The notes beneath the pieces are model-generated. The model did not search any database. It saw only the letters and a list, made by a program, of their open reading frames with translations, and was not told where the DNA came from. The position numbers were made by a program, and so were the translations under genes. From Limnohabitans sp. WS1 (GTDB taxonomy: Bacteria; Pseudomonadota; Gammaproteobacteria; Burkholderiales; Burkholderiaceae_C), in contig NZ_NERU01000001.1 in assembly GCF_003063265.1 (NCBI RefSeq), positions 434,001 to 498,000 of the forward strand: a stretch of 64,000 nt of DNA. Reading direction: 5' to 3'. Shown here piece by piece: positions 1-64,000 of the stretch (its first letter is position 1; the number at the start of each line of letters is the position of its first letter).

Positions 1-2
1 AA

Positions 3-734
3 ACTGCAAGCCAAGGCATCGACGAATACCGTGCCATGCTGCAAGACGGCAACCCTGCCGATCTCTTCGAAGCCAAAGGCGAAGACCTCTGGAAAAAAGC
101 CCGTGGTCCCAAAAATGCATCGCTTGAAAAATGCGATCTGGGTCAAGGACCGGGTGTGGTCAAGGGGGCATTTGTGACCTTGCCACGTTATTTTGCAGAC
201 ACGCAACGCATGCAAGATTTGGAGTCGCGCTTGGTCACCTGCATGGAAACTTTGCAGGGCTTCAATGCCGCCGACATCAACAAGACCGCATTTGGTCGAG
301 GCGAGATGGCCAATGTGACCGCCTTGGCCACCTGGATCGCTGCCGAATCCAAAGGCTTGAAGTTCAACCTGTCGCAATCACATGCCCAGGAAAAAACGTT
401 TTATGAAGTGGGCAAGCGCCTGTTCTTCCAGCGTGGCGGTCCACATGACTTCTCGTGCGCGTCATGCCACGGTGAAGAAGGCAAGCGCATCCGCTTGCAA
501 GACCTGCCCATCCTGACCAAGAACCCCGGTGATGGCGTGGGCTTTGCTGCCTGGCCTGCGTACCGCGTGTCGAACGGCCAGATGTGGAGCATGCAACTGC
601 GCCTGAACGACTGCTATCGCCAGCAGCGGTTTCCCTATCCAGGTTTTGCCAGCGAAGCCACCATCGCTTTGTCGACTTATTTGGGTGTGAACGCCAAGGG
701 TGCTGCGTCGGTTGCACCGGCCATCAAACGCTGA
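3..734 (+). CDS. soxA: SoxA, sulfur-oxidation c-type cytochrome (5' end beyond window)
   Basis: The reading frame is open from base 3, upstream of the first in-frame ATG at 36, so the signal peptide and N-terminus lie outside the window. SoxA pairs with SoxX and covalently loads thiosulfate onto the SoxY carrier in the periplasm. A CASCH haem-attachment motif is at residues 141-145 counted from the ATG at 36. A CYRQQR motif near the C-terminus carries the cysteine that is the persulfide haem ligand in known SoxA. The N-terminal cytochrome domain shows no CxxCH, so this is the single-haem type. soxX follows after 18 bases. Family assignment is firm; only the true start is unknown. Confidence 0.95.
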   Translation, partial: TASQGIDEYRAMLQDGNPADLFEAKGEDLWKKARGPKNASLEKCDLGQGPGVVKGAFVTLPRYFADTQRMQDLESRLVTCMETLQGFNAADINKTAFGRGEMANVTALATWIAAESKGLKFNLSQSHAQEKTFYEVGKRLFFQRGGPHDFSCASCHGEEGKRIRLQDLPILTKNPGDGVGFAAWPAYRVSNGQMWSMQLRLNDCYRQQRFPYPGFASEATIALSTYLGVNAKGAASVAPAIKR

Positions 735-752
735 TCTGAGCAGGAGAAACAC

Positions 753-1409
753 ATGAACAAAAAAACCCAACTCGTTTTGACCTGCTTGGCGGCCGCTTTG
801 GTGGCGGCAGGCTGCGCCTCCGCCCCTTCGGTTGCCGAGCTCAACGCCCTGACCGACAAGATCGTCAAGGCTTCTTTCCGTGATGAAAGCCATGTGAAAG
901 TGGAGCGCATCACCGCCACCGATGAAACCAACCGCGTGTGCAGTGAAGCCGACGTGGCAGGCAAGCCCTTGGACGAAAAAACCGCCAAACGCATCGAAGA
1001 AGCCAACCTCAAAGCCATCAAATGGCCATCGGACGGCAATTTCATCGGTGACTGGAAGCAAGGTGAAGCCATTGCGCAAAGTGGTCGTGGCTTGACATGG
1101 ACCGACTCGGCCACGGCCGTGAACGGTGGCAATTGCTACAACTGCCACCAGATGGACAAGAAAGAAATTTCTTACGGCACCATTGGACCGAGCCTCTACA
1201 ACTACGGCAAGATCCGCGGTGTCACGAACCCGAACGATCCGGCCAGCAAGGCCATCGTGGAGTACACATGGGGCAAGATCTGGAACGCCAAGGCCTACAA
1301 CGCTTGCTCCAACATGCCTCGCGCTGGCCACATGGGCATCTTGAACGAAACACAGGTCCGCCACATCGTTGGCTTGTTGCTCGATCCCAAATCGCCCGTG
1401 AATCAATAA
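753..1409 (+). CDS. soxX: SoxX, monohaem cytochrome partner of SoxA
   Basis: The 218-residue protein begins with a hydrophobic export signal ending near Gly-Cys at residue 20, which could be a lipoprotein signal. One haem site, CYNCH, is at residues 128-132, and a distal methionine ligand is plausible in the later CSNMPRAGH segment. It forms the SoxXA complex that starts thiosulfate oxidation. The ATG at 753 is preceded by an AGGAG ribosome-binding site, and the gene directly follows soxA, so the two are probably co-transcribed. A strong hairpin terminator sits just after the stop and separates this pair from soxB. Confidence 0.94.
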   Translation: MNKKTQLVLTCLAAALVAAGCASAPSVAELNALTDKIVKASFRDESHVKVERITATDETNRVCSEADVAGKPLDEKTAKRIEEANLKAIKWPSDGNFIGDWKQGEAIAQSGRGLTWTDSATAVNGGNCYNCHQMDKKEISYGTIGPSLYNYGKIRGVTNPNDPASKAIVEYTWGKIWNAKAYNACSNMPRAGHMGILNETQVRHIVGLLLDPKSPVNQ

Positions 1410-1415
1410 GCTCTG

Positions 1416-1440
1416 AAAAACCCGGTTCGCCGGGTTTTTT
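1416..1440 (+). terminator. Intrinsic terminator after soxX
   Basis: Ten-base stem (AAAAACCCGG with CCGGGTTTTT) around a TTCG tetraloop, running into a T tract. It lies 7 bases after the soxX stop and 29 bases before the soxB ATG, inside the sox cluster. Confidence 0.9.
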
Positions 1441-1468
1441 AGCTCCCTATATATCAGTGATTGCAAAT

Positions 1469-3202
1469 ATGAATCTCTCCAAACGCGAATTTATCCAGGT
1501 CATGGGTGCCGGCACGATGGCTGGCATGAGCATGGGCGCTTACGCCCAATCCAGCGCGAGCACAGCCGCCAATGGTTTGTATGACATCCCCAAGTTCGGC
1601 AATGTGTCTTTCCTGCACATGACCGATTGCCATGCGCAGCTCAAGCCGATTTATTTCCGTGAGCCCAGCATCAACTTGGGCATTGGCTCCATGCAGGGCA
1701 ACCTGCCGCATTTGGTCGGTGAGTATTTGTTGCAAGTGGCCAAGATCCGCCCGGGCACGGCGGAGGCCCATGCGCTGACCTATCTGGACTACGAAAAAGC
1801 CGCCAAGCGCTACGGCAAGGTGGGTGGTTTTGCGCACCTGGCCACACTGGTCAAGCGCATGAAGGCCAGCCGCCCCGGCGCTTTGCTGCTCGACGGTGGT
1901 GACACCTGGCAAGGCTCGGGCACCAGTTTGTGGACCAACGGCCAGGACATGGTCGATGCCTGCAAACTCTTGGGCGTGGACGTGATGACCGGCCACTGGG
2001 AATTCACCCTGGGCATGGAGCGCGTCAAGGAAATTGTCGAAAAAGATTTTGCAGGCAAGGTCGACTTTGTGGCGCAAAACATCAAGACCAGCGACTTTGG
2101 CGACCCGGTGTTCAAGCCCTACGTGATCCGCGAGATCAATGGTGTGCCTTGCGCCATCATCGGCCAGGCCTTCCCCTACACCCCGATTGCCAACCCGCGT
2201 TACATGGTGGCCGACTGGGAGTTCGGCATCCAGGATGAGAACATGCAAAAGATGGTCGATGAAGCCCGTGGCAAAGGTGCCCAGGTGGTGGTCGTCATCA
2301 GCCACAACGGCATGGACGTGGACCTGAAGATGGCCAGCCGCGTGAGTGGCATCGACGCCATCATGGGTGGTCACACACACGACGGGATGCCCGTGGCCTC
2401 TATTGTGTCCAACAAGGGCGGCAAGACGCTGGTAACCAATGCGGGCTCGAATGGCAAGTTTTTGGGCGTGCTGGACTTCGAGGTCAAGGACAAAAAAGTC
2501 AGCGATTTCCGCTACAAGCTGCTGCCCGTGTTCTCCAACATGCTGCCCGCCGACAAAGAGATGGACGCCTTGATCACCAAGATCCGTGCACCCTACGAAA
2601 GCAAGCTGGCCGAAAAACTGGCCGTGACCGATGGCTTGCTTTACCGCCGTGGCAACTTCAACGGCACGGGTGACCAGTTGTTGGTCGACGCGCTGCTGGA
2701 CGTGCAAGGTGCCGAGATTGCGTTTTCGCCAGGCTTCCGTTGGGGGACAACACTTTTGCCGGGTCAAGCCATCACGCGCGAGTGGCTGCTCGACATGACC
2801 GCCACCACCTACTCGTACGCCACTGTGACCGAGATGACGGGTGAGACCATCAAGACCGTTCTTGAAGACGTGGCCGACAACCTGTTCAACCCGGACCCTT
2901 ATTACCAGCAAGGCGGTGACATGGTGCGTGTGGGTGGTTTGAGCTACAGCTGCAACCCGGTGGCCACCGCAGGCAAGCGCATTGGTGATCTTCGCCTGAA
3001 AGGCCAGCTCATTGAATCGGGTAAAAAGTACAAGGTGGCGGGCTGGGCCCCGGTGGCCGAAGAAGCCCGTACCCAAGGCAACAAGCAAGTCTGGGATGTG
3101 GTTGAGACTTGGCTCAAGGCACAAGGCGGGCGCATCAAGCCTCGCCAACTCAACGCACCCAAAATCATGGGCGCATTGCCCAACAAGGGCTACGCCGTTT
3201 GA
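1469..3202 (+). CDS. soxB: SoxB, thiosulfohydrolase
   Basis: SoxB hydrolyses the sulfone group from SoxYZ-bound thiosulfate in the periplasm and uses a dimanganese centre. The 577-residue protein has the metallophosphatase/5'-nucleotidase fold. Visible metal-site motifs are HMTDCHAQ (about residue 51), LLDGGDTWQG, GHWEF, ISHNGMD and GGHTHDGMP. The N-terminus has an export signal with KREF instead of the twin arginine usual for SoxB. I chose the ATG at 1469 because it gives this signal; the frame is open further upstream but that part overlaps soxX. No good ribosome-binding site is seen. Confidence 0.95.
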   Translation: MNLSKREFIQVMGAGTMAGMSMGAYAQSSASTAANGLYDIPKFGNVSFLHMTDCHAQLKPIYFREPSINLGIGSMQGNLPHLVGEYLLQVAKIRPGTAEAHALTYLDYEKAAKRYGKVGGFAHLATLVKRMKASRPGALLLDGGDTWQGSGTSLWTNGQDMVDACKLLGVDVMTGHWEFTLGMERVKEIVEKDFAGKVDFVAQNIKTSDFGDPVFKPYVIREINGVPCAIIGQAFPYTPIANPRYMVADWEFGIQDENMQKMVDEARGKGAQVVVVISHNGMDVDLKMASRVSGIDAIMGGHTHDGMPVASIVSNKGGKTLVTNAGSNGKFLGVLDFEVKDKKVSDFRYKLLPVFSNMLPADKEMDALITKIRAPYESKLAEKLAVTDGLLYRRGNFNGTGDQLLVDALLDVQGAEIAFSPGFRWGTTLLPGQAITREWLLDMTATTYSYATVTEMTGETIKTVLEDVADNLFNPDPYYQQGGDMVRVGGLSYSCNPVATAGKRIGDLRLKGQLIESGKKYKVAGWAPVAEEARTQGNKQVWDVVETWLKAQGGRIKPRQLNAPKIMGALPNKGYAV

Positions 3203-3252
3203 TGCGCAATGGCAGCGCCAGCTGGCGCTGCATCGTTGGAGGAGGGATCACC

Positions 3253-4251
3253 ATGAAAAGAAGACAACTGTTGTGGGTCGGCGCTGCCATCGGTGGTGCG
3301 GCCATGTGGCCAGAGGCCCGATTGCTGGCTCAGCAAGCGCAGGAATTCATTGAGGGTCCGCCTGTGGCCGATATTCCGGCCAGGCAACTCTCGCCGCATG
3401 TCTGGATGGTGTTTTCTCCGGATGGTTTTCCAACCGTTGAAAACCGGGGCATGATGTCCAATGTGATCTTTGTCGTGACCTCCGCAGGCGTGGTGGTGAT
3501 CGATTCGGGTGCTTCACTGCAAATTGGTCAAATGGCCATTCGCATGATCCGCAAGGTGACCGACAAACCCGTGGTGGCCGTGTTCAACAGCCACTACCAC
3601 GGTGACCATTGGTTGGGCAACCACGCTTTTGTCAAAACCTATGGCAACAAACTGCCCATTTACGCACTGCCCAGCACCATTGAAAAACTCAAAGGTGCCG
3701 AAGGCAATTTGTGGCGCAGCCTGATGGAACGCTGGACCAACCAGTCCACCTTGGGCACGCAGGTGGTCTTGCCCAACACGCCGGTGCAGCATGGCCAAGT
3801 CATCCAGATCGGTGACGTGAGCTTTCGCATGCACCACTATGGCACGGCCCATACACCGTCTGACCTGTGTGTTGAGGTTGTGCAAGACAAACTCACAGCG
3901 GTGGGTGATATCGCCATGGCCAACCGCATTGCCAACATGGACGAAGGTTCGTACGTGGGCACTTTCAAGTATTACAAGGCCTTGATGGCGGCCACGGGTG
4001 AACAAATGTGGGTGCCCGGCCATGGCCTGGGCAGCAAGGATTTGCTCAAGTCATATGGCGAGTTCATGGCGGGCATTTGGGAGCCTTGTTTGCAAGCCGT
4101 CAAAGACGGCAAGAGTGAAGCAGATGCCCGCAGCATGGTTCTCAAAGATGCTCGGGTGCAGGCACGAGCCAAGTCCATGCAGGGGTTTGAGGGCAACATT
4201 GGCAAATACATCAGCCTGGCGTATCTAGAGGCTGAAAAAGAAGCGTTTTGA
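3253..4251 (+). CDS. SoxH-like metallo-beta-lactamase-fold hydrolase
   Basis: The 332-residue exported protein has a KRRQLL n-region and a hydrophobic stretch (possibly Tat), followed by an MBL fold. The zinc motif HYHGDHW lies near residues 114-120, with further ligands in GTAHTPSD, VGDIAM and PGHG. The family includes SoxH and the metallohydrolases of quinoprotein relay systems found beside periplasmic oxidation genes; the exact substrate is unknown. The ATG at 3253 has a good GGAGG site and lies 50 bases after soxB, so it probably belongs to the same operon. The fold is certain, the SoxH name is by context. Confidence 0.8.
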   Translation: MKRRQLLWVGAAIGGAAMWPEARLLAQQAQEFIEGPPVADIPARQLSPHVWMVFSPDGFPTVENRGMMSNVIFVVTSAGVVVIDSGASLQIGQMAIRMIRKVTDKPVVAVFNSHYHGDHWLGNHAFVKTYGNKLPIYALPSTIEKLKGAEGNLWRSLMERWTNQSTLGTQVVLPNTPVQHGQVIQIGDVSFRMHHYGTAHTPSDLCVEVVQDKLTAVGDIAMANRIANMDEGSYVGTFKYYKALMAATGEQMWVPGHGLGSKDLLKSYGEFMAGIWEPCLQAVKDGKSEADARSMVLKDARVQARAKSMQGFEGNIGKYISLAYLEAEKEAF

Positions 4252-4338
4252 GCCGATCAGCACGGATGTCATGACCGTTGTGCATGGACTGGGCACGGCC
4301 AGGTCCCGTGATTCAAAATAAAAATTCGGGGGGTGGGG

Positions 4339-5061
4339 ATGACAAATTTCAATGCAAAACAGCCTGTTCAAGCCATGGGTTTGCTCTGGTTCAGAAGTCG
4401 CGATGATGTGACGCCCTTCATCAATGACACAGCGGTTCGCATTCGAGCGGGGATCATGATGGCGGTGCCTGTGTTCATGGTGTTCACCTTGTTGGACATT
4501 GTTTTTGGCACTCGCTGGGTGGTGACGGGTGAGGTCATCACTGACACGTTTGAGACCGATTTCGACGGACGCATTTTGTACATGGTTGAGGCGGTCAGAC
4601 GCACTTATGACTACACCTTGCAGACAGGCATTTTGTTTTATGCTTTGTTTGAAATGCTGGCGGGCATGAGTGTCAAAACGGCTTATCTGTCGCCAACCAT
4701 TTGGCTGTCCAGCTGGCTGGCCAGAAGGTCGAAAGCGGTTTGGAAGCCCTTGGCCCCTAAACGCTTTGCATGGACCATCGGCACATGCATGATCGGTTTT
4801 TGTTTGATTTTTTTCCATCCAGAAAAGTTTGCAGCCGCCGTGAATTTTGTGCTTCGAACGCCAGTGCTGCCCACCACCGAGCAATACCTGGCTCGATGGT
4901 TGCCCTTGGTGATGGTTTGGGTTTGCTTGGGCTTCATGTGGCTGGAGGCTGTGCTCGGGTATTGCCTTGGCTGTGAGTTACATGCCCTGTTGGTCAAGGT
5001 GGGCCTGTTCACACAAGAATGCGAAGCCTGTCATAACTTGGACTTTGGGCCTTCTTCTTAA
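4339..5061 (+). CDS. Multi-pass membrane protein, DUF4395-like
   Basis: The 240-residue protein has about four hydrophobic segments: near residues 36-55, 95-110, 150-165 and 193-215. The segment EAVLGYCLGCELHALLVK near the C-terminus resembles the end of DUF4395 membrane proteins, which often sit beside sulfur genes; I assign this family tentatively. The tail contains CEACH, which has the form of a c-type haem site but may be coincidental. The ATG at 4339 follows a run of Gs that could act as a ribosome-binding site; a GTG at 4333 is also possible. Its function is unknown. It follows the sox genes in the same direction. Confidence 0.6.
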   Translation: MTNFNAKQPVQAMGLLWFRSRDDVTPFINDTAVRIRAGIMMAVPVFMVFTLLDIVFGTRWVVTGEVITDTFETDFDGRILYMVEAVRRTYDYTLQTGILFYALFEMLAGMSVKTAYLSPTIWLSSWLARRSKAVWKPLAPKRFAWTIGTCMIGFCLIFFHPEKFAAAVNFVLRTPVLPTTEQYLARWLPLVMVWVCLGFMWLEAVLGYCLGCELHALLVKVGLFTQECEACHNLDFGPSS

Positions 5062-5183
5062 AAGCCTTGCCCATTGAGCTTTGTGGTGAGGCGTTTTGCT
5101 GGGGTTCACCCTCTCTTTTGTGAATCCGCCCCATGGCTTTTTGTCTCGTTCAGTCCGACGGTTTTCTGGGGTAGAGTGTCCTG

Positions 5184-6119
5184 ATGAACAGACGCTATTT
5201 ATTGAAGGGCCTGTCCCTGGCGAGCCTGTCGGCGCTCTGTGCCAAGCCTGCCTTGGCGCAAAGGCCCAGAGTTTCCCGCTTGGTCATCGTGGGAGGGGCC
5301 GAAGATCGATTGAGAGATCGCCTTATTTTGCGCAAATTCACAGAATATTGCGGCGGCCCTATGGCCAAAATTCGCCTGATCACCGCCGCCAGTGGTGACC
5401 CCCAAGGGGTTTGGCAAAGTTACCAACAGGCCTTCAATGCCTTGGGTGTGCACGATGTGCTGCCACTGGACTTGTATGACCGGGACAGCGCCCAGTCACC
5501 CGAGGTGCAGGCGGGAATTTTGCAAGCCGATGGCCTGTTCATCAGCGGTGGTGACCAGTCCAAACTCATGGCCATTTTGTGGGGTACTTTGGCGTACCAA
5601 TCCCTGCATCAGGCGTTTCATGCCAGCGGGTGTTGTATTGGGGGTACCAGTGCGGGTGCAGCGGTCATGTCGCGTCACATGATTGCGCAAGGTCCGGCCG
5701 TGTTGCGTCCCAGCAAAGAGGCGGTGGACACCGACATGGGATTGGGGTTGTTGTCTCAGGCGGTGATAGACCAACATTTTTCCGAACGCAGACGCTTGCC
5801 ACGACTCTTGTCCACACTGGCGATTCGACCGGATTTGCTGGGCGTGGGCATTGACGAGGACACTGCTTTGGTGATTGAGCCAGGCCAAGGCATTGAAGTG
5901 ATGGGTCAAGGCAGTGTGACCTTGGTTGATCCGACACAAATGCGGTCGAACGTGGACGAGATTGAAGCGCTGGAGTCGATTGAAATGCTCGGTGTGCAGT
6001 TGCACATGCTGCCGGCGGGGCATCGCTACACATTGAGTTCGATGGCTCAAGATGCCAAGTCTGCACCTTTGCGCCGAGCCATTGAGCGGCTGGTGACCGT
6101 GGGCCCCATGAGGGCCTGA
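5184..6119 (+). CDS. cphB: Cyanophycinase-like exported serine peptidase (S51)
   Basis: Cyanophycinase splits the storage polymer cyanophycin into beta-Asp-Arg dipeptides. The 311-residue protein carries an N-terminal export signal (NRRYLLKG then a hydrophobic run ending ALAQ), then the S51 fold: GGAEDR, the GGD substrate loop, the nucleophile motif GGTSAGAAVMS, and the DQHFSERRRLPRL block typical of the family. The exported form suggests use of extracellular polymer from other organisms. No cyanophycin synthetase is seen in the window. The stop is directly adjacent to the CCA end of the converging tRNA gene. Confidence 0.88.
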   Translation: MNRRYLLKGLSLASLSALCAKPALAQRPRVSRLVIVGGAEDRLRDRLILRKFTEYCGGPMAKIRLITAASGDPQGVWQSYQQAFNALGVHDVLPLDLYDRDSAQSPEVQAGILQADGLFISGGDQSKLMAILWGTLAYQSLHQAFHASGCCIGGTSAGAAVMSRHMIAQGPAVLRPSKEAVDTDMGLGLLSQAVIDQHFSERRRLPRLLSTLAIRPDLLGVGIDEDTALVIEPGQGIEVMGQGSVTLVDPTQMRSNVDEIEALESIEMLGVQLHMLPAGHRYTLSSMAQDAKSAPLRRAIERLVTVGPMRA

Positions 6120-6194
6120 TGGTGCCCCCGACAGGAATCGAACCTGTATCACTCCCTTAGGAGGGGAGAGTTCTATCCATTGAACTACGGTGGC
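6120..6194 (-). tRNA. tRNA-Arg (anticodon CCT), reads AGG
   Basis: Read on the minus strand, it folds into a cloverleaf. The anticodon stem CTCCC/GGGAG encloses the loop CTCCTAA. The T arm ACAGG-TTCGATT-CCTGT is perfect, and the D arm GTTC/GAAC pairs. CCA is encoded. The acceptor stem GCCACCG/CGGGGGC has one A-G mismatch at the fourth pair. Confidence 0.93.
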
Positions 6195-6388
6195 CAGTTG
6201 TCTATTTTACGGGCGAAAGAGGGTGATTGAATCGGCGAAAGCCGAAGTCGGCTGGTCAGGCTGTGGATGGGCAAAGATCGGCTGTACAGTGCACGACTCA
6301 GTCGGGGCGTGGTGGGTGGATATGATCCATTGAGTCAGTGGCCTTTCACAAGGCTTGTTTTGTCACATTTCCACCTTGCCTGTTGACC

Positions 6389-7459
6389 ATGAATTTGGAC
6401 ACGCCCATTCCTGATCGCGTTGAAAAACCGACGCTGATCTACCCTTTTGAATCTGCACCGCAGCCGGGACAGTCCCTGGAGGTCGTGCCGGGGGTCCTTT
6501 GGATGCGGTTGTCTTTGCCGATGGCCTTGGACCACATCAATGTCTGGGCTTTACAAGACGAGGGGGGATGGGCAGTGGTGGACACTGGCATGCGCAACGA
6601 AACCACCATCGCGGCTTGGCAGGGGTTGTTGACCGGTTTGCCGCAGCCACAGCCCTTGACGCGGGTCCTGGTGACCCACATGCACCCTGACCATGTGGGC
6701 ATGGCGGGCGCTTTGACCCGTCAATTCCATTGTCGCTTGTGGATGACGCGTCAGGAGTACCTGCATTGCCGTGTGTTAGCGGCCGATACGGGGCGGCAAG
6801 CGCCCGACGATGCCATTTCGTTTTTGCAACGGGCCGGTTGGGGCGAAGTGGCCATTCAAAATTATCGGGCACGGTTTGGTCATTTTGGAAAGTACATCCA
6901 CCCCATGCCTGACAGTTATCGGCGCATGCAAGACGGTGAAGACATTCGCATTGGTGAACATGTGTGGCGCGTGATTGTGGGGACGGGGCACTCACCGGAG
7001 CATGCTTGTTTGTATTGTCCCGATCTCAAACTCTTGATTTCAGGTGATCAAGTGCTCCCCCGCATTTCCTCCAATGTGTCGGTGCACCCCACAGAGCCCG
7101 ATGCCAATCCCATGCAAGATTGGTTGGCTTCGCTGGCCAAATTGCGGCGTGAAGTGCCCGACGATGTCTTGGTCTTGCCATCGCACAATGAATGCTTTCG
7201 GGGGCTGCACGCTCGGCTGGATTATTTGATGGCCTCTCAAAAGCGTTCCCTAGACCGCTTGCACAAAACCTTGAAAGAGCCTCGGCGGGTGGTGGACGTT
7301 TTTACGACTTTGTTTGGACGGCGGATTGACGAGTCCGATGCGGGTCTGCTGAATTTGGCCACGGGTGAAAGTGTGGCTTGTTTGAACTATCTGGTGTCTC
7401 AAGGCTTGGTCCGTCAAACCTTGGACGACAAAGGCGTGGCCCATTATCAGATGCGATGA
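6389..7459 (+). CDS. MBL-fold metallohydrolase with C-terminal helical domain (LACTB2/glyoxalase II-like)
   Basis: The 356-residue protein has the zinc motif THMHPDHVG near residues 99-107, later ligands in GTGHSPEH and SGDQVLP, and a terminal histidine in LPSHNE. The last about 90 residues form a winged-helix-like domain seen in LACTB2-type hydrolases. No signal peptide is seen, so it is cytoplasmic. The substrate may be a thioester or another activated ester; this is not settled by sequence. I chose the ATG at 6389 (MNLDTPIP); an ATG at 6338 would add 17 residues of unlikely sequence. The kinase-like gene downstream starts 25 bases after the stop. Confidence 0.75.
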   Translation: MNLDTPIPDRVEKPTLIYPFESAPQPGQSLEVVPGVLWMRLSLPMALDHINVWALQDEGGWAVVDTGMRNETTIAAWQGLLTGLPQPQPLTRVLVTHMHPDHVGMAGALTRQFHCRLWMTRQEYLHCRVLAADTGRQAPDDAISFLQRAGWGEVAIQNYRARFGHFGKYIHPMPDSYRRMQDGEDIRIGEHVWRVIVGTGHSPEHACLYCPDLKLLISGDQVLPRISSNVSVHPTEPDANPMQDWLASLAKLRREVPDDVLVLPSHNECFRGLHARLDYLMASQKRSLDRLHKTLKEPRRVVDVFTTLFGRRIDESDAGLLNLATGESVACLNYLVSQGLVRQTLDDKGVAHYQMR

Positions 7460-7484
7460 AATTCTCCTTGAGAAAGAATTCAAA

Positions 7485-9467
7485 ATGATCAAGTTTGTCC
7501 TTCCTTTTTTGCAAAATCGCATTGAACGGTCTCCACAGCGCTGCGATCTGGATTTTGAAGATTCACCTTTTGGTGTGGTGTTTGTCGAAGCAAAAACAGG
7601 CCGTTTCAAGCGTGTGAATGGTGTTTTTGCCAACTTGATGGGGCGTTCGGCCGATCAATTGCTGGGTGTGCGATGGCCTGACTTGTCGCCTTTGGCGCTG
7701 CAAAAAACACCTGTTTATGCGGAACAAGGGCCAGATCATTCGCGGCCATCACCCGATACCTGGGTGCAATCTTTTTTAACGGAACCCGGCAAATCCGTCG
7801 TGGCAGAGGTCTCGTGCTTGACGTCCATGAAAGATTCGCAAGATGAGCTTTTGTGGATTTACATCGTCAAAGACCTTGCTGACAAAATCGATGCACAAAC
7901 TCAATTGCGGGTCAGTGAACAGCGCCACCGCGTGGTGGCCGACAGTGCACGCGATGTCATTTGGAGCATGAGTACCTTGGGTGAAATCACCTATGTCAGC
8001 CCTGCGGTTGAAAAGCTTCGGGGTGTGACGCCTGCAGAAGCCATGCAAATGCCCCTCCATGAAACACTGACGCCTCCATCGGCTGAGGTCAGCATTGCCT
8101 ATTTTCAGCAAGTGGCCAAGGCGGTGCAGTGCGGAAAAACACCCGATAGTTTTCAAGGCGAGTTGGAGTATTTTCGCAAGGATGGTTCCACGTTTTGGAC
8201 CGAGTGCCTGTCTTTTCCATTGATGGATACCCATGGCAATTTGGTTGAAATCGTGGGTGTGACCCGTGACATCAGTGAGAGAAAACACTACGAAGACTGC
8301 CTTCTTCAGGCCCGTCAGCAGGCTGAAATGGCCAACACGGTCAAAACCCGATTTCTCTCTCAAATCGGCCTTGCTGTGCAAACAGCGGTCAAGGATTTTC
8401 TACCGCACCTGAGCGCCACCGAGCCGGGTTCTGGCGGGGAGGGCGAGTTGAATTCAAAGTCGCTTCAAAAGGCGCAAAAGTCTGCCGCCTTTTTATTGAG
8501 CATGGCCCAGGATATTTTGGATTTCTCTCGTCTTGAAAACCGGGAATTGGTGTTGGTGCGTGAGCGATTTCAATTGTCCGATGTGTTGGAGACCTTGAAT
8601 CGTTTGTGGGCCCAAGATGGGCCAGTGTCCAGACCCACCATCACCATCCATGTGGCCTCGGGTGTGTCCGATCATTATTCGGGTGATGCCTCGCGATTGG
8701 TGCAAGCCTTGTTCAACTTGCTGTGGGTTGCTGTTCAAAGTTCAGACTCGGGTTCTTTGGTGTTGCAGGTGGTGCATTTGGAGCGGGATCGGGATTTTGA
8801 AAATCTGCTGTTGACCGTTCGATCGCAAGCGGTTGACCCAAATTGTCATGTGCCAACCAGCGATGAGCGCCAGACGCAAGCTACATGTGGTGTTGTCGAG
8901 CAACAAAGGTCGATGGACTGGCATGTGGCCCTTTGCAAGCAGCTGGCTTTGCTGATGGGAGGCGATCTGCAAGCCCAGCCCGATGAGGATGGCAGAACCG
9001 TCTGGGGTTTGAAGCTTCGGCTTCAAGCGTGCAACGCTGGGGTCCATCGGACGCCAGAGGCCTTGGCGCGGTCTTGGCCTGGCACCCGCATCCTGGTGGT
9101 GGACGATCACCGTTCCATTCGGGATATTGTCAAACACGTTTTGGAAATGTCACAGGTCACGGTGGATGCGGCCGAAAATGGTTGGATGGCGCTGCAGATG
9201 ATGGAAAGCCTCTCTTATGACCTGGTGTTGATGGATTTGCAAATGCCTGTGATGGGGGGGATGGATGCCACCCGCCATATTCGAAAGCAAGCCCGGTTTC
9301 AAAATTTGCCCATTGTGGCTTTGTCAGCTTCAGGTGATGACGATGAGCTTGAGCGGTGGAAGTCTGAGGGCATCACGGACCATTTGGTCAAACCTTTTGA
9401 CTCTGAGCGATTGTGGTCCGTTGTGCAGCGACACTTGTCGGCCAAAAAAGTCGATTCGCCAAATTGA
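7485..9467 (+). CDS. PAS-PAS hybrid sensor protein with degenerate histidine-kinase core and intact receiver domain
   Basis: The 660-residue protein has no membrane segments. It has two PAS domains (about residues 20-130 and 140-270, the second ending GVTRDISERKH), a dimerisation/kinase-like region (280-530) and a C-terminal receiver (538-655). The receiver is intact: VVDDH, phospho-acceptor D584 in LMDLQMP, and a conserved Lys in LVKPF. The kinase core is not: the H-box reads FLSQIGLAVQT with Leu296 where the phospho-accepting His belongs, the N-box Asn is Val415, and the glycine-rich ATP boxes are not recognisable. It probably acts as a scaffold or receives phosphate from another kinase. 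Confidence 0.82.
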   Translation: MIKFVLPFLQNRIERSPQRCDLDFEDSPFGVVFVEAKTGRFKRVNGVFANLMGRSADQLLGVRWPDLSPLALQKTPVYAEQGPDHSRPSPDTWVQSFLTEPGKSVVAEVSCLTSMKDSQDELLWIYIVKDLADKIDAQTQLRVSEQRHRVVADSARDVIWSMSTLGEITYVSPAVEKLRGVTPAEAMQMPLHETLTPPSAEVSIAYFQQVAKAVQCGKTPDSFQGELEYFRKDGSTFWTECLSFPLMDTHGNLVEIVGVTRDISERKHYEDCLLQARQQAEMANTVKTRFLSQIGLAVQTAVKDFLPHLSATEPGSGGEGELNSKSLQKAQKSAAFLLSMAQDILDFSRLENRELVLVRERFQLSDVLETLNRLWAQDGPVSRPTITIHVASGVSDHYSGDASRLVQALFNLLWVAVQSSDSGSLVLQVVHLERDRDFENLLLTVRSQAVDPNCHVPTSDERQTQATCGVVEQQRSMDWHVALCKQLALLMGGDLQAQPDEDGRTVWGLKLRLQACNAGVHRTPEALARSWPGTRILVVDDHRSIRDIVKHVLEMSQVTVDAAENGWMALQMMESLSYDLVLMDLQMPVMGGMDATRHIRKQARFQNLPIVALSASGDDDELERWKSEGITDHLVKPFDSERLWSVVQRHLSAKKVDSPN

Positions 9468-9493
9468 ATGCATGACCCGATCGTCGGGCGGCT

Positions 9494-10390
9494 TCAGAGT
9501 GATCTTGTCTTGAAAAGCCAATGGGCCGCGCCATCGGGAATGCCACTGACGGGTCGACCTTGAAAAAATACCTGCAAGCTGGACCACTTGGGGCTGTGCA
9601 CCAAAAATGGCGGATCGCCATAGACGCTGCGCGATGCCCCTGCCTTGAGTTCAAGGCTGGTCAGCTGATTTTGTTGGTCACGAACGCACAGGCTGACATC
9701 TTGCGAGGCTAAAAAGTGGATGTAATTGCCCGCCTTGATCGGATGGGCGGGTTCGTAAGCAAAGCTGGCGTGCCGAAGTTGGCCATCGCAGGCACTGACT
9801 TCTGGCTTGGGGGAGTGGGTCCAGGCGGTGCCTACGGCGGCTGAGCTGGGCATTGGCTGCAGGGCGTTCAAATTCAGCGAGGAGATGGCGATGTCGTCAC
9901 TCGGGTCTGAATGAGGCTTTGCTGCATGGCCCGGCTCGGTTTGTGGCTTGCTCAGATTGAACAAGGGCTGCGCGTTTGGGGTGAATGCCAAACGCGGCCC
10001 CCACAGCTGCCAAGTCATCCAAGTCAGGCCACCCATCAGCAGCAAGGCGCTGGCTTGACGAGGGGTGATGAAACGAAAGCTTGGCCTGTGGCTTGGTGGT
10101 GTAACGGGGCCCAAGCTGGCAACTGTTGAAGTGCCCAGAGTCTGCTCAATGTTCTGCGGTTCATCAGGGGGAACCCATTCATGGCCTAATTTTTTGAGCA
10201 ATTTGATGCCGGTATTGGCTTTGATCTGCGGGTTGTAGAAGCTGCCTGTACCGTGGCCTTCCAGTTCTTGGAGTTGGGCCAATGACAGGGCGTTGAGTCG
10301 AGCAAAGACCAAGCTGTCGGTTTTTGCTTTTTCTCTCAGTTGCTGAAGAAGCTGGGCTTCCTCTGTTCGCCAAATCAGGTTTGTATTCAT
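9494..10390 (-). CDS. RodZ-like membrane protein with C-terminal DUF4115-type domain
   Basis: The 298-residue protein has an N-terminal cytoplasmic region (residues 1-110), one membrane helix (about 118-140) and a periplasmic region. The C-terminal part, with VSLCVRDQQNQLTSLELKAG and a GDPPFLVHS segment, follows the pattern of the RodZ C-terminal domain. RodZ links MreB to cell-shape control, but here the N-terminal helix-turn-helix is weak, so this is a divergent relative. The ATG at 10390 has a strong AGAGGG site; an upstream in-frame start at 10423 is less likely. It converges with the kinase-like gene. Confidence 0.6.
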   Translation of the reverse strand: MNTNLIWRTEEAQLLQQLREKAKTDSLVFARLNALSLAQLQELEGHGTGSFYNPQIKANTGIKLLKKLGHEWVPPDEPQNIEQTLGTSTVASLGPVTPPSHRPSFRFITPRQASALLLMGGLTWMTWQLWGPRLAFTPNAQPLFNLSKPQTEPGHAAKPHSDPSDDIAISSLNLNALQPMPSSAAVGTAWTHSPKPEVSACDGQLRHASFAYEPAHPIKAGNYIHFLASQDVSLCVRDQQNQLTSLELKAGASRSVYGDPPFLVHSPKWSSLQVFFQGRPVSGIPDGAAHWLFKTRSL

Positions 10391-10677
10391 GGTGCACCCT
10401 CTTCGAATCGAGCATGTTCCCAATGATTGAATGTCACGGCGTCGGCACAGTTCATGGCTTGTCGTTTGTCATGATGGCAAGGAGTGTTGCGCTTGGGCCC
10501 ATGGCGTGATCTCTTTCAGGGAGTAATAAAGAGGATTTTAGAGTTACTTTTTTGAAATACTCAAGCCCCCTTAAGGCCACCCACCCCAGAGATGGTCGTC
10601 GTGTTTCAAAACTGCCGAGCCCATGGCGCTGCCCTGGAGTCCCAGGGGTATGGCTGCCCCTGATGGCGGGGTGGAGA
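10391..10677. other. Intergenic stretch between rodZ-like gene and tamB
   Basis: No convincing gene. It should hold the promoter of the rodZ-like gene and the 3' end of the tamAB transcript. A small hairpin (AGGGG/CCCCT read on the minus strand, near 10640-10657) follows tamB but has no T tract. Confidence 0.5.
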
Positions 10678-13600
10678 TCAGTCCTTGCGCACAGTAAAGA
10701 TCAAGTCCAGCGCACTTTGCTGCCCCGCTTGCGCTCGCAGTGTCAGACGCCGCGAAAGGTCGTAAAAAATGTACAGACTGCCAAACGTGCCGCTCAGGCT
10801 GCTTTCATACGCCATGTAAAAGTCTTTGGACAGGCGCTTGCCCAGGGTGACAGCCGCGCCTGTGGCGTTGATGTCTGAGCGGCTGCCGCTGGCCAGTGAG
10901 ATTTCGTCCAGGCCCAGACTGTTGGCCAATTCACCACTCAGGCTCTTGCCGTTGCCGCTCAACAGGACCAAAGCGGCTTGTTGCAGAACGGCCGATTCGG
11001 CCCCGCCGCTGGCCGCCGAGCGACCTAAAACAAGCCAAGCGAGCTTGTCGGCATCGGGCATCTCGGGGTCGGCGTAAAGGCGTATGCGTGGCAGCAAGGC
11101 GGTGCCAGACACCTGCACCCCGACACGCTGAGAGAGGTTGGGGCGCAGGGCAATGATGTCCAGATCGGGGTTGTCATAGGCCCCATTGAACCGCAGCACC
11201 CCGGTGTCGATGTCCAGTTGTTGGCCATACGCTTTGTAACGGCCACCTTCTGTGCGCACTTGGCCTGTCAACCTGGGCAGTCCCCGTGTGGCGCTGTTGC
11301 TGACCAGAAGGACTTGCCCGGCCAGACGCGTTTGAAGTCCTTGGCCTTGCACCTGAAAGTCCGATCCCAAGTCCAAGCGAATTTGGACATCGGGTGTGCC
11401 CAACCAGGATGTGGCGCTGGTGTGAGGGATTTTGGCAGGAGGGGTGATTTCGGTTCGCACCACCTTCACATCACTGCTCAGGCTGGGTGTGCTTTCTTCG
11501 GGCAAGATGAACAGGGCCTGGTCTGCTTGCACCAGACCCGACATGCGCCATTGCCCTTTGTCCATTTCGGCTGTGACCTCACCCGAGACGGCCAAGCGCC
11601 GATCGGCCCGGTTACTCACGCGCAGGCCCTTGGCTTGCATTTTCAGCAGCAGTTTGGCACTGCCCATGGGGTTGGCCAGCTCAAAAGCCGCGTTGCTGGC
11701 TTGCCAACCCAGCTGCCCTTGGGCCTGCAACTCACCACCTTGAGTGCCCGCACCGCGCAGATTCAATCGCTCCAAAATCAGTTGCTGCCCTTGCAAATGT
11801 GCGATCAGTTGGCCTTGGCTGAATTCGATGCCTTGCACCGCTGAGCGAACGGCCAGGTTGTCGGCTTGCAAACGGCCCTGCCACTGAGGCTGGCTGCGCG
11901 TGCCCGACAGCTCGACGCGGGAAGCCAAAGTGCCTTGAACGCGCCAGCCCGGTGGGGCCAGCAAAGACCAAGCCCCGACTTGTGGCAAATTGGCCTCGAT
12001 CCAGCCCTGCACGGGCGCTTGTGCTGACCACTGCACACCTGCATCCGACCAATTCAATTGCGTGCTGGCTTGGGCTTTGACAGTGCCCATGTGTTCACTG
12101 TCCCAGTTCAGCGTGGTGTCCAGTGCCGAGCCATGGAGGTTCAGTTGCAAGCGGGCGTCACGCAGGCCCGCAGGCAGCCGTTGGCCTGGCATGCTGTCGG
12201 TCAGGATGCGCAAGTCACCCCGGCTGCGTTGAATTTGGGCGCTCATGCTCAATTGGGGTTGGGTGCGCATTTGCCATTGACCTTGCAGCAGCACATCACT
12301 TTGCATGTCAGCCCCAAGCAGTCCTGGTAGCCATGCCAAAGGCACGTCCTCCCATCGGGCTGCAGCTTGGGTTTGCGCCGCTGCGCCTGAGCCCATCGAT
12401 TGCCACAAGCCCGCTTCCAGGAACAGCTTGGCCAAGCCTGGTGATGGGCCTTGCACCAGCCATTGCGCTGCATCCCACTGCACACGGCTTGGGGGCATGG
12501 CGAGTCGGGCTTGCCAAAGCCAGGGTTTTTGCAATTCCACTCGCCATGGGCGAGAACCCGATGGCACCGCCGCCTCCAGGCGAAAACTTTGTACCTGACC
12601 ACGCCAATCTGGGCTCGTGGGGTCGTTGCGGTTGGCCGACATCTGGGTTTTCAGGTTGAGCGTGTCGTTGCCATGTGCCAAGCCCAAGTCGGCTTGGGCC
12701 TGCAGTTCTTTCAAATGGCCTTGGATTTGAATTTGTCCTGATCGTAGCAACCAAGGCGTCGCTTTGGCTGGGCTGTACTGCAGGCGCGGCGCGGACATGG
12801 TGACTTGGATGGCTGTGTCAGCCTGGTCAAATCCACCTTGCCAATCGGCTTTGATTTGACCCCGTCCGGACGCCTGCAGGCCTTGTATTGCGGGGGCCAA
12901 AAAAGGAAAACGCAACAGCCAGGCCAGGCTTTGTTGGGCATCTTGGACATCGACCTCCAGTCGGCCTTGGCCCTGGTTGGGCGCACCAAGGCCCTGCACT
13001 TGGGCTTGAAGTCCAGGCAAGCTCAACTGTGCCTGGCCTTGCAAGGATTGTTGCTGGGGGTGGTATTTGAATTGGCCGTTGAGCCGCGCTTGAGCGGCCT
13101 CCAAGTTCAAGCTGCGGATGTCCCATTCTTGCGGGGACCACTGACCTTGAAGTTGCAGATGCTGCCATTGCAGTGGGTTGCTGCTGTTTGGGGGCGCGGT
13201 GGGTGTGCCCGACCGTGAAGAGGGCACCACACTCAGGTCTGCCGACAAGGCGATGGGGCCAATGCCCGTGTCGCTGGCTTTGAGCTGGCCTTGCACGGGC
13301 GGGCCGGCCAAGGCGGTGTGCAACTGGGCCGGTGTCAGTGCTTGGAGCTCAATGTGGCCAGTCCAGCCTTTGGCGGTTTGTTGTCCAGCACCTGCCAACT
13401 GCCCCCCCGCCAACTGTGCTTTGGCCTGTGACACGGTCCAAAGACCTTGTTGGTAATCGGCTTGGAGCGTGAGTTGCGACGCGGGCAAGCGTTGCTGGTC
13501 CCAGGGGCCTGCATGCGTGTTTTGCCATTCGGTGTCCAAGTGCCAGCCCTGGCCATCGGGCGTGAGTTGGGTTTGTCCGCTCAGTCGGGTTTGGGGGGCA

Positions 13601-14520
13601 CCAGGCCACAAGAGGGCCAAGTCCAAGGCTTGGGCTTGCAGCAGCGCCTGCACGACAGGTTGCGCTTGCCAGGGCTGAAGGCGGGCTTGCATTTGCAGTG
13701 CCATGGCCTCGAGAGGCGCGTTTGCATTTTTTCGGGCGGTAGGCTTGGAGGGGGCGAGTTGGGCTTGCGCGGTCAGCTCGGCCTTGTCACCAGAAAGCGG
13801 ACCTTGCACCGAGGCCTCCAGTGACAGCACACCGGCCTTTTGAGCCCACGGGTCCGCTAGTTGGATCTGTCCTTGGATGCGCATGTCCAAAGCCATGGGG
13901 GCCACCGCTTGCAATTGCGCGGTCCCGCTGTACTGCCCCTTGGCCACTTGGCCTTCGTCCAGGGTGAGCGTGTGCAAGCGCTGGTCGTAGCCATAGTGGC
14001 CGCGCAGACCGGTGGCCACGGCTTGTGCTTTGTTGTGCCAAGTGATGCGGTCGATTTGCCAGTCCAATTGCACAGGCATGGGCAAGGTCAGTGAACTCAG
14101 GGCGGAAGTGGAGGACGCGGGGCTTTGGTCGTCGAGGTGCAATGCGCCCACACGCAAGGACTGGATGGGCCAAGGTTGATGCCAAAAACGGGACCAATCA
14201 AGTTGCACATGGGCTTGGTTCAGCTCGATGCGCAAGCCATTTTTTTCCCACACGAGTTGGCCAATCGGGCCGCCTTGTTGCAAATTGCCCGAAACTTCCA
14301 GTGCTTGCAAGCGCTGACCTGCGGGCAGCGCCCAGTTCACCCCTTTGATCACAGCGCCCAAAGAGCCTGAAGTGCCTGACCACAGCCACAAAGCCCATGC
14401 CAAACCCATCAAAACCAAAGGGCCCAGCAAAGCCGACAAGGCCATGGCTGAGCCCGCACGCCAAAAGGCGAACCGTCGCAAGGTCGGTGGGGCCGGGGAG
14501 GGCGTGGGAGGAGGCGTCAA
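10678..14520 (-). CDS. tamB: TamB, translocation and assembly module inner-membrane protein
   Basis: The 1280-residue protein has one N-terminal membrane anchor (about residues 24-48), a very long repetitive beta-strand periplasmic region and the conserved TamB C-terminal domain (DUF490), including GNGKSLSGELANSLGLDEIS and the final YDLSRRLTLRAQAGQQSALD block. With TamA it helps insert outer-membrane proteins and may move phospholipids to the outer membrane. The start is a TTG at 14520 that overlaps the tamA stop (TTGA); the next internal ATG, at 14445, would cut the positively charged segment before the anchor. The unusual start and overlap suggest translational coupling. Confidence 0.92.
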   Translation of the reverse strand: MTPPPTPSPAPPTLRRFAFWRAGSAMALSALLGPLVLMGLAWALWLWSGTSGSLGAVIKGVNWALPAGQRLQALEVSGNLQQGGPIGQLVWEKNGLRIELNQAHVQLDWSRFWHQPWPIQSLRVGALHLDDQSPASSTSALSSLTLPMPVQLDWQIDRITWHNKAQAVATGLRGHYGYDQRLHTLTLDEGQVAKGQYSGTAQLQAVAPMALDMRIQGQIQLADPWAQKAGVLSLEASVQGPLSGDKAELTAQAQLAPSKPTARKNANAPLEAMALQMQARLQPWQAQPVVQALLQAQALDLALLWPGAPQTRLSGQTQLTPDGQGWHLDTEWQNTHAGPWDQQRLPASQLTLQADYQQGLWTVSQAKAQLAGGQLAGAGQQTAKGWTGHIELQALTPAQLHTALAGPPVQGQLKASDTGIGPIALSADLSVVPSSRSGTPTAPPNSSNPLQWQHLQLQGQWSPQEWDIRSLNLEAAQARLNGQFKYHPQQQSLQGQAQLSLPGLQAQVQGLGAPNQGQGRLEVDVQDAQQSLAWLLRFPFLAPAIQGLQASGRGQIKADWQGGFDQADTAIQVTMSAPRLQYSPAKATPWLLRSGQIQIQGHLKELQAQADLGLAHGNDTLNLKTQMSANRNDPTSPDWRGQVQSFRLEAAVPSGSRPWRVELQKPWLWQARLAMPPSRVQWDAAQWLVQGPSPGLAKLFLEAGLWQSMGSGAAAQTQAAARWEDVPLAWLPGLLGADMQSDVLLQGQWQMRTQPQLSMSAQIQRSRGDLRILTDSMPGQRLPAGLRDARLQLNLHGSALDTTLNWDSEHMGTVKAQASTQLNWSDAGVQWSAQAPVQGWIEANLPQVGAWSLLAPPGWRVQGTLASRVELSGTRSQPQWQGRLQADNLAVRSAVQGIEFSQGQLIAHLQGQQLILERLNLRGAGTQGGELQAQGQLGWQASNAAFELANPMGSAKLLLKMQAKGLRVSNRADRRLAVSGEVTAEMDKGQWRMSGLVQADQALFILPEESTPSLSSDVKVVRTEITPPAKIPHTSATSWLGTPDVQIRLDLGSDFQVQGQGLQTRLAGQVLLVSNSATRGLPRLTGQVRTEGGRYKAYGQQLDIDTGVLRFNGAYDNPDLDIIALRPNLSQRVGVQVSGTALLPRIRLYADPEMPDADKLAWLVLGRSAASGGAESAVLQQAALVLLSGNGKSLSGELANSLGLDEISLASGSRSDINATGAAVTLGKRLSKDFYMAYESSLSGTFGSLYIFYDLSRRLTLRAQAGQQSALDLIFTVRKD

Positions 14521-16379
14521 AATGTGAATCCCACATTCATGTGCAAGCGCAGTTTGTGCACGGATTGACCATAAGCCAAATCAATGCGAACAGGCCCCAC
14601 CGGGCTGCGCCAGCGGGCCCCCACGCCCATGCCCACTCGGGCTTTGAGCTGCTGGGTGGCATTGGTCACGGTGCCCGCATCGATAAACACAGCGCTCTCC
14701 CATTCGCTGCGTTGGTGATTCACCGTGATGGGCCTTTGCCACTCCAGACTGCCCGTGGCCAAGTAGCGACCGGCCAGCACCAAACCATTGGCCTGTTCGA
14801 TGCCAATGCTGCCAGGCGCATAGCCCCGCACACTGTGGTCACCACCGGCCAAAAACAGCTGGGTCGATGGCAACTCGTTGGAGTTCTTGCTCACCACACC
14901 GCCCAGTTCGGCCCTCAACGACAAGCGCCCCGCCTTGTCCCCCAAGGGCTGCAAAAACAATCCCTTGGACAACCAGCGAACGTAGGGAATTTTTTGGTTG
15001 CCCAAGGTGAAACCAGCCCCCAACTCAACGCCCCAGCCCAGCCCCTGATTGGGAAAAGGCAGGCTGTCAAAGTTGCGCCAAGTCCAGGCGTAATTGCCGC
15101 TGATGGACTCTTGTTGTCCCCCAAGTCCATCTAGATTGATTTCTGCCGCATCGTATTGGGCATAGTACGAGCGGTCGATGCGCTCACCCAATTGGGTGCG
15201 ACCCGCACGCCAGCGCTGGCTGTTGACCAGAAAACCGGTCAGTTTTTCTTGCTCCAGTTTGAGTGAGGTGTTCCAACGCCAAAGGCTGCTGTCGGGGGGG
15301 GCCAACAGGTCCAGGCCTGCGCTTTGCAGCTGCTTGTCCCAAGCCAATTTGCTGACCGAGCGCCAGCCCAGACCCGGAACTTGGTGGTGGGTGTGTTCCG
15401 CGGTGAGGCGTGCACCACTGTCACTTCGCACGCCCACACCCAAGACCCATTTTTGTCGCATGGCCTCTTTCAGTTCAATTTTCACCGGGGCCGCTTGCGC
15501 AGGCCCTTCCGAGTCAAGACTGACAAACACCGAGTCATAGAAACCGCTGGTCACCAAGCGCTGCTGCGCTTCGAGCAATGCGCTCTGGCTGTAGAGGGTG
15601 CCCAGGGGCAAGCGGGCCAATCGTTGGACCTGTTCGCTGCCATAGTGTGCTGTGCCGCTGATGTTCGTTGGCCCCAACAAAACCGAGGGCCCTGAATCGA
15701 AACTCAGGCTCAGCTGGACTTGGTTGCTGGTGGCATCCACCAAGGCCTGACTGTCCACCATGCGGCCCCATGGGTAGCGTTGGGCCAACAGTTGGCGCAG
15801 TGCCTGCGTTTTGGCACGGGTCCAGTCGGCCTGTGTAAAGGGCTCCCCTTCAGGCAAAGTCCATCCTTGAACGATCTCTTGTTTTTGTGTCAAGGCTTGC
15901 TCGTTTTGAGCAATATCGCCTTGCCACTGCCACTGCACTTGGGCGATGCGGGCAACGGGACCTGTGACCACGGACAAGTGCACCCGTCTGGCCGCTGTGG
16001 CACCTTCTGCAGGTGTTTGTGTCCAGGCGATTTGCGGGTTGAAAAAACCCAAAGTCGCCAGCAAGTCACGCACCTGCACATCGGCATCCAGGAGCAAACG
16101 GGACAACTCGGTGTCATCCAAGTCATTCAGACTGGCATAGCGTTGCAAGGCCAAATGTTGCTCCAGCCAAAGGCGGATGCTTTTGTCTTCGGTACTCACC
16201 ACCAAATCAAAGGCTGGGGGGGAAGGAGAGGGTGGCGTGTCGGCCACGCAGGCTGTGGCCAATGTCAGGCCAAGCAGCAAGGTGCAGGCGGCAGAGCTGA
16301 GGCCTGTCTTGCGCGGCCCAAAGGCCTGGCCACCTCGTGGGGTCATTGAAAAGATGGCCAGCAACGCTGGCCGTTTCAT
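14517..16379 (-). CDS. tamA: TamA, Omp85-family outer-membrane assembly protein
   Basis: The protein of about 620 residues has an export signal, POTRA repeats (about residues 50-290) and a 16-strand beta-barrel with the family motif VRGYAPGSIG near residue 510 and an aromatic C-terminal end (NVGFTF). It works with TamB. The ATG at 16379 overlaps the stop of the VWA gene (ATGA) and has a weak GAG site; an ATG at 16346 gives a more normal signal-peptide length and cannot be excluded. Sequence upstream of 16379 in this frame lies over the VWA gene and is not part of it. Confidence 0.9.
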   Translation of the reverse strand: MKRPALLAIFSMTPRGGQAFGPRKTGLSSAACTLLLGLTLATACVADTPPSPSPPAFDLVVSTEDKSIRLWLEQHLALQRYASLNDLDDTELSRLLLDADVQVRDLLATLGFFNPQIAWTQTPAEGATAARRVHLSVVTGPVARIAQVQWQWQGDIAQNEQALTQKQEIVQGWTLPEGEPFTQADWTRAKTQALRQLLAQRYPWGRMVDSQALVDATSNQVQLSLSFDSGPSVLLGPTNISGTAHYGSEQVQRLARLPLGTLYSQSALLEAQQRLVTSGFYDSVFVSLDSEGPAQAAPVKIELKEAMRQKWVLGVGVRSDSGARLTAEHTHHQVPGLGWRSVSKLAWDKQLQSAGLDLLAPPDSSLWRWNTSLKLEQEKLTGFLVNSQRWRAGRTQLGERIDRSYYAQYDAAEINLDGLGGQQESISGNYAWTWRNFDSLPFPNQGLGWGVELGAGFTLGNQKIPYVRWLSKGLFLQPLGDKAGRLSLRAELGGVVSKNSNELPSTQLFLAGGDHSVRGYAPGSIGIEQANGLVLAGRYLATGSLEWQRPITVNHQRSEWESAVFIDAGTVTNATQQLKARVGMGVGARWRSPVGPVRIDLAYGQSVHKLRLHMNVGFTF

Positions 16380-17560
16380 TTGCTCAGCATGCGCATCGCA
16401 TCTTCCAGGCCCTTGAGGGTCAGTGGAAACATGCGGTTGCTCATCAGCTGCTGGATGATGGAGATGCTTTGGCGGTATTGCCACACGCCTTGCGGCTCGG
16501 GGTTGATCCAGGCGAACTTGGGGAAAGTGTGGGTCAGGCGTTGCAGCCATTCGGCCCCGGCTTCTTCGTTGTTGTATTCAACGCTGCCGCCTTTTTGCAA
16601 AATCTCATAGGGGCTCATGGTGGCGTCCCCGATGAAAATCAGCTTGTAGTCCTTGTTGTACTTGCGCAAGATGTCCCAGGTCGGGAACTTCTCGGCGTAA
16701 CGGCGCTTGTTGTTCTTCCACATGAAGTCATAGACGCAGTTGTGGAAGTAATAAAAATCCAGGTGCTTGAACTCGGCCTTGACGGCCGAGAACATTTCTT
16801 CGACGCGGGCAATGTGCTCGTCCATGGTGCCGCCCACGTCCATGAGCAGCAGCACTTTCACATTGTTGTGGCGCTCTGGCCGCATCAAGATGTCGAGGTA
16901 ACCCGCGTTGGCCGCGGTTTTGCGGATGGTGCCGTCCAGATCGAGTTCTTCCACCGAGCCTTCACGCGCAAAGCGGCGCAGGCGGCGCAGCGCCACTTTG
17001 ATGTTGCGCGTGCCCAGCTCTTGGCTGTCGTCATAGTCTTTGTAGGCCCGCTGGTCCCAGACCTTGACCGCGCTTTTGTTGCCGCCCTTGCCGCCGATGC
17101 GGATGCCTTGTGGGTTGTAGCCGCCGTTGCCAAAGGGTGAGGTGCCCCCAGTGCCGATCCACTTGTTGCCGCCCTCGTGGCGTTCCTTTTGTTCTTCGAG
17201 GCGCTTCTTGAGGGTCTCCATCAACTCGTCCCAGCCCATCTTCTCGATGGCGGCTTTTTGCTCAGGCGTGAGTTCTTTTTGCAGGATTTTTTCCAGCCAG
17301 TCGAGCGGCACGTCCTTGGTGAAGTCGGTCAGCATCTCCACGCCCTTGAAGTAAGCGCCGAAAGCCTTGTCGAACTTGTCGAAGTGCTTTTCGTCCTTGA
17401 CCATCACGGTGCGGGCCAGGTGGTAAAAATCGTCGATGCTGCAGGCATCAGACGCCGGGCCCACCACATTGGCCTGCAGTGCTTCGAGCAGCGTCAGGTA
17501 TTCGCGCACAGACACAGGCAATTTGGCAGCGCGAAGGGTGTAGAAAAAATCGATCAGCAT
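16376..17560 (-). CDS. VWA-domain protein, CoxE-like partner of MoxR ATPase
   Basis: The 394-residue cytoplasmic protein has an N-terminal helical region, a Gly-rich linker (about 130-160) and a C-terminal von Willebrand A domain starting near residue 234. The metal site reads DVGGTM at 241-246 in place of the classical DxSxS. MoxR ATPases and VWA proteins act as paired chaperones that mature enzymes or metal centres; the client here is unknown. It lies in one run with moxR, a small membrane protein and a GNAT gene, and its stop overlaps the tamA start. Confidence 0.85.
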   Translation of the reverse strand: MLIDFFYTLRAAKLPVSVREYLTLLEALQANVVGPASDACSIDDFYHLARTVMVKDEKHFDKFDKAFGAYFKGVEMLTDFTKDVPLDWLEKILQKELTPEQKAAIEKMGWDELMETLKKRLEEQKERHEGGNKWIGTGGTSPFGNGGYNPQGIRIGGKGGNKSAVKVWDQRAYKDYDDSQELGTRNIKVALRRLRRFAREGSVEELDLDGTIRKTAANAGYLDILMRPERHNNVKVLLLMDVGGTMDEHIARVEEMFSAVKAEFKHLDFYYFHNCVYDFMWKNNKRRYAEKFPTWDILRKYNKDYKLIFIGDATMSPYEILQKGGSVEYNNEEAGAEWLQRLTHTFPKFAWINPEPQGVWQYRQSISIIQQLMSNRMFPLTLKGLEDAMRMLSK

Positions 17561-17575
17561 GACGTCTTTCTGTCC

Positions 17576-18187
17576 TCAGGCTCGCAGGCGTGCGAGTTGG
17601 TAGTCCAAGTGCGTTTTCACATTGGGCCATTCACTGGCAATGATGCTGTAAACGCAGGTGTCGCGCAGTGCGCCAGCGCCCAAAGGGTGCGGGTTGATCT
17701 GGTGGCTGCGCAGCACGCCGTCCAGTTTGGCACCCAAACGCTCAATGGCGCGGCGGCTTTGTTGGTTGAAAAAATGCGTGCGGAACTCCACCGCGATGCA
17801 GTTCAGATGCTCAAAGGCGTGAGCCAGCAAAAGCCGCTTGGCCTCCGTGTTGAGCGGGCTGCGCTGCACACTTTGGCGGTACCAGGTCGAGCCGATTTCC
17901 ACCCGTCGGTTGGCCGCGTCGATGTTCATGTAAGTGGTCATGCCCACGGCCTGGCCTGTGGCCGGGTCGATGACGGCAAAAGGGCACATGCTGCCCTTGG
18001 CCTGCAAGTCCAGGCGGCGGCTGATTTCAGCCGCCATGCCTTCGGGTGTGGGGATGGCGGTGTACCAGTGGTTCCACAGCTCACCGTCGCGCACGGCTTC
18101 CACCAGGGCGTCATGGTGTGCGTGCGACAGTGGCACAAGCTGCACGTGCCGAGCCGAGAGACTGATGGGTGAGGTCCAAGGATTCAT
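17576..18187 (-). CDS. GNAT-family N-acetyltransferase (RimJ/RimL-like)
   Basis: The 203-residue protein has the GNAT fold as seen in RimJ/RimL-type enzymes: PLSHAHHDAL near the N-terminus, a conserved IGSTWY strand, the acetyl-CoA region around EAKRLLLAHAFE, and FFNQQSRRAIERLGA. It would transfer an acetyl group to a protein N-terminus or small amine; the substrate is unknown. The ATG at 18187 overlaps the stop of the small membrane protein (ATGA), which indicates co-translation. The VWA gene starts 15 bases downstream. Confidence 0.85.
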   Translation of the reverse strand: MNPWTSPISLSARHVQLVPLSHAHHDALVEAVRDGELWNHWYTAIPTPEGMAAEISRRLDLQAKGSMCPFAVIDPATGQAVGMTTYMNIDAANRRVEIGSTWYRQSVQRSPLNTEAKRLLLAHAFEHLNCIAVEFRTHFFNQQSRRAIERLGAKLDGVLRSHQINPHPLGAGALRDTCVYSIIASEWPNVKTHLDYQLARLRA

Positions 18188-18423
18188 GATGGGTCGCTGT
18201 CGTGGTGTTTGGCTTTTTGTTTGCCGCGCCAATAGCGGGCCAAGTGCAAACCCGCTCCACCGCCTAAGCCCACCAGCAAAATGCCGCCAATGCTGGCGTT
18301 GTCGTAGCCGGCGCTGAAAATATTCAGCCCCAACCATTGGCCTGCCCAGTAACCGGCCAAAGCACCGCCGACAAAACCAACAGCGTCCGAGATGCCTTCC
18401 ATGAAAGGGTTGGGAGTGGTCAT
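18184..18423 (-). CDS. Small two-helix membrane protein of unknown function
   Basis: A 79-residue protein with two Gly/Ala-rich hydrophobic segments (about 12-30 and 43-62) and a basic, His-containing tail. It has no recognised family. Its position between moxR (10 bases upstream) and the GNAT gene (ATGA overlap) makes it a real coupled member of the moxR-VWA run; a membrane adaptor role is a guess. Confidence 0.7.
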   Translation of the reverse strand: MTTPNPFMEGISDAVGFVGGALAGYWAGQWLGLNIFSAGYDNASIGGILLVGLGGGAGLHLARYWRGKQKAKHHDSDPS

Positions 18424-18433
18424 GGGATCTCGT

Positions 18434-19276
18434 TCAACGGTTGCGCTGGTTCATGAAGACCAGCTTTTCAAACAAGGTCACGTCCTGCTCGTTTTTGAGC
18501 AAGGCACCCACCAGCGGAGGCACCGACAATTTTTGGTCTGCGCTTTGCAGGGCTTCGAGTGGAATGTCTTCGGCCACCAGCAGCTTGAGCCAATCGAGCA
18601 GTTCGCTGGTTGATGGCTTTTTCTTCAAGCCGGGCAAGTTGCGCACGTCGTAAAAAGTCTTGAGGGCCAGGGCCAGCAGGTCTTTTTTGAGCGTGGGGAA
18701 ATGCACATCCACGATCTGGCGCATGGTGTCCGCTTCGGGGAACTTGATGTAGTGGAAGAAGCAGCGGCGCAAAAAGGCGTCAGGCAGCTCTTTTTCGTTG
18801 TTCGAAGTGATGAAGACCAGCGGGCGGGTCTTGGCCTTGATCAATTGGCGTGTCTCGTAGCAATAAAACTCCATGCGGTCGATCTCACGCAGCAGATCGT
18901 TCGGGAACTCGATGTCGGCCTTGTCGATCTCGTCGATCAGGATGGCCACAGGCGTCTCGGAGGTGAAGGCCTGCCACAGAACACCCTTGATGATGTAGTT
19001 CTCGATGTCCTTGACCTTTTCTTCACCCAGTTGGCTGTCACGCAGACGGCTCACGGCGTCGTATTCGTACAGGCCTTGCTGGGCCTTGGTGGTGGATTTG
19101 ATGTGCCACTGCAGCAGGGGCAAACCCAAGGCCTCGGCCACTTCTTCGGCCAACATGGTTTTGCCAGTCCCAGGCTCACCTTTGACCAAAAGGGGACGTT
19201 TGAGGGTGATGGCGGCGTTCACCGCCAGCATCAGGTCGGGTGTGGCGACGTAGTTTTCGGTACCTTGGAATTTCAT
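18434..19276 (-). CDS. MoxR-family AAA+ ATPase
   Basis: The 280-residue AAA+ protein has Walker A GEPGTGKT at 33-40, Walker B ILIDEID at 112-118, sensor 1 FITSNN and an arginine-finger region DAFLRRCFF. MoxR ATPases use ATP to remodel client proteins with a VWA partner, here encoded three genes downstream. It is the first gene of the minus-strand run that continues to tamB. The upstream region, shared with a divergent cytochrome gene, contains a perfect FNR-type palindrome and a minus-strand CATAAT (19316-19321) that could be its -10 element. Confidence 0.9.
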   Translation of the reverse strand: MKFQGTENYVATPDLMLAVNAAITLKRPLLVKGEPGTGKTMLAEEVAEALGLPLLQWHIKSTTKAQQGLYEYDAVSRLRDSQLGEEKVKDIENYIIKGVLWQAFTSETPVAILIDEIDKADIEFPNDLLREIDRMEFYCYETRQLIKAKTRPLVFITSNNEKELPDAFLRRCFFHYIKFPEADTMRQIVDVHFPTLKKDLLALALKTFYDVRNLPGLKKKPSTSELLDWLKLLVAEDIPLEALQSADQKLSVPPLVGALLKNEQDVTLFEKLVFMNQRNR

Positions 19277-19346
19277 GGTGGACAGTTCTCAAAAACAGGA
19301 ATGAAGCTTGTCAGGATTATGAGGGCCAGCCCGATATAATCCGCAG

Positions 19347-19360
19347 TTGATTTTTATCAA
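19347..19360. promoter_or_regulatory. FNR/Anr box (TTGAT-TTTT-ATCAA)
   Basis: Perfect match to the FNR/Anr consensus TTGAT-N4-ATCAA, 22 bases before the cytochrome ATG at 19383. A TATAAT lies just upstream at 19335-19340, so if that is the -10 element the box covers the start point and would repress the cytochrome without oxygen. For the divergent moxR promoter the box centre lies about 42-45 bases upstream of the predicted start, an activating position. Confidence 0.7.
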
Positions 19361-19382
19361 TCATTTGGATTGTGTGAGCAAA

Positions 19383-20042
19383 ATGAACAAGCTGTTGACC
19401 TCGATGTTTGCCTTGGCTGTCGCTTCTGTGACCGCCGTTTCCGCCCATGCCCAGGAAATCAAGGGCGATGCCAAAGCTGCAGAGCAAAAAATTGCCATGT
19501 GCATTGGCTGCCACGGTATTCAAGGCTACCAAGCCAGCTTTCCTGAGGTCTATCGCGTTCCGATGATTTCTGGTCAAAACGCCAAGTACATCGTTTCCGC
19601 GCTCAATGCCTACAAAAAAGGCGAGCGCAAGCACCCCACCATGCGCGGCATTGCCGACACTTTGACAGACCAGGACATGGCCGATCTGGGTGCCTACTAT
19701 GAATTGCATGGCAAAACCGAGCCTGTGACCAAGGCCCCCAAGGCGCCCGATGCCAAAGTCGCTGCTTTGTTGCAAAAAGGTGCCTGCATTTCTTGTCACG
19801 GTGACAACTTCGCCAAGCCCATTGACCCGAGCTACCCCAAAATTGCAGGCCAGCACAAAGATTTTCTGTTTGTGGCGCTCAAGTCCTACAAGGTTGAAAA
19901 CCAGTCCACATGGGGCCGCAACAATGGTGTGATGGGCGGCATTGCCAAGCAGTTCTCCAATGCAGAACTCAAAGCCATGGCCTCTTACATTGGTTCTTTG
20001 GAAGGCGACATGAAAGTGGTGCCGCAGTCCAAATTCCGCTGA
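19383..20042 (+). CDS. Dihaem c-type cytochrome (cytochrome c4/c553-like)
   Basis: The 219-residue protein has a signal peptide ending AHAQ and two cytochrome domains, with haem sites CIGCH at 40-44 and CISCH at 135-139. Conserved methionine-containing segments follow each site. It is a periplasmic electron carrier, probably feeding a terminal oxidase. I use the ATG at 19383 because it begins the signal peptide; an ATG at 19347 lies within the FNR palindrome and adds 12 unlikely residues. It is a single-gene unit with its own terminator. Confidence 0.92.
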   Translation: MNKLLTSMFALAVASVTAVSAHAQEIKGDAKAAEQKIAMCIGCHGIQGYQASFPEVYRVPMISGQNAKYIVSALNAYKKGERKHPTMRGIADTLTDQDMADLGAYYELHGKTEPVTKAPKAPDAKVAALLQKGACISCHGDNFAKPIDPSYPKIAGQHKDFLFVALKSYKVENQSTWGRNNGVMGGIAKQFSNAELKAMASYIGSLEGDMKVVPQSKFR

Positions 20043-20061
20043 ACTGTCTGAACCTGATACC

Positions 20062-20095
20062 CAACAAAAAACCCGCTGCTGCGGGTTTTTTGTTG
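20062..20095. terminator. Strong hairpin terminator, possibly bidirectional
   Basis: CAACAAAAAACCCGC pairs with GCGGGTTTTTTGTTG around a TGCT loop, with A and T tracts on both sides. It lies between the convergent cytochrome and DUF1841 genes and can serve both. Confidence 0.9.
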
Positions 20096-20125
20096 TCTGT
20101 TCGCCTGGGTTCGTGGGCCCTGGCT

Positions 20126-20563
20126 TCAGTCTTGTGTGGCGTTGCGCTGCACACAGGCGATGTAGGACTCGCCGTCCGGCATGCGGCCTGAGCGCTGACT
20201 TTCAAAGATCATGCTTCCGAGGCATTCCATGGCCCGGTGGTGCGCGTCGTGCAGCGAGTTGAGCCGATGCGTCAGCAATTCCACGGCCTGCCTGATACCC
20301 CGGGGTTGGTCGATGCTGGATTGTTCGCTGATGGACAGGTGCATTGAGAGGTGCAAAAACGGATTGGTCCGGTTCGGGTCGTCGCTCAGCATGTTGGCCA
20401 GGGCGGCATCGACGTCGGCGAGTTCGGCATGGTATTCGGGGTGCTCATCGATCCACTGGCTGACCAGCATTTCCATGGGTTCGAGCGTTGCAGTCGTGCG
20501 GGCTTTGGCGTAAACACCACAAAAAAAGCGCCGAACATCGGCTTGAGAAGGTTGAATCAACAT
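20126..20563 (-). CDS. DUF1841 family protein
   Basis: The 145-residue cytoplasmic protein matches the pattern of DUF1841: an N-terminal PSQADVRRFFCGVYAKA segment, IDEHPEYHAEL in the middle and a helical His-rich C-terminal half (DDPNRTNPFLHLSMHLSI). The family is common in beta- and gammaproteobacteria and its function is unknown. It diverges from the thiolase gene, and a perfect 20-base palindrome lies about 20 bases upstream of its ATG, so the two genes may share a regulator. Confidence 0.8.
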   Translation of the reverse strand: MLIQPSQADVRRFFCGVYAKARTTATLEPMEMLVSQWIDEHPEYHAELADVDAALANMLSDDPNRTNPFLHLSMHLSISEQSSIDQPRGIRQAVELLTHRLNSLHDAHHRAMECLGSMIFESQRSGRMPDGESYIACVQRNATQD

Positions 20564-20581
20564 GGTTCAAAAAAGCAGTAA

Positions 20582-20601
20582 AACCGACCGATCGGTCGGT
20601 T
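20582..20601. promoter_or_regulatory. Perfect 20-bp palindrome, TetR-type operator
   Basis: AACCGACCGA mirrored by TCGGTCGGTT. The form matches operators of TetR-family repressors of acyl-CoA and aromatic-acid catabolism. It lies between DUF1841 and the 3-oxoadipyl-CoA thiolase-like gene, 77 bases before the thiolase ATG. Confidence 0.6.
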
Positions 20602-20677
20602 AATGACATAAAATCTGAAAGTCAGCACAATACTGCATGTTAAACGCAGACACTTCCATCACCTTCCAGAGACAAAC

Positions 20678-21880
20678 ATGAATCAAGCCTTTATTTGCGA
20701 CGCGATCCGTACCCCCTTTGGCCGCTATGGCGGTGCCCTGAGCAGCGTGCGCACCGACGACCTGGGTGCAGTGCCCCTGCGTGCCTTGATGGCCCGCAAC
20801 CCCAACGTGGACTGGGCTGCCGTGACCGACGTGCTGTACGGCTGCGCCAACCAGGCGGGTGAAGACAACCGCAACGTGGCCCACATGGCCAGCTTGCTGG
20901 CGGGATTGCCCATCGACGTGCCCGGAGCCACCATCAACCGCCTGTGCGGCTCGGGTCTGGACGCCATTGGCACCGCAGCCCGCGCCATCAAGGCCGGTGA
21001 AGCCGGTTTGATGATCGCCGGTGGTGTGGAAAGCATGAGCCGCGCCCCGTTTGTGATGCCCAAGGCAGAAACGGCTTTCAGCCGCAACAACGCCGTGTAC
21101 GACACCACCATTGGCTGGCGTTTCATCAACAAGCTGATGAAGGCCAAGTACGGCGTGGACTCCATGCCCGAGACGGCTGAGAACGTGGCCACCGACTACA
21201 AGATCGAACGCGAAGCACAAGACCTGATGGCCTACAACAGCCAATTGCGTGCGGTGGCCGCCATCAAGGCCGGGCATTTGGCCCGTGAGATTGTGGGCGT
21301 GAGCATCCCGCAGAAAAAGGGCGATGCGATCATCGTGGACACCGATGAACACCCGCGTGAAACCAGCCTCGAAGCGCTGGCCAAGCTCAAAGGCGTGGTG
21401 CGCCCGGACGGCACCGTGACCGCGGGCAATGCCTCGGGCGTGAACGACGGTGCTTGTGCCTTGCTGCTGGCCGACGAAGCCACTGCCGCCAAAAACGGCT
21501 TGACTCCCAAAGCCCGCATCGTGGGCATGGCCACGGCCGGTGTTGCCCCACGCGTCATGGGCATTGGCCCTGCGCCCGCCACGCTCAAAGTGCTGGCGCA
21601 AACCGGCTTGACCATCGACCACATGGACGTGATCGAGCTGAACGAAGCCTTTGCCGCGCAAGGTCTGGCCGTGATGCGCATGTTGGGCCTGAAAGACGAT
21701 GACGCCCGCGTGAACGCCTGGGGCGGCGCGATTGCCCTGGGTCACCCACTGGGTGCTTCGGGTGCCCGCTTGGCCACCACCGCCATCAACCGCCTGCAGC
21801 AAACGGCTGGCCGCTACGCACTGTGCACCATGTGCATTGGCGTGGGCCAAGGCATTGCGTTGATCATCGAGCGGGTGTGA
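20678..21880 (+). CDS. pcaF: 3-oxoadipyl-CoA/3-oxoacyl-CoA thiolase (PcaF/PaaJ-like)
   Basis: The 400-residue thiolase has the acylated Cys90 in RLCGSG, the GHPLGASG histidine motif and the second catalytic Cys in TMCIGVGQG. Close similarity to PcaF/PaaJ (start MNQAFICDAIRTPFGRYGG, ends IALIIERV) suggests it splits 3-oxoadipyl-CoA to succinyl-CoA and acetyl-CoA, the last step of the beta-ketoadipate and phenylacetate routes. No other genes of those routes are in the window, so a more general thiolase role is possible. A TetR-type palindrome lies upstream and a palindromic repeat downstream. Confidence 0.85.
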   Translation: MNQAFICDAIRTPFGRYGGALSSVRTDDLGAVPLRALMARNPNVDWAAVTDVLYGCANQAGEDNRNVAHMASLLAGLPIDVPGATINRLCGSGLDAIGTAARAIKAGEAGLMIAGGVESMSRAPFVMPKAETAFSRNNAVYDTTIGWRFINKLMKAKYGVDSMPETAENVATDYKIEREAQDLMAYNSQLRAVAAIKAGHLAREIVGVSIPQKKGDAIIVDTDEHPRETSLEALAKLKGVVRPDGTVTAGNASGVNDGACALLLADEATAAKNGLTPKARIVGMATAGVAPRVMGIGPAPATLKVLAQTGLTIDHMDVIELNEAFAAQGLAVMRMLGLKDDDARVNAWGGAIALGHPLGASGARLATTAINRLQQTAGRYALCTMCIGVGQGIALIIERV

Positions 21881-21901
21881 TCCTCGTTTATCTCGCAGTT
21901 C

Positions 21902-22005
21902 GTAGGTCGGCACCTTCAGGTCCGACATGAAGCGTGGTGGGCAGTTGCCGTTTGAAAATGTCGCCTCGCGAGAGGATGGCTGTCGGACCTGAAGGTCCGA
22001 CCTAC
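21902..22005. repeat. Paired REP-like palindromic elements
   Basis: Two copies of GTAGGTCGGACCTTCAGGTC-type sequence face each other at 21902-21927 and 21981-22005. Each copy is itself a hairpin (GTCGGACC-TTCA-GGTCCGAC); the first has one extra base. The arrangement is that of a BIME-like REP doublet after the thiolase gene. Confidence 0.75.
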
Positions 22006-22035
22006 AAGAAAGCTGTCTGACCGGCCACGCTCAAA

Positions 22036-22443
22036 TTACATGGTGCTCGTTGATGGGTTGCCGTTTTGCCACCAGCCCCTTCGGGGGCTTTTTTCTGCCT
22101 GCTCAAGCTCCTCGGCACTGACTTCGATGACGAGGCGCAGCAGCGCCGCGCCCATGGCTTTGCCCAGGTTGTCGAGGCGCAGGTTGCGTGCACCGCCGCC
22201 TTGCAAAGCGCCGTGCAGAACGAACTTCATGGCCAAAATGTTGGGCAAAGGCCAGGCGTCCACCTGCCCGGGCAGCCAGGGCGCAAAGTGCGCTTGCACT
22301 TTGGCGGCCGTGACTTCGCGTTCCAAGAGGCGATAGCCCGCTTCGTTCCAGGCAAACAGGCCAAAGTCCACCCAGTCGGCTTTATCGCCGCTGCGGGCGT
22401 GGGCGATGCGGGTCAAGGGGATTTTTAAAAGGGTTGTGGTCAT
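22036..22443 (-). CDS. AtuA-related small protein (C-terminal AtuA-like domain)
   Basis: The 135-residue protein begins with PLTRIAHARSGDKADW, the conserved start of the small domain that forms the C-terminus of AtuA in Pseudomonas. Here it is a separate gene whose ATG overlaps the stop of the larger AtuA part (ATGA), so the two should be made together and assemble. AtuA is needed for growth on acyclic terpenes, but its reaction is not defined. The C-terminal tail (after about residue 118) looks poorly conserved and runs towards the REP-like elements. Confidence 0.8.
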   Translation of the reverse strand: MTTTLLKIPLTRIAHARSGDKADWVDFGLFAWNEAGYRLLEREVTAAKVQAHFAPWLPGQVDAWPLPNILAMKFVLHGALQGGGARNLRLDNLGKAMGAALLRLVIEVSAEELEQAEKSPRRGWWQNGNPSTSTM

Positions 22444-23831
22444 TCGCCGGGCTCCAAAATCTCAACACGGGCCTGAACACGGTCACGCGGGATCAAGGTG
22501 GGCCAAATGCCCAGCAAGGCGCTGGAGGCGTTCAAGCCCTGAAAGCCGCAGGTGTAAGCCGGGCCACTCAACGCCATCCAGGGGAACAATCGGCCAAAGC
22601 CATCGGCCACCGCTTTGGAGCGGGTGCGCAAGACCATGCGCACCCAGATCTCGGCGCGTTCGTTCAACTCGGCAGCAGGCGGCAAAGGTGCCAGGGGGCC
22701 GTGCGCCGAATTCAGCCCGGGGTATTCCACAAACAGCTCGTCAAAAGGCATTTGGCGCTCTTTGAGTTGGCTGCGGACCATGGTTTCGGCTGCTTGCACC
22801 TTGTCCCAAGCATCGGGCCAAGAAAAGCCCCAAGTGATGTCGGCCTTGAAACCGTCCTGAAAACCGGCCACCACTTTGAGTTGGTCGGTGGGGGCGCTGC
22901 CTTGGGCACCGGTCAAGCGCACGCGGTGCTGGCCTTCGTCGTGCAACTGAATCTGACCTATGTCGAGCACCACATCGGGTGAGAAATATGCATGGGGGTT
23001 GTGCACCTCGTAAAGCAGCTGCTGTCGCACGGTGTCAAAGTTGACTAGGCCGCCTGTGTCCGGGGCTTTGGTGATGTAGGCTGTGCCGTCGGGCCATACC
23101 TCCGCAATCGGGTAGCCGATGTGCGCCAAGTCCGGGATGTTTTGCCAGCTGCCTTGGCTGCCAAAGTTGCCGCCGCTGCCTTGGCCCGAGCATTCGAGCA
23201 AATGCCCCACCGTCAGGCCCTGCGCCAGGCGGTGAAAGTCTTCGGGTGTGGCCGCATCGGCGAGCTTCCAGCCCAGCGCGTGCACCAGCGGCCCCAGAAA
23301 CAAGGCGGCATCGGCCACCCGCCCGGTGATCACTATGTCGGCCCCTTGGTCCAGTGCGTCCACGATGGGTTGTGCGCCTAAATAGGCGTTGCCAAACACC
23401 AGCCGCTCGCGCACGCTGGCCACGTCGGCACCGTCCATCATGTGGTCAAAGCGCATGTCTGGCGCTTGCAATTGGGCCAACACATCGTCGCCGCTCACCA
23501 CCGCAATGCGTGGGTGCCAGCCTGCGGCGGCCAAGGCTTTTTGCACCGCCTGCGCCGCGCCCAGGGGGTTGAGGCCGCCCGCGTTACACACAAATCTGAC
23601 GCCACGCGGCTGCATTAAGGGCCACAGCCGCAAAAGCATGGGCACCGCATCGCGGGCATAGCCCAAAGAAGGGTCTCGCTGGCGGTCTTTTTGCAAAATG
23701 GCCAGCGTCAATTCGGCCAGGTGGTCACTGGCGATGAATTGCACTTGGCCGCGTTCGATGCTGGCGACCACGGGCTCCCAGTTGTCCCCGTAGAACCCGA
23801 GCCCGGATCCGATGCGTATGGCATTTGTCAT
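22440..23831 (-). CDS. atuA: AtuA-family acyclic terpene utilisation protein (large part, DUF1446)
   Basis: The 463-residue protein starts MTNAIRIGSGLGFYGDNWEP and has family motifs LGYARDAVPML, FVCNAGGLNPLGA, VVSGDDVL and DIVITGRVADAALFLGPLVH. This is the DUF1446 region of AtuA. The biochemical role is unknown; it is genetically required for citronellol/geraniol use in Pseudomonas. It sits 12 kb from the atuBCDEF-like operon and diverges from a livHMGF transporter operon. The ATG at 23831 marks the homologous start; the frame stays open to 23957 without good sequence. Confidence 0.85.
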   Translation of the reverse strand: MTNAIRIGSGLGFYGDNWEPVVASIERGQVQFIASDHLAELTLAILQKDRQRDPSLGYARDAVPMLLRLWPLMQPRGVRFVCNAGGLNPLGAAQAVQKALAAAGWHPRIAVVSGDDVLAQLQAPDMRFDHMMDGADVASVRERLVFGNAYLGAQPIVDALDQGADIVITGRVADAALFLGPLVHALGWKLADAATPEDFHRLAQGLTVGHLLECSGQGSGGNFGSQGSWQNIPDLAHIGYPIAEVWPDGTAYITKAPDTGGLVNFDTVRQQLLYEVHNPHAYFSPDVVLDIGQIQLHDEGQHRVRLTGAQGSAPTDQLKVVAGFQDGFKADITWGFSWPDAWDKVQAAETMVRSQLKERQMPFDELFVEYPGLNSAHGPLAPLPPAAELNERAEIWVRMVLRTRSKAVADGFGRLFPWMALSGPAYTCGFQGLNASSALLGIWPTLIPRDRVQARVEILEPGE

Positions 23832-23910
23832 GAAGGGATATTGAAGCCTTGTGTGTGAGTTCGAATGGGGGACAACCCCTAGGGAAAGTCTCGTGTAAGA
23901 CATGCACAAT

Positions 23911-23924
23911 CGCACGATCGTTCG
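23911..23924. promoter_or_regulatory. Inverted repeat around ACGATCGT before livH
   Basis: CGCACGATCGTTCG: an 8-base perfect palindrome extended by CG/CG with one mismatched pair. It lies between atuA and livH, and the size fits a TetR-type operator. No search for matching sites was possible. Confidence 0.35.
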
Positions 23925-24000
23925 CAAATGCTTTTTCGGCACTTCAAGAGTGTCCAATCAGCGCGTGAACATGGCCAGACAGAAACAAGAGGAGACAGGT

Positions 24001-24876
24001 GTGCAATTGCTGCAACTGCTGATCAGCGGTGTGGCCCAGGGCTGTATTTACGGACTCATTGCCCTGGGTTTCGTGCTGATTTACAAGGCCACCGAAACGG
24101 TGAGCTTTGCCCAGGGCGACCTGATGATGGTGGGGGCTTTTTCGGGCCTGGCTGCCATGACGCTGTTGGGCTTTCCCTTTTGGATTGCGGTGCCCGCCGC
24201 CATCGTGGCCATGGGCATTTTTGGTGTCTTGGTCGAGCGCCTGGTCATTCGCCCCATCCTCGGACAACCGGCTTTTTCCATCGTCATGCTGACCATTGGT
24301 GTGGGCTATGTGCTGCGCGGCCTGATCACCATGATTCCCGATGTGGGCACCGACACCCACACCATGCCTGTGCCTTATGCGGGTGAGGTGTTGCGCTTGG
24401 GTGGTCTGGTGATCGCGGCCGAGCAAATGGTGGTGATCGGTGCCACCGGCATCTTGTGCCTGGGCCTGTTTGCCATGTTCAAGTACAGCAAGCTGGGCAT
24501 CGCCATGCAGGCGGCCTCGCAAAACCAGTTGGCCGCTTATTACATGGGCATCCCGGTCAAGCGCATCAACGGCTTGGTCTGGGGTCTGGCGGCCGGTGTG
24601 GCGGCGGTGGCCGGTCTGCTCTTGGCACCCATTACTTTTGTGCACGCCAACATGGGCTTCATTGGCCTCAAAGCTTTTCCGGCTGCTGTGGTGGGGGGCT
24701 TTGGCAGTTTGCCCGGTGCCATCGTGGGCGGTCTGGTGATTGGCATCGTCGAGTCGCTCTCGGGCTTTTATCTGCCCGAAGGTTTCAAGGACATCGCGCC
24801 CTACATCGTGGTGTTGCTCATGCTGGTGCTCAAGCCCAATGGCTTGTTCGGCGAGCAACTGCGCAAGAAAGTCTGA
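24001..24876 (+). CDS. livH: LivH-type ABC transporter permease
   Basis: A 291-residue inner-membrane permease with about eight hydrophobic helices and the family motifs GLIALGFVLIYKATETVSFAQGD and GGFGSLPGAIVGG. With LivM it forms the channel of a branched-chain-amino-acid-type importer. I chose the GTG at 24001, which has an excellent AGGAG site seven bases upstream; ATGs at 23971 and 23902 would add hydrophilic sequence without ribosome-binding sites. It is the first gene of livH-livM-livG-livF-acyl-CoA synthetase-binding protein. Confidence 0.9.
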   Translation: MQLLQLLISGVAQGCIYGLIALGFVLIYKATETVSFAQGDLMMVGAFSGLAAMTLLGFPFWIAVPAAIVAMGIFGVLVERLVIRPILGQPAFSIVMLTIGVGYVLRGLITMIPDVGTDTHTMPVPYAGEVLRLGGLVIAAEQMVVIGATGILCLGLFAMFKYSKLGIAMQAASQNQLAAYYMGIPVKRINGLVWGLAAGVAAVAGLLLAPITFVHANMGFIGLKAFPAAVVGGFGSLPGAIVGGLVIGIVESLSGFYLPEGFKDIAPYIVVLLMLVLKPNGLFGEQLRKKV

Positions 24877-24885
24877 GGCTCCGGC

Positions 24886-25962
24886 ATGCGTTTCATCTTC
24901 AAAACCGAATACAACCAGGACATCACCCTGGCCAAACATGGCGGCCATGTGTTCTGGTACAGCTTGCTCGCCATCTTTTTGGTGGTGGCACCCTGGGCCG
25001 TGCCCGAGTACTGGCTGGCGCAGCTGACCTTTGTGCTGATCTACGCGGTGGTGGGCCTGGGTCTGATGCTGCTGGCGGGTTTCACGGGTCTGTTCTCGCT
25101 GGGTCACGCCGCGTTTTTGGGCGTGGGAGCTTACACCCAGGCTGTCATGGTCAATGCCGGGGTGCCGTTTCCGCTGGCGCTGGTGTGTGCGGGCGTGTTC
25201 TCAGCCATGGCGGGCGTGATCGTGGGCCTGCCTGCGCTGCGCGTCAAAGGCATTTACCTGGGCATGGCCACACTGGCTTTCGGCTTTATTGTTGAAGAGG
25301 GCATGGCCCGCTGGGAAAGCGTCACGGGCGGCAATGCGGGCCTGATGGTCAGCTACCCCAAGCTGGGCGGCTGGACACTGGACAGCACCGAAGAGTTTTA
25401 CTTCCTTTGCCTGGTGGTGACGGTGGGCGCCACGCTGGCCATCGTCAACCTGCTGCGCTCGTCCACGGGCCGCGCTTTTGTGGCCATCCGTGACTCCGAA
25501 ATTTCGGCGCAAAGCATGGGCATCCACCTGGCGCGGTACAAGACCTTGTCATTCGCCTTGTCGGCCGCACTGGCAGGCATTGGCGGCGCTTTGTACGCGC
25601 ACAAGATCCAGTTCCTCTCGCCCGAGCAGTTCAGCATCATCCAGTCGATTGACTTGCTCTTGATGGTGGTGATCGGTGGCCTGGGCTCGATCCACGGGGC
25701 TTTCCTCGGCGCGATCTTCCTGATCGTCATGCCTCAGCTGATCTCCTTGGGCAAGGACTTTTTGCCAGCCGCGATTGGTGGTGCTGCCGGCTTGCAGGGC
25801 ACGGTCTACGGCATGGTGTTGATCGCCTTTGTGTTGTTCGAGCCCATGGGCCTGTATGGGCGCTGGCTCAAGGTGCGCACCTGGTTCCAGTTGTTCCCGT
25901 TTTACCGCCGTGGCCTGTTCAAGCGCCAGAAATCGTTCCAGAAATCGGACCGCCTGAAATGA
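24886..25962 (+). CDS. livM: LivM-type ABC transporter permease
   Basis: A 358-residue permease with about nine membrane helices and the LivM pattern GLGLMLLAGFTGLFSLGHAAFLGVGAY and MVVIGGLGSIHGAFLGA. It pairs with LivH. The C-terminus is basic and longer than usual (GLFKRQKSFQKSDRLK). Its stop overlaps the livG ATG (ATGA). The transported substrate is probably a carboxylic acid rather than leucine, because the operon carries an acyl-CoA synthetase; that is inference. Confidence 0.92.
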   Translation: MRFIFKTEYNQDITLAKHGGHVFWYSLLAIFLVVAPWAVPEYWLAQLTFVLIYAVVGLGLMLLAGFTGLFSLGHAAFLGVGAYTQAVMVNAGVPFPLALVCAGVFSAMAGVIVGLPALRVKGIYLGMATLAFGFIVEEGMARWESVTGGNAGLMVSYPKLGGWTLDSTEEFYFLCLVVTVGATLAIVNLLRSSTGRAFVAIRDSEISAQSMGIHLARYKTLSFALSAALAGIGGALYAHKIQFLSPEQFSIIQSIDLLLMVVIGGLGSIHGAFLGAIFLIVMPQLISLGKDFLPAAIGGAAGLQGTVYGMVLIAFVLFEPMGLYGRWLKVRTWFQLFPFYRRGLFKRQKSFQKSDRLK

Positions 25963-26792
25963 ACGCAGACATCCTTTTATCCGCTCAAGACCTGAGCGTG
26001 CGCTTTGGCGGTGTGCTGGCCGTGAACAAGGTCAGCTTCGACGTCAAGCGCGGCGAGGTCTTCACCCTGATTGGTCCCAACGGCGCAGGCAAGACCACGG
26101 TCTTTAACCTGATCAGCCGCATCTACACGCCCACCACGGGCGTGATCGACTATGCCGGGCCACAAGGCACGCTGCGCCTGACCGACCAGCAGCCGCACCA
26201 GATTGCAGGCCTGGGCATTGCCCGCACGTTTCAAAACATTGAATTGTTTGAGCACGCCACCGTGCTGCAAAACCTGCTGATTGGCCGCCACACGCACCGC
26301 AAGACGGGCGTCTGGAGCGAGATGTTTTTCTCTTCCAAAACCCGCGCCGCCGAAATTGAAGCGCGTGAAAAGGTCGAGGAAGTCATTGACTTTTTGGACC
26401 TGCAACACCACCGCGACTCGATGGTGGCGGGCCTGCCTTACGGCGTGCGCAAAGTGGTGGAGCTGGCGCGGGCCTTGTGCACCGAGCCGAAATTGCTGCT
26501 GCTCGACGAGCCGTCGTCAGGCCTGAACGTCGAAGAAACCGAGGACATGGCCTTCTGGATATCGGACATCAAAAACGAGCTGGGCATCACCGTGCTCATG
26601 GTCGAGCACGACATGAGCCTGGTGTCCAAAGTGTCTGACCGTGTGTTGGCCATGAGCCAGGGCGAAGAACTCGCCACCGGCACGCCCAGCCAGGTGCAAA
26701 GCGACCCGGGTGTGATCGAGGCCTATTTGGGCTCGGTCGACGATGTGTCCAGCCTGCGCCGCGAAAACTATGTGCCCGGAGGTGCCGCATGA
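25959..26792 (+). CDS. livG: LivG-type ABC transporter ATP-binding protein
   Basis: The 277-residue ATPase has Walker A GPNGAGKT (about 38-45), a Q-loop in TFQNIELF, a signature region around LPYGVRKVVELARAL (atypical for LSGGQ but normal for LivG) and Walker B LLLLDEPSSGLN. It energises the LivHM permease. It overlaps livM and livF by four bases at each end, which indicates tight translational coupling. Confidence 0.93.
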   Translation: MNADILLSAQDLSVRFGGVLAVNKVSFDVKRGEVFTLIGPNGAGKTTVFNLISRIYTPTTGVIDYAGPQGTLRLTDQQPHQIAGLGIARTFQNIELFEHATVLQNLLIGRHTHRKTGVWSEMFFSSKTRAAEIEAREKVEEVIDFLDLQHHRDSMVAGLPYGVRKVVELARALCTEPKLLLLDEPSSGLNVEETEDMAFWISDIKNELGITVLMVEHDMSLVSKVSDRVLAMSQGEELATGTPSQVQSDPGVIEAYLGSVDDVSSLRRENYVPGGAA

Positions 26793-27607
26793 GCGCAGCC
26801 AACCCCATTCTGAACGCGACCGCTGAGCCCGTTGCTGACAACGTGATGCTCAAGCTGCTCAACGTGGAGAGCGCCTACGGCCCGATCAAGGCCATCCGTG
26901 GCGTGAGCCTGCAGGTGCGCCAAGGCGAAATCGCCACCGTGCTCGGCTCCAACGGCGCGGGCAAGACCACCATCCTCAAAACCATCAGCGGCATCATCGA
27001 CCCGCGCAAGGGCTCGATCGAGTTCAAGGGCCAGAGCATCACCGCGCAAGACCCGGCCATCATCGTGCAGCGCGGCCTGATGCATGTGCCCGAAGGCCGC
27101 GAGGTCTTCCCGCTGCTGTCGATTCGCGACAACCTGCTCATGGGTGCCTTCACCCGCAAGGACCGCGACGGTGTGGCCCGCGACATGGAAGCGGTGTACA
27201 ACTACTTCCCCATTCTGCGGGAACGCGCTGCGCAAGATGCGGGCTTGCTCTCGGGCGGGCAGCAGCAGATGCTGGCGATCAGCCGCGCCCTCATGGCCAA
27301 CCCTGATTTGATCTTGCTGGACGAGCCCAGCTTGGGCCTGAGTCCCAAGTTGACGAAGGAAATCTTTGAGATCGTGGTACGCATCAACCGCGAGCGCGGC
27401 ACCACCATCTTGCTGGTGGAGCAAAACGCCAACATGGCGCTCAATGCCTCCGACTACGGCTATGTGCTGGAAAACGGTCGCATCGTGATGGAAGACAGCT
27501 GCGCCCGTTTGCGTGAAAAGGACGACATCAAGGAGTTCTACTTGGGCATGAAGGAAGAAGGCGTGCGCGCCGACCGCCGCTGGAAAAAGAAGAAGACCTG
27601 GAGATAA
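26789..27607 (+). CDS. livF: LivF-type ABC transporter ATP-binding protein
   Basis: The 272-residue ATPase has Walker A GSNGAGKTT, signature LLSGGQQQMLAISRAL, Walker B LILLDEPSLGLSP and the switch His replaced by Gln in LLVEQNANMAL, as is usual in LivF. The C-terminal tail after residue 245 is extended (basic, RRWKKKKTW). It forms a heterodimer with LivG. The acyl-CoA synthetase gene begins four bases after the stop. Confidence 0.92.
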   Translation: MSAANPILNATAEPVADNVMLKLLNVESAYGPIKAIRGVSLQVRQGEIATVLGSNGAGKTTILKTISGIIDPRKGSIEFKGQSITAQDPAIIVQRGLMHVPEGREVFPLLSIRDNLLMGAFTRKDRDGVARDMEAVYNYFPILRERAAQDAGLLSGGQQQMLAISRALMANPDLILLDEPSLGLSPKLTKEIFEIVVRINRERGTTILLVEQNANMALNASDYGYVLENGRIVMEDSCARLREKDDIKEFYLGMKEEGVRADRRWKKKKTWR

Positions 27608-27610
27608 GAC

Positions 27611-29467
27611 ATGAGCAAACTCTGGGACACCTCCGGCATCGCGCCGCAAAAAAATGTCGTCATGGCGGGCGAGACCATCCCCGCCATTTTCTGGAACGCG
27701 GTGGCCGCACGCGGGCCCAAGGTCTGGATGCGCCAAAAAGACCTGGGCATCTGGCGCAGCTGGACTTGGAATGAGACCGCGCAAGCCGTGCGCGAAATCG
27801 GCCACGGCCTGATGTCGCTGGGTTTTGAGGCTCGGCACACCGCCTCCATCTTGTCCAACACCAACATCGAATGGGTGCTGTGCGACCTGGCCGTGCTCAG
27901 TGCCGGTGGCGTGTCCAACGGCATTTACCCGACCGACGCGGCCGAGCAGGTGCATTACCTGTGCGAAGACTCGGGCACCCGCGTGCTGTTTGTCGAAGAC
28001 GACGAGCAGCTCGACAAGGCCCTGGCCGTGCGCGACACCTTGCCCTTGTTGCAAAAAATCGTGGTCTTTGACATGGACGGTTTGCGCGACTTCCATGACC
28101 CCATGGTCATCAGCTTGAAGCAGCTGCAAGCTATGGGCCGCGAACATGCCCAGCAGCACCCCGACATGCTCACGCAGCGCAGCGCTGCCTGCAAACCGGA
28201 AGATTTGGCCATTTTGGTTTACACCTCGGGCACCACCGGCAAGCCCAAGGGCGGCATGCACAGCCACCACGGGCTGGTCTACACCGTGCGCGGCTACAAC
28301 ACTTTGATCGCCCGCGACGAGCGTGACGAATGCATGTGCTTCTTGCCTTTGTGCCACATCGCCGAGCGCATGGGCGGCGAGTACTTCTCGATGTACACCG
28401 GGGCCAAACTCAACTTTGTCGAGAACCCCGAAACGGTGCCCGAAAACGTGCGGGAAATCGCGCCCACCGTGTTCACCGCCGTGCCCCGTGTGTGGGAAAA
28501 GTTCTACTCGGGCGTGATGATCGCGCTCAAGGAAGCGGGCGGCTTGCAGCAAGCGGTGTATGGCTGGTCGATTGGCGTGGGCCAGCAGGTGGCCGATTTG
28601 GTGTTGGCGAAAAAGCCGGTGCCCGCCAGCCTCAAGCTGCGCTTTCATGTGGCGCGTTTGTTGGCGCTCAACAACGTGCGCAAGATGATCGGTATCCACC
28701 GCGCCCGCTTTTTGGTGACGGGTGCAGCCCCCATTTCCCCGGATTTGGTGCGCTGGTATTTGGCGCTGGGCTTGCCCATGCTCGAAGTCTGGGGCATGAC
28801 CGAGACCTGCGGTGCCGCCACGGGCGTGCCCGCCGACCGCATCAAACCCGGCTCGATCGGCCCAGCGGCCGAGTACAACGAAATGCGCTTGGACCCGGTG
28901 ACCAGCGAGATTTTGGTGCGCGGCCCCAACGTGTTCATGGGTTACCTGAACCTGCCCGAAAAAACCGCCGAGACCATCGATGCCGACGGCTGGCTGCACA
29001 CGGGCGACGTGGGCGTGGTGGACGAGGAAGGGTTTTTCCGCATCACGGACCGGATGAAAGACATCATCATCACAGCCGGGGGCAAGAACATCACCCCGAG
29101 CGAGCTGGAAAATGAACTGAAATTCTCGCCCTACGTCACCGACGCGGTGGTGATTGGCGACAAGCGACCTTATTTGACCGTGATCATCATGATCGACCAG
29201 GAAAACGTGGAGAAATACGCGCAGGACAATGACGTGCCCTTCTCCAACTACGCCAGCTTGACGCACAGCGCCGAAGTGCAGGGTTTGATCCAAGCCGAAG
29301 TGGACCGCGTCAACAAGAAGTTTGCCCGCGTGGAGCAGATCAAGAAATTCTGGCTGCTCGACACCCAACTGACGGCCGAAGACGAAGAACTGACCCCGAC
29401 CATGAAGCTCAAGCGCAAACTGGTCGAGAACAAATACGCGCCCCAGATCGAGGCGATGTACCGCTGA
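27611..29467 (+). CDS. AMP-binding acyl-CoA synthetase (long-chain type)
   Basis: The 618-residue adenylate-forming enzyme makes an acyl-CoA from a carboxylic acid, ATP and CoA. The P-loop YTSGTTGKPKG starts at about residue 204; WGMTETCG and GWLHTGDVG with the ITDRMKD hinge follow, and the catalytic Lys lies in the TMKLKRK segment at the C-terminus. It resembles FadD15-type ligases. Its position between livF and the binding-protein gene suggests that imported acids, possibly aromatic, terpenoid or fatty, are activated on entry; the exact acid is unknown. Confidence 0.9.
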   Translation: MSKLWDTSGIAPQKNVVMAGETIPAIFWNAVAARGPKVWMRQKDLGIWRSWTWNETAQAVREIGHGLMSLGFEARHTASILSNTNIEWVLCDLAVLSAGGVSNGIYPTDAAEQVHYLCEDSGTRVLFVEDDEQLDKALAVRDTLPLLQKIVVFDMDGLRDFHDPMVISLKQLQAMGREHAQQHPDMLTQRSAACKPEDLAILVYTSGTTGKPKGGMHSHHGLVYTVRGYNTLIARDERDECMCFLPLCHIAERMGGEYFSMYTGAKLNFVENPETVPENVREIAPTVFTAVPRVWEKFYSGVMIALKEAGGLQQAVYGWSIGVGQQVADLVLAKKPVPASLKLRFHVARLLALNNVRKMIGIHRARFLVTGAAPISPDLVRWYLALGLPMLEVWGMTETCGAATGVPADRIKPGSIGPAAEYNEMRLDPVTSEILVRGPNVFMGYLNLPEKTAETIDADGWLHTGDVGVVDEEGFFRITDRMKDIIITAGGKNITPSELENELKFSPYVTDAVVIGDKRPYLTVIIMIDQENVEKYAQDNDVPFSNYASLTHSAEVQGLIQAEVDRVNKKFARVEQIKKFWLLDTQLTAEDEELTPTMKLKRKLVENKYAPQIEAMYR

Positions 29468-29499
29468 TTTTTACCCATCACCCACAGGAGACCTGCAAC

Positions 29500-30669
29500 A
29501 TGAAACTCAAACTCAGCCTCGTCGCCGCTGCGATGGCCCTGACCGCTGGCGCGGCCATGGCCCAGACGCAAGGCGTGTCCAAAACCGAAATCACTCTCGG
29601 CTCCATCCAGGACTTGTCTGGCCCGCTGGCTGGATTTGGCAAGCAGGTGCGCCTGGGCATGATGCTGCGGGTGGACGAAGCCAACGAGCAAGGCGGTATC
29701 AATGGCCGCAAGTTCAAACTGCTGGTCGAAGACTCGGCCTATGACCCCCGCCGCGCCGTGCTGGCCGCGCAAAAGCTGGTCAACCAGGACAAGATTTTTG
29801 CCATGATCGGCCACATCGGCACGGCGCAAAACATGGCCGCGATGCCTGTGCAGTTCCAGAAGAACGTGATCAACTTCTTCCCGGTCACGGCCGCGCGCGA
29901 AATGTACGAGCCCTTCCACAAGCTCAAGTACTCTTTTGCCGCCACCTACTATGACCAGATGCGCTTGGGTGTGCCGATTCTGGTGAAGGAAAAGAACGCC
30001 AAACAAATCTGCGCTATGCACCAAGACGATGAATTCGGCTTGGAAGTGTTTCGTGGTGCTGAGGCAGGTTTGAAGACCATGGGCATGCAGTTCGCCGAAG
30101 TCACCACCTACAAACGCGGCGCGACCGACTTTGCATCGCAGATGCAAAAGCTGGCCTCGTCCAAGTGCGACTTCGTGGTCATGGGCACCATCATCCGTGA
30201 AACCATTGGCGGCATTGCCACGGCTCGCCGCTTGGGCTTCAACCCGACCTTCCTGGGTTCAAGCGCAGCCTACACCGACCTGATCCACAAGCTCGGTGGC
30301 CCCGCCATGAATGGTTTTTACGCCACCATGTCGACCCAGCACCCCTACCTGGACGAGGCGGCACAGCCCATCCGTTTCTGGGCCAACAAGTACAAGACCA
30401 AGTTCAACGAAGATCCCACCGTGTTCTCGGTTTACGGCTACAACGCCATCGACTCGTTCATGCGCGCCATTGAAAAGTCGGGCGCCAACGTGACCACCGA
30501 AAGCATCATCAAGGCCATGGACACCATGGTGATCCCACCCGATATTTTCGGCACGGGCGAGATGACCTTCACCGCCACCAAGCGTTTGGGCAGCAACGCA
30601 TCGCGCATGTCGCAAATCACCGACGGCCGCTGGAAAGTGACCTCGGGCTACTTCAGCGACAAGAAGTAA
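29500..30669 (+). CDS. Periplasmic branched-chain-type substrate-binding protein
   Basis: The 389-residue protein has a clear signal peptide (MKLKLSLVAAAMALTAGAAMAQ) and the type I periplasmic-binding fold of the LivJ family (EITLGSIQDLSGPLAGFGKQ, VEDSAYDPRRAV, FLGSSAAYTDL). It delivers the substrate to LivHMGF. The ATG has a good AGGAG site. It is the last gene of the operon and is followed by a strong terminator. Family members beside CoA ligases often bind aromatic or other carboxylates, so leucine should not be assumed. Confidence 0.92.
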   Translation: MKLKLSLVAAAMALTAGAAMAQTQGVSKTEITLGSIQDLSGPLAGFGKQVRLGMMLRVDEANEQGGINGRKFKLLVEDSAYDPRRAVLAAQKLVNQDKIFAMIGHIGTAQNMAAMPVQFQKNVINFFPVTAAREMYEPFHKLKYSFAATYYDQMRLGVPILVKEKNAKQICAMHQDDEFGLEVFRGAEAGLKTMGMQFAEVTTYKRGATDFASQMQKLASSKCDFVVMGTIIRETIGGIATARRLGFNPTFLGSSAAYTDLIHKLGGPAMNGFYATMSTQHPYLDEAAQPIRFWANKYKTKFNEDPTVFSVYGYNAIDSFMRAIEKSGANVTTESIIKAMDTMVIPPDIFGTGEMTFTATKRLGSNASRMSQITDGRWKVTSGYFSDKK

Positions 30670-30693
30670 AGCCTGCAGCGATCGCTGCATGAC

Positions 30694-30732
30694 AAAAACC
30701 GCCAGCGCTCGCAAGCGCCTGGCGGTTTTTTT
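30694..30732 (+). terminator. Intrinsic terminator of the liv operon
   Basis: AAAAACCGCCAGCGCT pairs with AGCGC-C-TGGCGGTTTTT around CGCA with one bulged base, followed by a T tract. It lies 25 bases after the stop of the binding-protein gene. Confidence 0.9.
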
Positions 30733-31352
30733 GTGAACAATCGGTGCCTGGATACGCCTGCCTTGGAGCGACGCCGTTTGTACACCACCCGCAGATGCCA
30801 GCGGCGTTTGTGCAGCACACTCGATCAAAAAGCCCACCTGCTCTGACAATAACCAAACCCTGTAAAAGGGGCCAGTGAATTTCTGCACGTTGTTGGACCA
30901 CCCCCCAACAGGGACGTTTTCTGTTGTGACCTTGGTACCTGGAGAAAATTGGCTCAAGGACCTGGTCACTCAGAGCCAAAATCTGAAGATGAATGGCTGG
31001 GTGTGCATGGTCAACACGGCTGCATCCGGCATTGAAAGAAGGGTTGGCCCAGCGTGCTGCACAAGGTATTCGCGAGGCGGTATGGTTTTTTGCACAGACC
31101 CCCGGATGGATCGAAGAAAAAAATGACTCATGCCGTCGACAGATGTTCTACCTCTGTGCCCGTGGCCAGGTCCCGCAAACAGCACTGAATTCCAGTGCAA
31201 CACTCTTGTTTTTAAGGAATGTTAATTCCAATAATTCAGTAAAAATAAAGGCCTTCAGTCGTTGCAAGCGACCCGGCGTCAGGAATCATCCTCACGCCAT
31301 GTGGCCGGACTTTCTGGCTGATGAATTGTCTTTAATAACAAAGAGGTGTTTT
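30733..31352. other. Long gene-free leader upstream of terC
   Basis: About 620 bases without a convincing gene. Visible structure: an inverted repeat TTGGCTC/GAGCCAA (30951-30980); GCACTG-AATTC-CAGTGC (31182-31198) followed by a T-rich run; a palindrome GGAAT-GTTA-ATTCC (31216-31229); and a hairpin GGCGT/ACGCC (31274-31297). The terC ribosome site AAGAGG is at 31341. I looked for the yybP-ykoY manganese riboswitch common before terC and could not recognise its conserved core. Confidence 0.5.
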
Positions 31353-32300
31353 ATGGAAACCATTGCCCCCCTGTGGCTTTGGGCCACGTTCGTGGCCATT
31401 GTGTTGGTGTCGCTGTTTGTGGATTTTGTGGTGCTCAAAAAGCAGGGTGCCCATGACATTGGCGTCAAAGAGGCACTGAACTGGTCCCTGATCTGGATCG
31501 CGCTGAGCTTTTTGTTCAATGGCTTGTTTTGGTGGGCCATCAAGGACACCACGGGTTCGGTGGAAATGGCCAACACCAAATCCTTGGAGTTCCTCACCGG
31601 TTACCTGATTGAAAAATCACTCGCGGTGGACAACATTTTTGTCTTCCTGATGATCTTCACCTACTTTGCGGTGCCCACTAATTTCCAAAAACGTGTGCTC
31701 ATGATCGGCATCATCGGTGCCATCGTGCTGCGCACGGTGATGATTTTGGTGGGAGGCTGGTTGTTGGCCGAGTTCCACTGGGTGCTGTATGTGTTCGGGG
31801 CTTTCCTGATCCTCACCGGTGTGAAGATGTGGTGGGCTGCAGGGCAAGAGCCTGATCTGGAAGACAACCCGGCACTCAAGTTGCTGCGCAAGGTGTTGCC
31901 GGTCAGCAAAAACTACGATGGTGAAAAATTCTGGACCGTGGAAAACGGCAAGAAGATTGCCACCCCGCTGTTCATGGTGATTTGCCTGATCGCCTTGACC
32001 GATGTGATCTTTGCGGTGGACTCCATCCCGGCGATTTTTGCGATCACTTCAGACCCCTTCATCGTCTTGACCAGCAACGTGTTCGCCATCTTGGGTTTGC
32101 GTGCCATGTACTTCTTGCTGGCCGCTGTGGCCAACAAGTTCCACTTGCTCAACTACGGTTTGGCTGTGATCCTGGTGTTCATCGGCACCAAGATGTGCTT
32201 GATCGATGTGTTCAAGATTCCGGTGGGCGTCTCGCTGGGTGTGGTGGTGGGCATTCTGGCCGCGACCATGCTGCTGAGTGTGCGCTCGGCCAAAACCTGA
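31353..32300 (+). CDS. terC: TerC-family integral membrane protein (Alx-like)
   Basis: The 315-residue protein has about nine membrane helices and the family signatures EKSLAVDNIFVFLMIFTYF and LTDVIFAVDSIPAIFAIT, whose acidic residues in the membrane are thought to bind metal. TerC/Alx proteins export manganese or serve metal homeostasis and insertion of metalloproteins. The ATG at 31353 has an AAGAGG site. The frame is open far upstream but only this start begins the conserved sequence. A terminator follows; the long leader suggests regulation at the RNA level. Confidence 0.9.
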   Translation: METIAPLWLWATFVAIVLVSLFVDFVVLKKQGAHDIGVKEALNWSLIWIALSFLFNGLFWWAIKDTTGSVEMANTKSLEFLTGYLIEKSLAVDNIFVFLMIFTYFAVPTNFQKRVLMIGIIGAIVLRTVMILVGGWLLAEFHWVLYVFGAFLILTGVKMWWAAGQEPDLEDNPALKLLRKVLPVSKNYDGEKFWTVENGKKIATPLFMVICLIALTDVIFAVDSIPAIFAITSDPFIVLTSNVFAILGLRAMYFLLAAVANKFHLLNYGLAVILVFIGTKMCLIDVFKIPVGVSLGVVVGILAATMLLSVRSAKT

Positions 32301-32318
32301 CGCGCTGCGTTTGTGAAC

Positions 32319-32353
32319 AAGCCTCCAGGGTCACAAGCCCTGGGGGCTTTTTC
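32319..32353 (+). terminator. Intrinsic terminator after terC
   Basis: AGCCTCCAGGG pairs with CCCTGGGGGCT around TCACAAG, followed by TTTTT. It is 19 bases after the terC stop and 21 bases before the convergent regulator stop. Confidence 0.85.
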
Positions 32354-32373
32354 ACGTCTGCCGCTGAGGCGCT

Positions 32374-33267
32374 TTAATGGGCCGAAACGCTGGCCTGCAA
32401 GAGACGCTGCACCAGCGGGTGTTGCACTTTCTTTTCGGTGCCGATGGCAAAAAAGTTTTCTTTGACGCCCTCACAAGGCCCCAGGCGCTGCACCTCGTAG
32501 TGGGCCAACAATTCGTCGTGCACCCATTCGGCCGCTGGAAAAACGCCCATACCGCTTTCACCAAAGGTCTTGAGCAAGGCGCTGTCTTCAAACTCACCCA
32601 CAATGCGCGGGGTGACGCTGTGGTGCTCAAACCAGTGGTCCAGCCGGGTTCGCACGGCCGTGTGGCCCGTGGGCAGCAGCACCGGCACATCGGCCAAGCT
32701 GCTTGGAAACTTCCTTTTGGCCGATTTGACGAGTGCAGCACTGCCGTACCAAGACACTGCCGATGAGCCCAGCGCATGGTTGTAGAGCTTGATGTTGGCG
32801 TTGCTTGGGGCTGGACGGTCTGACAGCACCACATCCAGTCGGTGCAGCGCCAGGTCGCCCAAGAGTTCGTCAAACTCGCCTTCGTGGCACAGCAGGCGCA
32901 AATGGGGTTCTGCCAAGACGGGTTGCAACAGGCGTCGCACCACCAGCTTGGGCAAACCGTCTGAAATGCCCACCGCCAGACGCACAGTGGGGGAACTCAC
33001 CGCATCGCGCACTTTGGCGGGCAAATTTTCACCCAGCTGAAAAATTTGGTCGGCTTGTTGCATGGCAGCCACGCCTGCATCGGTCAGTACCAATCCTCGG
33101 CCAGCGGGTTTGAGCAAGGCGTAACCCAAAGAGCGCTCGAGCTCGCGCACCTGGGCACTGACGGTTTGCACCGCCATGTCCAGTTTGTCGGCCGCTCGGG
33201 TGATGCCCCCTTCCTTGGCGACCACCCAAAAATAGTACAGGTGCTTGTAGTTGAAGGTGGTTCTCAT
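32374..33267 (-). CDS. nhaR: LysR-family regulator, NhaR-like
   Basis: The 297-residue regulator has an N-terminal winged helix (FNYKHLYYFWVVAKEGGITRAADKLDMAVQTVS), a dimerisation helix and a LysR effector-binding domain. The start MRTTFNYKHLYYFWVVAKEG is typical of NhaR, which activates the Na+/H+ antiporter gene nhaA; no nhaA is in the window, so the target may be the divergent MFS gene. The 139-base region between them would contain both promoters. Confidence 0.8.
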   Translation of the reverse strand: MRTTFNYKHLYYFWVVAKEGGITRAADKLDMAVQTVSAQVRELERSLGYALLKPAGRGLVLTDAGVAAMQQADQIFQLGENLPAKVRDAVSSPTVRLAVGISDGLPKLVVRRLLQPVLAEPHLRLLCHEGEFDELLGDLALHRLDVVLSDRPAPSNANIKLYNHALGSSAVSWYGSAALVKSAKRKFPSSLADVPVLLPTGHTAVRTRLDHWFEHHSVTPRIVGEFEDSALLKTFGESGMGVFPAAEWVHDELLAHYEVQRLGPCEGVKENFFAIGTEKKVQHPLVQRLLQASVSAH

Positions 33268-33406
33268 GGTCGATGAATCAGGGGTTTGATCGAATGATTA
33301 TCAGTTTTTTCATGCACATTCACAGGCCACTGCACCTGTCGCACAAAAGCCAAGCAAGTGGACTGTGAACGGTTAAATTGCTCATTGAACTTTCACAGGC
33401 CATTCC

Positions 33407-34633
33407 ATGAACCTCCTGAGCGCACTTCGCCCGGCCCTTCCCATTTTGCTTGGCGCGGCGCTGATGCTGTCTGTCAGCATGGGTCTGCGCCAAAGTTTGG
33501 GGGTCTTCATGCCGGCCTTGACCAAAGACTTGGGGATTTCGGTCTCGCAGTTCACTTTGGCCATTGCGGTGCAAAACCTGGCTTGGGGTTTTTTGCAGCC
33601 CTTTGCCGGGGCCTTGGCGGTGCGCATAGGTTACCGACCGTTGATGATGGCGGGGGCGGCCTTGTACGTCACAGGCATGGGCACGCTTTGGATGGCACAA
33701 GGTCTTTGGGGGGTGACCTTTGGGGCAGGGCTCGCCATTGGCGCTGCCATGGCGTGCAATGGTTCGGCCATCGCCATGGCTGTGGCCTCGCGTCCGGTCT
33801 CGCCTGCCTTGCGCAGCACGGTGTTGGGCATCGTCTCGGCGGCCGGGTCACTGGGCGCTTTGATGGCGGCCCCCATGGGGCAAATGCTCGCGCAAGCCCA
33901 TGGCTGGCGCGTTGGGGTGGCTGGGTTTGTGGTGTTGGCCTTGATCATTTTGCCGGCCGCATGGTTTGCGGGTCGTGTTGATGCCTTGCCTGTGCCGCCA
34001 TCGCCCGCAGGAGAAAAAGACAATGCCCGGGACATGGCGGTGTTTGCGCTCAAGCACCCGCCGTTTGCGGTCATGACGGTGGCCTATTTTGTGTGCGGCA
34101 TGCAATTGGTTTTTTTAACCACGCACCTGCCTTCTTACCTGGACCTGTGTGGCCTGGACCCGATGCTCAGCGCCCAAGCCTTGGGCATGATTGGTGGCTT
34201 CAACGTTTTGGGCAGTCTGTTTTTTGGATGGGCTGGCGGGCGTTACAACAAGCTCTTGTTGTTGGGCGGCATTTATGTGCTGCGATCCATGGGACTGGCG
34301 TGGTATTTTTTGGCGGTGCCCACGCCGGAAAACACCTTGGTTTTTGCCGCCATCATGGGTTTCCTGTGGCTGGGTGTGGCTCCCTTGGTCACGGGTTACA
34401 TTGGCGAAACTTTCGGCTTGAAATGGCAAGCCATGCTGGGGGGCATTGCTTTCATGAGCCACCAAGTGGGCAGTTTCATGGGCGCATTGGGCGGTGGTCT
34501 GGTGTTCGATGCCATGGGCTCTTACAACCGCGCCGTGCAAGTCGGCGTGTGTGTGGGTTTGTTGGCTGGCATGGTGCAAATGGCCTTTGCTTTGAAGGCC
34601 GAACTGCCACCTGGGCAACCCAGATTGGCGTGA
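33407..34633 (+). CDS. Major facilitator superfamily transporter
   Basis: The 408-residue membrane protein has twelve predicted helices and the MFS loop pattern between helices 2 and 3 (GALAVRIGYRPLMMAGA). It resembles the oxalate/formate- or monocarboxylate-type group in having SMGLRQSLGVFMPALTKDLGIS in helix 1. The substrate cannot be read from sequence, though organic anions are typical. It diverges from the LysR gene, a common regulator-target layout. Confidence 0.82.
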   Translation: MNLLSALRPALPILLGAALMLSVSMGLRQSLGVFMPALTKDLGISVSQFTLAIAVQNLAWGFLQPFAGALAVRIGYRPLMMAGAALYVTGMGTLWMAQGLWGVTFGAGLAIGAAMACNGSAIAMAVASRPVSPALRSTVLGIVSAAGSLGALMAAPMGQMLAQAHGWRVGVAGFVVLALIILPAAWFAGRVDALPVPPSPAGEKDNARDMAVFALKHPPFAVMTVAYFVCGMQLVFLTTHLPSYLDLCGLDPMLSAQALGMIGGFNVLGSLFFGWAGGRYNKLLLLGGIYVLRSMGLAWYFLAVPTPENTLVFAAIMGFLWLGVAPLVTGYIGETFGLKWQAMLGGIAFMSHQVGSFMGALGGGLVFDAMGSYNRAVQVGVCVGLLAGMVQMAFALKAELPPGQPRLA

Positions 34634-34912
34634 TCCAAGTGGCTTGAGGTCGAATCGCTTGCTTGATAGGCGAGAGATTGAGAGAGCGGGCCCTCATCGT
34701 GGTTTTGAGGGCGAGGCTCACGCACATGTTGGGGTGCTTCCACTCTGTGGCAAGCGCCTAACTTTCATTTTTTTGGCCAAGTGAAGGTTAAAAATATTTA
34801 ATTATTTAAAATAAAATAACAAATAATATTTAAATAATTTTGATGCCCGCGGAGTGCTTGTCGATGAAATCGGCAATTCATGGCTCCCAGGTGCATCCCT
34901 TCCACACCCGCC
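34634..34912. other. Intergenic stretch with AT-rich island
   Basis: No gene seen. A hairpin GCCCTCA/TGAGGGC is at 34690-34712 without a T tract. A block of almost pure A and T (34787-34842, TATTTAATTATTTAAAATAA-like) precedes the acyltransferase gene and may be an AT-rich promoter or a nucleoid-protein binding site. Confidence 0.5.
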
Positions 34913-35929
34913 ATGAGCCATCCCCACGGTAGAAGCAACAACTTCAATGCCTTGCGCTTTTTGTTTGCCAGTCTGGTGATCTTGTCGCATGCGCCGGAGC
35001 TTCAGGACGGTGACAGAAGCCGTGAAGTTTTGACGCAAATTTTTGGCACGATTTCTTTTGGCGAGATGGCGGTGCAATGCTTCTTGCTCATCAGTGGCTA
35101 TTTGATTGTCAAAAGCTGGCAAGAGCGGCCACAGGTGGCGGTGTTTTTGACACACCGAATTTTGCGCATCTACCCGGGCTTTGTGGCGGCCTCTTTGGTG
35201 TGTGCTTTGCTGATAGCGCCTGTGTTTGGTGCCAGCGATTACTGGGTCCAATTCAAAATGGGCGACTACCTCAAATCCTTGTTGTTCCTCAAGCAGCCGG
35301 CCATTCCGGAGGTGTTTGCGGGCAGCCACTACGCGGCAGTCAATGGGTCGATGTGGTCGATCTCTTATGAATTCAAGTGCTATTTCATCGCCTTGGTGTT
35401 TGGCTTGCTGGGGGGCTTGAAAAAGAGAAACGTGTGGCTGGCCTTGGCCATTTTTTGCACAGTCTTTCACGTCATCAACCGTTCGGGCTGGGCCAATCTG
35501 CCCTCTGATTTGACGATTCGCTTGCTCATGGCGTTTGCGTATGGCGGGTGTTTTTACTTGTATGAAAACGCATTGCCTTGGCGTTCTTCTTTGGCTGGCT
35601 GGGGTCTTTTGCTGATGGCTGTGCTGTTGTTTTTTCCGATGACGGCGCAGCCAGCCTTGTGCCTGCTGGGGGGCTACGCCATCTTGTACTTTGCCAAGTC
35701 CGGCCCTCTGGTTTTGGGTTTTCATCGTTGGCCAGACATCTCTTATGGCGTGTACCTTTACGCTTGGCCATTGAACAAAATATGGCTCTGGTACTTTCCA
35801 GAAATGAACCTGGCCGCACTGGTGCTGCTGGTGTTTTGCAGTTCGGTGCTGGCCGGTCTGCTCAGCTGGTATGCGGTCGAAAAAACCTGCTTGAAACTCA
35901 AAGCGCTGTTGCCTCGATCCCCAGCATGA
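34913..35929 (+). CDS. Membrane acyltransferase 3 family protein (OafA/YrhL-like)
   Basis: The 338-residue protein has about ten membrane helices and acyltransferase-3 signatures: NNFNALRFLFASLVILSHA near the N-terminus with the catalytic-type His, VQCFLLISGYLIVKSW, the RILRIYPG motif and WSISYEFKCYF. Such enzymes add acetyl or other acyl groups to surface polysaccharides or lipids. The start is uncertain: ATG 34913 begins just before the conserved sequence, ATG 34880 adds 11 residues, and neither has a clear ribosome site. It is preceded by the AT-rich block and is apparently monocistronic. Confidence 0.82.
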   Translation: MSHPHGRSNNFNALRFLFASLVILSHAPELQDGDRSREVLTQIFGTISFGEMAVQCFLLISGYLIVKSWQERPQVAVFLTHRILRIYPGFVAASLVCALLIAPVFGASDYWVQFKMGDYLKSLLFLKQPAIPEVFAGSHYAAVNGSMWSISYEFKCYFIALVFGLLGGLKKRNVWLALAIFCTVFHVINRSGWANLPSDLTIRLLMAFAYGGCFYLYENALPWRSSLAGWGLLLMAVLLFFPMTAQPALCLLGGYAILYFAKSGPLVLGFHRWPDISYGVYLYAWPLNKIWLWYFPEMNLAALVLLVFCSSVLAGLLSWYAVEKTCLKLKALLPRSPA

Positions 35930-36049
35930 GGGCCTGCGCTGTGGCAAGGGGTAGATTTTTCCAAGAGCCAAACCCTGTGGGCGATGGGGCGTGGAACGCG
36001 CCCTTCACTGGATCCAATTAGGCGAGTCCACCGGCCTTGGACACTCGGT

Positions 36050-37219
36050 TTAAATCCCCAACTGCTTGGCCGCCAGCTCTTTCATGATCTCTTCGGCGCC
36101 GCCGCCGATCATCATCACTTTCACTTCGCGGTAAACCCGCTCGCTCACGGTGCCGCGCATGTAGCCCATGCCGCCCAGCAGTTGCACCGCGGCATCGGCG
36201 CAAAACTGCATGGTTTGGGTGGCGTGGTTTTTGAGCAGGCACACCTGGGCTACCCACTCGGCACCGGTCTGGCCCGCATCGGCTTGCTGCGTCACGGCAT
36301 CGACCCAGGCTTGGGTCGATGAGATGCGCATTTGCATGTCCATCAATTTGTGCCGGATGACCTGACGCTCGATCAGGGCCGCGCCAAAGGTCTGGCGTTG
36401 GCGTGCCCAGTCCAGCGCTTCGTCAAAACAAGCCTCGGCAAAACCCAGTGCCATGGCCGACATGGCCAGGCGCTCGCCATTGAAGTTGCCCATGATCATC
36501 TTGAAGCCCGCGCCTTCGTCACCCAGCCGGTAACGCTGGGGTACACGAACGCCGTCAAAACGCAGCTGCGCGGTGTCCGAGCTGTGCCAGCCCATTTTGT
36601 GAAGGCGGGTGCGCGAGATGCCCGGGGTGTCGCCCGGCACCACCACCATCGAGATACCGCTGGCCCCTTTGCTGGCCGGGTTGGTGCGCACGGCCAGCGT
36701 GATCCAGTCGGCCCGCAGGCCCGAGGTGATGAAGACTTTTTCGCCGTCGATCACGTAGTCGCTGCCGTCTGCGCGTGCGGTGGTGCGCAGGCCGGCCACG
36801 TCCGAGCCGCCGCCGGGCTCGGTGATGGCCAAGGCCGCGATGCGCTCGCCGCGCAGCACGGGCGGCACCACTTCGGCCTGCAGCTCGGCACTGCCATGCG
36901 CCATGACCGGGGGCAGGCCGATGTTGAGCGAAAACAGGCTGGCCATCACGCCGCCGCTACCGCCGTATCGGGCCAGGGTTTGCGACAGCAGGTTGCGCGC
37001 ACGCCAGGGTGCGGGTGTGCCGCCCAAATGCTCGGGATAGCCCAGGCCCAGCAGGCCCAGCTGTGCGGCTTGGGTGTAAAGCGATCGGTCAAACTGACCG
37101 GCTTCTTCCCAAGCGGGCACCTGCGGGGCAATGGCTTGTTTGGCAAAACGCTCCACCGTGGCCTGCAGGCTTTGCAGGTCTTCGGTGGTGAAATCATTGG
37201 TGATTCCAGTGGTGCTCAT
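36050..37219 (-). CDS. Acyl-CoA dehydrogenase (last gene of the atu operon)
   Basis: The 389-residue FAD enzyme has the acyl-CoA dehydrogenase fold: ITEPGGGSDVAGL substrate/FAD motif, FITSGLRADW, WARQRQTFG and the C-terminal QLLGGMGYMRGTVSERVYREVKVMMIGGGAEE, where the final Glu region holds the catalytic base. It would oxidise a terpenoid or branched acyl-CoA. The ATG at 37219 overlaps the biotin-carboxylase stop (ATGA). Paralogues sit at 39998 and 45658, so the three probably act on successive chain lengths. Confidence 0.9.
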   Translation of the reverse strand: MSTTGITNDFTTEDLQSLQATVERFAKQAIAPQVPAWEEAGQFDRSLYTQAAQLGLLGLGYPEHLGGTPAPWRARNLLSQTLARYGGSGGVMASLFSLNIGLPPVMAHGSAELQAEVVPPVLRGERIAALAITEPGGGSDVAGLRTTARADGSDYVIDGEKVFITSGLRADWITLAVRTNPASKGASGISMVVVPGDTPGISRTRLHKMGWHSSDTAQLRFDGVRVPQRYRLGDEGAGFKMIMGNFNGERLAMSAMALGFAEACFDEALDWARQRQTFGAALIERQVIRHKLMDMQMRISSTQAWVDAVTQQADAGQTGAEWVAQVCLLKNHATQTMQFCADAAVQLLGGMGYMRGTVSERVYREVKVMMIGGGAEEIMKELAAKQLGI

Positions 37220-39198
37220 GCAGCGTCCTTCCATTGCACCAGCACCTGGCCGGGGCTCACTTGTTGGCCTACGCTGGCCGAAATGCTGTGCACCACCGCA
37301 TCGCGGGGAGCACACAAAATGTGTTCCAGCTTCATCGACTCGATCACCAGCACGGCATCGCCTTGTTGGACCGATTGGCTTTCTTGCACATGCAGTGCGA
37401 TCAGCTTGCCATTAAAAGGCGCGCGCAAAGACTGTGCGGCTTGTGCGCTGGCGCCTGTGCTAGGCGCGCTGTGGCTTTGGTCGGTGAGCCACAGCTCAAA
37501 ACATTCGGGGCCTTGCAGCTGCACATGCCACTGCACGGCGTTGGTGGCGCCCCGGCATGCCACGGCGCGGGCATGCCAGCGGCAGCCGTCCAGGTCGATG
37601 TGCAGCTGTTCAGCGATATGCTGAATTCTGGCTTCGTGCGTGGTATCGCCTGTGTGAATGCGCACGCGGCCTTGCCCCAGTTCCTGCAGGTTCAGCGAGA
37701 GGGTGTCCGAACCCCAGCCCATGTGCACCGGTCGCGTGAAGGGGTTGGGCATGGCGTTTGCAGGGGCTTGGTTGGCATACAGCACGGCCAGCGCTGCCAC
37801 GGTGCGGGCTTCGTTCGTGGCTTGCAAGCTTTGGCGCACCGCATCGGCCTGTTCGGCCAGGAAAGGGATCAAGGCTTCACCCGCACGGAACATCGGGTGC
37901 TGCAAGCACGCAGCCAAAAAGGCGCGGTTGGTGGGCAGGCCCAGCACAGCGGTCTGGTCCAAGCCCGTGCGCAGGCGGTCGATGGCTTCAGCGCGGGTGG
38001 GCGCGTGGGCAATCAGCTTGCCCAGCATGGCGTCGTAGTTGGGCGTCACGACTGCGCCCGCGTGCAGCGCATGGTCAAAGCGCAAGCCCTCAGGCGCTGC
38101 AAAGGCTTGCACCGTGTCGGTTTGCGGGGTGAAGTGCTCGTCTTCGGCGCACAGCCGCACCTCGATGGCGTGGCCTTGCAGGCGCACATCGGCTTGCGCC
38201 AGGGGCAGCGCTTCACCGCGTGCGATGCGCAGCTGCCACTCGACCAAGTCGAGCCCCGTGAGCATCTCGGTCACCGGGTGCTCTACCTGCAGCCGGGTGT
38301 TCATCTCCATCAAATAGAAAGGTTTGTCGGCCTGTGCCTCGTCCAGCAAAAACTCCACCGTGCCCGCGCCCACGTAGCCCGCCGATTGTGCGAGGGCAAT
38401 GGCCGCTTGCCCGAGTTCCTTGCGCAGCGCAGCGCTCACCGCCGGGCTGGGCGATTCTTCGATGATCTTTTGGTGACGACGCTGCACCGAGCAATCGCGC
38501 TCACCCAAGTGGATGCAGTGGCCTTGGGCATCGGCCATGATCTGCACCTCGATGTGGCGGGGGCGCAGCAAGGCGCGTTCCATCAGCAAGTCGCCGTTGC
38601 CAAAACCGGCCAGCGCTTCGGAGCGGGCGCTGTGCAAGGCGGGCAGCAGTTGCGCCATGTCGGTGACCAGGCGCATGCCGCGCCCGCCACCCCCGGCCAC
38701 GGCTTTCACCATGAGCGGCAAGCCCAGCTGCTCTGCTTGTGCGGTGAAGGTGGCATCGCTCTGGTCCGCGCCAAAGTAGCCCGGCAAGCAAGGTACACCG
38801 TGCTGCAGGGCCAGTGCTTTGGCGGCCGACTTGCTGCCCAGGGCGCGGATGGCCCCGGGCGGTGGCCCGACCCAGGTCAGGCCCGCATCGATGACCGCTT
38901 GGGCAAATTCGGCGTTCTCGCTCAAAAAGCCATAGCCCGGGTGCACAGCGTCAGCCCCGGTGGCTTGCGCTGCTGACAGCAGTTTGTCGATGCGCAAATA
39001 CGAATCGGCCGAGAGCGTCCCGCCCAAGGCGAACGAGGTATCGGCTTCGTGCACATGCAAGGCATCGCGGTCGGTATCTGAATAAACGGCCACCGTCTGG
39101 ATGCCCATCGGGCGGGCGGTGCGGATCACGCGGCGGGCGATTTCGCCCCGGTTGGCGATCAGCAGGCGGGTGACTTGTGTGGGCAAGGTCGATGTCAT
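37216..39198 (-). CDS. atuF: AtuF-like acyl-CoA carboxylase alpha subunit (biotin carboxylase plus biotin carrier)
   Basis: The 660-residue subunit has a biotin carboxylase domain (about 8-455) with HPGYGFLSENAEFA, the GGGGRGM ATP loop, EMNTRLQVEHPVTE, a linker, and a C-terminal biotinyl domain with the biotinylated Lys623 in ESMKLEH. With the beta subunit encoded at 42343-43953 it would carboxylate geranyl-CoA, or alternatively 3-methylcrotonyl-CoA; gene order B-C-D-E-F favours the Atu enzyme. It overlaps both neighbours by four bases. Confidence 0.85.
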   Translation of the reverse strand: MTSTLPTQVTRLLIANRGEIARRVIRTARPMGIQTVAVYSDTDRDALHVHEADTSFALGGTLSADSYLRIDKLLSAAQATGADAVHPGYGFLSENAEFAQAVIDAGLTWVGPPPGAIRALGSKSAAKALALQHGVPCLPGYFGADQSDATFTAQAEQLGLPLMVKAVAGGGGRGMRLVTDMAQLLPALHSARSEALAGFGNGDLLMERALLRPRHIEVQIMADAQGHCIHLGERDCSVQRRHQKIIEESPSPAVSAALRKELGQAAIALAQSAGYVGAGTVEFLLDEAQADKPFYLMEMNTRLQVEHPVTEMLTGLDLVEWQLRIARGEALPLAQADVRLQGHAIEVRLCAEDEHFTPQTDTVQAFAAPEGLRFDHALHAGAVVTPNYDAMLGKLIAHAPTRAEAIDRLRTGLDQTAVLGLPTNRAFLAACLQHPMFRAGEALIPFLAEQADAVRQSLQATNEARTVAALAVLYANQAPANAMPNPFTRPVHMGWGSDTLSLNLQELGQGRVRIHTGDTTHEARIQHIAEQLHIDLDGCRWHARAVACRGATNAVQWHVQLQGPECFELWLTDQSHSAPSTGASAQAAQSLRAPFNGKLIALHVQESQSVQQGDAVLVIESMKLEHILCAPRDAVVHSISASVGQQVSPGQVLVQWKDAA

Positions 39199-40001
39199 GC
39201 AGGCTCCTTGCCAGAAAGTGTCCAGGGCGCAGGCTTTTTGCGTGCAAACGAGGCCAGTCCTTGCGCGGCTTCGGCGCTGCGCAAGCCTTGAGCAAAAGCG
39301 TGTGCAGCGGCATCGCGCAAGTCGGGCACAGGGCTGCGCAAGCTGCGCAGCAGTTGTTTGGTGCTGGCCACCGCGCCGGGCGCAGCGCGCATCATGCGCG
39401 TCAGTGTTTGTTGCCAGGCTGCATCGCTGTCCTCTTCAATCACCTCGTTGACCAGCCCCACTTGCATTGCTTGATCCGCGTTGTAACTCAGGCCTTGCAA
39501 CAGACACTGGCGTGCCGCACTCTCGCCCAAACGTTGCCACACAAAAGGTGCGATCTGCGCAGGCGGCAAGCCCAGCGTGACTTCGGGCGTGCCCAGCACC
39601 GAACGTTTTGTGGCCACCACATGGTCGGCACAGCACACCAGGCCAAAACCGCCGCCCATGGCCGCACCATCGACCCGGCACACCAAGAGTTGGGGCAGGG
39701 CGCAAAGGGCATACAGCAGGTCACCGAATCCCCGGTTCATGGCCAGCAGCGGGTCGGTTTGTCCGTCTTGCAGGGGTTGGCCGATCAGGCTGGCAAACCC
39801 GCCCAAACTGCCGCCCGCACAAAAAGCACCACCTGCGCCGGTCAGCACCACGATGCGCAGTGTGGGGTCCGCTGCAGCCCGAGTGCAGGCTTGCAGCATG
39901 CCGTCCACCACCGCATCGCTCAAGGCGTTGCGGGTGGCCGGGTCGTTCAGCGTCCAGGTCTCGACTGCGCCCTGGCGTTCGATCAACAAAGTGCTGCTCA
40001 T
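39195..40001 (-). CDS. atuE: AtuE-like enoyl-CoA hydratase (isohexenylglutaconyl-CoA hydratase)
   Basis: The 268-residue crotonase-fold protein has the oxyanion-hole segments GAGGAFCAGGSL and VDGAAMGGGFGLVCCADHV, and GTPEVTLGLPPAQ with a conserved Glu. In the Atu pathway this enzyme hydrates the carboxylated geranyl-CoA product. The position between atuF and atuD, with ATGA overlaps on both sides, matches the Pseudomonas order. The name rests on context; sequence alone supports only the crotonase family. Confidence 0.82.
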   Translation of the reverse strand: MSSTLLIERQGAVETWTLNDPATRNALSDAVVDGMLQACTRAAADPTLRIVVLTGAGGAFCAGGSLGGFASLIGQPLQDGQTDPLLAMNRGFGDLLYALCALPQLLVCRVDGAAMGGGFGLVCCADHVVATKRSVLGTPEVTLGLPPAQIAPFVWQRLGESAARQCLLQGLSYNADQAMQVGLVNEVIEEDSDAAWQQTLTRMMRAAPGAVASTKQLLRSLRSPVPDLRDAAAHAFAQGLRSAEAAQGLASFARKKPAPWTLSGKEPA

Positions 40002-41170
40002 TTCTGAGGCCGCTTGGCAATGCCCATCATCTTGGCCAGGATGCCCAACATCACCTCGTCCGCCCCGCCACCGATCGAGGCCAGACGCCCATCGCGGTAC
40101 ATGCGCGAGACCTTATTCTCCCAGGTGAAGCCCATGCCGCCCCAGAACTGCAAGCAGGTGTCGGGCACGGTGCGGTTCAAACGGCCCGCTTTGAGCTTGG
40201 CCATGGTGGCCCACTCGGTCACGTCTTCGCCCGCGATGTAGTGTTCGCAGGCTTGGTAGGTCAGGGCGCGCAGACACTCCACATCGGCTTTGAGTTCGGC
40301 CAGCTTGAACTGCACCCACTGCTGGTCAGCCAAGGTGCTGCCAAACAGCTTGCGCTCTTGCGCCCACTCCACCGTCCACTGGATGCAGTTGGTGAGCGAC
40401 TGCAGCGTGCTGGCTGCGCACCACAGGCGCTCTTCCTGAAACTGCTGCATCTGGTAGATGAAGCCCTGGCCCTCGGCCCCGATGCGGTAGCGCTGGGGTA
40501 CGCGCACTTCGTCGAAATAAATCAAGCCCGTGTCGCTGCTGTTCATGCCGATCTTTTTGATCTTTTTGCCCACCTCGATGCCGGGCAGCAGCTTGCCGTT
40601 CTCGCGCATGGGCACCATGACGAGACTCTTGTTTTTATGGATCGGGCCTTCCCCCGTGTTGACCAGCATGCACATCCAGTCGGCCTGAAGGCTGTTGGTG
40701 ATCCACATTTTTTGCCCGCTGATCACGTAGTCGTCGCCGTCCTTGCGGGCCACGGTTTTGATGCCCGCCACATCGCTGCCCGCACCCGGCTCGCTCACGC
40801 CAATGCAGCCCACCATGTCGCCCGCAATCGCCGGGGCCAAAAATTGGGCACGCAATTCGTCACTGCCAAAACGCGCCAAGGCGGGTGTGGCCATGTCGGT
40901 CTGTACGCCAATGGCCATGGGGATGCCGCCGCAGTCGATGTGCCCCAGTGCCTCGGCCATGGCCATGCTGTATGAATAATCCAAGCCCGCACCGCCAAAG
41001 GCTTCGGGCTTGGTCAGGCCCAAGAGGCCCAAGTTGCCCATTTTCTTGAAGACCTCATGCGCAGGAAAGATCTCGGCCGCTTCCCACTCGTCCACATGGG
41101 GGTTGATCTCGGCTTCGATGAAGCGCTTGAGCGTGTTCTGGATTTCGCGGTGTTCGTGGGTGTATTGCAT
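39998..41170 (-). CDS. atuD: AtuD-like citronellyl-CoA dehydrogenase
   Basis: The 390-residue acyl-CoA dehydrogenase starts MQYTHEHREI and contains INPHVDEWE, GVSEPGAGSDVAGI, MWITNSLQADW and FGGMGFTWENKVSRMYRDGRLASIGGGADEV-type C-terminal sequence (here WGGMGFT). AtuD oxidises citronellyl-CoA to geranyl-CoA. The ATG at 41170 has a GGAG site; the upstream extension to 41236 is out of family. An alkD-like gene separates it from atuC, unlike in Pseudomonas. Confidence 0.84.
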   Translation of the reverse strand: MQYTHEHREIQNTLKRFIEAEINPHVDEWEAAEIFPAHEVFKKMGNLGLLGLTKPEAFGGAGLDYSYSMAMAEALGHIDCGGIPMAIGVQTDMATPALARFGSDELRAQFLAPAIAGDMVGCIGVSEPGAGSDVAGIKTVARKDGDDYVISGQKMWITNSLQADWMCMLVNTGEGPIHKNKSLVMVPMRENGKLLPGIEVGKKIKKIGMNSSDTGLIYFDEVRVPQRYRIGAEGQGFIYQMQQFQEERLWCAASTLQSLTNCIQWTVEWAQERKLFGSTLADQQWVQFKLAELKADVECLRALTYQACEHYIAGEDVTEWATMAKLKAGRLNRTVPDTCLQFWGGMGFTWENKVSRMYRDGRLASIGGGADEVMLGILAKMMGIAKRPQK

Positions 41171-41192
41171 GGTGTGTCTCCGTGGGGTGGGT

Positions 41193-42332
41193 TCAGGGGT
41201 GCAGATCGAATTGGCCAATGCTGTGCGCGTGTCCATTGAGGACGATCTCGACGGTGTGGCGGCCCGGGTGGTGGGTGCGGGTGCTCATTTGGCGCAGCGA
41301 CAGTGTTTTTTCGAGCACGCCATGGCCGTGAGCATCAATCTGCACGGTGCTGCCTTTGAAAACCTTGGGGCTGAGCGTGCCGTTGGCCTTGACGTAAAAC
41401 ACCCGCCAATCGGCCAAGGCGCTGGCCGTCTGTGTAGTGGGGTTGTGCAGGGTGCAATGCAGGGTGACGCTTTCGCCGATTCGGGCTTTTGATGGGGTGA
41501 TGTTGGCGCTCTGAATCTGCAACACCGATTGTTCCCCGTGGCCGAACAAGGCCAGCACCTGTGTATCGCCGCGTTTGATGGCGGTGCGCAGGGCATGGCG
41601 CAGCAAGGCTTGCCGCGAGGCGGGCACCGGCGCATCGTCCAGCCATTGGCGGGCCAGGCTGGTGAGCAGCTCGGAGTGGTCTTTGCCGATGTCGTTCAGG
41701 TGGTTGGCCACCGAGCGGCGCACATACGCCGACGGGTCGTCACGCAATCGGGCCAGCAGGGGCAGCACGGGCGCGGGGTCACGCACAAAATCGGGCAAAC
41801 GCGCGGCCCAGGGCAAGCGCGGGCGTGTGGCTTCACTGACGGCGCGGCGCACATGCGCGTTGTCGTCTTGCGCCCACTGTGCCAAGCGCGCCAAGGTGGC
41901 CTGGGTGTGCTGCTGCAAAAACGGGCGCAGGCTGAATTCGGCGGTGAAGCGCTGGGTCAGGGCGTGTTGGGCGTGCAGGGCCTCGGGCAGATGCTGCAGG
42001 CCATGGCTGGCGATGTACATACTGTGCGGCAGGTAAAAGAAGCTGCTGGGCACATCGCCACTGGCGGTGGGCTCGCCGTGTTTGTCCAGCCCCATGGGGC
42101 GGCCCATGGCCCGCACCAGCAAAGGGGCGGCCTCTGCAAAATCGGGCGGCAAACATGTCGCCATGACTTGGGCCAGGCGGCGGCCTCGGTCCATCAGGCC
42201 CAGGGCCTCAAAGTCGACCCCCATGGCCTTTTGCCATTGGCCCCGATGTACCGAAGCCCCGGCCGCAGCCAGCTGCTCGGCTAACTGGTGGGCCGCGTCC
42301 AGCGAGAGCATGTGCTTCAAATCGGTGGCCAT
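41193..42332 (-). CDS. AlkD-like HEAT-repeat DNA alkylation repair protein with C-terminal beta domain
   Basis: The 379-residue protein has an N-terminal/central HEAT-like array (about 1-250) in the style of AlkD DNA-glycosylase relatives, with WAQDDNAHVRRAVSEATRPRLPW and RDDPSAYVRRSVANHLNDIGKDH repeats, and a C-terminal beta-rich domain (270-379, NITPSKARIGESVTLHCTLHN). AlkD removes bulky alkylated bases; a repair role is inferred from family only. It sits inside the atu operon, 10 bases after atuC and 22 bases before atuD, with an AAGG site before ATG 42332. Confidence 0.78.
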   Translation of the reverse strand: MATDLKHMLSLDAAHQLAEQLAAAGASVHRGQWQKAMGVDFEALGLMDRGRRLAQVMATCLPPDFAEAAPLLVRAMGRPMGLDKHGEPTASGDVPSSFFYLPHSMYIASHGLQHLPEALHAQHALTQRFTAEFSLRPFLQQHTQATLARLAQWAQDDNAHVRRAVSEATRPRLPWAARLPDFVRDPAPVLPLLARLRDDPSAYVRRSVANHLNDIGKDHSELLTSLARQWLDDAPVPASRQALLRHALRTAIKRGDTQVLALFGHGEQSVLQIQSANITPSKARIGESVTLHCTLHNPTTQTASALADWRVFYVKANGTLSPKVFKGSTVQIDAHGHGVLEKTLSLRQMSTRTHHPGRHTVEIVLNGHAHSIGQFDLHP

Positions 42333-42342
42333 GTGGGGGCCT

Positions 42343-43953
42343 TCACATGCGGGCCACGCCAAAGGTACTGGCGCGGGGTTGGCGGGCTGCACTCTCGGCG
42401 CAGGTGTCGAGGCAAAAGCTGAGCACGCTGCGCGTGTCACGCGGGTCGATCACGCCGTCGTCGAGCACCAGCCCGCTGGTGTAGAAAGCATCGGCTTGCG
42501 CCTCAAACAGGGCCACGATCTTGTCAAACTGCGCCTGCATCTTGTCGGGGTCGGGCGTGATGCCTTTGCGGGCCATGCCGGCCTCGGCCACGATCTGCAT
42601 GGTGCGGGCCGCTTGCTCGCCGCCCATCACCGCCGTCTTGGCACCGGGCCAGCTGAACAAAAAGCGCGGTGCGTAGCCACGCCCGCACATGCCGTAGTTG
42701 CCCGCCCCAAACGAGGCCCCGCACTGGATGGTGATTTGCGGCACGGTGGCGCTGGTCACCGCCTGGATCATCTTGGAGCCGTGTTTGATCATGCCGCCTT
42801 GCTCGCTGTCTTTGCCCACCATGTAGCCGGTGGTGTTTTGCAAATAAATGATGGGGTGACCCAGCTGGCACATCCACTGGATGAAGTGCGTGGCCTTGTT
42901 GGCCCCGGCCACATCGATCGGCCCGTTGTTGCTGATGATGCCCACCGCATGCCCACCGATGCGCGCCTGCGCACACACCGTGGCCGCGCCAAACAAAGGC
43001 TTGAATTCCAGAAAATCCGAGTCATCGACCAGCCGCAAGATGACCTCGCGCATGTCGATCGGTTCGCGGTGGTGGGCGGGCATCAGGCCCAGCAGTTCTT
43101 CGGCATCCCAGCGAGGGGGCTTGGCTTGTCTTTGTGTGGAGTGCGCAGCCCAGTCCCAACGCGCCACCACATCGCGGGCTGTGCCCAGCGCGTGGCGGTC
43201 GTCTTCGCACAGGTACTCGCCCAAGCCCGACACGCTGGTGTGCATCTCGGCCCCGCCCAGTTCTTCTTCGGTCGCCACTTCGCCCGTGGCGGCTTTGAGC
43301 AAAGGTGGCCCCGCCAGAAATGCGCGTGAGCGGCCGCGCACCATGATCACGGTGTCACTCAGCCCCGGCATGTAGGCCCCGCCTGCCGTGCCCGAGCCGT
43401 GTTGCACCGTGAGCACCGGCAAGCCTACCGCCGACAAGCGGGCCAGGTTGCGGAACAGGCTGCCGCCCAGCACAAAGCCCTCGACCTTGTACTGCATCAG
43501 GTTGGCCCCGGCGCTTTCGACCAGGTGCACAAAGGGGAGTTTGTTTTCCAAGGCCAGCTCTTGCACCCGCAAAATCTTTTCGAGGCCCCGCGCCTGAATG
43601 GCTCCGGCCTCGATGCCCGAGTCGCTGGCCACCACCATGCAGCGCACGCCGTTGATAAAACCAATGCCCGCGATCATGCCGCCGCCAGGCACAGACTTGG
43701 CCGGGTCGGGTGTGTCTTGCATGAAGCCCGCCAGCGCGCACAGCGGCAAGAAAGGTGCGCCAGGGTCCAGCAGCAAGGCCACGCGCTCACGCGGCAGCAA
43801 CTGCCCGCGTTTGTCAAACACGGGTTTGGATTGGGCCGAGGCCTTTGCGGCCCGCTCTTGCAAGGCATGCCACTGCGCCAGGCGGGCCAGCGCCGCTTCG
43901 CGCCTTTGCTGCGCCACAGGGCTGTGGGGGTTCCAGGTGGATTCAAACGTCAT
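42343..43953 (-). CDS. atuC: AtuC-like acyl-CoA carboxylase beta (carboxyltransferase) subunit
   Basis: The 536-residue carboxyltransferase has the N- and C-terminal crotonase-like domains, with GSGTAGGAYMPGLSD, FLAGPPLLKAATGEVATEEELGG, FLQNTTGYMVG-like (here YLQNTTGYMVG) and SFGAGNYGMCGRGY. It transfers CO2 from biotin to geranyl-CoA (Atu) or methylcrotonyl-CoA (Liu). The segment LFRNLARLSAVGLP differs from the FFNQANMSARGIP pattern I associate with methylcrotonyl enzymes, which together with gene order favours geranyl-CoA. It overlaps the SDR gene by four bases. Confidence 0.86.
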   Translation of the reverse strand: MTFESTWNPHSPVAQQRREAALARLAQWHALQERAAKASAQSKPVFDKRGQLLPRERVALLLDPGAPFLPLCALAGFMQDTPDPAKSVPGGGMIAGIGFINGVRCMVVASDSGIEAGAIQARGLEKILRVQELALENKLPFVHLVESAGANLMQYKVEGFVLGGSLFRNLARLSAVGLPVLTVQHGSGTAGGAYMPGLSDTVIMVRGRSRAFLAGPPLLKAATGEVATEEELGGAEMHTSVSGLGEYLCEDDRHALGTARDVVARWDWAAHSTQRQAKPPRWDAEELLGLMPAHHREPIDMREVILRLVDDSDFLEFKPLFGAATVCAQARIGGHAVGIISNNGPIDVAGANKATHFIQWMCQLGHPIIYLQNTTGYMVGKDSEQGGMIKHGSKMIQAVTSATVPQITIQCGASFGAGNYGMCGRGYAPRFLFSWPGAKTAVMGGEQAARTMQIVAEAGMARKGITPDPDKMQAQFDKIVALFEAQADAFYTSGLVLDDGVIDPRDTRSVLSFCLDTCAESAARQPRASTFGVARM

Positions 43954-44843
43954 TGGAATACCTTGGGGGTCACGGCGCGGTGAAAGCCGTTAAACGGTTT
44001 GACCGCATCGCGTGTTTGCACATCGGTTTGGGCCACGGCTTGTTGCCAGCCCATGCGCATTTGCGGGCGGGCACCGTCCACACGCAGCACGGTGCCGCTG
44101 ATGAAGTTGGCGGCGGGCGAGAGCAGGAAAACGATGGCGGCCGAGGTCTCGGCCTCTGTGCCAAAGCGGCCTTGTGGCACCGTGTTGCGCATTTCGCGCA
44201 GCATGGGGCCCGCCTCGGGTGGGTAGTGGTCCATGCCGCTGCTGGCGATGTAGCCCGGTGCCACGGCGTTGACGCGCACACCTTGAGCCGCCCACTCCAA
44301 TGCAGCGGTTTCGGTGAAGCTGACCATGCCGGCCCGCGCTGCGCCGCTGTGGCCCATGCCCGGCATCGAGCCCCACATGTCGGCCACGATGTTGACCACC
44401 GCGCCGCCGTGTGTGTTCATGCTCTGGTTGAAGCACTCGCGCGCCACCAAAAAGCCGCCGGTGAGGTTGGTGTCGATGACGGCTTGCCAGCCTTTGGCAC
44501 TGGTCTTGGCCAAGGGCGAGATGTATTGCCCGCCCGCGTTGTTGACCAAGCCGTGGATGCGGCCATGCTGCTGCAGCACCTGCGCGACCATGGCTTTCAC
44601 ATCGTCTTCGCGCCGGATGTCGCAGCTGTGCCAACTGGCTTGCCCACCGTCACCGGTGATCTCTTGCGCAGTGGCGGTCAGCTTGTCGGGGTTGCGGCCC
44701 ACCATCACCACATGCGCGCCCAGGCTGGCCAATTCGTGTGCGGTGCAGCGGCCAATGCCCGATCCGCCGCCGGTGACCAGGATGACTTGACCGCGCAGCA
44801 GGCCGGGCGCAAAGACGGATTGGTAAGGTGTGGCGGGGTTCAT
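43950..44843 (-). CDS. atuB: AtuB-like short-chain dehydrogenase/reductase
   Basis: The 297-residue SDR has the NAD(P) motif TGGGSGIG (about 25-32), NNAGG and the PG-motif VAPGYI. The classic catalytic YxxxK is HSGAARAG here, so Tyr is His and Lys is Arg; this is also seen in dienoyl-CoA-reductase-like members. It may reduce or oxidise an unsaturated acyl-CoA or terpenoid intermediate. The C-terminal 40 residues extend beyond the SDR core. It overlaps tetR and atuC by four bases at its ends. Confidence 0.8.
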   Translation of the reverse strand: MNPATPYQSVFAPGLLRGQVILVTGGGSGIGRCTAHELASLGAHVVMVGRNPDKLTATAQEITGDGGQASWHSCDIRREDDVKAMVAQVLQQHGRIHGLVNNAGGQYISPLAKTSAKGWQAVIDTNLTGGFLVARECFNQSMNTHGGAVVNIVADMWGSMPGMGHSGAARAGMVSFTETAALEWAAQGVRVNAVAPGYIASSGMDHYPPEAGPMLREMRNTVPQGRFGTEAETSAAIVFLLSPAANFISGTVLRVDGARPQMRMGWQQAVAQTDVQTRDAVKPFNGFHRAVTPKVFQ

Positions 44844-45562
44844 GTGGGGTCTCTCAAAAACAAGGCCAAGGCGGCCTCGGTCAAATCGTCCAAGGAGGCG
44901 CGTGGGGCACTGGGCTCTGTTGCTTTCGCCGCCGTTTGGCTTGAGCGTTTAACCGAGTGCTTGGCCCCAGTTGACGTCAAGTTCTGGCCGGTCGGCTGGT
45001 ACCACTGCACCGCCCAATTCAAAGCGCCAAAAATCATCAGCCGGGCCAAACCCACGGGCGCTTGCAGTTGCCCGCTGTCATGCAGGGCTTGCAGCACAGG
45101 CGTCCAGACGGCTTCGTACCCGTCCTTGATCTGCGTGATGGTTTGGCGCTGTTCGGCGCTCAGCGAGCGCCATTCGTAAAGCATCACCGGGATGAAGTCG
45201 CTGTCCGGTCCCAGCAGCACATCGAACTGGTTGCGGATCAGGGCGCGAAGTTGTTCGCGTGGGGGCAGGTCATCCGGCAGACCGGCGCAGGCAGCTTCTT
45301 GGCGCTGGCTTGCTTGCTTCATGCCCTCCACCATAACCGCCAGCAACAGGTCTTGTTTGTTGCCGAAGTGATAAAACGGCGAGCCCGGCTGCATGCCCAC
45401 TTGCGCCGCGATTTCTCGGGTGCTGGTGGCGTCGTAACCTTTGCGGTGAAACAGCTTCGCCGCCGCCGCGATCAGCGCTTGACGCCGGTTGCCATCGTCG
45501 CGCTCGTCCTCGGTCTTGCGGGGGCGGCCGCGTGCGCGTTTGGGCTCGGCCAGTTCGGTCAT
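44840..45562 (-). CDS. TetR-family regulator of the atu-like operon
   Basis: The 240-residue protein has an AT-hook-like basic start (KRARGRPRK), a TetR helix-turn-helix (AAAKLFHRKGYDATSTREIAAQVGM, about 33-58) and a helical ligand domain ending in a Ser/Ala-rich tail. It is probably a repressor released by a terpenoid or branched acyl-CoA, like AtuR in Pseudomonas. ATG 45562 is chosen as the first start before the basic segment. It is inside the operon; its stop overlaps the SDR start. Confidence 0.82.
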   Translation of the reverse strand: MTELAEPKRARGRPRKTEDERDDGNRRQALIAAAAKLFHRKGYDATSTREIAAQVGMQPGSPFYHFGNKQDLLLAVMVEGMKQASQRQEAACAGLPDDLPPREQLRALIRNQFDVLLGPDSDFIPVMLYEWRSLSAEQRQTITQIKDGYEAVWTPVLQALHDSGQLQAPVGLARLMIFGALNWAVQWYQPTGQNLTSTGAKHSVKRSSQTAAKATEPSAPRASLDDLTEAALALFLRDPT

Positions 45563-45576
45563 GGCAGAAAACCTTC

Positions 45577-45638
45577 GCGACGAGGTCGTCGCTCCCACAG
45601 AGAGCATTGTTCCCACAGAGCACTTTGCTCCCACAAGG
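45577..45638. repeat. Short palindrome plus 18-bp tandem repeat
   Basis: GCGACGA-GG-TCGTCGC (45577-45592) is followed by three units at 45591, 45609 and 45627 that begin G[C/T]TCCCACA with an 18-base period; the last is cut short. It fills the space between an acyl-CoA dehydrogenase gene and tetR and looks REP-like. Confidence 0.65.
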
Positions 45639-45657
45639 GGGCAGGGATGGCGGGCAT

Positions 45658-46821
45658 TCAGCGCCCCGCCAAACCCATGCTGCGCGAGATCACTTCTTTC
45701 ATGATCTCGTTGGTGCCGCCATAGATGCGTTGCACGCGCGCGTCGGCATAGGCGCGGGTGATGGGGTATTCCCACATGTAGCCGTAGCCGCCGTGCAGCT
45801 GCACGCACTCGTCCATCACCTTGCATTGCAGGTCTGAGCACCAGTACTTGGCCATGCTGGCGGTCGCGGTGTCGAGTTTGTCTTGCAGCAAAAGCTCTGA
45901 GCACTTGTCCACAAACACACGGGCGACTTGCACCTCGGTCTGCAACTCGGCCAAGGTGTAGCGGGTGTTTTGGTAGTTGCCCACGGCCTGGCCAAACACC
46001 TTGCGGTCTTTCACGTACTGCACTGTCCAGTCGATGGCCGCTTGCGCAGCGGCAATACCGCCAATGGCGATTTGCAGGCGTTCCCAAGGCAGCTGCTCCA
46101 TCAGGCAAATGAAGCCCTTGCCCTGCATGGCGGTGCCGCCCAGCAGTTGGTCGGCGCTGACCTTCACGTTGTCAAAAAACAATTCCGAGGTGTCTTGCGC
46201 TTTCAGGCCCAGCTTCTTCAAGCGCTTGCCTTTTTCAAAGCCGGGCATGCCGCGCTCGATCAAAAATAAGCTGGTGCCTTTGGCGCCTGCGGCCGGGTCG
46301 GTCTTGGCCACCAGAATCACCAAGTCGGCGTGCCAGCCGTTGGTGATGAAGGTCTTGCTGCCGTTGATCAGGTAAGTGCCATCGGGCTGCAGCATGGCCG
46401 TGGTTTTGACGCCCTGGAGGTCCGAGCCCGCTGCGGGTTCGCTCATGGCAATCGCTCCCACCATCTCACCGCTGGCCAACTTGGGCAGGTACTTTTGCTT
46501 TTGTGCTTCGGTGCCGTAATGCAGGATGTAAGGGGCGACGATCTCGCTGTGCAGGCCATAGCCGATGCCGCTGAAACCGGCGCGTGCGAGTTCCTCCATC
46601 TGCACCACCGAATAGAGCTTGTCCGCGTCTGACCCGCCATAGGCTTCGGGCAGGGTCATGCATAAAAAGCCGTTTTCACCGGCTTTGTCCCAGACGGCGC
46701 GGTCTACGTAGCCTTGTTCTTCCCATGCCTCATGGTGGGGGGCGATTTCCTTGTCCATGAAGCGGCGAAAGCTGTCGCGAAAGGCTTCGTGGTCGGGGGT
46801 AAAGAGTGTGCGTTCAATCAT
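45658..46821 (-). CDS. Acyl-CoA dehydrogenase
   Basis: The 387-residue FAD enzyme has AMSEPAAGSDLQGV, FITNGWHADLV, DRKVFGQAVG and QLHGGYGYMWEYPITRAYADARVQRIYGGTNEI, typical of long/medium-chain dehydrogenases. It is the first gene of the minus-strand atu-like run, separated from tetR by a repeat, and diverges from the thiolase gene at 46942. The 120-base divergent region would hold both promoters; a TATACT at 46880-46885 is a possible -10 for the thiolase but has no good -35. Confidence 0.9.
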   Translation of the reverse strand: MIERTLFTPDHEAFRDSFRRFMDKEIAPHHEAWEEQGYVDRAVWDKAGENGFLCMTLPEAYGGSDADKLYSVVQMEELARAGFSGIGYGLHSEIVAPYILHYGTEAQKQKYLPKLASGEMVGAIAMSEPAAGSDLQGVKTTAMLQPDGTYLINGSKTFITNGWHADLVILVAKTDPAAGAKGTSLFLIERGMPGFEKGKRLKKLGLKAQDTSELFFDNVKVSADQLLGGTAMQGKGFICLMEQLPWERLQIAIGGIAAAQAAIDWTVQYVKDRKVFGQAVGNYQNTRYTLAELQTEVQVARVFVDKCSELLLQDKLDTATASMAKYWCSDLQCKVMDECVQLHGGYGYMWEYPITRAYADARVQRIYGGTNEIMKEVISRSMGLAGR

Positions 46822-46941
46822 GGTGTCACCTTCAGGACTTGGGGTTTTATTTATACAAAGCGGTTGCTTGGTAAAAGTCTATACTGATTGCTGAAACCCA
46901 CAACTCAGGGCAAACCCCTTGATGACCCCCAGGAGACATTC

Positions 46942-48147
46942 ATGAGCGAAGCATTTGTTTATGACGCCATACGCACACCGCGTGGCAAAGGCAAAAAAGA
47001 CGGCAGCCTGCACGAGGTCAAGCCCATCAGTCTCTTGAGCGGCGTGCTGCGCGAGCTGCAAAGCCGCAACCAGTTCGACACCGCTGCGGTGGATGACGTG
47101 GTCATGGGCGTGGTCTCGCCGATTGGCGAGCAAGGCTCGGTCATCCCCAAAGTGGCAGCCCTGGCCGCAGGCTGGGACTGGCGCTGCTCGGGCGTGCAGC
47201 TCAACCGCTTTTGCGCCTCGGGCCTGGAAGCGGTCAACATGGCCGCCATGAAAGTGCGCAGTGGCTGGGAAGACCTGGTTGTGGCCGGTGGCCTGGAGAG
47301 CATGAGCCGCGTGCCAATCGGCTCCGACGGCGGCGCTTGGGCGCAAGACCCTGAAACCAACAGCGCCACGCTGTTTGTGCCGCAAGGCATCGGTGCCGAC
47401 CTGATCGCCACCATGAGTGGCTTCACGCGCCACGATGTGGACGCCTTTGCGGTCGAGTCGCAAAAGCGCGCCACGGCAGCGCGTGCGGCGGGTTACTTCG
47501 ATGGCTCGGTGGTGCCCGTCAAAGACAAACTCGGCCAGGTCATCCTGGCGCAAGACGAATTCATCAAGCCCAGCACCACGGTGGAAACACTGGGCGGCCT
47601 CAAGGCCTCGTTTGAACAACTCGGTGCCATGGGCTTTGACGCCGTGGCCTTGCAGCGCTACCCACAGGTTGAACGCATTCACCATGTGCACCACGCGGGC
47701 AACTCGTCGGGCATTGTGGATGGCGCAGCGGCCGTATTGATCGGTTCCGAGGCCGCAGGCAAAACCCACGGCCTCACGCCCCGCGCCCGCATCGTGTCGG
47801 TGGCCTTGTCCGGGGCTGACCCGACCATCATGCTCACAGGCCCCATGCCCGCCGCTCGCAAGGCGCTGGCCAAGGCGGGCCTCACGATTGACCAGATCGA
47901 TCTGTTTGAGGTGAACGAAGCCTTTGCCGCTGTGCCCATGAAGTTCATGCAAGAGATGGGCGTGTCGCACGACAAGGTCAACGTCAACGGTGGCGCGATT
48001 GCCATGGGCCACCCGCTGGGGGCCACGGGCGCGATGATTTTGGGCATCCTGATCGACGAGCTGCACCGCCGCCAACTGCGCTACGGCTTGGCCACTTTGT
48101 GTGTGGGCGGCGGCATGGGCATCGCCACCATCGTTGAACGCGTTTGA
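46942..48147 (+). CDS. Acetyl-CoA C-acyltransferase (3-ketoacyl-CoA thiolase)
   Basis: The 401-residue thiolase has the nucleophile Cys91 in RFCASG, the histidine motif GHPLGATG and the acid/base Cys in TLCVGGGMG. The ATG at 46942 has an AGGAG site; the ORF extension to 46888 is not conserved. It cleaves 3-ketoacyl-CoA to acetyl-CoA and a shorter acyl-CoA. It is followed after 16 bases by a FadJ-type gene, so the two form a beta-oxidation pair (FadA/FadB-like). Confidence 0.92.
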
Positions 48148-48163
48148 TTGGGGAGACACCATC

Positions 48164-50323
48164 ATGATTTTGAAAACACTGCGCTACGAACTGGCGGACG
48201 GCATCGCCACCATCACCTTTGACGAGCAAGGCTCGCCGGTCAACACCATGTGCCTGCAATGGCAGGCCGATCTGACTCAGGCGGCCGAGCAAGTCCTCCA
48301 AGACAAAGCCCAGATCAAGGGCGTCATCCTGGCCTCGGCCAAGTCGACCTTTTTTGCGGGGGCCGACCTCAAGGGCGTGATGCGCTCGCAAGCCTCGGAC
48401 GGCCCGCGTGTCTTTGTCGAGATCGAAGGCATCAAGAAAGCTTTTCGCACCATCGAGACCCTGGGCGTGCCTGTGGTCAGCTGCCTGAATGGCACGGCGC
48501 TGGGCGGCGGCTGGGAAGTGGCCTTGATCGGCCACTACCGCATCGCCACCGCCAACCCCAAAACACAATTTGGCTTGCCCGAAGTCACGCTGGGTTTGAT
48601 TCCTGGCGGTGGCGGCATCACCAAGATGACGCGCCAGCTGGGCCTGCTGGCCGCGCAGCCCTATGTGCTGGAGAGCAAACTCTTTGGCCCCGAAGAGGCA
48701 CAAAAGTTGGGCTTGGTGCACGAGATCGTGGCCAGTGATGACGAGCTGCGCCCCCGCGCTTTGGCGCACATTGCGGCAGCCCAAGGCCAGCCCGAAGCCG
48801 CCCAACACCCGTGGGACCGCAAGGACTACAAAATGCCCGGCGGCACGCCCAGCAACCCCAAGATCGCGGGCATGCTGAGTGTGGCCCCGGCCGTGCTCAA
48901 GCAAAAAACACGCGGCCTGTATCCTGCGCCCGAAGCGGCGCTGGCCGCCATGGTCGAGGGCGCGATGGTGGACTTTGACACCGCCATGCGCATCGAAAGC
49001 CGTTACCTCGCAGGTCTGATGACCAGCAAGGTGGCGCGCAACATGATCAACACCTTCTTCTTCAACATGAACAGCATCAAAGGCGGCCAAAGTCGCCCCA
49101 AGGCTGCACCGCGCTACAAGCCACAAAAGGTGGGCATTTTGGGCGCGGGCATGATGGGTTCGGGCATTGCGTATTCACAAGCCAGCCGGGGCATCGCCAC
49201 GGTGCTCAAAGACGTGAGCGTTGAAGCAGCTGAAAAAGGCAAGGCCTACAGCCACAAGCTCACGCAAAAACGCGTGGAAAAAGGCCGCATGGCGGCGGAC
49301 AAACAAGCGGCCTTGTTGTCACTGATCCAGCCCACGGCCAGCGCCGCGGACCTTAAAGGCTGCGACCTGATCATCGAAGCTGTGTTTGAAAACCGCGAAC
49401 TCAAAGCCCGCGTCACGCAAGAGGCCGAGCCCATGCTGGCCGAAGGTGGTTTCTTTGCCAGCAACACCTCGACCTTGCCCATCAGCGGTTTGGCCACGGC
49501 CAGCGCCAATGCGAATAAATTCGTGGGCATCCACTTCTTCAGCCCTGTCGACAAGATGCAGCTGGTGGAGATCATTCGTGGCGCACAGACCGACGACGAG
49601 ACCATTGCCCGTGCGTACGACTATGTGCAGGCGCTGGGCAAGCTGCCGATTGTGGTGAACGACTCGCGTGGCTTTTACACCAGCCGCACCTTCGGCACCT
49701 TTGTCATGGAAGGCGCGGCCATGCTGGGCGAGGGCATCCCCGCCCCCGTGATCGAGAACCTGGCCATGCAAGTGGGCATGCCCGTCGGCCCGCTGGCCGT
49801 GCTGGACGAAACCGCGCTGTCGCTGTCGGTGCATGTGCTGGACCAAACCCGCGAAGACTTTGCCAAAGAAGGCAAAACGCACACCGCCACGCCCGGCGAG
49901 CTGCTGGTCGAGCGCATGGTCAAAGAACTCCAACGCCCCGGCCGCGCCGCAGGCGGTGGTTTTTACGACTACCCCGCTGGTCAAAAGAAAGTGCTGTGGC
50001 CTGAACTGAAAACCCGCTTTGAAAAAGCCGACGTGGCCTACAGCCAGCAAGACATCAAAGACCGCCTGCTGTACCGCCAAGCCGTGGAAACCGCCCGCTG
50101 CCTGCAAGAAGGCGTGCTGACCTCGGTGCACGACGGCAACATCGGCTCGATCTTCGGCATCGGCTTTCCGGCCTGGACGGGTGGGGCGCTGCAGTTCATC
50201 TATGGCCAAGGGGTGGATGCGTTTGCCAAGCGTTGTGCTGAATTGGCTGCCTTGTATGGGGCGGGGTTTGCGCTGACAGCGGAAGTGATCGCGAGTTTGA
50301 AGCAGCATCAGCCGTTGTATTGA
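48164..50323 (+). CDS. fadJ: FadJ/FadB-like multifunctional enoyl-CoA hydratase/3-hydroxyacyl-CoA dehydrogenase
   Basis: The 719-residue enzyme has an N-terminal hydratase domain (about 1-190) with GTALGGGWEVAL and GLPEVTLGLIPGGGG holding the two catalytic Glu, a NAD-binding 3-hydroxyacyl-CoA dehydrogenase domain starting VGILGAGMMGSGIA (about 323), HFFSPVDKMQLVEI and a C-terminal dimerisation repeat. It carries out two successive steps of beta-oxidation before the thiolase upstream. The ATG at 48164 has a GGGGAGA site. Downstream begins the accessory region. Confidence 0.93.
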   Translation: MILKTLRYELADGIATITFDEQGSPVNTMCLQWQADLTQAAEQVLQDKAQIKGVILASAKSTFFAGADLKGVMRSQASDGPRVFVEIEGIKKAFRTIETLGVPVVSCLNGTALGGGWEVALIGHYRIATANPKTQFGLPEVTLGLIPGGGGITKMTRQLGLLAAQPYVLESKLFGPEEAQKLGLVHEIVASDDELRPRALAHIAAAQGQPEAAQHPWDRKDYKMPGGTPSNPKIAGMLSVAPAVLKQKTRGLYPAPEAALAAMVEGAMVDFDTAMRIESRYLAGLMTSKVARNMINTFFFNMNSIKGGQSRPKAAPRYKPQKVGILGAGMMGSGIAYSQASRGIATVLKDVSVEAAEKGKAYSHKLTQKRVEKGRMAADKQAALLSLIQPTASAADLKGCDLIIEAVFENRELKARVTQEAEPMLAEGGFFASNTSTLPISGLATASANANKFVGIHFFSPVDKMQLVEIIRGAQTDDETIARAYDYVQALGKLPIVVNDSRGFYTSRTFGTFVMEGAAMLGEGIPAPVIENLAMQVGMPVGPLAVLDETALSLSVHVLDQTREDFAKEGKTHTATPGELLVERMVKELQRPGRAAGGGFYDYPAGQKKVLWPELKTRFEKADVAYSQQDIKDRLLYRQAVETARCLQEGVLTSVHDGNIGSIFGIGFPAWTGGALQFIYGQGVDAFAKRCAELAALYGAGFALTAEVIASLKQHQPLY

Positions 50324-50354
50324 AGGCTGGATGCCAGTCAAAACATGGTTGTGG

Positions 50355-51188
50355 CTATCTGGAAACCAGCTTTTCGTGCAACAGTTCAATGACCGAATTG
50401 AGCGGTGGCGCCTGAAGCTGGTTCTTTTGAAGGAAGGCATGCCATTGCTTGCTTTTCTGCGGATCGTGACCAAAGACTGGTGAAAAACCAATGGGCGTCG
50501 ATGTCGGCATGGGTGTTTGACGCCGTTCAAGCGTGGCTGCGATGGCCGTTTGCATCATTTCAGGATCGAGCGCTTGGGTCGAGAGTAAGACCCACAGGTC
50601 AAAGTAGTCTTTGAGGCGGGTGTTGGCCATGCCCAACGAAACGATGGCTTCGAACTTCTCGGCCACCACGGTGTAACGCGGATAGACCCTGATCCTGGGT
50701 GCAGGCAGGTCCGCCAACATCACCGGATAGTCGGCCAGCTCCGGCGCTGGTGTGACGGCATCACCGTAGCCAATGTCGACTTGCACTGGGCAGCGTGCAC
50801 CATCGAGCTGACCTTGCAGCGTGACGCGCAATCCCGAGTAATTGGCATCCTTGCGAATCTCGGTGACTTGAATGCTGCTTGCGTCAAACACAATGGCGTC
50901 ATCGCATTCAATACCGCAAATTTCGCGAAACACCTCATGCACAACGGGTTCTTCTGCCAATCCAAAACCGAGCAGGTCGATGTCGCGGGTGGGCCGATGC
51001 GGAACATCGAACCACATGTCAAACAGCAATGCGCCCTTGAGCAAAAAATGGTCTTTGTTGGGTGAAACACTCAAACGGTAGAGCAGACGCTCCAAGCCGT
51101 AGCGGGTCAAAACCAGCGAGAAATCTAGCTTGTCGGCTTTGGCCTTGTTGAGTAGTCTAGCCCTGACCGATGCAGGCTTGTTGATCAT
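50355..51188 (-). CDS. abiEii: AbiEii-type nucleotidyltransferase toxin
   Basis: The 277-residue protein has the AbiEii/DUF1814 nucleotidyltransferase pattern: KGALLFDMWFDVPHRPTRDIDLLGFG (about 51-76) with the Asp pair of the active site, the ITRYTVVAEKFEAIVSLGM-like block (here PRYTVVAEKFEAIVSLGM) and RLKDYFDLWVL. AbiE is a type IV toxin-antitoxin pair linked to phage defence; related toxins transfer nucleotides to tRNA. It is translated after abiEi with an ATGA overlap, and the fadJ gene ends 31 bases away. Confidence 0.9.
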   Translation of the reverse strand: MINKPASVRARLLNKAKADKLDFSLVLTRYGLERLLYRLSVSPNKDHFLLKGALLFDMWFDVPHRPTRDIDLLGFGLAEEPVVHEVFREICGIECDDAIVFDASSIQVTEIRKDANYSGLRVTLQGQLDGARCPVQVDIGYGDAVTPAPELADYPVMLADLPAPRIRVYPRYTVVAEKFEAIVSLGMANTRLKDYFDLWVLLSTQALDPEMMQTAIAATLERRQTPMPTSTPIGFSPVFGHDPQKSKQWHAFLQKNQLQAPPLNSVIELLHEKLVSR

Positions 51189-51787
51189 GCGGTCAGCCCT
51201 TCCAGGTAAGGCCGCATCACGTTTTGCACGCGGCAAATCTGCCCGTAGTGCCAAAGCTCATCCATCGTGACCCGCTTGGCGCGCCATGCTTCTTTCAGCG
51301 CTTCCAGTGCCACGTCCAGGCCGATTTTGTTTCGGAACTTGAAGCAGTCCGCGATGGTTTTGGCCACGCACGTCACATTGACTGAAACGCCTTCAATGTC
51401 GTGTACCGCTACGCCCTCGGTCAGCGCTGGGCCACTGAAACGCGCAACGCGCAGGGGCGGGTAATCGAACTGTGGTGCGCGGGCTTTGTTGTCCACAGCC
51501 ACCCACACCTCAAAGGGTGCTTGCGTCGTCAGTCCGTGAAAAGCCAGTGCAGACAGCAGGCACACCAAAACTTGCGGGTGTTTGCTTGCCACTTCGGCCA
51601 AGCCAGCGAACTCGGAGGCTTGGCGCTGGGGCAGTGCATACAGCCCACGACTGAGCTTGTGAACCAGCCCTCGGCTGGCCAGTTGCGCCAGATATAGACG
51701 CGAACGGCCCTGTGCTACGGCATCACTGGGGCGCAGCAGTGCCTTGCCTTGGGCAAGAGCAGCGAGGGAGGCTGGGGTGGGTGACAT
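51185..51787 (-). CDS. abiEi: AbiEi-type antitoxin
   Basis: The 200-residue protein has an N-terminal winged helix (DAVAQGRSRLYLAQLASRGLVHKLSRGLYALP, about 22-53) and the AbiEi C-terminal domain (VKTIADCFKFRNKIGLDVALEALKEA-type sequence, here AKTIADCFKFRNK). AbiEi antitoxins repress their own operon by binding DNA. A TTGACA/AATAAT promoter lies directly upstream. It overlaps the toxin gene by four bases. Confidence 0.9.
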   Translation of the reverse strand: MSPTPASLAALAQGKALLRPSDAVAQGRSRLYLAQLASRGLVHKLSRGLYALPQRQASEFAGLAEVASKHPQVLVCLLSALAFHGLTTQAPFEVWVAVDNKARAPQFDYPPLRVARFSGPALTEGVAVHDIEGVSVNVTCVAKTIADCFKFRNKIGLDVALEALKEAWRAKRVTMDELWHYGQICRVQNVMRPYLEGLTA

Positions 51788-51793
51788 GGCTTA

Positions 51794-51821
51794 ATTATTT
51801 CATAATGTCGGTAGTTGTCAA
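51794..51821 (-). promoter_or_regulatory. Sigma70-type promoter of abiE
   Basis: On the minus strand TTGACA (51821-51816) and AATAAT (51799-51794) are 16 bases apart, 7 bases before the abiEi ATG. The very short leader suggests a nearly leaderless message. Confidence 0.6.
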
Positions 51822-51835
51822 TAAATACCAGCAAT

Positions 51836-52024
51836 ATGCAATATTTCAAGTCGACTCATGACCTGATTGGCGGCCAAACGCAGAGCGCCCAAGACGCCCG
51901 CATGCTGGAGTTCCGCTGGCTACTGGAAGAACTGTGTGTGAGCTTCTTCGCGCAAGAGCTGCGCACCCCGCAGCCCTTTAGCATCAAGCGGCTGAAGAAG
52001 GCTTGGGGGCAGTTGAATCATTGA
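51836..52024 (+). pseudogene. Fragment resembling the C-terminus of RNA helicase HrpA (copy 1)
   Basis: The 62-codon frame ends with ARMLEFRWLLEELCVSFFAQ and a following ELRTPQPFSIKRLKKAW segment, which is how HrpA helicases end in Burkholderiales. Nothing of the helicase core is present, so this is a detached 3' end. A second, diverged copy is at 53357-53479, and the two bracket a pair of toxin-antitoxin modules. It may still be translated as a small protein from the ATG at 51836, but I judge it a remnant. Confidence 0.6.
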
Positions 52025-52104
52025 GGGGGAAATTTTCTATGTCACTAAGTGGCATAATTTAAATTATCCACCGCGTCTTCAAAACCCGCCAATTTGCCAA
52101 ATGG

Positions 52105-52443
52105 ATGCGTAAAAACGATCTGACGGATGAGACTTTGTGCTTGGCCGTGAGCGAGATGGTCAGTGGCTTGGTGGATGCCGATTTGGGTGGTGATGTGCTC
52201 AAGAAGCGGGTTGCTTTGCCGGGTCGCGGCAAGCGGGGCGGCACCCGCACATTGGTGGCGACGCGCAGGGCCAGCCGTTGGTTTTTTGTGTTCGGGTTTG
52301 AGAAGAACGAAAAGGCCAGTGTGTCCCGCACTGAGCTGGAAGCTTTGCAGTGGCTGGCCAAACAACTGTTGGACTTGTCCGGGGCTCAGTTTGAAGTCGC
52401 GGCGCAAGACGGTTCATTACAGGAGATTTGCCATGAGCACTAA
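52105..52443 (+). CDS. RelE/HigB-type toxin, start codon probably altered
   Basis: The protein resembles RelE/ParE-superfamily toxins of the type RVFKTRxFAKWxRK...LVDADLGG...PGRGKRGGTRT...FFVFGFEKNEKA. The family's first strand (IHRVFKTRQFAKW) is encoded in frame from 52063, but the only upstream candidates are ATT 52063 and ATC 52066, directly after a TAA stop. The first ATG, 52105, would drop about 14 residues. The toxin therefore either uses a rare ATT start or is disabled. The antitoxin gene starts within its last codons (10-base overlap). Confidence 0.7.
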   Translation: MRKNDLTDETLCLAVSEMVSGLVDADLGGDVLKKRVALPGRGKRGGTRTLVATRRASRWFFVFGFEKNEKASVSRTELEALQWLAKQLLDLSGAQFEVAAQDGSLQEICHEH

Positions 52444-52774
52444 AGCGAAATCGAAGGCCAAACCCCAAACCGCCAGCCGCGTGTTGGAAACGGTTTACGA
52501 AACAGCGGCCGATCTGGAGCGTTTGGGCTTCATCGACAAGCGCAAGATGCAAAAGCTCGACGCCCTGTGCATGGAGCCGATTGCGCCCTATGACAGCGCC
52601 CAAATCCGCGCCCTGCGTGAGCAGCACAACCTGAGTCAAACGGTGATGGCCTCGGTGCTCAACACCAGTGCGTCCACGGTGCGCAAATGGGAGATCGGTG
52701 AGAAGCACCCCAGTGGCCCTTCGCTCAAGCTGCTGAACTTGCTGGACCGAAAGGGGTTGGATGTGTTGTTGTGA
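52433..52774 (+). CDS. XRE-type helix-turn-helix antitoxin (HigA-like)
   Basis: The 113-residue protein has a basic N-terminus and a C-terminal helix-turn-helix (IRALREQHNLSQTVMASVLNTSASTVRKWEIGEKHPSGPS, about 61-100). It would neutralise the overlapping RelE-type toxin and repress the pair. The ATG at 52433 has a CAGGAG site. Sequence upstream in this frame lies over the toxin gene in a different frame and is not part of it. Its last codons merge with the broken toxin of the next module. Confidence 0.85.
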   Translation: MSTKAKSKAKPQTASRVLETVYETAADLERLGFIDKRKMQKLDALCMEPIAPYDSAQIRALREQHNLSQTVMASVLNTSASTVRKWEIGEKHPSGPSLKLLNLLDRKGLDVLL

Positions 52775-53014
52775 TGCGCTGGAAAAAAAACGCGCTGACC
52801 CTGCCCGCGATGCCCAGCGCCTGGCCACGGGCGGCTTGCGCAAAGTGCACTGGTCGCGCCCTGGCATGGGTAAGCGCAGCGGTGTTCGTGTCATTTACAG
52901 GCTGCGCAATGCTCAAGGAGCGTTGGTGTTGTTGACGGTCTATGCCAAGGCTGAGCACGACACTCTGTCCCCCCTGCTTTTTTGCGTAGCCTTGCGCAAC
53001 TTTATGAGGAATGA
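52761..53014 (+). pseudogene. Broken RelE/HigB-type toxin of the second module
   Basis: The frame from about 52776 encodes the central part of a HigB-type toxin (GGLRKVHWSRPGMGKRSGVRVIY, then LLTVYAKAEHDTLSP). The first about 35 family residues are missing, because the gene is joined directly to the 3' end of the preceding antitoxin. Near 52978 the frame shifts: the expected ending RSLAQLYEE-stop is encoded in another frame at 52985-53014. Truncation plus frameshift make a functional toxin unlikely. The intact antitoxin follows four bases after this ancestral stop. Confidence 0.7.
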
Positions 53015-53017
53015 ACC

Positions 53018-53287
53018 ATGTCCAAAATCTCAGCATCTGTCGACGCGGAAATGACGGAATTTGAAAAGGATTTGTTGGAGTCCATTCGGCAGGCCAAACG
53101 TGGCGAAGGCCGTGTCACGCAAGTGGCTGTGACTGCCGCGACCGAGGCACGCCTGAAACTGGGCGTTTCCAAATCCGCCTTTGCCCAATTGCTGGGCGTT
53201 TCCGTTCGTACCCTGCAAGAGTGGGAGCAGGGCCTCCGAGAGCCATCAGGCGCGGCGCGCACATTGCTGCGCATTGCCTTGAAGTAG
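53018..53287 (+). CDS. XRE-type helix-turn-helix antitoxin (NadS-like)
   Basis: The 89-residue protein has a helical N-terminus (EFEKDLLESIRQAKRGEG) and a helix-turn-helix (RLKLGVSKSAFAQLLGVSVRTLQEWEQGLREPSGAA, about 45-80). It is the antitoxin/repressor of a toxin pair whose toxin upstream is broken. A GAGGAA site precedes the ATG at 53018. It may survive as an orphan repressor or as protection against related toxins. Confidence 0.85.
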   Translation: MSKISASVDAEMTEFEKDLLESIRQAKRGEGRVTQVAVTAATEARLKLGVSKSAFAQLLGVSVRTLQEWEQGLREPSGAARTLLRIALK

Positions 53288-53356
53288 CCCGAAGCCATTT
53301 TGGAAGCGGGTTGATTTGATCTATTGCTGGTTGAGGGGCACAACGCGAAGGCGCGC

Positions 53357-53479
53357 AAGATGCCCGCAAGCTTGGGTTTTCGCTGGCTACTGGAAGAGCT
53401 GTGCGTGAGCTTCTTCGTGGAAAAACTGCGCACCCCGCAGCTGGCGAGCATCAAGCGTCTGGAGAAGGCATGGGGGTAG
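53357..53479 (+). pseudogene. Fragment resembling the C-terminus of HrpA (copy 2)
   Basis: Frame coding QDARKLGFRWLLEELCVSFF, then VEKLRTPQLASIKRLEKAWG and stop, with no start codon of its own. At DNA level it is a diverged direct copy of 51891-52024; blocks such as TTCGCTGGCTACTGGAAGA are almost the same. Distance between the copies is about 1.47 kb. Confidence 0.6.
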
Positions 53480-53594
53480 TTGAACCATTGATTTCTTAGG
53501 TGTCGCATCCCGGATGATCGGCGCGGCTTCCGAAATCTGGTCAACTCGTCGTCGGCGAGGAAAAAGCTTGTTTTTTAGAATGCTTTGCATTAGT

Positions 53595-53610
53595 CTATAG
53601 TGGCTATAAA
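53595..53610. promoter_or_regulatory. Inverted repeat over a TATAAA element
   Basis: TATAG-TGG-CTATA (53596-53608) overlaps TATAAA (53605-53610), 20 bases before the ATG of the secreted protein gene. It may be a promoter with an operator; a TTGCAT at 53585-53590 is too close for a normal spacer. Confidence 0.35.
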
Positions 53611-53630
53611 AACTAATTTATAGAATAAAA

Positions 53631-54218
53631 ATGTTTAAATATTTACAAAATTTAGCGATTGTCCTGGCACTTTTGCCCCTTTTGTCTTTTGCTCAGAACA
53701 CTGAGTTTTCCATCAAGGGCAAGTCTATTGGGATGACGCCAGAGCAAGCTTGCGAGGGTGCTGAAGTCGAGGACCATGCGGCCATACGGAAAATAGCGGA
53801 TCAACGAAAAATTATCTACAAGGGTAATTCATGTTCTGTTGCCATAGCGAGCATTGGGGGTCTTAGCAATCCTGAGCCATTGAAAATGTTTTTTTGGGAT
53901 GGGAGGCTTGTTCGACTTGCTGCAAGAGTTGAAGACTTGGATTTGGCTGAGGCCTTCACTCTTGGGGAAGGTTTGTCTGAATCTTATGGAAGATCATTTA
54001 TTAAACGAAACCCACCCTTTACAACCGACACTTGGCGGAAAAAGGGGGAGAAGCTTGAGCTTGAGATAACACGCATTAGTGATCATCGAAGATCAGCGGG
54101 CATCTATTTGAGTGATGAGAATGAATGGGCTCGTTTTCAAAGGTCACTGGCTCAAGTTCAAAGCGCTTCGAAAGAAATTATTCGGCAAGCAGGAAAAGCA
54201 GATATTTTAAATCGCTGA
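53631..54218 (+). CDS. Secreted protein of unknown function
   Basis: The 195-residue protein has a signal peptide (MFKYLQNLAIVLALLPLLSFAQ), two cysteines (in QACEGAE and GNSCSVA) that could form a disulfide, and a mixed alpha/beta body with a final amphipathic helix. I recognise no family. The gene is clearly richer in A and T than its surroundings, like its neighbour at 54327, which points to recent transfer. It has no visible ribosome site apart from an A-rich stretch before the ATG. Confidence 0.65.
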   Translation: MFKYLQNLAIVLALLPLLSFAQNTEFSIKGKSIGMTPEQACEGAEVEDHAAIRKIADQRKIIYKGNSCSVAIASIGGLSNPEPLKMFFWDGRLVRLAARVEDLDLAEAFTLGEGLSESYGRSFIKRNPPFTTDTWRKKGEKLELEITRISDHRRSAGIYLSDENEWARFQRSLAQVQSASKEIIRQAGKADILNR

Positions 54219-54326
54219 AGCAAGATACAGCAGCTGGTGAGTATCTATCAATCGGAGGGAAAAGGTTTGAGGGTAGTTAGATCATTAAATTTTTTCGATG
54301 GAATTTTTATATTTTTTGTGTTTATT

Positions 54327-55322
54327 TCATATTAAAATTCCGTGGCATTCTTTAAATCGCTTACCACTTGCACACCAGCACGAAGAATTTCGGGGTTGAT
54401 TCCAATCGGGAATAATGTGTTCATTGATGAATGTTATTTTGGAATTATTTTCTTGATTTATATTTTTCAAAGAACCTGGAAAATTATTCTCCGTATAAAA
54501 CAACGATTCAAAAGCTTTGAATTTTTCTGATTTTATGGCTTTTGATTTTTTTGGTGCCACGTACATTGCTGCACCTATTCCTGAAATAGATGAAATAAAA
54601 TCGTCAAAACCAAATTTTTTAGCAAAAGTAAAACCACCATTAAATGCCAATCCTATTCTTGGTAAGTCTGATAATAATGTGCCAATTTTAAAAGATGGAA
54701 TAATATTTTCAATCCAACTTCTGTCCGTCGCTCGTTGAATATCAGTAATTATTTTTTGTATTTCCTTAATTTTTCTATCTTCTTTTCTTTCAGGGTTGGA
54801 GGAATTTGATATATCGTCAACATAGTCTTCAATCTCATACTGAAGAAGTTGAATTAGTTTTCCATGTTTATATTTAAATTCTAAAATATCGCATAATGGC
54901 GTGTCGTTGGGTGGGCATGGTAAAGAATTTACTAAATTTATTTCTAGTATATTTTTTTCTATAATGCTATTGCTAATTGATGTCAATTGGTTAGGGGCGA
55001 ATTGGCCTATTGTCCAAGTTTTTTCTTGAATTTCTTGAAGTTTTTGATAGGCGAGAAGTTGTGTTGTTAAGTTATCTTTGTATATATTTAAATTATCTGA
55101 AGGCAGATTTATAAATACTTCCGAAGCAATATTTTGATCTAACAAAAGACGCAGATCTGTTGAATCAATATGGTATTTATTATTTCTTGAGATGACAATT
55201 TCATCCCAGTACAGTAATGATTTTCTTAATTCGTGCTGATCAATTCCACCTGTAATTGTTGTTGAATTGGTTTGTGAGTTAAAGTCAATTTTTGCAGGTT
55301 GTAAAATAATACCTTTTTTCAA
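54327..55322 (-). CDS. Unknown protein with C-terminal SEC-C zinc motif
   Basis: The 331-residue protein ends with NQPRNSSCWCASGKRFKECHG, the SEC-C metal-binding motif (CxC...CH) first seen in SecA. The rest is unrecognised; the N-terminal part (GIILQPAKIDF, ELRKSLLYWDEIVIS) reads like a family of defence-associated hypothetical proteins, but I cannot confirm that. The start is TTG at 55322 with a strong AAGGA site; ATG/GTG choices further up would overlap hsdR. The gene is AT-rich and is the last gene of the hsd locus, 28 bases after the hsdR stop. Confidence 0.7.
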   Translation of the reverse strand: MKKGIILQPAKIDFNSQTNSTTITGGIDQHELRKSLLYWDEIVISRNNKYHIDSTDLRLLLDQNIASEVFINLPSDNLNIYKDNLTTQLLAYQKLQEIQEKTWTIGQFAPNQLTSISNSIIEKNILEINLVNSLPCPPNDTPLCDILEFKYKHGKLIQLLQYEIEDYVDDISNSSNPERKEDRKIKEIQKIITDIQRATDRSWIENIIPSFKIGTLLSDLPRIGLAFNGGFTFAKKFGFDDFISSISGIGAAMYVAPKKSKAIKSEKFKAFESLFYTENNFPGSLKNINQENNSKITFINEHIIPDWNQPRNSSCWCASGKRFKECHGILI

Positions 55323-55350
55323 TTTATTTTCCTTAATTTTAATTTGTGAT

Positions 55351-57699
55351 TTAATTCGAATACAAATACCGCTGCATCCCCACAAACGCCTGCCTGACCT
55401 GCACCGCATCCCCCAATTCCGCCATCGCGTCATTCAGCGCGTTGTAGCGCAGCTTGAGCAGCGGGGTGAGTTTGTCGGCGTCGAGTTGGTCTACGCCTTG
55501 GGTCACGTATTGCTCCAGCACAAAGGCCAGAAAGGCTTGTTGCTTTTCCCCATACGTCACCGCGTTGTGGGCCTTGGCTCGATTCGCGCGGGTGGCGCGT
55601 GTCTCGGTGGGCAGGGCAAAGGCCACGTAGGCCAGCACGTCGAAGAGGTCGCTTTTTTCGGCTTCGATGATGCGTTGCATTTCGCGCAGCGGGTCGCGGC
55701 CAAAGCCTTTGTCGGCTAGGCCGTTCAGCAGCGCTTTGCGTGTGGTCGGGTCGGCCCACAGGGTGCGCAGTTCGTCTTCGTTTTTGAAGAATTCGGGTAG
55801 GGCACCGAACAGGCTTTCCAAAAACTGCGCGGGTGACAGCGGCTTGCCGTCTGGGCCCCAATAACTGGTGGACGTGATGTGCTGGATGGTGCGGGTTTTG
55901 CCGTCGGCCAGTTTGACCACCAGCTTGGCCGGGCGCTCTTCGCCCGGCATGCTCGCTTTGGGTGGCTCGGTCGGGTCTTGCGGTTGCCAGCTTGGCGGCA
56001 AAGGCTTTTCGGCGGGTGGCTCGGGCTCCACGGGTTCGCCATCCCATTCCGGGTCGCTGAACAGGTGGTGCGCCTTCACAAAGTCATAGATCGTGAAGTA
56101 GTCTTTGCCGTCATACAGGCGGGTGCCGCGCCCGATGATTTGCTTGAACTCGATCATCGAATTGACGGGCCGCATCAGCACGATGTTGCGCACATTGCGG
56201 GCGTCCACGCCTGTGGAGAGTTTTTGCGACGTGGTCAGGATGGTGGGCAGTGCTTTTTCGTTGTCCTGAAACTGGCTCAGGTGCTGCTCGCCCAGCTTGC
56301 CGTCGTTGGCCGTCACGCGCACGCAGTAGTCGGGTGCGGGGCTGGTCTTGATCTGGTTGATCAGGTCGCGCACCAGCAGGGCGTGCTGCTGGGTGGCGCA
56401 AAACACGAGGGTCTTTTCGCGCTGGTCGATGCTGTCCATGAACAGCTTGACGCGATAGGCCTCGCGCTCTTTGATCTCGATGCTGCGGTTGAAGTCTTTT
56501 TCTTCGTAACGCTTGCCTTGCTGCACTTCGCCGTCCATCACCATGTCGTCGGCGGTGTAGACGTAATCGTCCAGCGTGGTCACGATTTGCTTGACGCGAA
56601 ACGGTGTCAAAAAGCCATCGTTGATGCCGTCCTTGAGCGAGTAGGTGTAAACCGGGTCACCAAAATAGCCATAGGTGTCGGCGTTGATCGTGCGCTTGGG
56701 CGTGGCCGTCAGGCCCAGCTGCACGGCGGGGCTGAAGTACTCCAGAATCGCCCGCCAGCTGCCTTCGTCGTTGGCGCCGCCCCGGTGGCACTCGTCGATG
56801 ATGATGAAGTCAAAAAAGTCCGGTGGGTATTCGCCAAAGTAGGGGGTCTCCCCCGGCCCGCTCATGAAGGTCTGGAAGATCGTGAAGAACACGCTGCCGT
56901 TCTTGGGCACGCGGCCTTTCTTCTTGATGTCGCTAGGGTCGATGCGCACCACCGCATCTTCGGGGAAGGGCGAGAACGCGGTGAACGCCTGATCGGCCAG
57001 GATGTTGCGGTCTGCCAAAAACAAAATGCGCGGGCGGCGGCTGGGCGAGGCATCGGCAGAAAGGCCGTCTTTCCAGTCCTTCAAATTCCAGCGGCTGTGA
57101 AACAGCTTCCACGCCAGCTGAAACGCGATGAAGGTTTTGCCCGTGCCTGTGGCCAGCGTCAGCAGCACACGGTCTTTGCCATTGGCCACCGCCTCCAGCA
57201 CGCGGGTGATGGCGCTCTCCTGGTAATAGCGGCCCATCCAGGTGCCGCCTTTGTCTTCGAGCGGCACGGCGGCAAAACGTTTGCGCCAGGCGGCCGTTTG
57301 CGCTTCGCTCTCGCCAAAGGCCATGTCCCACAGTTCGTCAGGCGTGGGGTAGCGGGCTACCTGCGCTTCAGCCCCTGTTTGCATGTCGATGCCGTAAATG
57401 CCCTGGCCGTTGGTGGCGTAGGTGTGGCGAATGGCCAGCTTGGCCGCGTAGCTCTTGGCCTGGCCCACCCCCTCGGTCAGCGGCTTGGCCCAGGCCTTGG
57501 CCTCGATCACCGCCAGCTTGGTGTTGCGGTAGACCAGCACATAGTCGGCAATGTCGGCCCGCGCCCGCTTGCCCGCGCCCTGCAGGCGACCCGCCGTGAT
57601 GTTGTGCTCCCGCAAGATGCGGCTGCCATCCACCTGGCCCCAGCCTGCGGCGGCCAGGGCGGGGTCGATGTGTTCGGCGCGGGTTTCGGCTTCGTTCAT
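55351..57699 (-). CDS. hsdR: Type I restriction endonuclease subunit R (EcoEI-like)
   Basis: The 782-residue protein has the nuclease motif D52...E66-A-K68 near the N-terminus, an SF2 translocase with Walker A ATGTGKT at 183-189 and DECH at 302-305, and the EcoEI-type C-terminal domain. It cuts foreign DNA when the HsdS/HsdM complex finds an unmethylated site. The start overlaps the stop of the BRO-like gene (ATGA). A 40-base near copy of its 5' end is at 58659-58698. Confidence 0.93.
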   Translation of the reverse strand: MNEAETRAEHIDPALAAAGWGQVDGSRILREHNITAGRLQGAGKRARADIADYVLVYRNTKLAVIEAKAWAKPLTEGVGQAKSYAAKLAIRHTYATNGQGIYGIDMQTGAEAQVARYPTPDELWDMAFGESEAQTAAWRKRFAAVPLEDKGGTWMGRYYQESAITRVLEAVANGKDRVLLTLATGTGKTFIAFQLAWKLFHSRWNLKDWKDGLSADASPSRRPRILFLADRNILADQAFTAFSPFPEDAVVRIDPSDIKKKGRVPKNGSVFFTIFQTFMSGPGETPYFGEYPPDFFDFIIIDECHRGGANDEGSWRAILEYFSPAVQLGLTATPKRTINADTYGYFGDPVYTYSLKDGINDGFLTPFRVKQIVTTLDDYVYTADDMVMDGEVQQGKRYEEKDFNRSIEIKEREAYRVKLFMDSIDQREKTLVFCATQQHALLVRDLINQIKTSPAPDYCVRVTANDGKLGEQHLSQFQDNEKALPTILTTSQKLSTGVDARNVRNIVLMRPVNSMIEFKQIIGRGTRLYDGKDYFTIYDFVKAHHLFSDPEWDGEPVEPEPPAEKPLPPSWQPQDPTEPPKASMPGEERPAKLVVKLADGKTRTIQHITSTSYWGPDGKPLSPAQFLESLFGALPEFFKNEDELRTLWADPTTRKALLNGLADKGFGRDPLREMQRIIEAEKSDLFDVLAYVAFALPTETRATRANRAKAHNAVTYGEKQQAFLAFVLEQYVTQGVDQLDADKLTPLLKLRYNALNDAMAELGDAVQVRQAFVGMQRYLYSN

Positions 57700-58550
57700 T
57701 TGCTTGACTTCTTTTTGGCAGCAATGGCTTTGCGCTTGGTAGGTGGAGCCAGATAGTTGTCGCCTGTCACCACAGACCGGCCTGTTTTCTGCTCCAGCTG
57801 TTGGCGTGCCTGTTTGGCAATGCGCCCACCCACCACTGCAGCCCCTTTGTTCTCTTGTAAGCCCGTGGCTTGCTGCGTTTCCGCCACTTGTCGGGTTGAG
57901 AGTTCAGCCAAGGCTGTGAAGATCAGCTCGGCCTCACTCATGTGGTCGCGCAGGTTGTGGGTTTTCAGGCCCTTGATGTTCTTGTGCTCTTTCACACTCA
58001 CGCCCGACCACTCTTGGTGAATGATGTTGGTGAGAAAAGCGAATTCGTCGCCGCTTTTTACATCGTGTTCGCGCCAATAGTCGGTCAGTTTGTTGCGGGT
58101 TTCCTGTCCCGTCATGCGCTGCTGAATCCACTTGTCGCTGCGGCCATGCTGTTGCCACGTCTCGCGGGCGCGGTTGAGGGACAGGGCGGGGTCGGCCATT
58201 TCCAGCATGCGCTCGTAGCCCACCTTGGCCAGCCAGAGCTTTATGGGCTCAGCCTTGGGGCTAGGGATGGACTGCACCAAGCGAAGCAGCGTAGTGACTT
58301 CTGCACAGTCTGTTTCACGCAAACGGCCGTCTGTTGAGGCCAATTTCAACTGTACGATTTTCTCGTACAGTTGCTCGGAACCCGCTTCTTTTGCCAGTTT
58401 GCGCTTGAGATCCGACCAGTAGCGACGAGCGTTGCTGCTATCAGTCAGAACCTGCACGACGTCCACCACCGAGAACCACCAAGTCTCACTGGCTTCGTCA
58501 TAAACACGGCGAATGTCTTTGCCGTCGAAGTGCGCTGCTGCAATGTTCAT
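57696..58550 (-). CDS. BRO/DinD-like protein inside the hsd locus
   Basis: The 284-residue protein has an N-terminal BRO-type domain (about 6-110, with WWFSVVDVVQVLTDSSNARRYWSDLKRKL) and a DinD-like C-terminal half (TNIIHQEWSGVSVKEHKNIKGLKTHNLRDHMSEAEL) ending in a basic tail. BRO domains occur in phage antirepressors and DinD is damage-induced in E. coli; similar genes often sit in type I restriction loci, with unknown role. ATG 58550 has a GAGG site; an ATG at 58598 is possible. It is coupled to hsdR by an ATGA overlap. Confidence 0.82.
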   Translation of the reverse strand: MNIAAAHFDGKDIRRVYDEASETWWFSVVDVVQVLTDSSNARRYWSDLKRKLAKEAGSEQLYEKIVQLKLASTDGRLRETDCAEVTTLLRLVQSIPSPKAEPIKLWLAKVGYERMLEMADPALSLNRARETWQQHGRSDKWIQQRMTGQETRNKLTDYWREHDVKSGDEFAFLTNIIHQEWSGVSVKEHKNIKGLKTHNLRDHMSEAELIFTALAELSTRQVAETQQATGLQENKGAAVVGGRIAKQARQQLEQKTGRSVVTGDNYLAPPTKRKAIAAKKKSSK

Positions 58551-58658
58551 GAACCAGTCCTCAAATGCTTGTGATGATTTGGACCATATGGAGGACATCC
58601 TCTATAGGGGCGCCCAACCGATAGCTGCATGTTGCGCGCGTTTCGCAGTCGCTCCGAC

Positions 58659-58698
58659 CGGGGTCGATGTATTCGGCGCAGGTTTCGGCTTCGTTCAT
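58659..58698 (-). pseudogene. Duplicate of the hsdR 5' end
   Basis: Forty bases differ at only about two positions from 57660-57699, the start of hsdR. On the minus strand it reads MNEAETCAEYIDPG before the similarity ends. It has its own ATG, which again overlaps the stop of the upstream frame (ATGA), as at the real hsdR. Confidence 0.8.
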
Positions 58699-58886
58699 GG
58701 TTGAAGCCATCCGTCCGCGTCCATGCGGGTGCCGGATGACACGCTGGTTTGTTGAGCATCCGTCAACTTGACCTGCGCACTCTGGAGCCAGGCCACTGCG
58801 TCCTTGGCGTTGGTCGCTTGCTGTTTGACGGGGGCATCTGGCTCACTGGCCAGGCGCTGAAAAGATCGCAGCATCAAAATGTCCAA
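58695..58886 (-). pseudogene. Truncated HEPN-like partner of the nucleotidyltransferase
   Basis: A 63-codon frame (SFQRLASEPDAP ... DAVAWLQSAQVKLTDAQQTS) that resembles only the first part of HEPN proteins encoded after MNT nucleotidyltransferases. The remaining about 100 residues of a HEPN domain, including the RxxxxxH RNase motif, are absent; the frame ends at the junction with the hsdR 5' duplicate. It overlaps the 3' end of the nucleotidyltransferase gene. The HEPN assignment is tentative. Confidence 0.5.
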
Positions 58887-59442
58887 TCAGCGGAATGCGA
58901 GGGCTTTGGGCGACCTCTTGTACAAAGCTTTCACGGTCTAGCACCTGTTTTTTGAATGCTTCTATCGTACACGCAGTGGCGTGCACTTTTCTGCCCAACT
59001 GACGACCTGCAGGCCTGAGTGCGGCGTTGACCTTGAGTTCAGAAGCTGCACCCAGAATCAGCACGTCGACATCGCTGTTGGCGGTGGCTTGGCCCCGGGC
59101 CACTGAGCCAAACACCAAGGCCAGTTCGATCCCATCCAGCGTCTCAAGGGTTTCACGCAGCGTACGCACCAGCGCGCTGTCTTGCTGCATGAGGGTCACC
59201 AGTGGTGACAGCTGCGGGTCTGTACTGGCGTAATACCGGGGCAGGCCATCTTGCTGGCGGCGCTGTACCAGGCCCGCCTCTGTCCAGCGCTTGAGCAGCC
59301 GCGCCGTGTTGCCGGGGTCGATGCTTGAGGCTGCAGCCAGCTCACGCGGACCAAAGCCCCGACCCGGTTCGGCAAACAGTGCTTGCAGCACTTTGAATCG
59401 GGCTTGACCGCCAAAAACCTCGATGAGCTGGGCTTCGTTCAT
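58843..59442 (-). CDS. Nucleotidyltransferase with N-terminal winged helix (MNT type)
   Basis: The 199-residue protein has a DNA-binding winged helix (about 14-72, LQALFAEPGRGFGPRELAAASSIDPGNTARLLKR) and a minimal nucleotidyltransferase with GSVARG at 112-117 and SDVDV at 123-127. In MNT-HEPN systems such a protein adds nucleotides to the HEPN toxin to silence it. The HEPN partner here is truncated. ATG 59442 begins the conserved sequence; a TTG at 59463 is possible. A perfect inverted repeat lies just upstream and may be its operator. Confidence 0.82.
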   Translation of the reverse strand: MNEAQLIEVFGGQARFKVLQALFAEPGRGFGPRELAAASSIDPGNTARLLKRWTEAGLVQRRQQDGLPRYYASTDPQLSPLVTLMQQDSALVRTLRETLETLDGIELALVFGSVARGQATANSDVDVLILGAASELKVNAALRPAGRQLGRKVHATACTIEAFKKQVLDRESFVQEVAQSPRIPLIGHFDAAIFSAPGQ

Positions 59443-59458
59443 GGTTTGATGTTGAATT

Positions 59459-59473
59459 GACAACGATGTTGTC
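59459..59473. promoter_or_regulatory. Inverted repeat GACAAC-GAT-GTTGTC
   Basis: Perfect 6-base inverted repeat with a 3-base spacer, 17 bases before the nucleotidyltransferase ATG. It is a likely binding site for the winged helix of that protein. Confidence 0.5.
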
Positions 59474-59530
59474 GAATATACATCACTGTAGTTAAATCAA
59501 CAATAAAGTTTGACCCCAGAGACGCCGTGT

Positions 59531-59599
59531 TCAAAGCTGTCCGCTGAAGGCTTGGTGCAGCAGGGGGTGTCTGAAGGCGTCGAGGGCAGTGATTTTGGT
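59531..59599 (-). pseudogene. Duplicate of the hsdS 3' end
   Basis: On the minus strand this reads ITALDAFRHPLLHQAFSGQL and stops with TGA, matching the hsdS C-terminus (LTALDDLKKSLLHQAFSGQL). A 24-base stretch (59542-59565) is identical to 61580-61603. Upstream of this the similarity is lost, so only the last 23 codons of an hsdS gene remain, in frame and with their own stop. Confidence 0.8.
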
Positions 59600-59605
59600 G
59601 GGGTA

Positions 59606-59794
59606 ATCAAAACCCAGTTAAGAAAATTTGGGTGTTTAAGAGTGTCCCAAGTTATTGATTTCTATGAAAAATCAATTTTCCAGGAGTCAATGGGATGGGA
59701 GTTGATCAAAACCCAATCAAGAAATTTGTGTCTCAAAAAAGCCAGTGGGATGAGCCGCAAATGGGTTTGTGACTCGCGGGTGAGTCACAAACAC
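59606..59794. repeat. Spacer with direct repeats and hairpins downstream of the DUF262 gene
   Basis: No gene. ATCAAAACCCA occurs at 59606 and again at 59705, each followed by similar A-rich sequence (period 99 bases). ATTGATTT/AAATCAAT forms a hairpin near 59654-59675, and TTTGTGACTC/GAGTCACAAA (59766-59791) forms a perfect 10-base stem directly after the DUF262 stop, without a T tract. Confidence 0.55.
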
Positions 59795-61495
59795 TCAAAT
59801 AAAGTCCGAGCGCCACACATGCGCTGCCCGCTGGGCCATGCGTTCTTGGCGCAGTGCCAGGGTGGCGGGTGACCAATCGGCCTGATCGCTTAGCCCCAAC
59901 GCGTTGGCGGTGGCATAACTACTTCGCCCGTACTCGGTTCGTTTGTCTTCAAAACTGCCGTTTTGGCATTGGCGGTTGATGGTTGGCTCCAGCAGCATCA
60001 GGTTGCCCAAACGGTAGATGAAGTCTTTCTGGCGATCCGGGTTGAAGGGTTCGTCCCATTGCGCAGAGGGGTTCTCGGGCAGGATGTGCTCGATGGTGCC
60101 GGTGTCGCTTTCCCAATCGTGATGCTTGCCCGATGCGTCGCTTTCCAGTTCGCACAGCAGGTACTTGACCACTTTCTTGCGTCGACCGGTGGTGTCCATC
60201 TCTTTATGCGAAAAGTCGCGGACAAATTTTTCATCGTCCACGTACACGCTGCGCAGCTGCGCAAACACTTCTGCAGGCGTGCGGACAGCCCCATCCAGCA
60301 AGGCCTTGGCGGCCCGGTGATAGACAGGTTCCAGCTCGTTGGTGTTCAGGCTGCCAATCACGGTGTAGCGCACCGACAGCACGCACAGCAGCTTGAGAAC
60401 GCGGGTGAAGTCGTCCGCGCTCATTCGCTCCCAAGCGGCAAACACCAAGGGCATGTGCTGGCGCACGCCAAACAACTGCAAGTCCCGCACATAGGGCTTG
60501 GCAGCTGGGCGGTCCAGCCAAAACTCGTGCGCAGTGTCGTCCATGGCAGCGAACAGGTCTGCGCGTTGCTCCAGTGCATCCATCAGGGCAAACACATCTG
60601 CCGATGTTTTGACCTCTTCGCGCACCTTCTTGAACAGGCGTTGTTTGCGAATCTGTGGAGACTGGCACAGCAAGTGGTAACGCAAAAAGTCTGGAAAGCG
60701 CTCGTGCTTAATGGTACCGATCATGTGACGCCACCGGCGCTGCAACGCTTCCAAATCGCTACGAACTGGTACGCGGGAGAACAAGTAGTTTTTCAGCAGA
60801 TCGGTAGACGACAACTCCAGCCCTCGGGCATTGAGTGTTTCGAACACGGTGTAAGCGCTGATGTCATCTTCGACCGTGATCAGGATGAAAAGCAGTTGCC
60901 GCGCAACCGTGTCAGACAGCATGCGAGCAAGGGCCTCACCCTCCAATCCGGAGTCTGCAAGCCGCTTTTGGAACCAACCAAAACATTGCCACAGCATCCG
61001 ATTGGACTTTGGCAGTCCACGCGGGTTGTTTGGCTTGCGCAGTTGAACCAGATAGTCTTGATAAAACCCATCATCGGTATCGTTGAGGAACAGCTTGCTG
61101 CTTTGCATCAGAGACGCGGGGTCTTTCCGGCCTATGAACAGTTGGCGCAGCTCAGCCGCTCGTTCGGCATTGGCTGTGTTTGTGGCTTCATCACCGGGTA
61201 AATTCAAGAGACGGTCGATCACCGCTAAGGCCAACACACTCAGTGTCGCAACACGTTGCTGGCCGTCAATGATCTGGAATTCACGGTCCGTGACGGCCTC
61301 GACCACCAAAGCGCCCATGTAATGGAAGCTTCGTGGCGCATTCAGCAACTCCTGAATGTCGTTCCACAGGTCTTCCCACTGTTCCTCTTCCCAAGCGTAG
61401 TCGCGTTGAAACGAAGGTACACGGTATTTCTTGCCGTTACCAATCAAGTCCAGAAAGGTGACGTCTTGGGTCTTTAACAAATTGCTTTTGGCCAT
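59795..61495 (-). CDS. DUF262/DUF1524 nuclease-type protein (GmrSD-like)
   Basis: The 566-residue protein has an N-terminal DUF262 (ParB/sulfiredoxin-like) domain with VPSFQRDYAW at 26-35 and IIDGQQR at 75-81, a helical middle, and a C-terminal DUF1524 HNH-type nuclease domain with IEHILPENP and NLMLLE. Such proteins include the type IV enzyme GmrSD and BREX/phosphorothioate-linked nucleases that attack modified DNA. ATG 61495 has an AGGA site at good distance; ATG 61504 is less well placed. It lies between hsdS and a duplicated hsdS 3' end. Confidence 0.86.
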   Translation of the reverse strand: MAKSNLLKTQDVTFLDLIGNGKKYRVPSFQRDYAWEEEQWEDLWNDIQELLNAPRSFHYMGALVVEAVTDREFQIIDGQQRVATLSVLALAVIDRLLNLPGDEATNTANAERAAELRQLFIGRKDPASLMQSSKLFLNDTDDGFYQDYLVQLRKPNNPRGLPKSNRMLWQCFGWFQKRLADSGLEGEALARMLSDTVARQLLFILITVEDDISAYTVFETLNARGLELSSTDLLKNYLFSRVPVRSDLEALQRRWRHMIGTIKHERFPDFLRYHLLCQSPQIRKQRLFKKVREEVKTSADVFALMDALEQRADLFAAMDDTAHEFWLDRPAAKPYVRDLQLFGVRQHMPLVFAAWERMSADDFTRVLKLLCVLSVRYTVIGSLNTNELEPVYHRAAKALLDGAVRTPAEVFAQLRSVYVDDEKFVRDFSHKEMDTTGRRKKVVKYLLCELESDASGKHHDWESDTGTIEHILPENPSAQWDEPFNPDRQKDFIYRLGNLMLLEPTINRQCQNGSFEDKRTEYGRSSYATANALGLSDQADWSPATLALRQERMAQRAAHVWRSDFI

Positions 61496-61562
61496 GGTCG
61501 TCATCCTAATTTATTTGGACAGCGTGGATTTTCTGCGGGTGACAGTGTGCTTAAATTTGCAC

Positions 61563-62684
61563 CTACTGCGTCAACTGCCCGCTGAAGGCTTGGTGCAGCA
61601 GGGATTTTTTGAGGTCGTCGAGGGCTGTGAGTTTTTGGCGGTAGATGGATTCGAGGCGAGTAGTCTCGGTTGCGATCTCATCCAAATTTTCTGAAATGCG
61701 CGTTTGCTCTTGCACCGAAGGTAATGCGACCTGATAGGCGAACAAGTGCTCTCGATTGACTTTAGGCATTCCCGCACGGGCCGAACCCTTGATTGCATAC
61801 TCGGTAAAGGCTGGAGCCAGTAGCAGGTAGTAAAGATAGTCACGGTTGATGACGCCCGGCTTGGGAGCCAATGGATAAATATCTGCACTGCAAAGTCCAT
61901 TGAAATCTGGACGAACCACTTTCATCAAGTAGGGCCGAATCTTGCTGTACAGAACCATTGATTCGTCGAACAAGAACTTGCCAGAAATCAGATTTTCTTC
62001 ACGAGCAGTTTTGACATCAACCAGTGCGCTGGTTTTGGTTTCGATGTTTCCAGCGCCTACGTGGGGCAGATCTAAATATTGATTTTCTCTTGGATCAACC
62101 AATTTAGAGGTGATGTCGCACACATCAGCCATTGACTGTTTGGTTCTACCGCATGATGTGCAGTCAACCAGTGATTGCAGCGTATTGTCAAAAAGCTCGC
62201 GGGCGTTTTGGAGGTTCTTTTCGGTGTTGGCTTTGGCGGTGGCGATGTCGGCAAAGGCTTCGTCGAGGAGGGTGACGATGCGGCGTTGTTCCGCAAAGTC
62301 AGGATAGATAACGCTATGTTCCTTGAGTAATCGGTAGTGTCTTGCGTACCCAAGAGATTCGAGCTTTGCAGTTTGAAGCTGAAAATAAAAGTAGCGAGGA
62401 TGCAAAAAGGCTTTTGGCTTGAGTATCTTGACGCCATCCGCACCAAGAACGAAGTCGAAATCTACATATTTGAATGACCGAGTGTGGTCACCAAAAAGAA
62501 CAAGTGGCCGTTCGACTTTAAATAAGTCCGCATCGTTTTCCCATCTTCCGTTGATGAGGTCGTCTTCTTGGGAAACGATAGGAAATGTGCCCTCACTCAA
62601 AAAATCCTTACGTTGAATTTTTGTGGTGTAGGTGACTGGCTCAATGCAGTCTTCAAAAGGGGTGGTTTTCCAACCCGCCTTCAC
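61563..62684 (-). CDS. hsdS: Type I restriction specificity subunit S
   Basis: The 373-residue protein has two target-recognition domains (about 1-125 and 170-320) separated and followed by conserved helical repeats (FAEQRRIVTLLDEAFADIATAKANTEKNLQNA and QEQTRISENLDEIATETTRLESIYRQKL). It reads the bipartite DNA target for methylation and cleavage. It overlaps hsdM by four bases (ATGA). The last 23 codons are duplicated about 2 kb downstream. Confidence 0.93.
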   Translation of the reverse strand: MKAGWKTTPFEDCIEPVTYTTKIQRKDFLSEGTFPIVSQEDDLINGRWENDADLFKVERPLVLFGDHTRSFKYVDFDFVLGADGVKILKPKAFLHPRYFYFQLQTAKLESLGYARHYRLLKEHSVIYPDFAEQRRIVTLLDEAFADIATAKANTEKNLQNARELFDNTLQSLVDCTSCGRTKQSMADVCDITSKLVDPRENQYLDLPHVGAGNIETKTSALVDVKTAREENLISGKFLFDESMVLYSKIRPYLMKVVRPDFNGLCSADIYPLAPKPGVINRDYLYYLLLAPAFTEYAIKGSARAGMPKVNREHLFAYQVALPSVQEQTRISENLDEIATETTRLESIYRQKLTALDDLKKSLLHQAFSGQLTQ

Positions 62685-64000
62685 GCCAACAACCCCCGAA
62701 TACTCCCCAATACCGCTGCCGCTTCGGCATCCAGCGCCGCAATCTCATCCAGAATGTCTGCCGGGCTGCGGTGCACCACTTCTTCGCCGCCATTCGGGTT
62801 TTTCACCGACAGGTCAAACGTGTCCAGGTTCACGCTGCCTGCGGCCACGCTCCAGCTTTTGGGCGAGTCGGCTTGCGCCTTTTGCAGCTGCACAAACTCC
62901 ACCAAGTCCGCGTCGTTCAGCGGGTTGGTTTTGCCCATGTTGCGGCCGGGGTCCAGTTGGTAGAACCAGGTCTTGCTTGTCGGTTCGCCTTTGGTGAAGA
63001 ACAGCACCACGGTTTTCACACCCGCGCCCTGAAAAGTGCCGCCGGGGCAGTCCAGCACGGTGTGCAGGTTGCAGTCGGTCAGCAGCTGTTTGCGCAGGGC
63101 CACGCTGGCGTTGTCAGTGTTGCTGAGGAATGTGTTTTTGATGACCACCGCCGCACGGCCCCCGGCTCGCAGGCTTTTGATGAAGTGCTGCATGAACAAG
63201 AAGGCGGTTTCCCCGGTTTTGATGGGGAAGTTTTGCTGCACCTCTTTGCGCTCTTTGCCGCCAAAGGGCGGGTTGGCCAAAATCACGTCGTAGCGGTCAC
63301 GCTCTTGAATGTCGTTGATGTTTTCGCCCAGCGTGTTGGTGTGCACGATGTTGGGCGCTTCGATGCCGTGCAGGATCATGTTCATGATGCCGATCACGTA
63401 GGCGAGGCTCTTTTTCTCTTTGCCGTAGAAGGTGCGCTTTTGCAGCGTGTCCAGGTCGTCGGCCTTGGTGGCTTTGGGGCTGAGGTACGCAAAGGCTTCG
63501 CACAAAAAGCCCGCCGAGCCGCAGGCTGCGTCGTAAATGCGTTCGCCAATTTGGGGCTGCATCACCTCGATCATGGCGCGGATCAGTGGGCGCGGTGTGT
63601 AGTATTCGCCGCCGTTGCGCCCGGCGTTGCCCATGTTTTTGATCTTGGCTTCGTACAGGTGCGACAGCTCGTGCTTTTGCGCCTGGCTGCAAAAGCGCAG
63701 CTCTTCGATGCGGTCGATCACGTCGCGCAGGTTGTAGCCGCTTTGGATTTTGTTGGTGATCTCGCCAAAGACTTCACCGATTTTGTATTCGATGGTCTGC
63801 GGCCCGCTGGCGCGTTGCTTGAATCCCGCCAGATACGGGAACAGTTTGCCGTTGACAAAGCCTTTGAGGTCGTCGCCCGTCATGGCGGCGTTGTGGTCGA
63901 TCTTGCCGTCGGCAGCTTTGGGCGCAGCCCATGCGGCCCAGCGGTATGGCTCGCTCAAGATGAACTGGTAGTCACGCCCCTCCAGCACCGCCTCGGTGGC
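62681..64000 (-). CDS. hsdM: Type I restriction methyltransferase subunit M (N-terminus beyond window)
   Basis: The frame is open to the right edge, so the first about 50-70 residues are missing. Visible parts are the N-terminal helical region, the AdoMet motif DAACGSAGFL (153-162 counted from the GTG at 63988) and the N6-adenine methylase motif NPPFGG at 239-244, with EYYTPRPLI before it. HsdM methylates adenine at sites chosen by HsdS. It is the first visible gene of the minus-strand hsd locus. Confidence 0.93.
   Translation of the reverse strand, partial: ATEAVLEGRDYQFILSEPYRWAAWAAPKAADGKIDHNAAMTGDDLKGFVNGKLFPYLAGFKQRASGPQTIEYKIGEVFGEITNKIQSGYNLRDVIDRIEELRFCSQAQKHELSHLYEAKIKNMGNAGRNGGEYYTPRPLIRAMIEVMQPQIGERIYDAACGSAGFLCEAFAYLSPKATKADDLDTLQKRTFYGKEKKSLAYVIGIMNMILHGIEAPNIVHTNTLGENINDIQERDRYDVILANPPFGGKERKEVQQNFPIKTGETAFLFMQHFIKSLRAGGRAAVVIKNTFLSNTDNASVALRKQLLTDCNLHTVLDCPGGTFQGAGVKTVVLFFTKGEPTSKTWFYQLDPGRNMGKTNPLNDADLVEFVQLQKAQADSPKSWSVAAGSVNLDTFDLSVKNPNGGEEVVHRSPADILDEIAALDAEAAAVLGSIRGLLA

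Follow-up and report, generated by a model that had tools for sequence, protein, structure and literature searches.

Defence genes lodged between hsdS and hsdR of type I restriction-modification loci have been described before. In EPEC, DarTG2 lies between these two genes, at a site that has been called a potential recombination hotspot in a paper that also cites the preprint of Payne et al. 2024 on embedded defences (PMC12255303). TgvAB of V. cholerae, a DUF262/DUF1524 pair, occupies the same place, and RloF of C. jejuni is mentioned as a further embedded case (PMC11411939). Given these three cases, embedding itself is already known, and both the place and the kinds of cargo, DUF262/DUF1524 proteins included, are as in the loci studied here. 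What our loci add are displaced gene ends, fusions of such ends and stacked alleles with simpler counterparts, none of which is described in the portions consulted of PMC12255303 and PMC11411939. Nor did we find, in the openly accessible literature, any description of gene-end scars, microhomology, remnants or fusions at hsd genes.

The window, i.e. the whole stretch of DNA analysed, comprises 64,000 nt of Limnohabitans sp. WS1 (contig NZ_NERU01000001.1, positions 434,001-498,000, assembly GCF_003063265.1). The features of its hsd locus, all on the minus strand, are listed here in 5' to 3' order:

62681-64000, minus strand: hsdM (Pfam N6_Mtase, E 4.7e-61), open at the window end
61563-62684, minus strand: hsdS, working copy (Pfam Methylase_S, E 2.8e-16); its tail (61563-61643) corresponds to the hsdS relic
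59795-61504, minus strand: GmrSD-type DUF262/DUF1524 gene, cargo module 1 (Pfam GmrSD_N, E 1.4e-35; GmrSD_C, E 7.8e-28)
59704-59724, minus strand: element TTTCTTGATTGGGTTTTGATC, repeated within the window as a diverged second copy at 59606-59628 that adjoins the hsdS-tail relic
59531-59605, minus strand: hsdS 3'-end relic with its own stop, homologous without a break to locus L007 where hsdS meets the NTase gene
58843-59463, minus strand: MarR-like HTH plus nucleotidyltransferase (NTase) gene, antitoxin-like, cargo module 2 (Pfam NTP_transf_2, E 4.8e-9; PADLOC PDC-M05A, E 3.7e-86)
about 58699-58886 (limits set by eye), minus strand: partner gene, presumably HEPN-like, with an internal deletion relative to the intact copies of L007 and L012
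58659-58698, minus strand: hsdR-start relic (first 40 bases), 38/40 identical to 57660-57699
57696-58598, minus strand: BroN-domain gene, cargo module 3 (Pfam Bro-N; PADLOC PDC-S13, E 2.1e-118)
55351-57699, minus strand: hsdR, working copy (Pfam ResIII and EcoEI_R_C)

N6_Mtase, Methylase_S and ResIII/EcoEI_R_C domains encoded on one strand mark this as a type I restriction-modification locus. The intact HEPN-like protein of L007 and L012 is 159 residues long; it matches PADLOC PDC-M05B (E 7.8e-62) and had no match in a Pfam scan. Across 90 genomes of the genus, the TTTCTTGATTGGGTTTTGATC element has four matches with at most two mismatches, all of them at hsd loci, and 11 matches in total at up to three mismatches. 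The protein of cargo module 1 combines GmrSD_N and GmrSD_C in a single chain, as expected for a putative member of the GmrSD type IV family, and matches PADLOC HEC-06 (E 1.1e-216). According to PMC11411939, the HEC setting is an Hma cluster, whereas the putative GmrSD-type gene of the window is embedded in a type I locus. The hsdR-start relic at 58659-58698 was absent from the preliminary description of this DNA.

The second hsdS end in the window is real and not a chance likeness. Positions 59537-59605 agree with the working tail at 61575-61643 (both minus strand) in 56 of 69 bases (81%), and the score of this match, 43, was equalled by none of 976 random 330-nt segments of the window, the best of which reached 20. 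Including its own TGA, the relic reads YPTKITALDAFRHPLLHQAFSGQL up to the stop, in frame with hsdS, and starts about 190 bp past the end of the GmrSD gene. Within its frame 0 there is a stop codon five codons upstream and no ATG, GTG or TTG in between, so no usual start codon is available for translating the relic. The preliminary description had reported just such an in-frame repeat with its own stop and 24 identical bases. The repeat stands, but its coordinates need small shifts: in the original register (59531-59599 against 61563-61631) only 17 of 69 bases agree, because the working hsdS carries two extra codons (TQ) ahead of its stop, and the longest identical run, counted by eye, is 25 bases. 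A chance match, which that description had named as one outcome that would overturn it, is contradicted by the random segments and by homology to L007 that crosses the relic into the next gene.

The closest loci come from Limnohabitans and other Burkholderiales, and several of them carry simpler alleles. The order hsdS-NTase-HEPN-hsdR is found in the close relatives L007 and L012, hsdS-GmrSD-hsdR in L008 and, with an additional truncated RhuM, in L031, and hsdS-BroN type-hsdR in L038, the BroN-type cargo of which we take to be DinD-like. L003 has the same three-module arrangement as the window (96%), and L006 has the right half in common with it and different cargo on the left. In L007, a working hsdS end directly precedes the NTase gene and the intact HEPN-like gene; starting at the relic start, window positions 59605-58708 align with L007 positions 8807-9705 without a break (791 of 897 positions). 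Upstream of the relic, the window matches the DNA 3' of GmrSD in L008, and since this match includes 24 bases of the relic and stops only at 59581, the exact joint is uncertain by about 20 bases. Among 13 tails compared, the relic shares its GQL-stop ending with the working hsdS tails of L007, L004 and L002, whereas the hsdS adjoining GmrSD ends in GQLTQ-stop in the window, L003 and L031 and in GQLSQ-stop in L008; the GQLTQ-stop form occurs only beside GmrSD cargo. This ending and the L007-like continuity with the NTase gene are best explained if the relic is what remains of a displaced hsdS allele, namely the last 24 codons and the stop of a former hsdS that probably once stood directly before the NTase module. 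The earlier suggestion of a replaced older hsdS, here displaced by a segment comprising hsdS and DUF262, fits both observations.

We found the interval between hsdS and hsdR to be variable well beyond this locus. In 77 related loci with recognisable hsdS and hsdR genes, the gap is at least 150 bp in 68, with a median over all 77 of 1,334 bp; the remaining nine comprise six hsdS/hsdR overlaps of 4 bases, two gaps of 9 bases and one of 144. Two of the long gaps examined for ORFs (L025 and L093) contain none that passed our listing. Cargo proteins with a Pfam match (24 of the 30 scanned; six had none) include GmrSD, BroN, RhuM-Fic, SoFic, Schlafen-AlbA, HipA, zeta toxin and DUF433/DUF5615. There are also an IrrE-like peptidase with a PIN protein, a reverse-transcriptase-like match just below the cut-off, and two additional AAA_13 proteins, which are presumably RloC-like. 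Nine of ten proteins tested with PADLOC match, mostly candidate families, the AlbA protein being the one without a match. The gap often carries toxin-antitoxin, Fic, RhuM, BroN, GmrSD or AAA genes. As in embedded defence, these are foreign defence-type genes between hsdS and hsdR that differ among strains. The hsdS-hsdR interval is a turnover site, in which small defence and toxin-antitoxin modules are replaced or stacked.

The 77 loci leave aside those where no hsdS was found in the upstream part of the contig or where either gene, hsdR or hsdS, is broken or divided between contigs (L010/L085, L029, L030, L032, L034, L036, L037, L039-L042, L046, L047, L090, L091, L094, L095, L135, L137, L149, L152, L154 and the G060 pieces L044, L053, L071, L081 and L082), the orphan hsdR ends L096-L098, and L128, L129, L136, L141, L142, L156, L162 and L164, which have no such hsdR. 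Outside the scar scan are L099-L118, in which hsdR is only 34-40% identical, and the remaining loci of the series L049-L078, found via GmrSD, except L052, which coincides with L144 and was counted once.

Each gap of at least 150 bp was scanned against the hsdS ends and hsdR starts of the set. The same gaps, reversed or reverse-complemented, served as controls (136 scans), in which tails scored at most 22 and heads at most 18. Scars above the control maximum are present in 15 of the 68 gaps, including one doubtful (L121) and one marginal (L140). The hsdR starts account for 13 gaps: the window, L003, L006, L002, L024, L088, L119, L139, L145, L146, L147, L157 and the doubtful L121, where the match scores 19 and lies inside a cargo ORF. 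The L002 scar scores 20, against the control maximum of 18 and null maxima elsewhere of up to 21, and depends for its acceptance on its position, at the hsdR start immediately 3' of the cargo gene. For hsdS ends, seven gaps exceed the maximum, four clearly (window, L003, L124 and L139) and three by one or two points. The marginal L140 does so by one point; the tail matches of L147 (24) and L157 (23), AT-rich or intragenic, are attributed to chance, and that of L019 (22), which equals the maximum, was set aside. Below the threshold, sequence inspection revealed three further gene ends: that of hsdS in L119, with a score of 21; the start of hsdR in L124, at 17; and an hsdS end in L145, which scores 15, yet stands right behind an hsdR start and reads KKTFVGELTAEPEIITKESTVT up to the stop. 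The multi-module gaps L079, L134 and L125 gave no scar in the scan.

These results narrow one part of the initial reading and widen another. The extra hsdS tails that it predicted after cargo in other loci do exist in L124 and L139, more weakly in L119 and L145 and marginally in L140, but, with hsdS tails in just seven of 68 gaps, most gaps are devoid of them. The idea that the hsdS 3' end is the docking site finds no support in that form: the region involved is the whole hsdS-hsdR gap, the hsdR 5' end is the commoner scar (13 against 7 of 68), and the hsdR-start scars rule out the hsdS end as the sole site. No fixed docking sequence was found among the compared loci. Pattern searches for paired hsdR starts within 6 kb yielded, besides the window, G586 among 399 genomes, 75 of which had a match of some kind, and G1219, G1077 and G1191 among 369 genomes, 26 of which had one; the follow-up did not cover the G792 heads (contig edge) and two-mismatch matches of the former search or G1151, G1095, G1097 and G1092 (one mismatch) of the latter. 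Grouping by kinship, which is our own and treats the hsdR start of the window, L003 and L006 as one event and the hsdS end of the window and L003 as another, leaves about 11 separate scar events; the joints of L124, L139 and L140 may be related by descent.

All relics are short. Those of hsdR reach only to between +24 and +212 along their own hsdR, and those of hsdS begin 49-105 bases before the stop. The hsdR relic of L147 is identical to the working gene in 208 of 212 positions and is therefore probably recent. In L088 and L146, the stop codon of hsdS and the hsdR-start relic overlap in an ATGA, just as at a border without cargo; cargo and a full hsdR follow the relic.

In four loci (L139, L124, L145 and L119), the start of hsdR is fused to the end of hsdS. 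The scar of L139 joins hsdR MNEAET in frame to hsdS QRLESLYQRQFAALNSLKQSLLHQAFSGQL, ending at the stop (36 residues in all); the layout of L124 is identical, and the fusions of L145 and L119 are out of frame. The gene order is hsdS, cargo 1, fused hsdR start and hsdS end, cargo 2, hsdR, which is the product expected if two hsdS-cargo-hsdR units are joined, the first by its right end and the second by its left. Judged by eye and with each locus's own genes as proxy parents, the bases shared at the joint are GAAACCC in L124 (the scar now reads GAAATCC), AACCC in L139 (GAAACCC if the parent was L124-like), TT(A/G)AAA in L145, GCCC in L119 and CCAAAA at the window's tail relic. Random joints share at least seven bases in 0.02-0.08% of cases and at least four in 1.6-2.0% (20,000 draws per locus).

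Our preferred explanation, to which we assign a probability of roughly 60% on the sequence data, is that hsd segments are transferred between strains, with a homologous anchor on one side and a join over a few bases on the other, so that modules turn over or stack. In the window, a segment comprising hsdS and GmrSD would have come from another strain and joined before the NTase module, sparing only the old hsdS end; likewise, a BroN module that brought an hsdR start of its own would have displaced all but the first 40 bases of the previous hsdR. The incoming DNA, presumably acquired by natural uptake, would be anchored on one side, within hsdM/hsdS or hsdR, by ordinary homologous recombination, and its opposite end would join via short shared sequences near hsdS or hsdR ends. 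A new hsdS-cargo-hsdR unit landing beside an old one would leave the hsdR-hsdS fusion as the joint. Homology-facilitated illegitimate recombination during natural transformation, in which one end is homologous and the other joins via a few shared bases, follows the same two-sided scheme; here the scheme is proposed from genomic relics, and the joints are concentrated at gene ends. The genome has a ComEC-like gene, although the same search matches 10 of 14 control genomes, including E. coli. The sequences plainly show the relics, how these resemble the ends of working genes, their recurrence in other loci and the fusions, and we favour segment transfer because one rule covers hsdS-end relics, hsdR-start relics, fusions and the ATGA borders of L088 and L146. 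The main difficulty is the shortness of the relics, even of the near-identical one in L147, since long pieces should be a frequent outcome of blind end joining. Longer HsdR or HsdS fragments may be selected against, or the homology may be confined to the conserved gene ends. The scarless multi-module gaps L079, L134 and L125 also speak against the proposal.

The same fusions would result if two complete hsd loci came to lie side by side by tandem duplication and then lost most of the first hsdR and the second hsdS by deletion. In L119, 203 bp from the region upstream of hsdR are repeated, the repeat starting within the end of an AlbA-like gene, which agrees with such a history. However, two full tandem sets were not noticed in passing among the 77 loci, and the short relics would demand deletions that always halt near gene ends, which makes duplication a rather unlikely source. 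A fusion is also exactly the closing joint of a circular module made of an hsdS end, cargo and an hsdR start, which could integrate by homology at either of these gene ends in other loci; L124 and L140 hold the same two modules (Fic and BroN, each 87% identical) in opposite order. Since neither a circle nor a fixed joint turned up, the break points vary by locus and the two relics of the window are not fusions, we regard circular modules as distinctly improbable. Little more credence goes to the broader idea of cassette-like exchange, in which modules framed by hsdS end and hsdR start would circularise and integrate at the same gene ends, making the hsd locus a general capture platform for other defence genes without a dedicated recombinase.

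Even less probable is that cargo inserts site-specifically at one of the two border gene ends, the 3' end of hsdS or the 5' end of hsdR, as integrative elements do in tRNA genes. The relics are confined to the extreme gene ends, as this would predict, but Pfam domain scans of nine window proteins and 30 cargo proteins (a sample of the gap ORFs) detected no recombinase or transposase, hsdR break points range from +24 to +212 with no constant crossover site of the kind seen in integrative elements or integrons, and the cargo belongs to many unrelated families. That the window's relic is a chance similarity or a short conserved element unrelated to hsdS is scarcely credible in the light of the random segments and the L007 alignment.

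Overall, the second hsdS end is confirmed, and its first interpretation is partly supported and is widened here to the hsdS-hsdR gap with scars of both border genes. As far as the literature searched goes, the scars and fusions are undescribed, as is the way in which defence genes enter these loci and pile up. Short hsdR starts or hsdS ends within the gap provide a simple genome-scan signature for stacked defence modules, one that also lets the joining mechanism be tested. The relics form a readable record of the gene end at the old border, of the order in which modules arrived and of the head-to-tail joining of hsdS-cargo-hsdR units.

Besides its intact copy, the window retains the beginning of hsdR as a relic inside the gap between hsdS and hsdR, which belongs to the scars discussed here although the earlier note does not mention it. 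This relic and the genes that follow hsdR lie as follows:

58659-58698, first 40 bases of hsdR as a relic, flanked by the HEPN-like remnant on one side and the BroN gene on the other
54327-55433, DUF6236/SEC-C gene downstream of hsdR, overlapping the hsdR end
50355-51787, AbiEi/AbiEii pair, farther downstream than the DUF6236/SEC-C gene

Relatives differ in the genes after hsdR too. The remnant at 58699-58886 is the HEPN-like partner of the NTase with an internal deletion, which recurs in L006 (L-numbers denote loci from other genomes) and is indicated in L003 by a short ORF; the partner is intact in L007 and L012. This deletion leaves the antitoxin-like NTase alone. In L095 (G002:C156), at 4675-5991, what follows the NTase gene is just an hsdR 3′ end of roughly 84 codons, suggesting that this locus has been either rebuilt or stripped of most of hsdR.

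The gaps also carry repeated elements. One, resembling TTTCTTGATCGGGTTTTGATC, is found at 59606-59724 in the window and in L005, L008, L044, L088, L119 and L024. It is mostly paired, with copies about 100 bp apart (a single copy was seen in L024), lies 3′ of GmrSD and AlbA cargo and ahead of hsdR or a relic, and is possibly an operator. By eye, we also recognized arrays of interrupted palindromes, such as GTCGGTGAC..GTCACCGAC and CAGTCGGTTAC..GTAACCGACTG, which differ from one another, in the gaps of L002, L004, L005, L008, L012, L031 and L038; these arrays either separate hsdS from the first cargo gene or stand ahead of hsdR or the next cargo gene.

An orphan 3′ end of hsdR, about 67 codons long, lies directly downstream of an Mrr-type gene in three loci (each oriented with the fragment on the plus strand; Mrr domains assigned by a domain scan of the L097 protein), and a further orphan end is known from a search match alone:

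L096, 2962-3222, plus strand, hsdR 3′ fragment
L097, 2992-3201, plus strand, hsdR 3′ fragment
L098, 2962-3207, plus strand, hsdR 3′ fragment
G062:C228:11993-12193, orphan hsdR 3′ end (search match)

In the same orientation, L098 contains two ORFs with an identical protein start (479-1486 and 3658-4665), presumably resembling an IS30-type transposase, one of which sits within cargo downstream of the orphan hsdR end. The large helicase gene adjoining the orphan ends in L096-L098, which we take to be HrpA-like, is the same one that flanks the hsd loci in L002, L004, L008 and L031. At L096-L098, a type I locus seems to have been displaced by Mrr, with the end of hsdR left behind.
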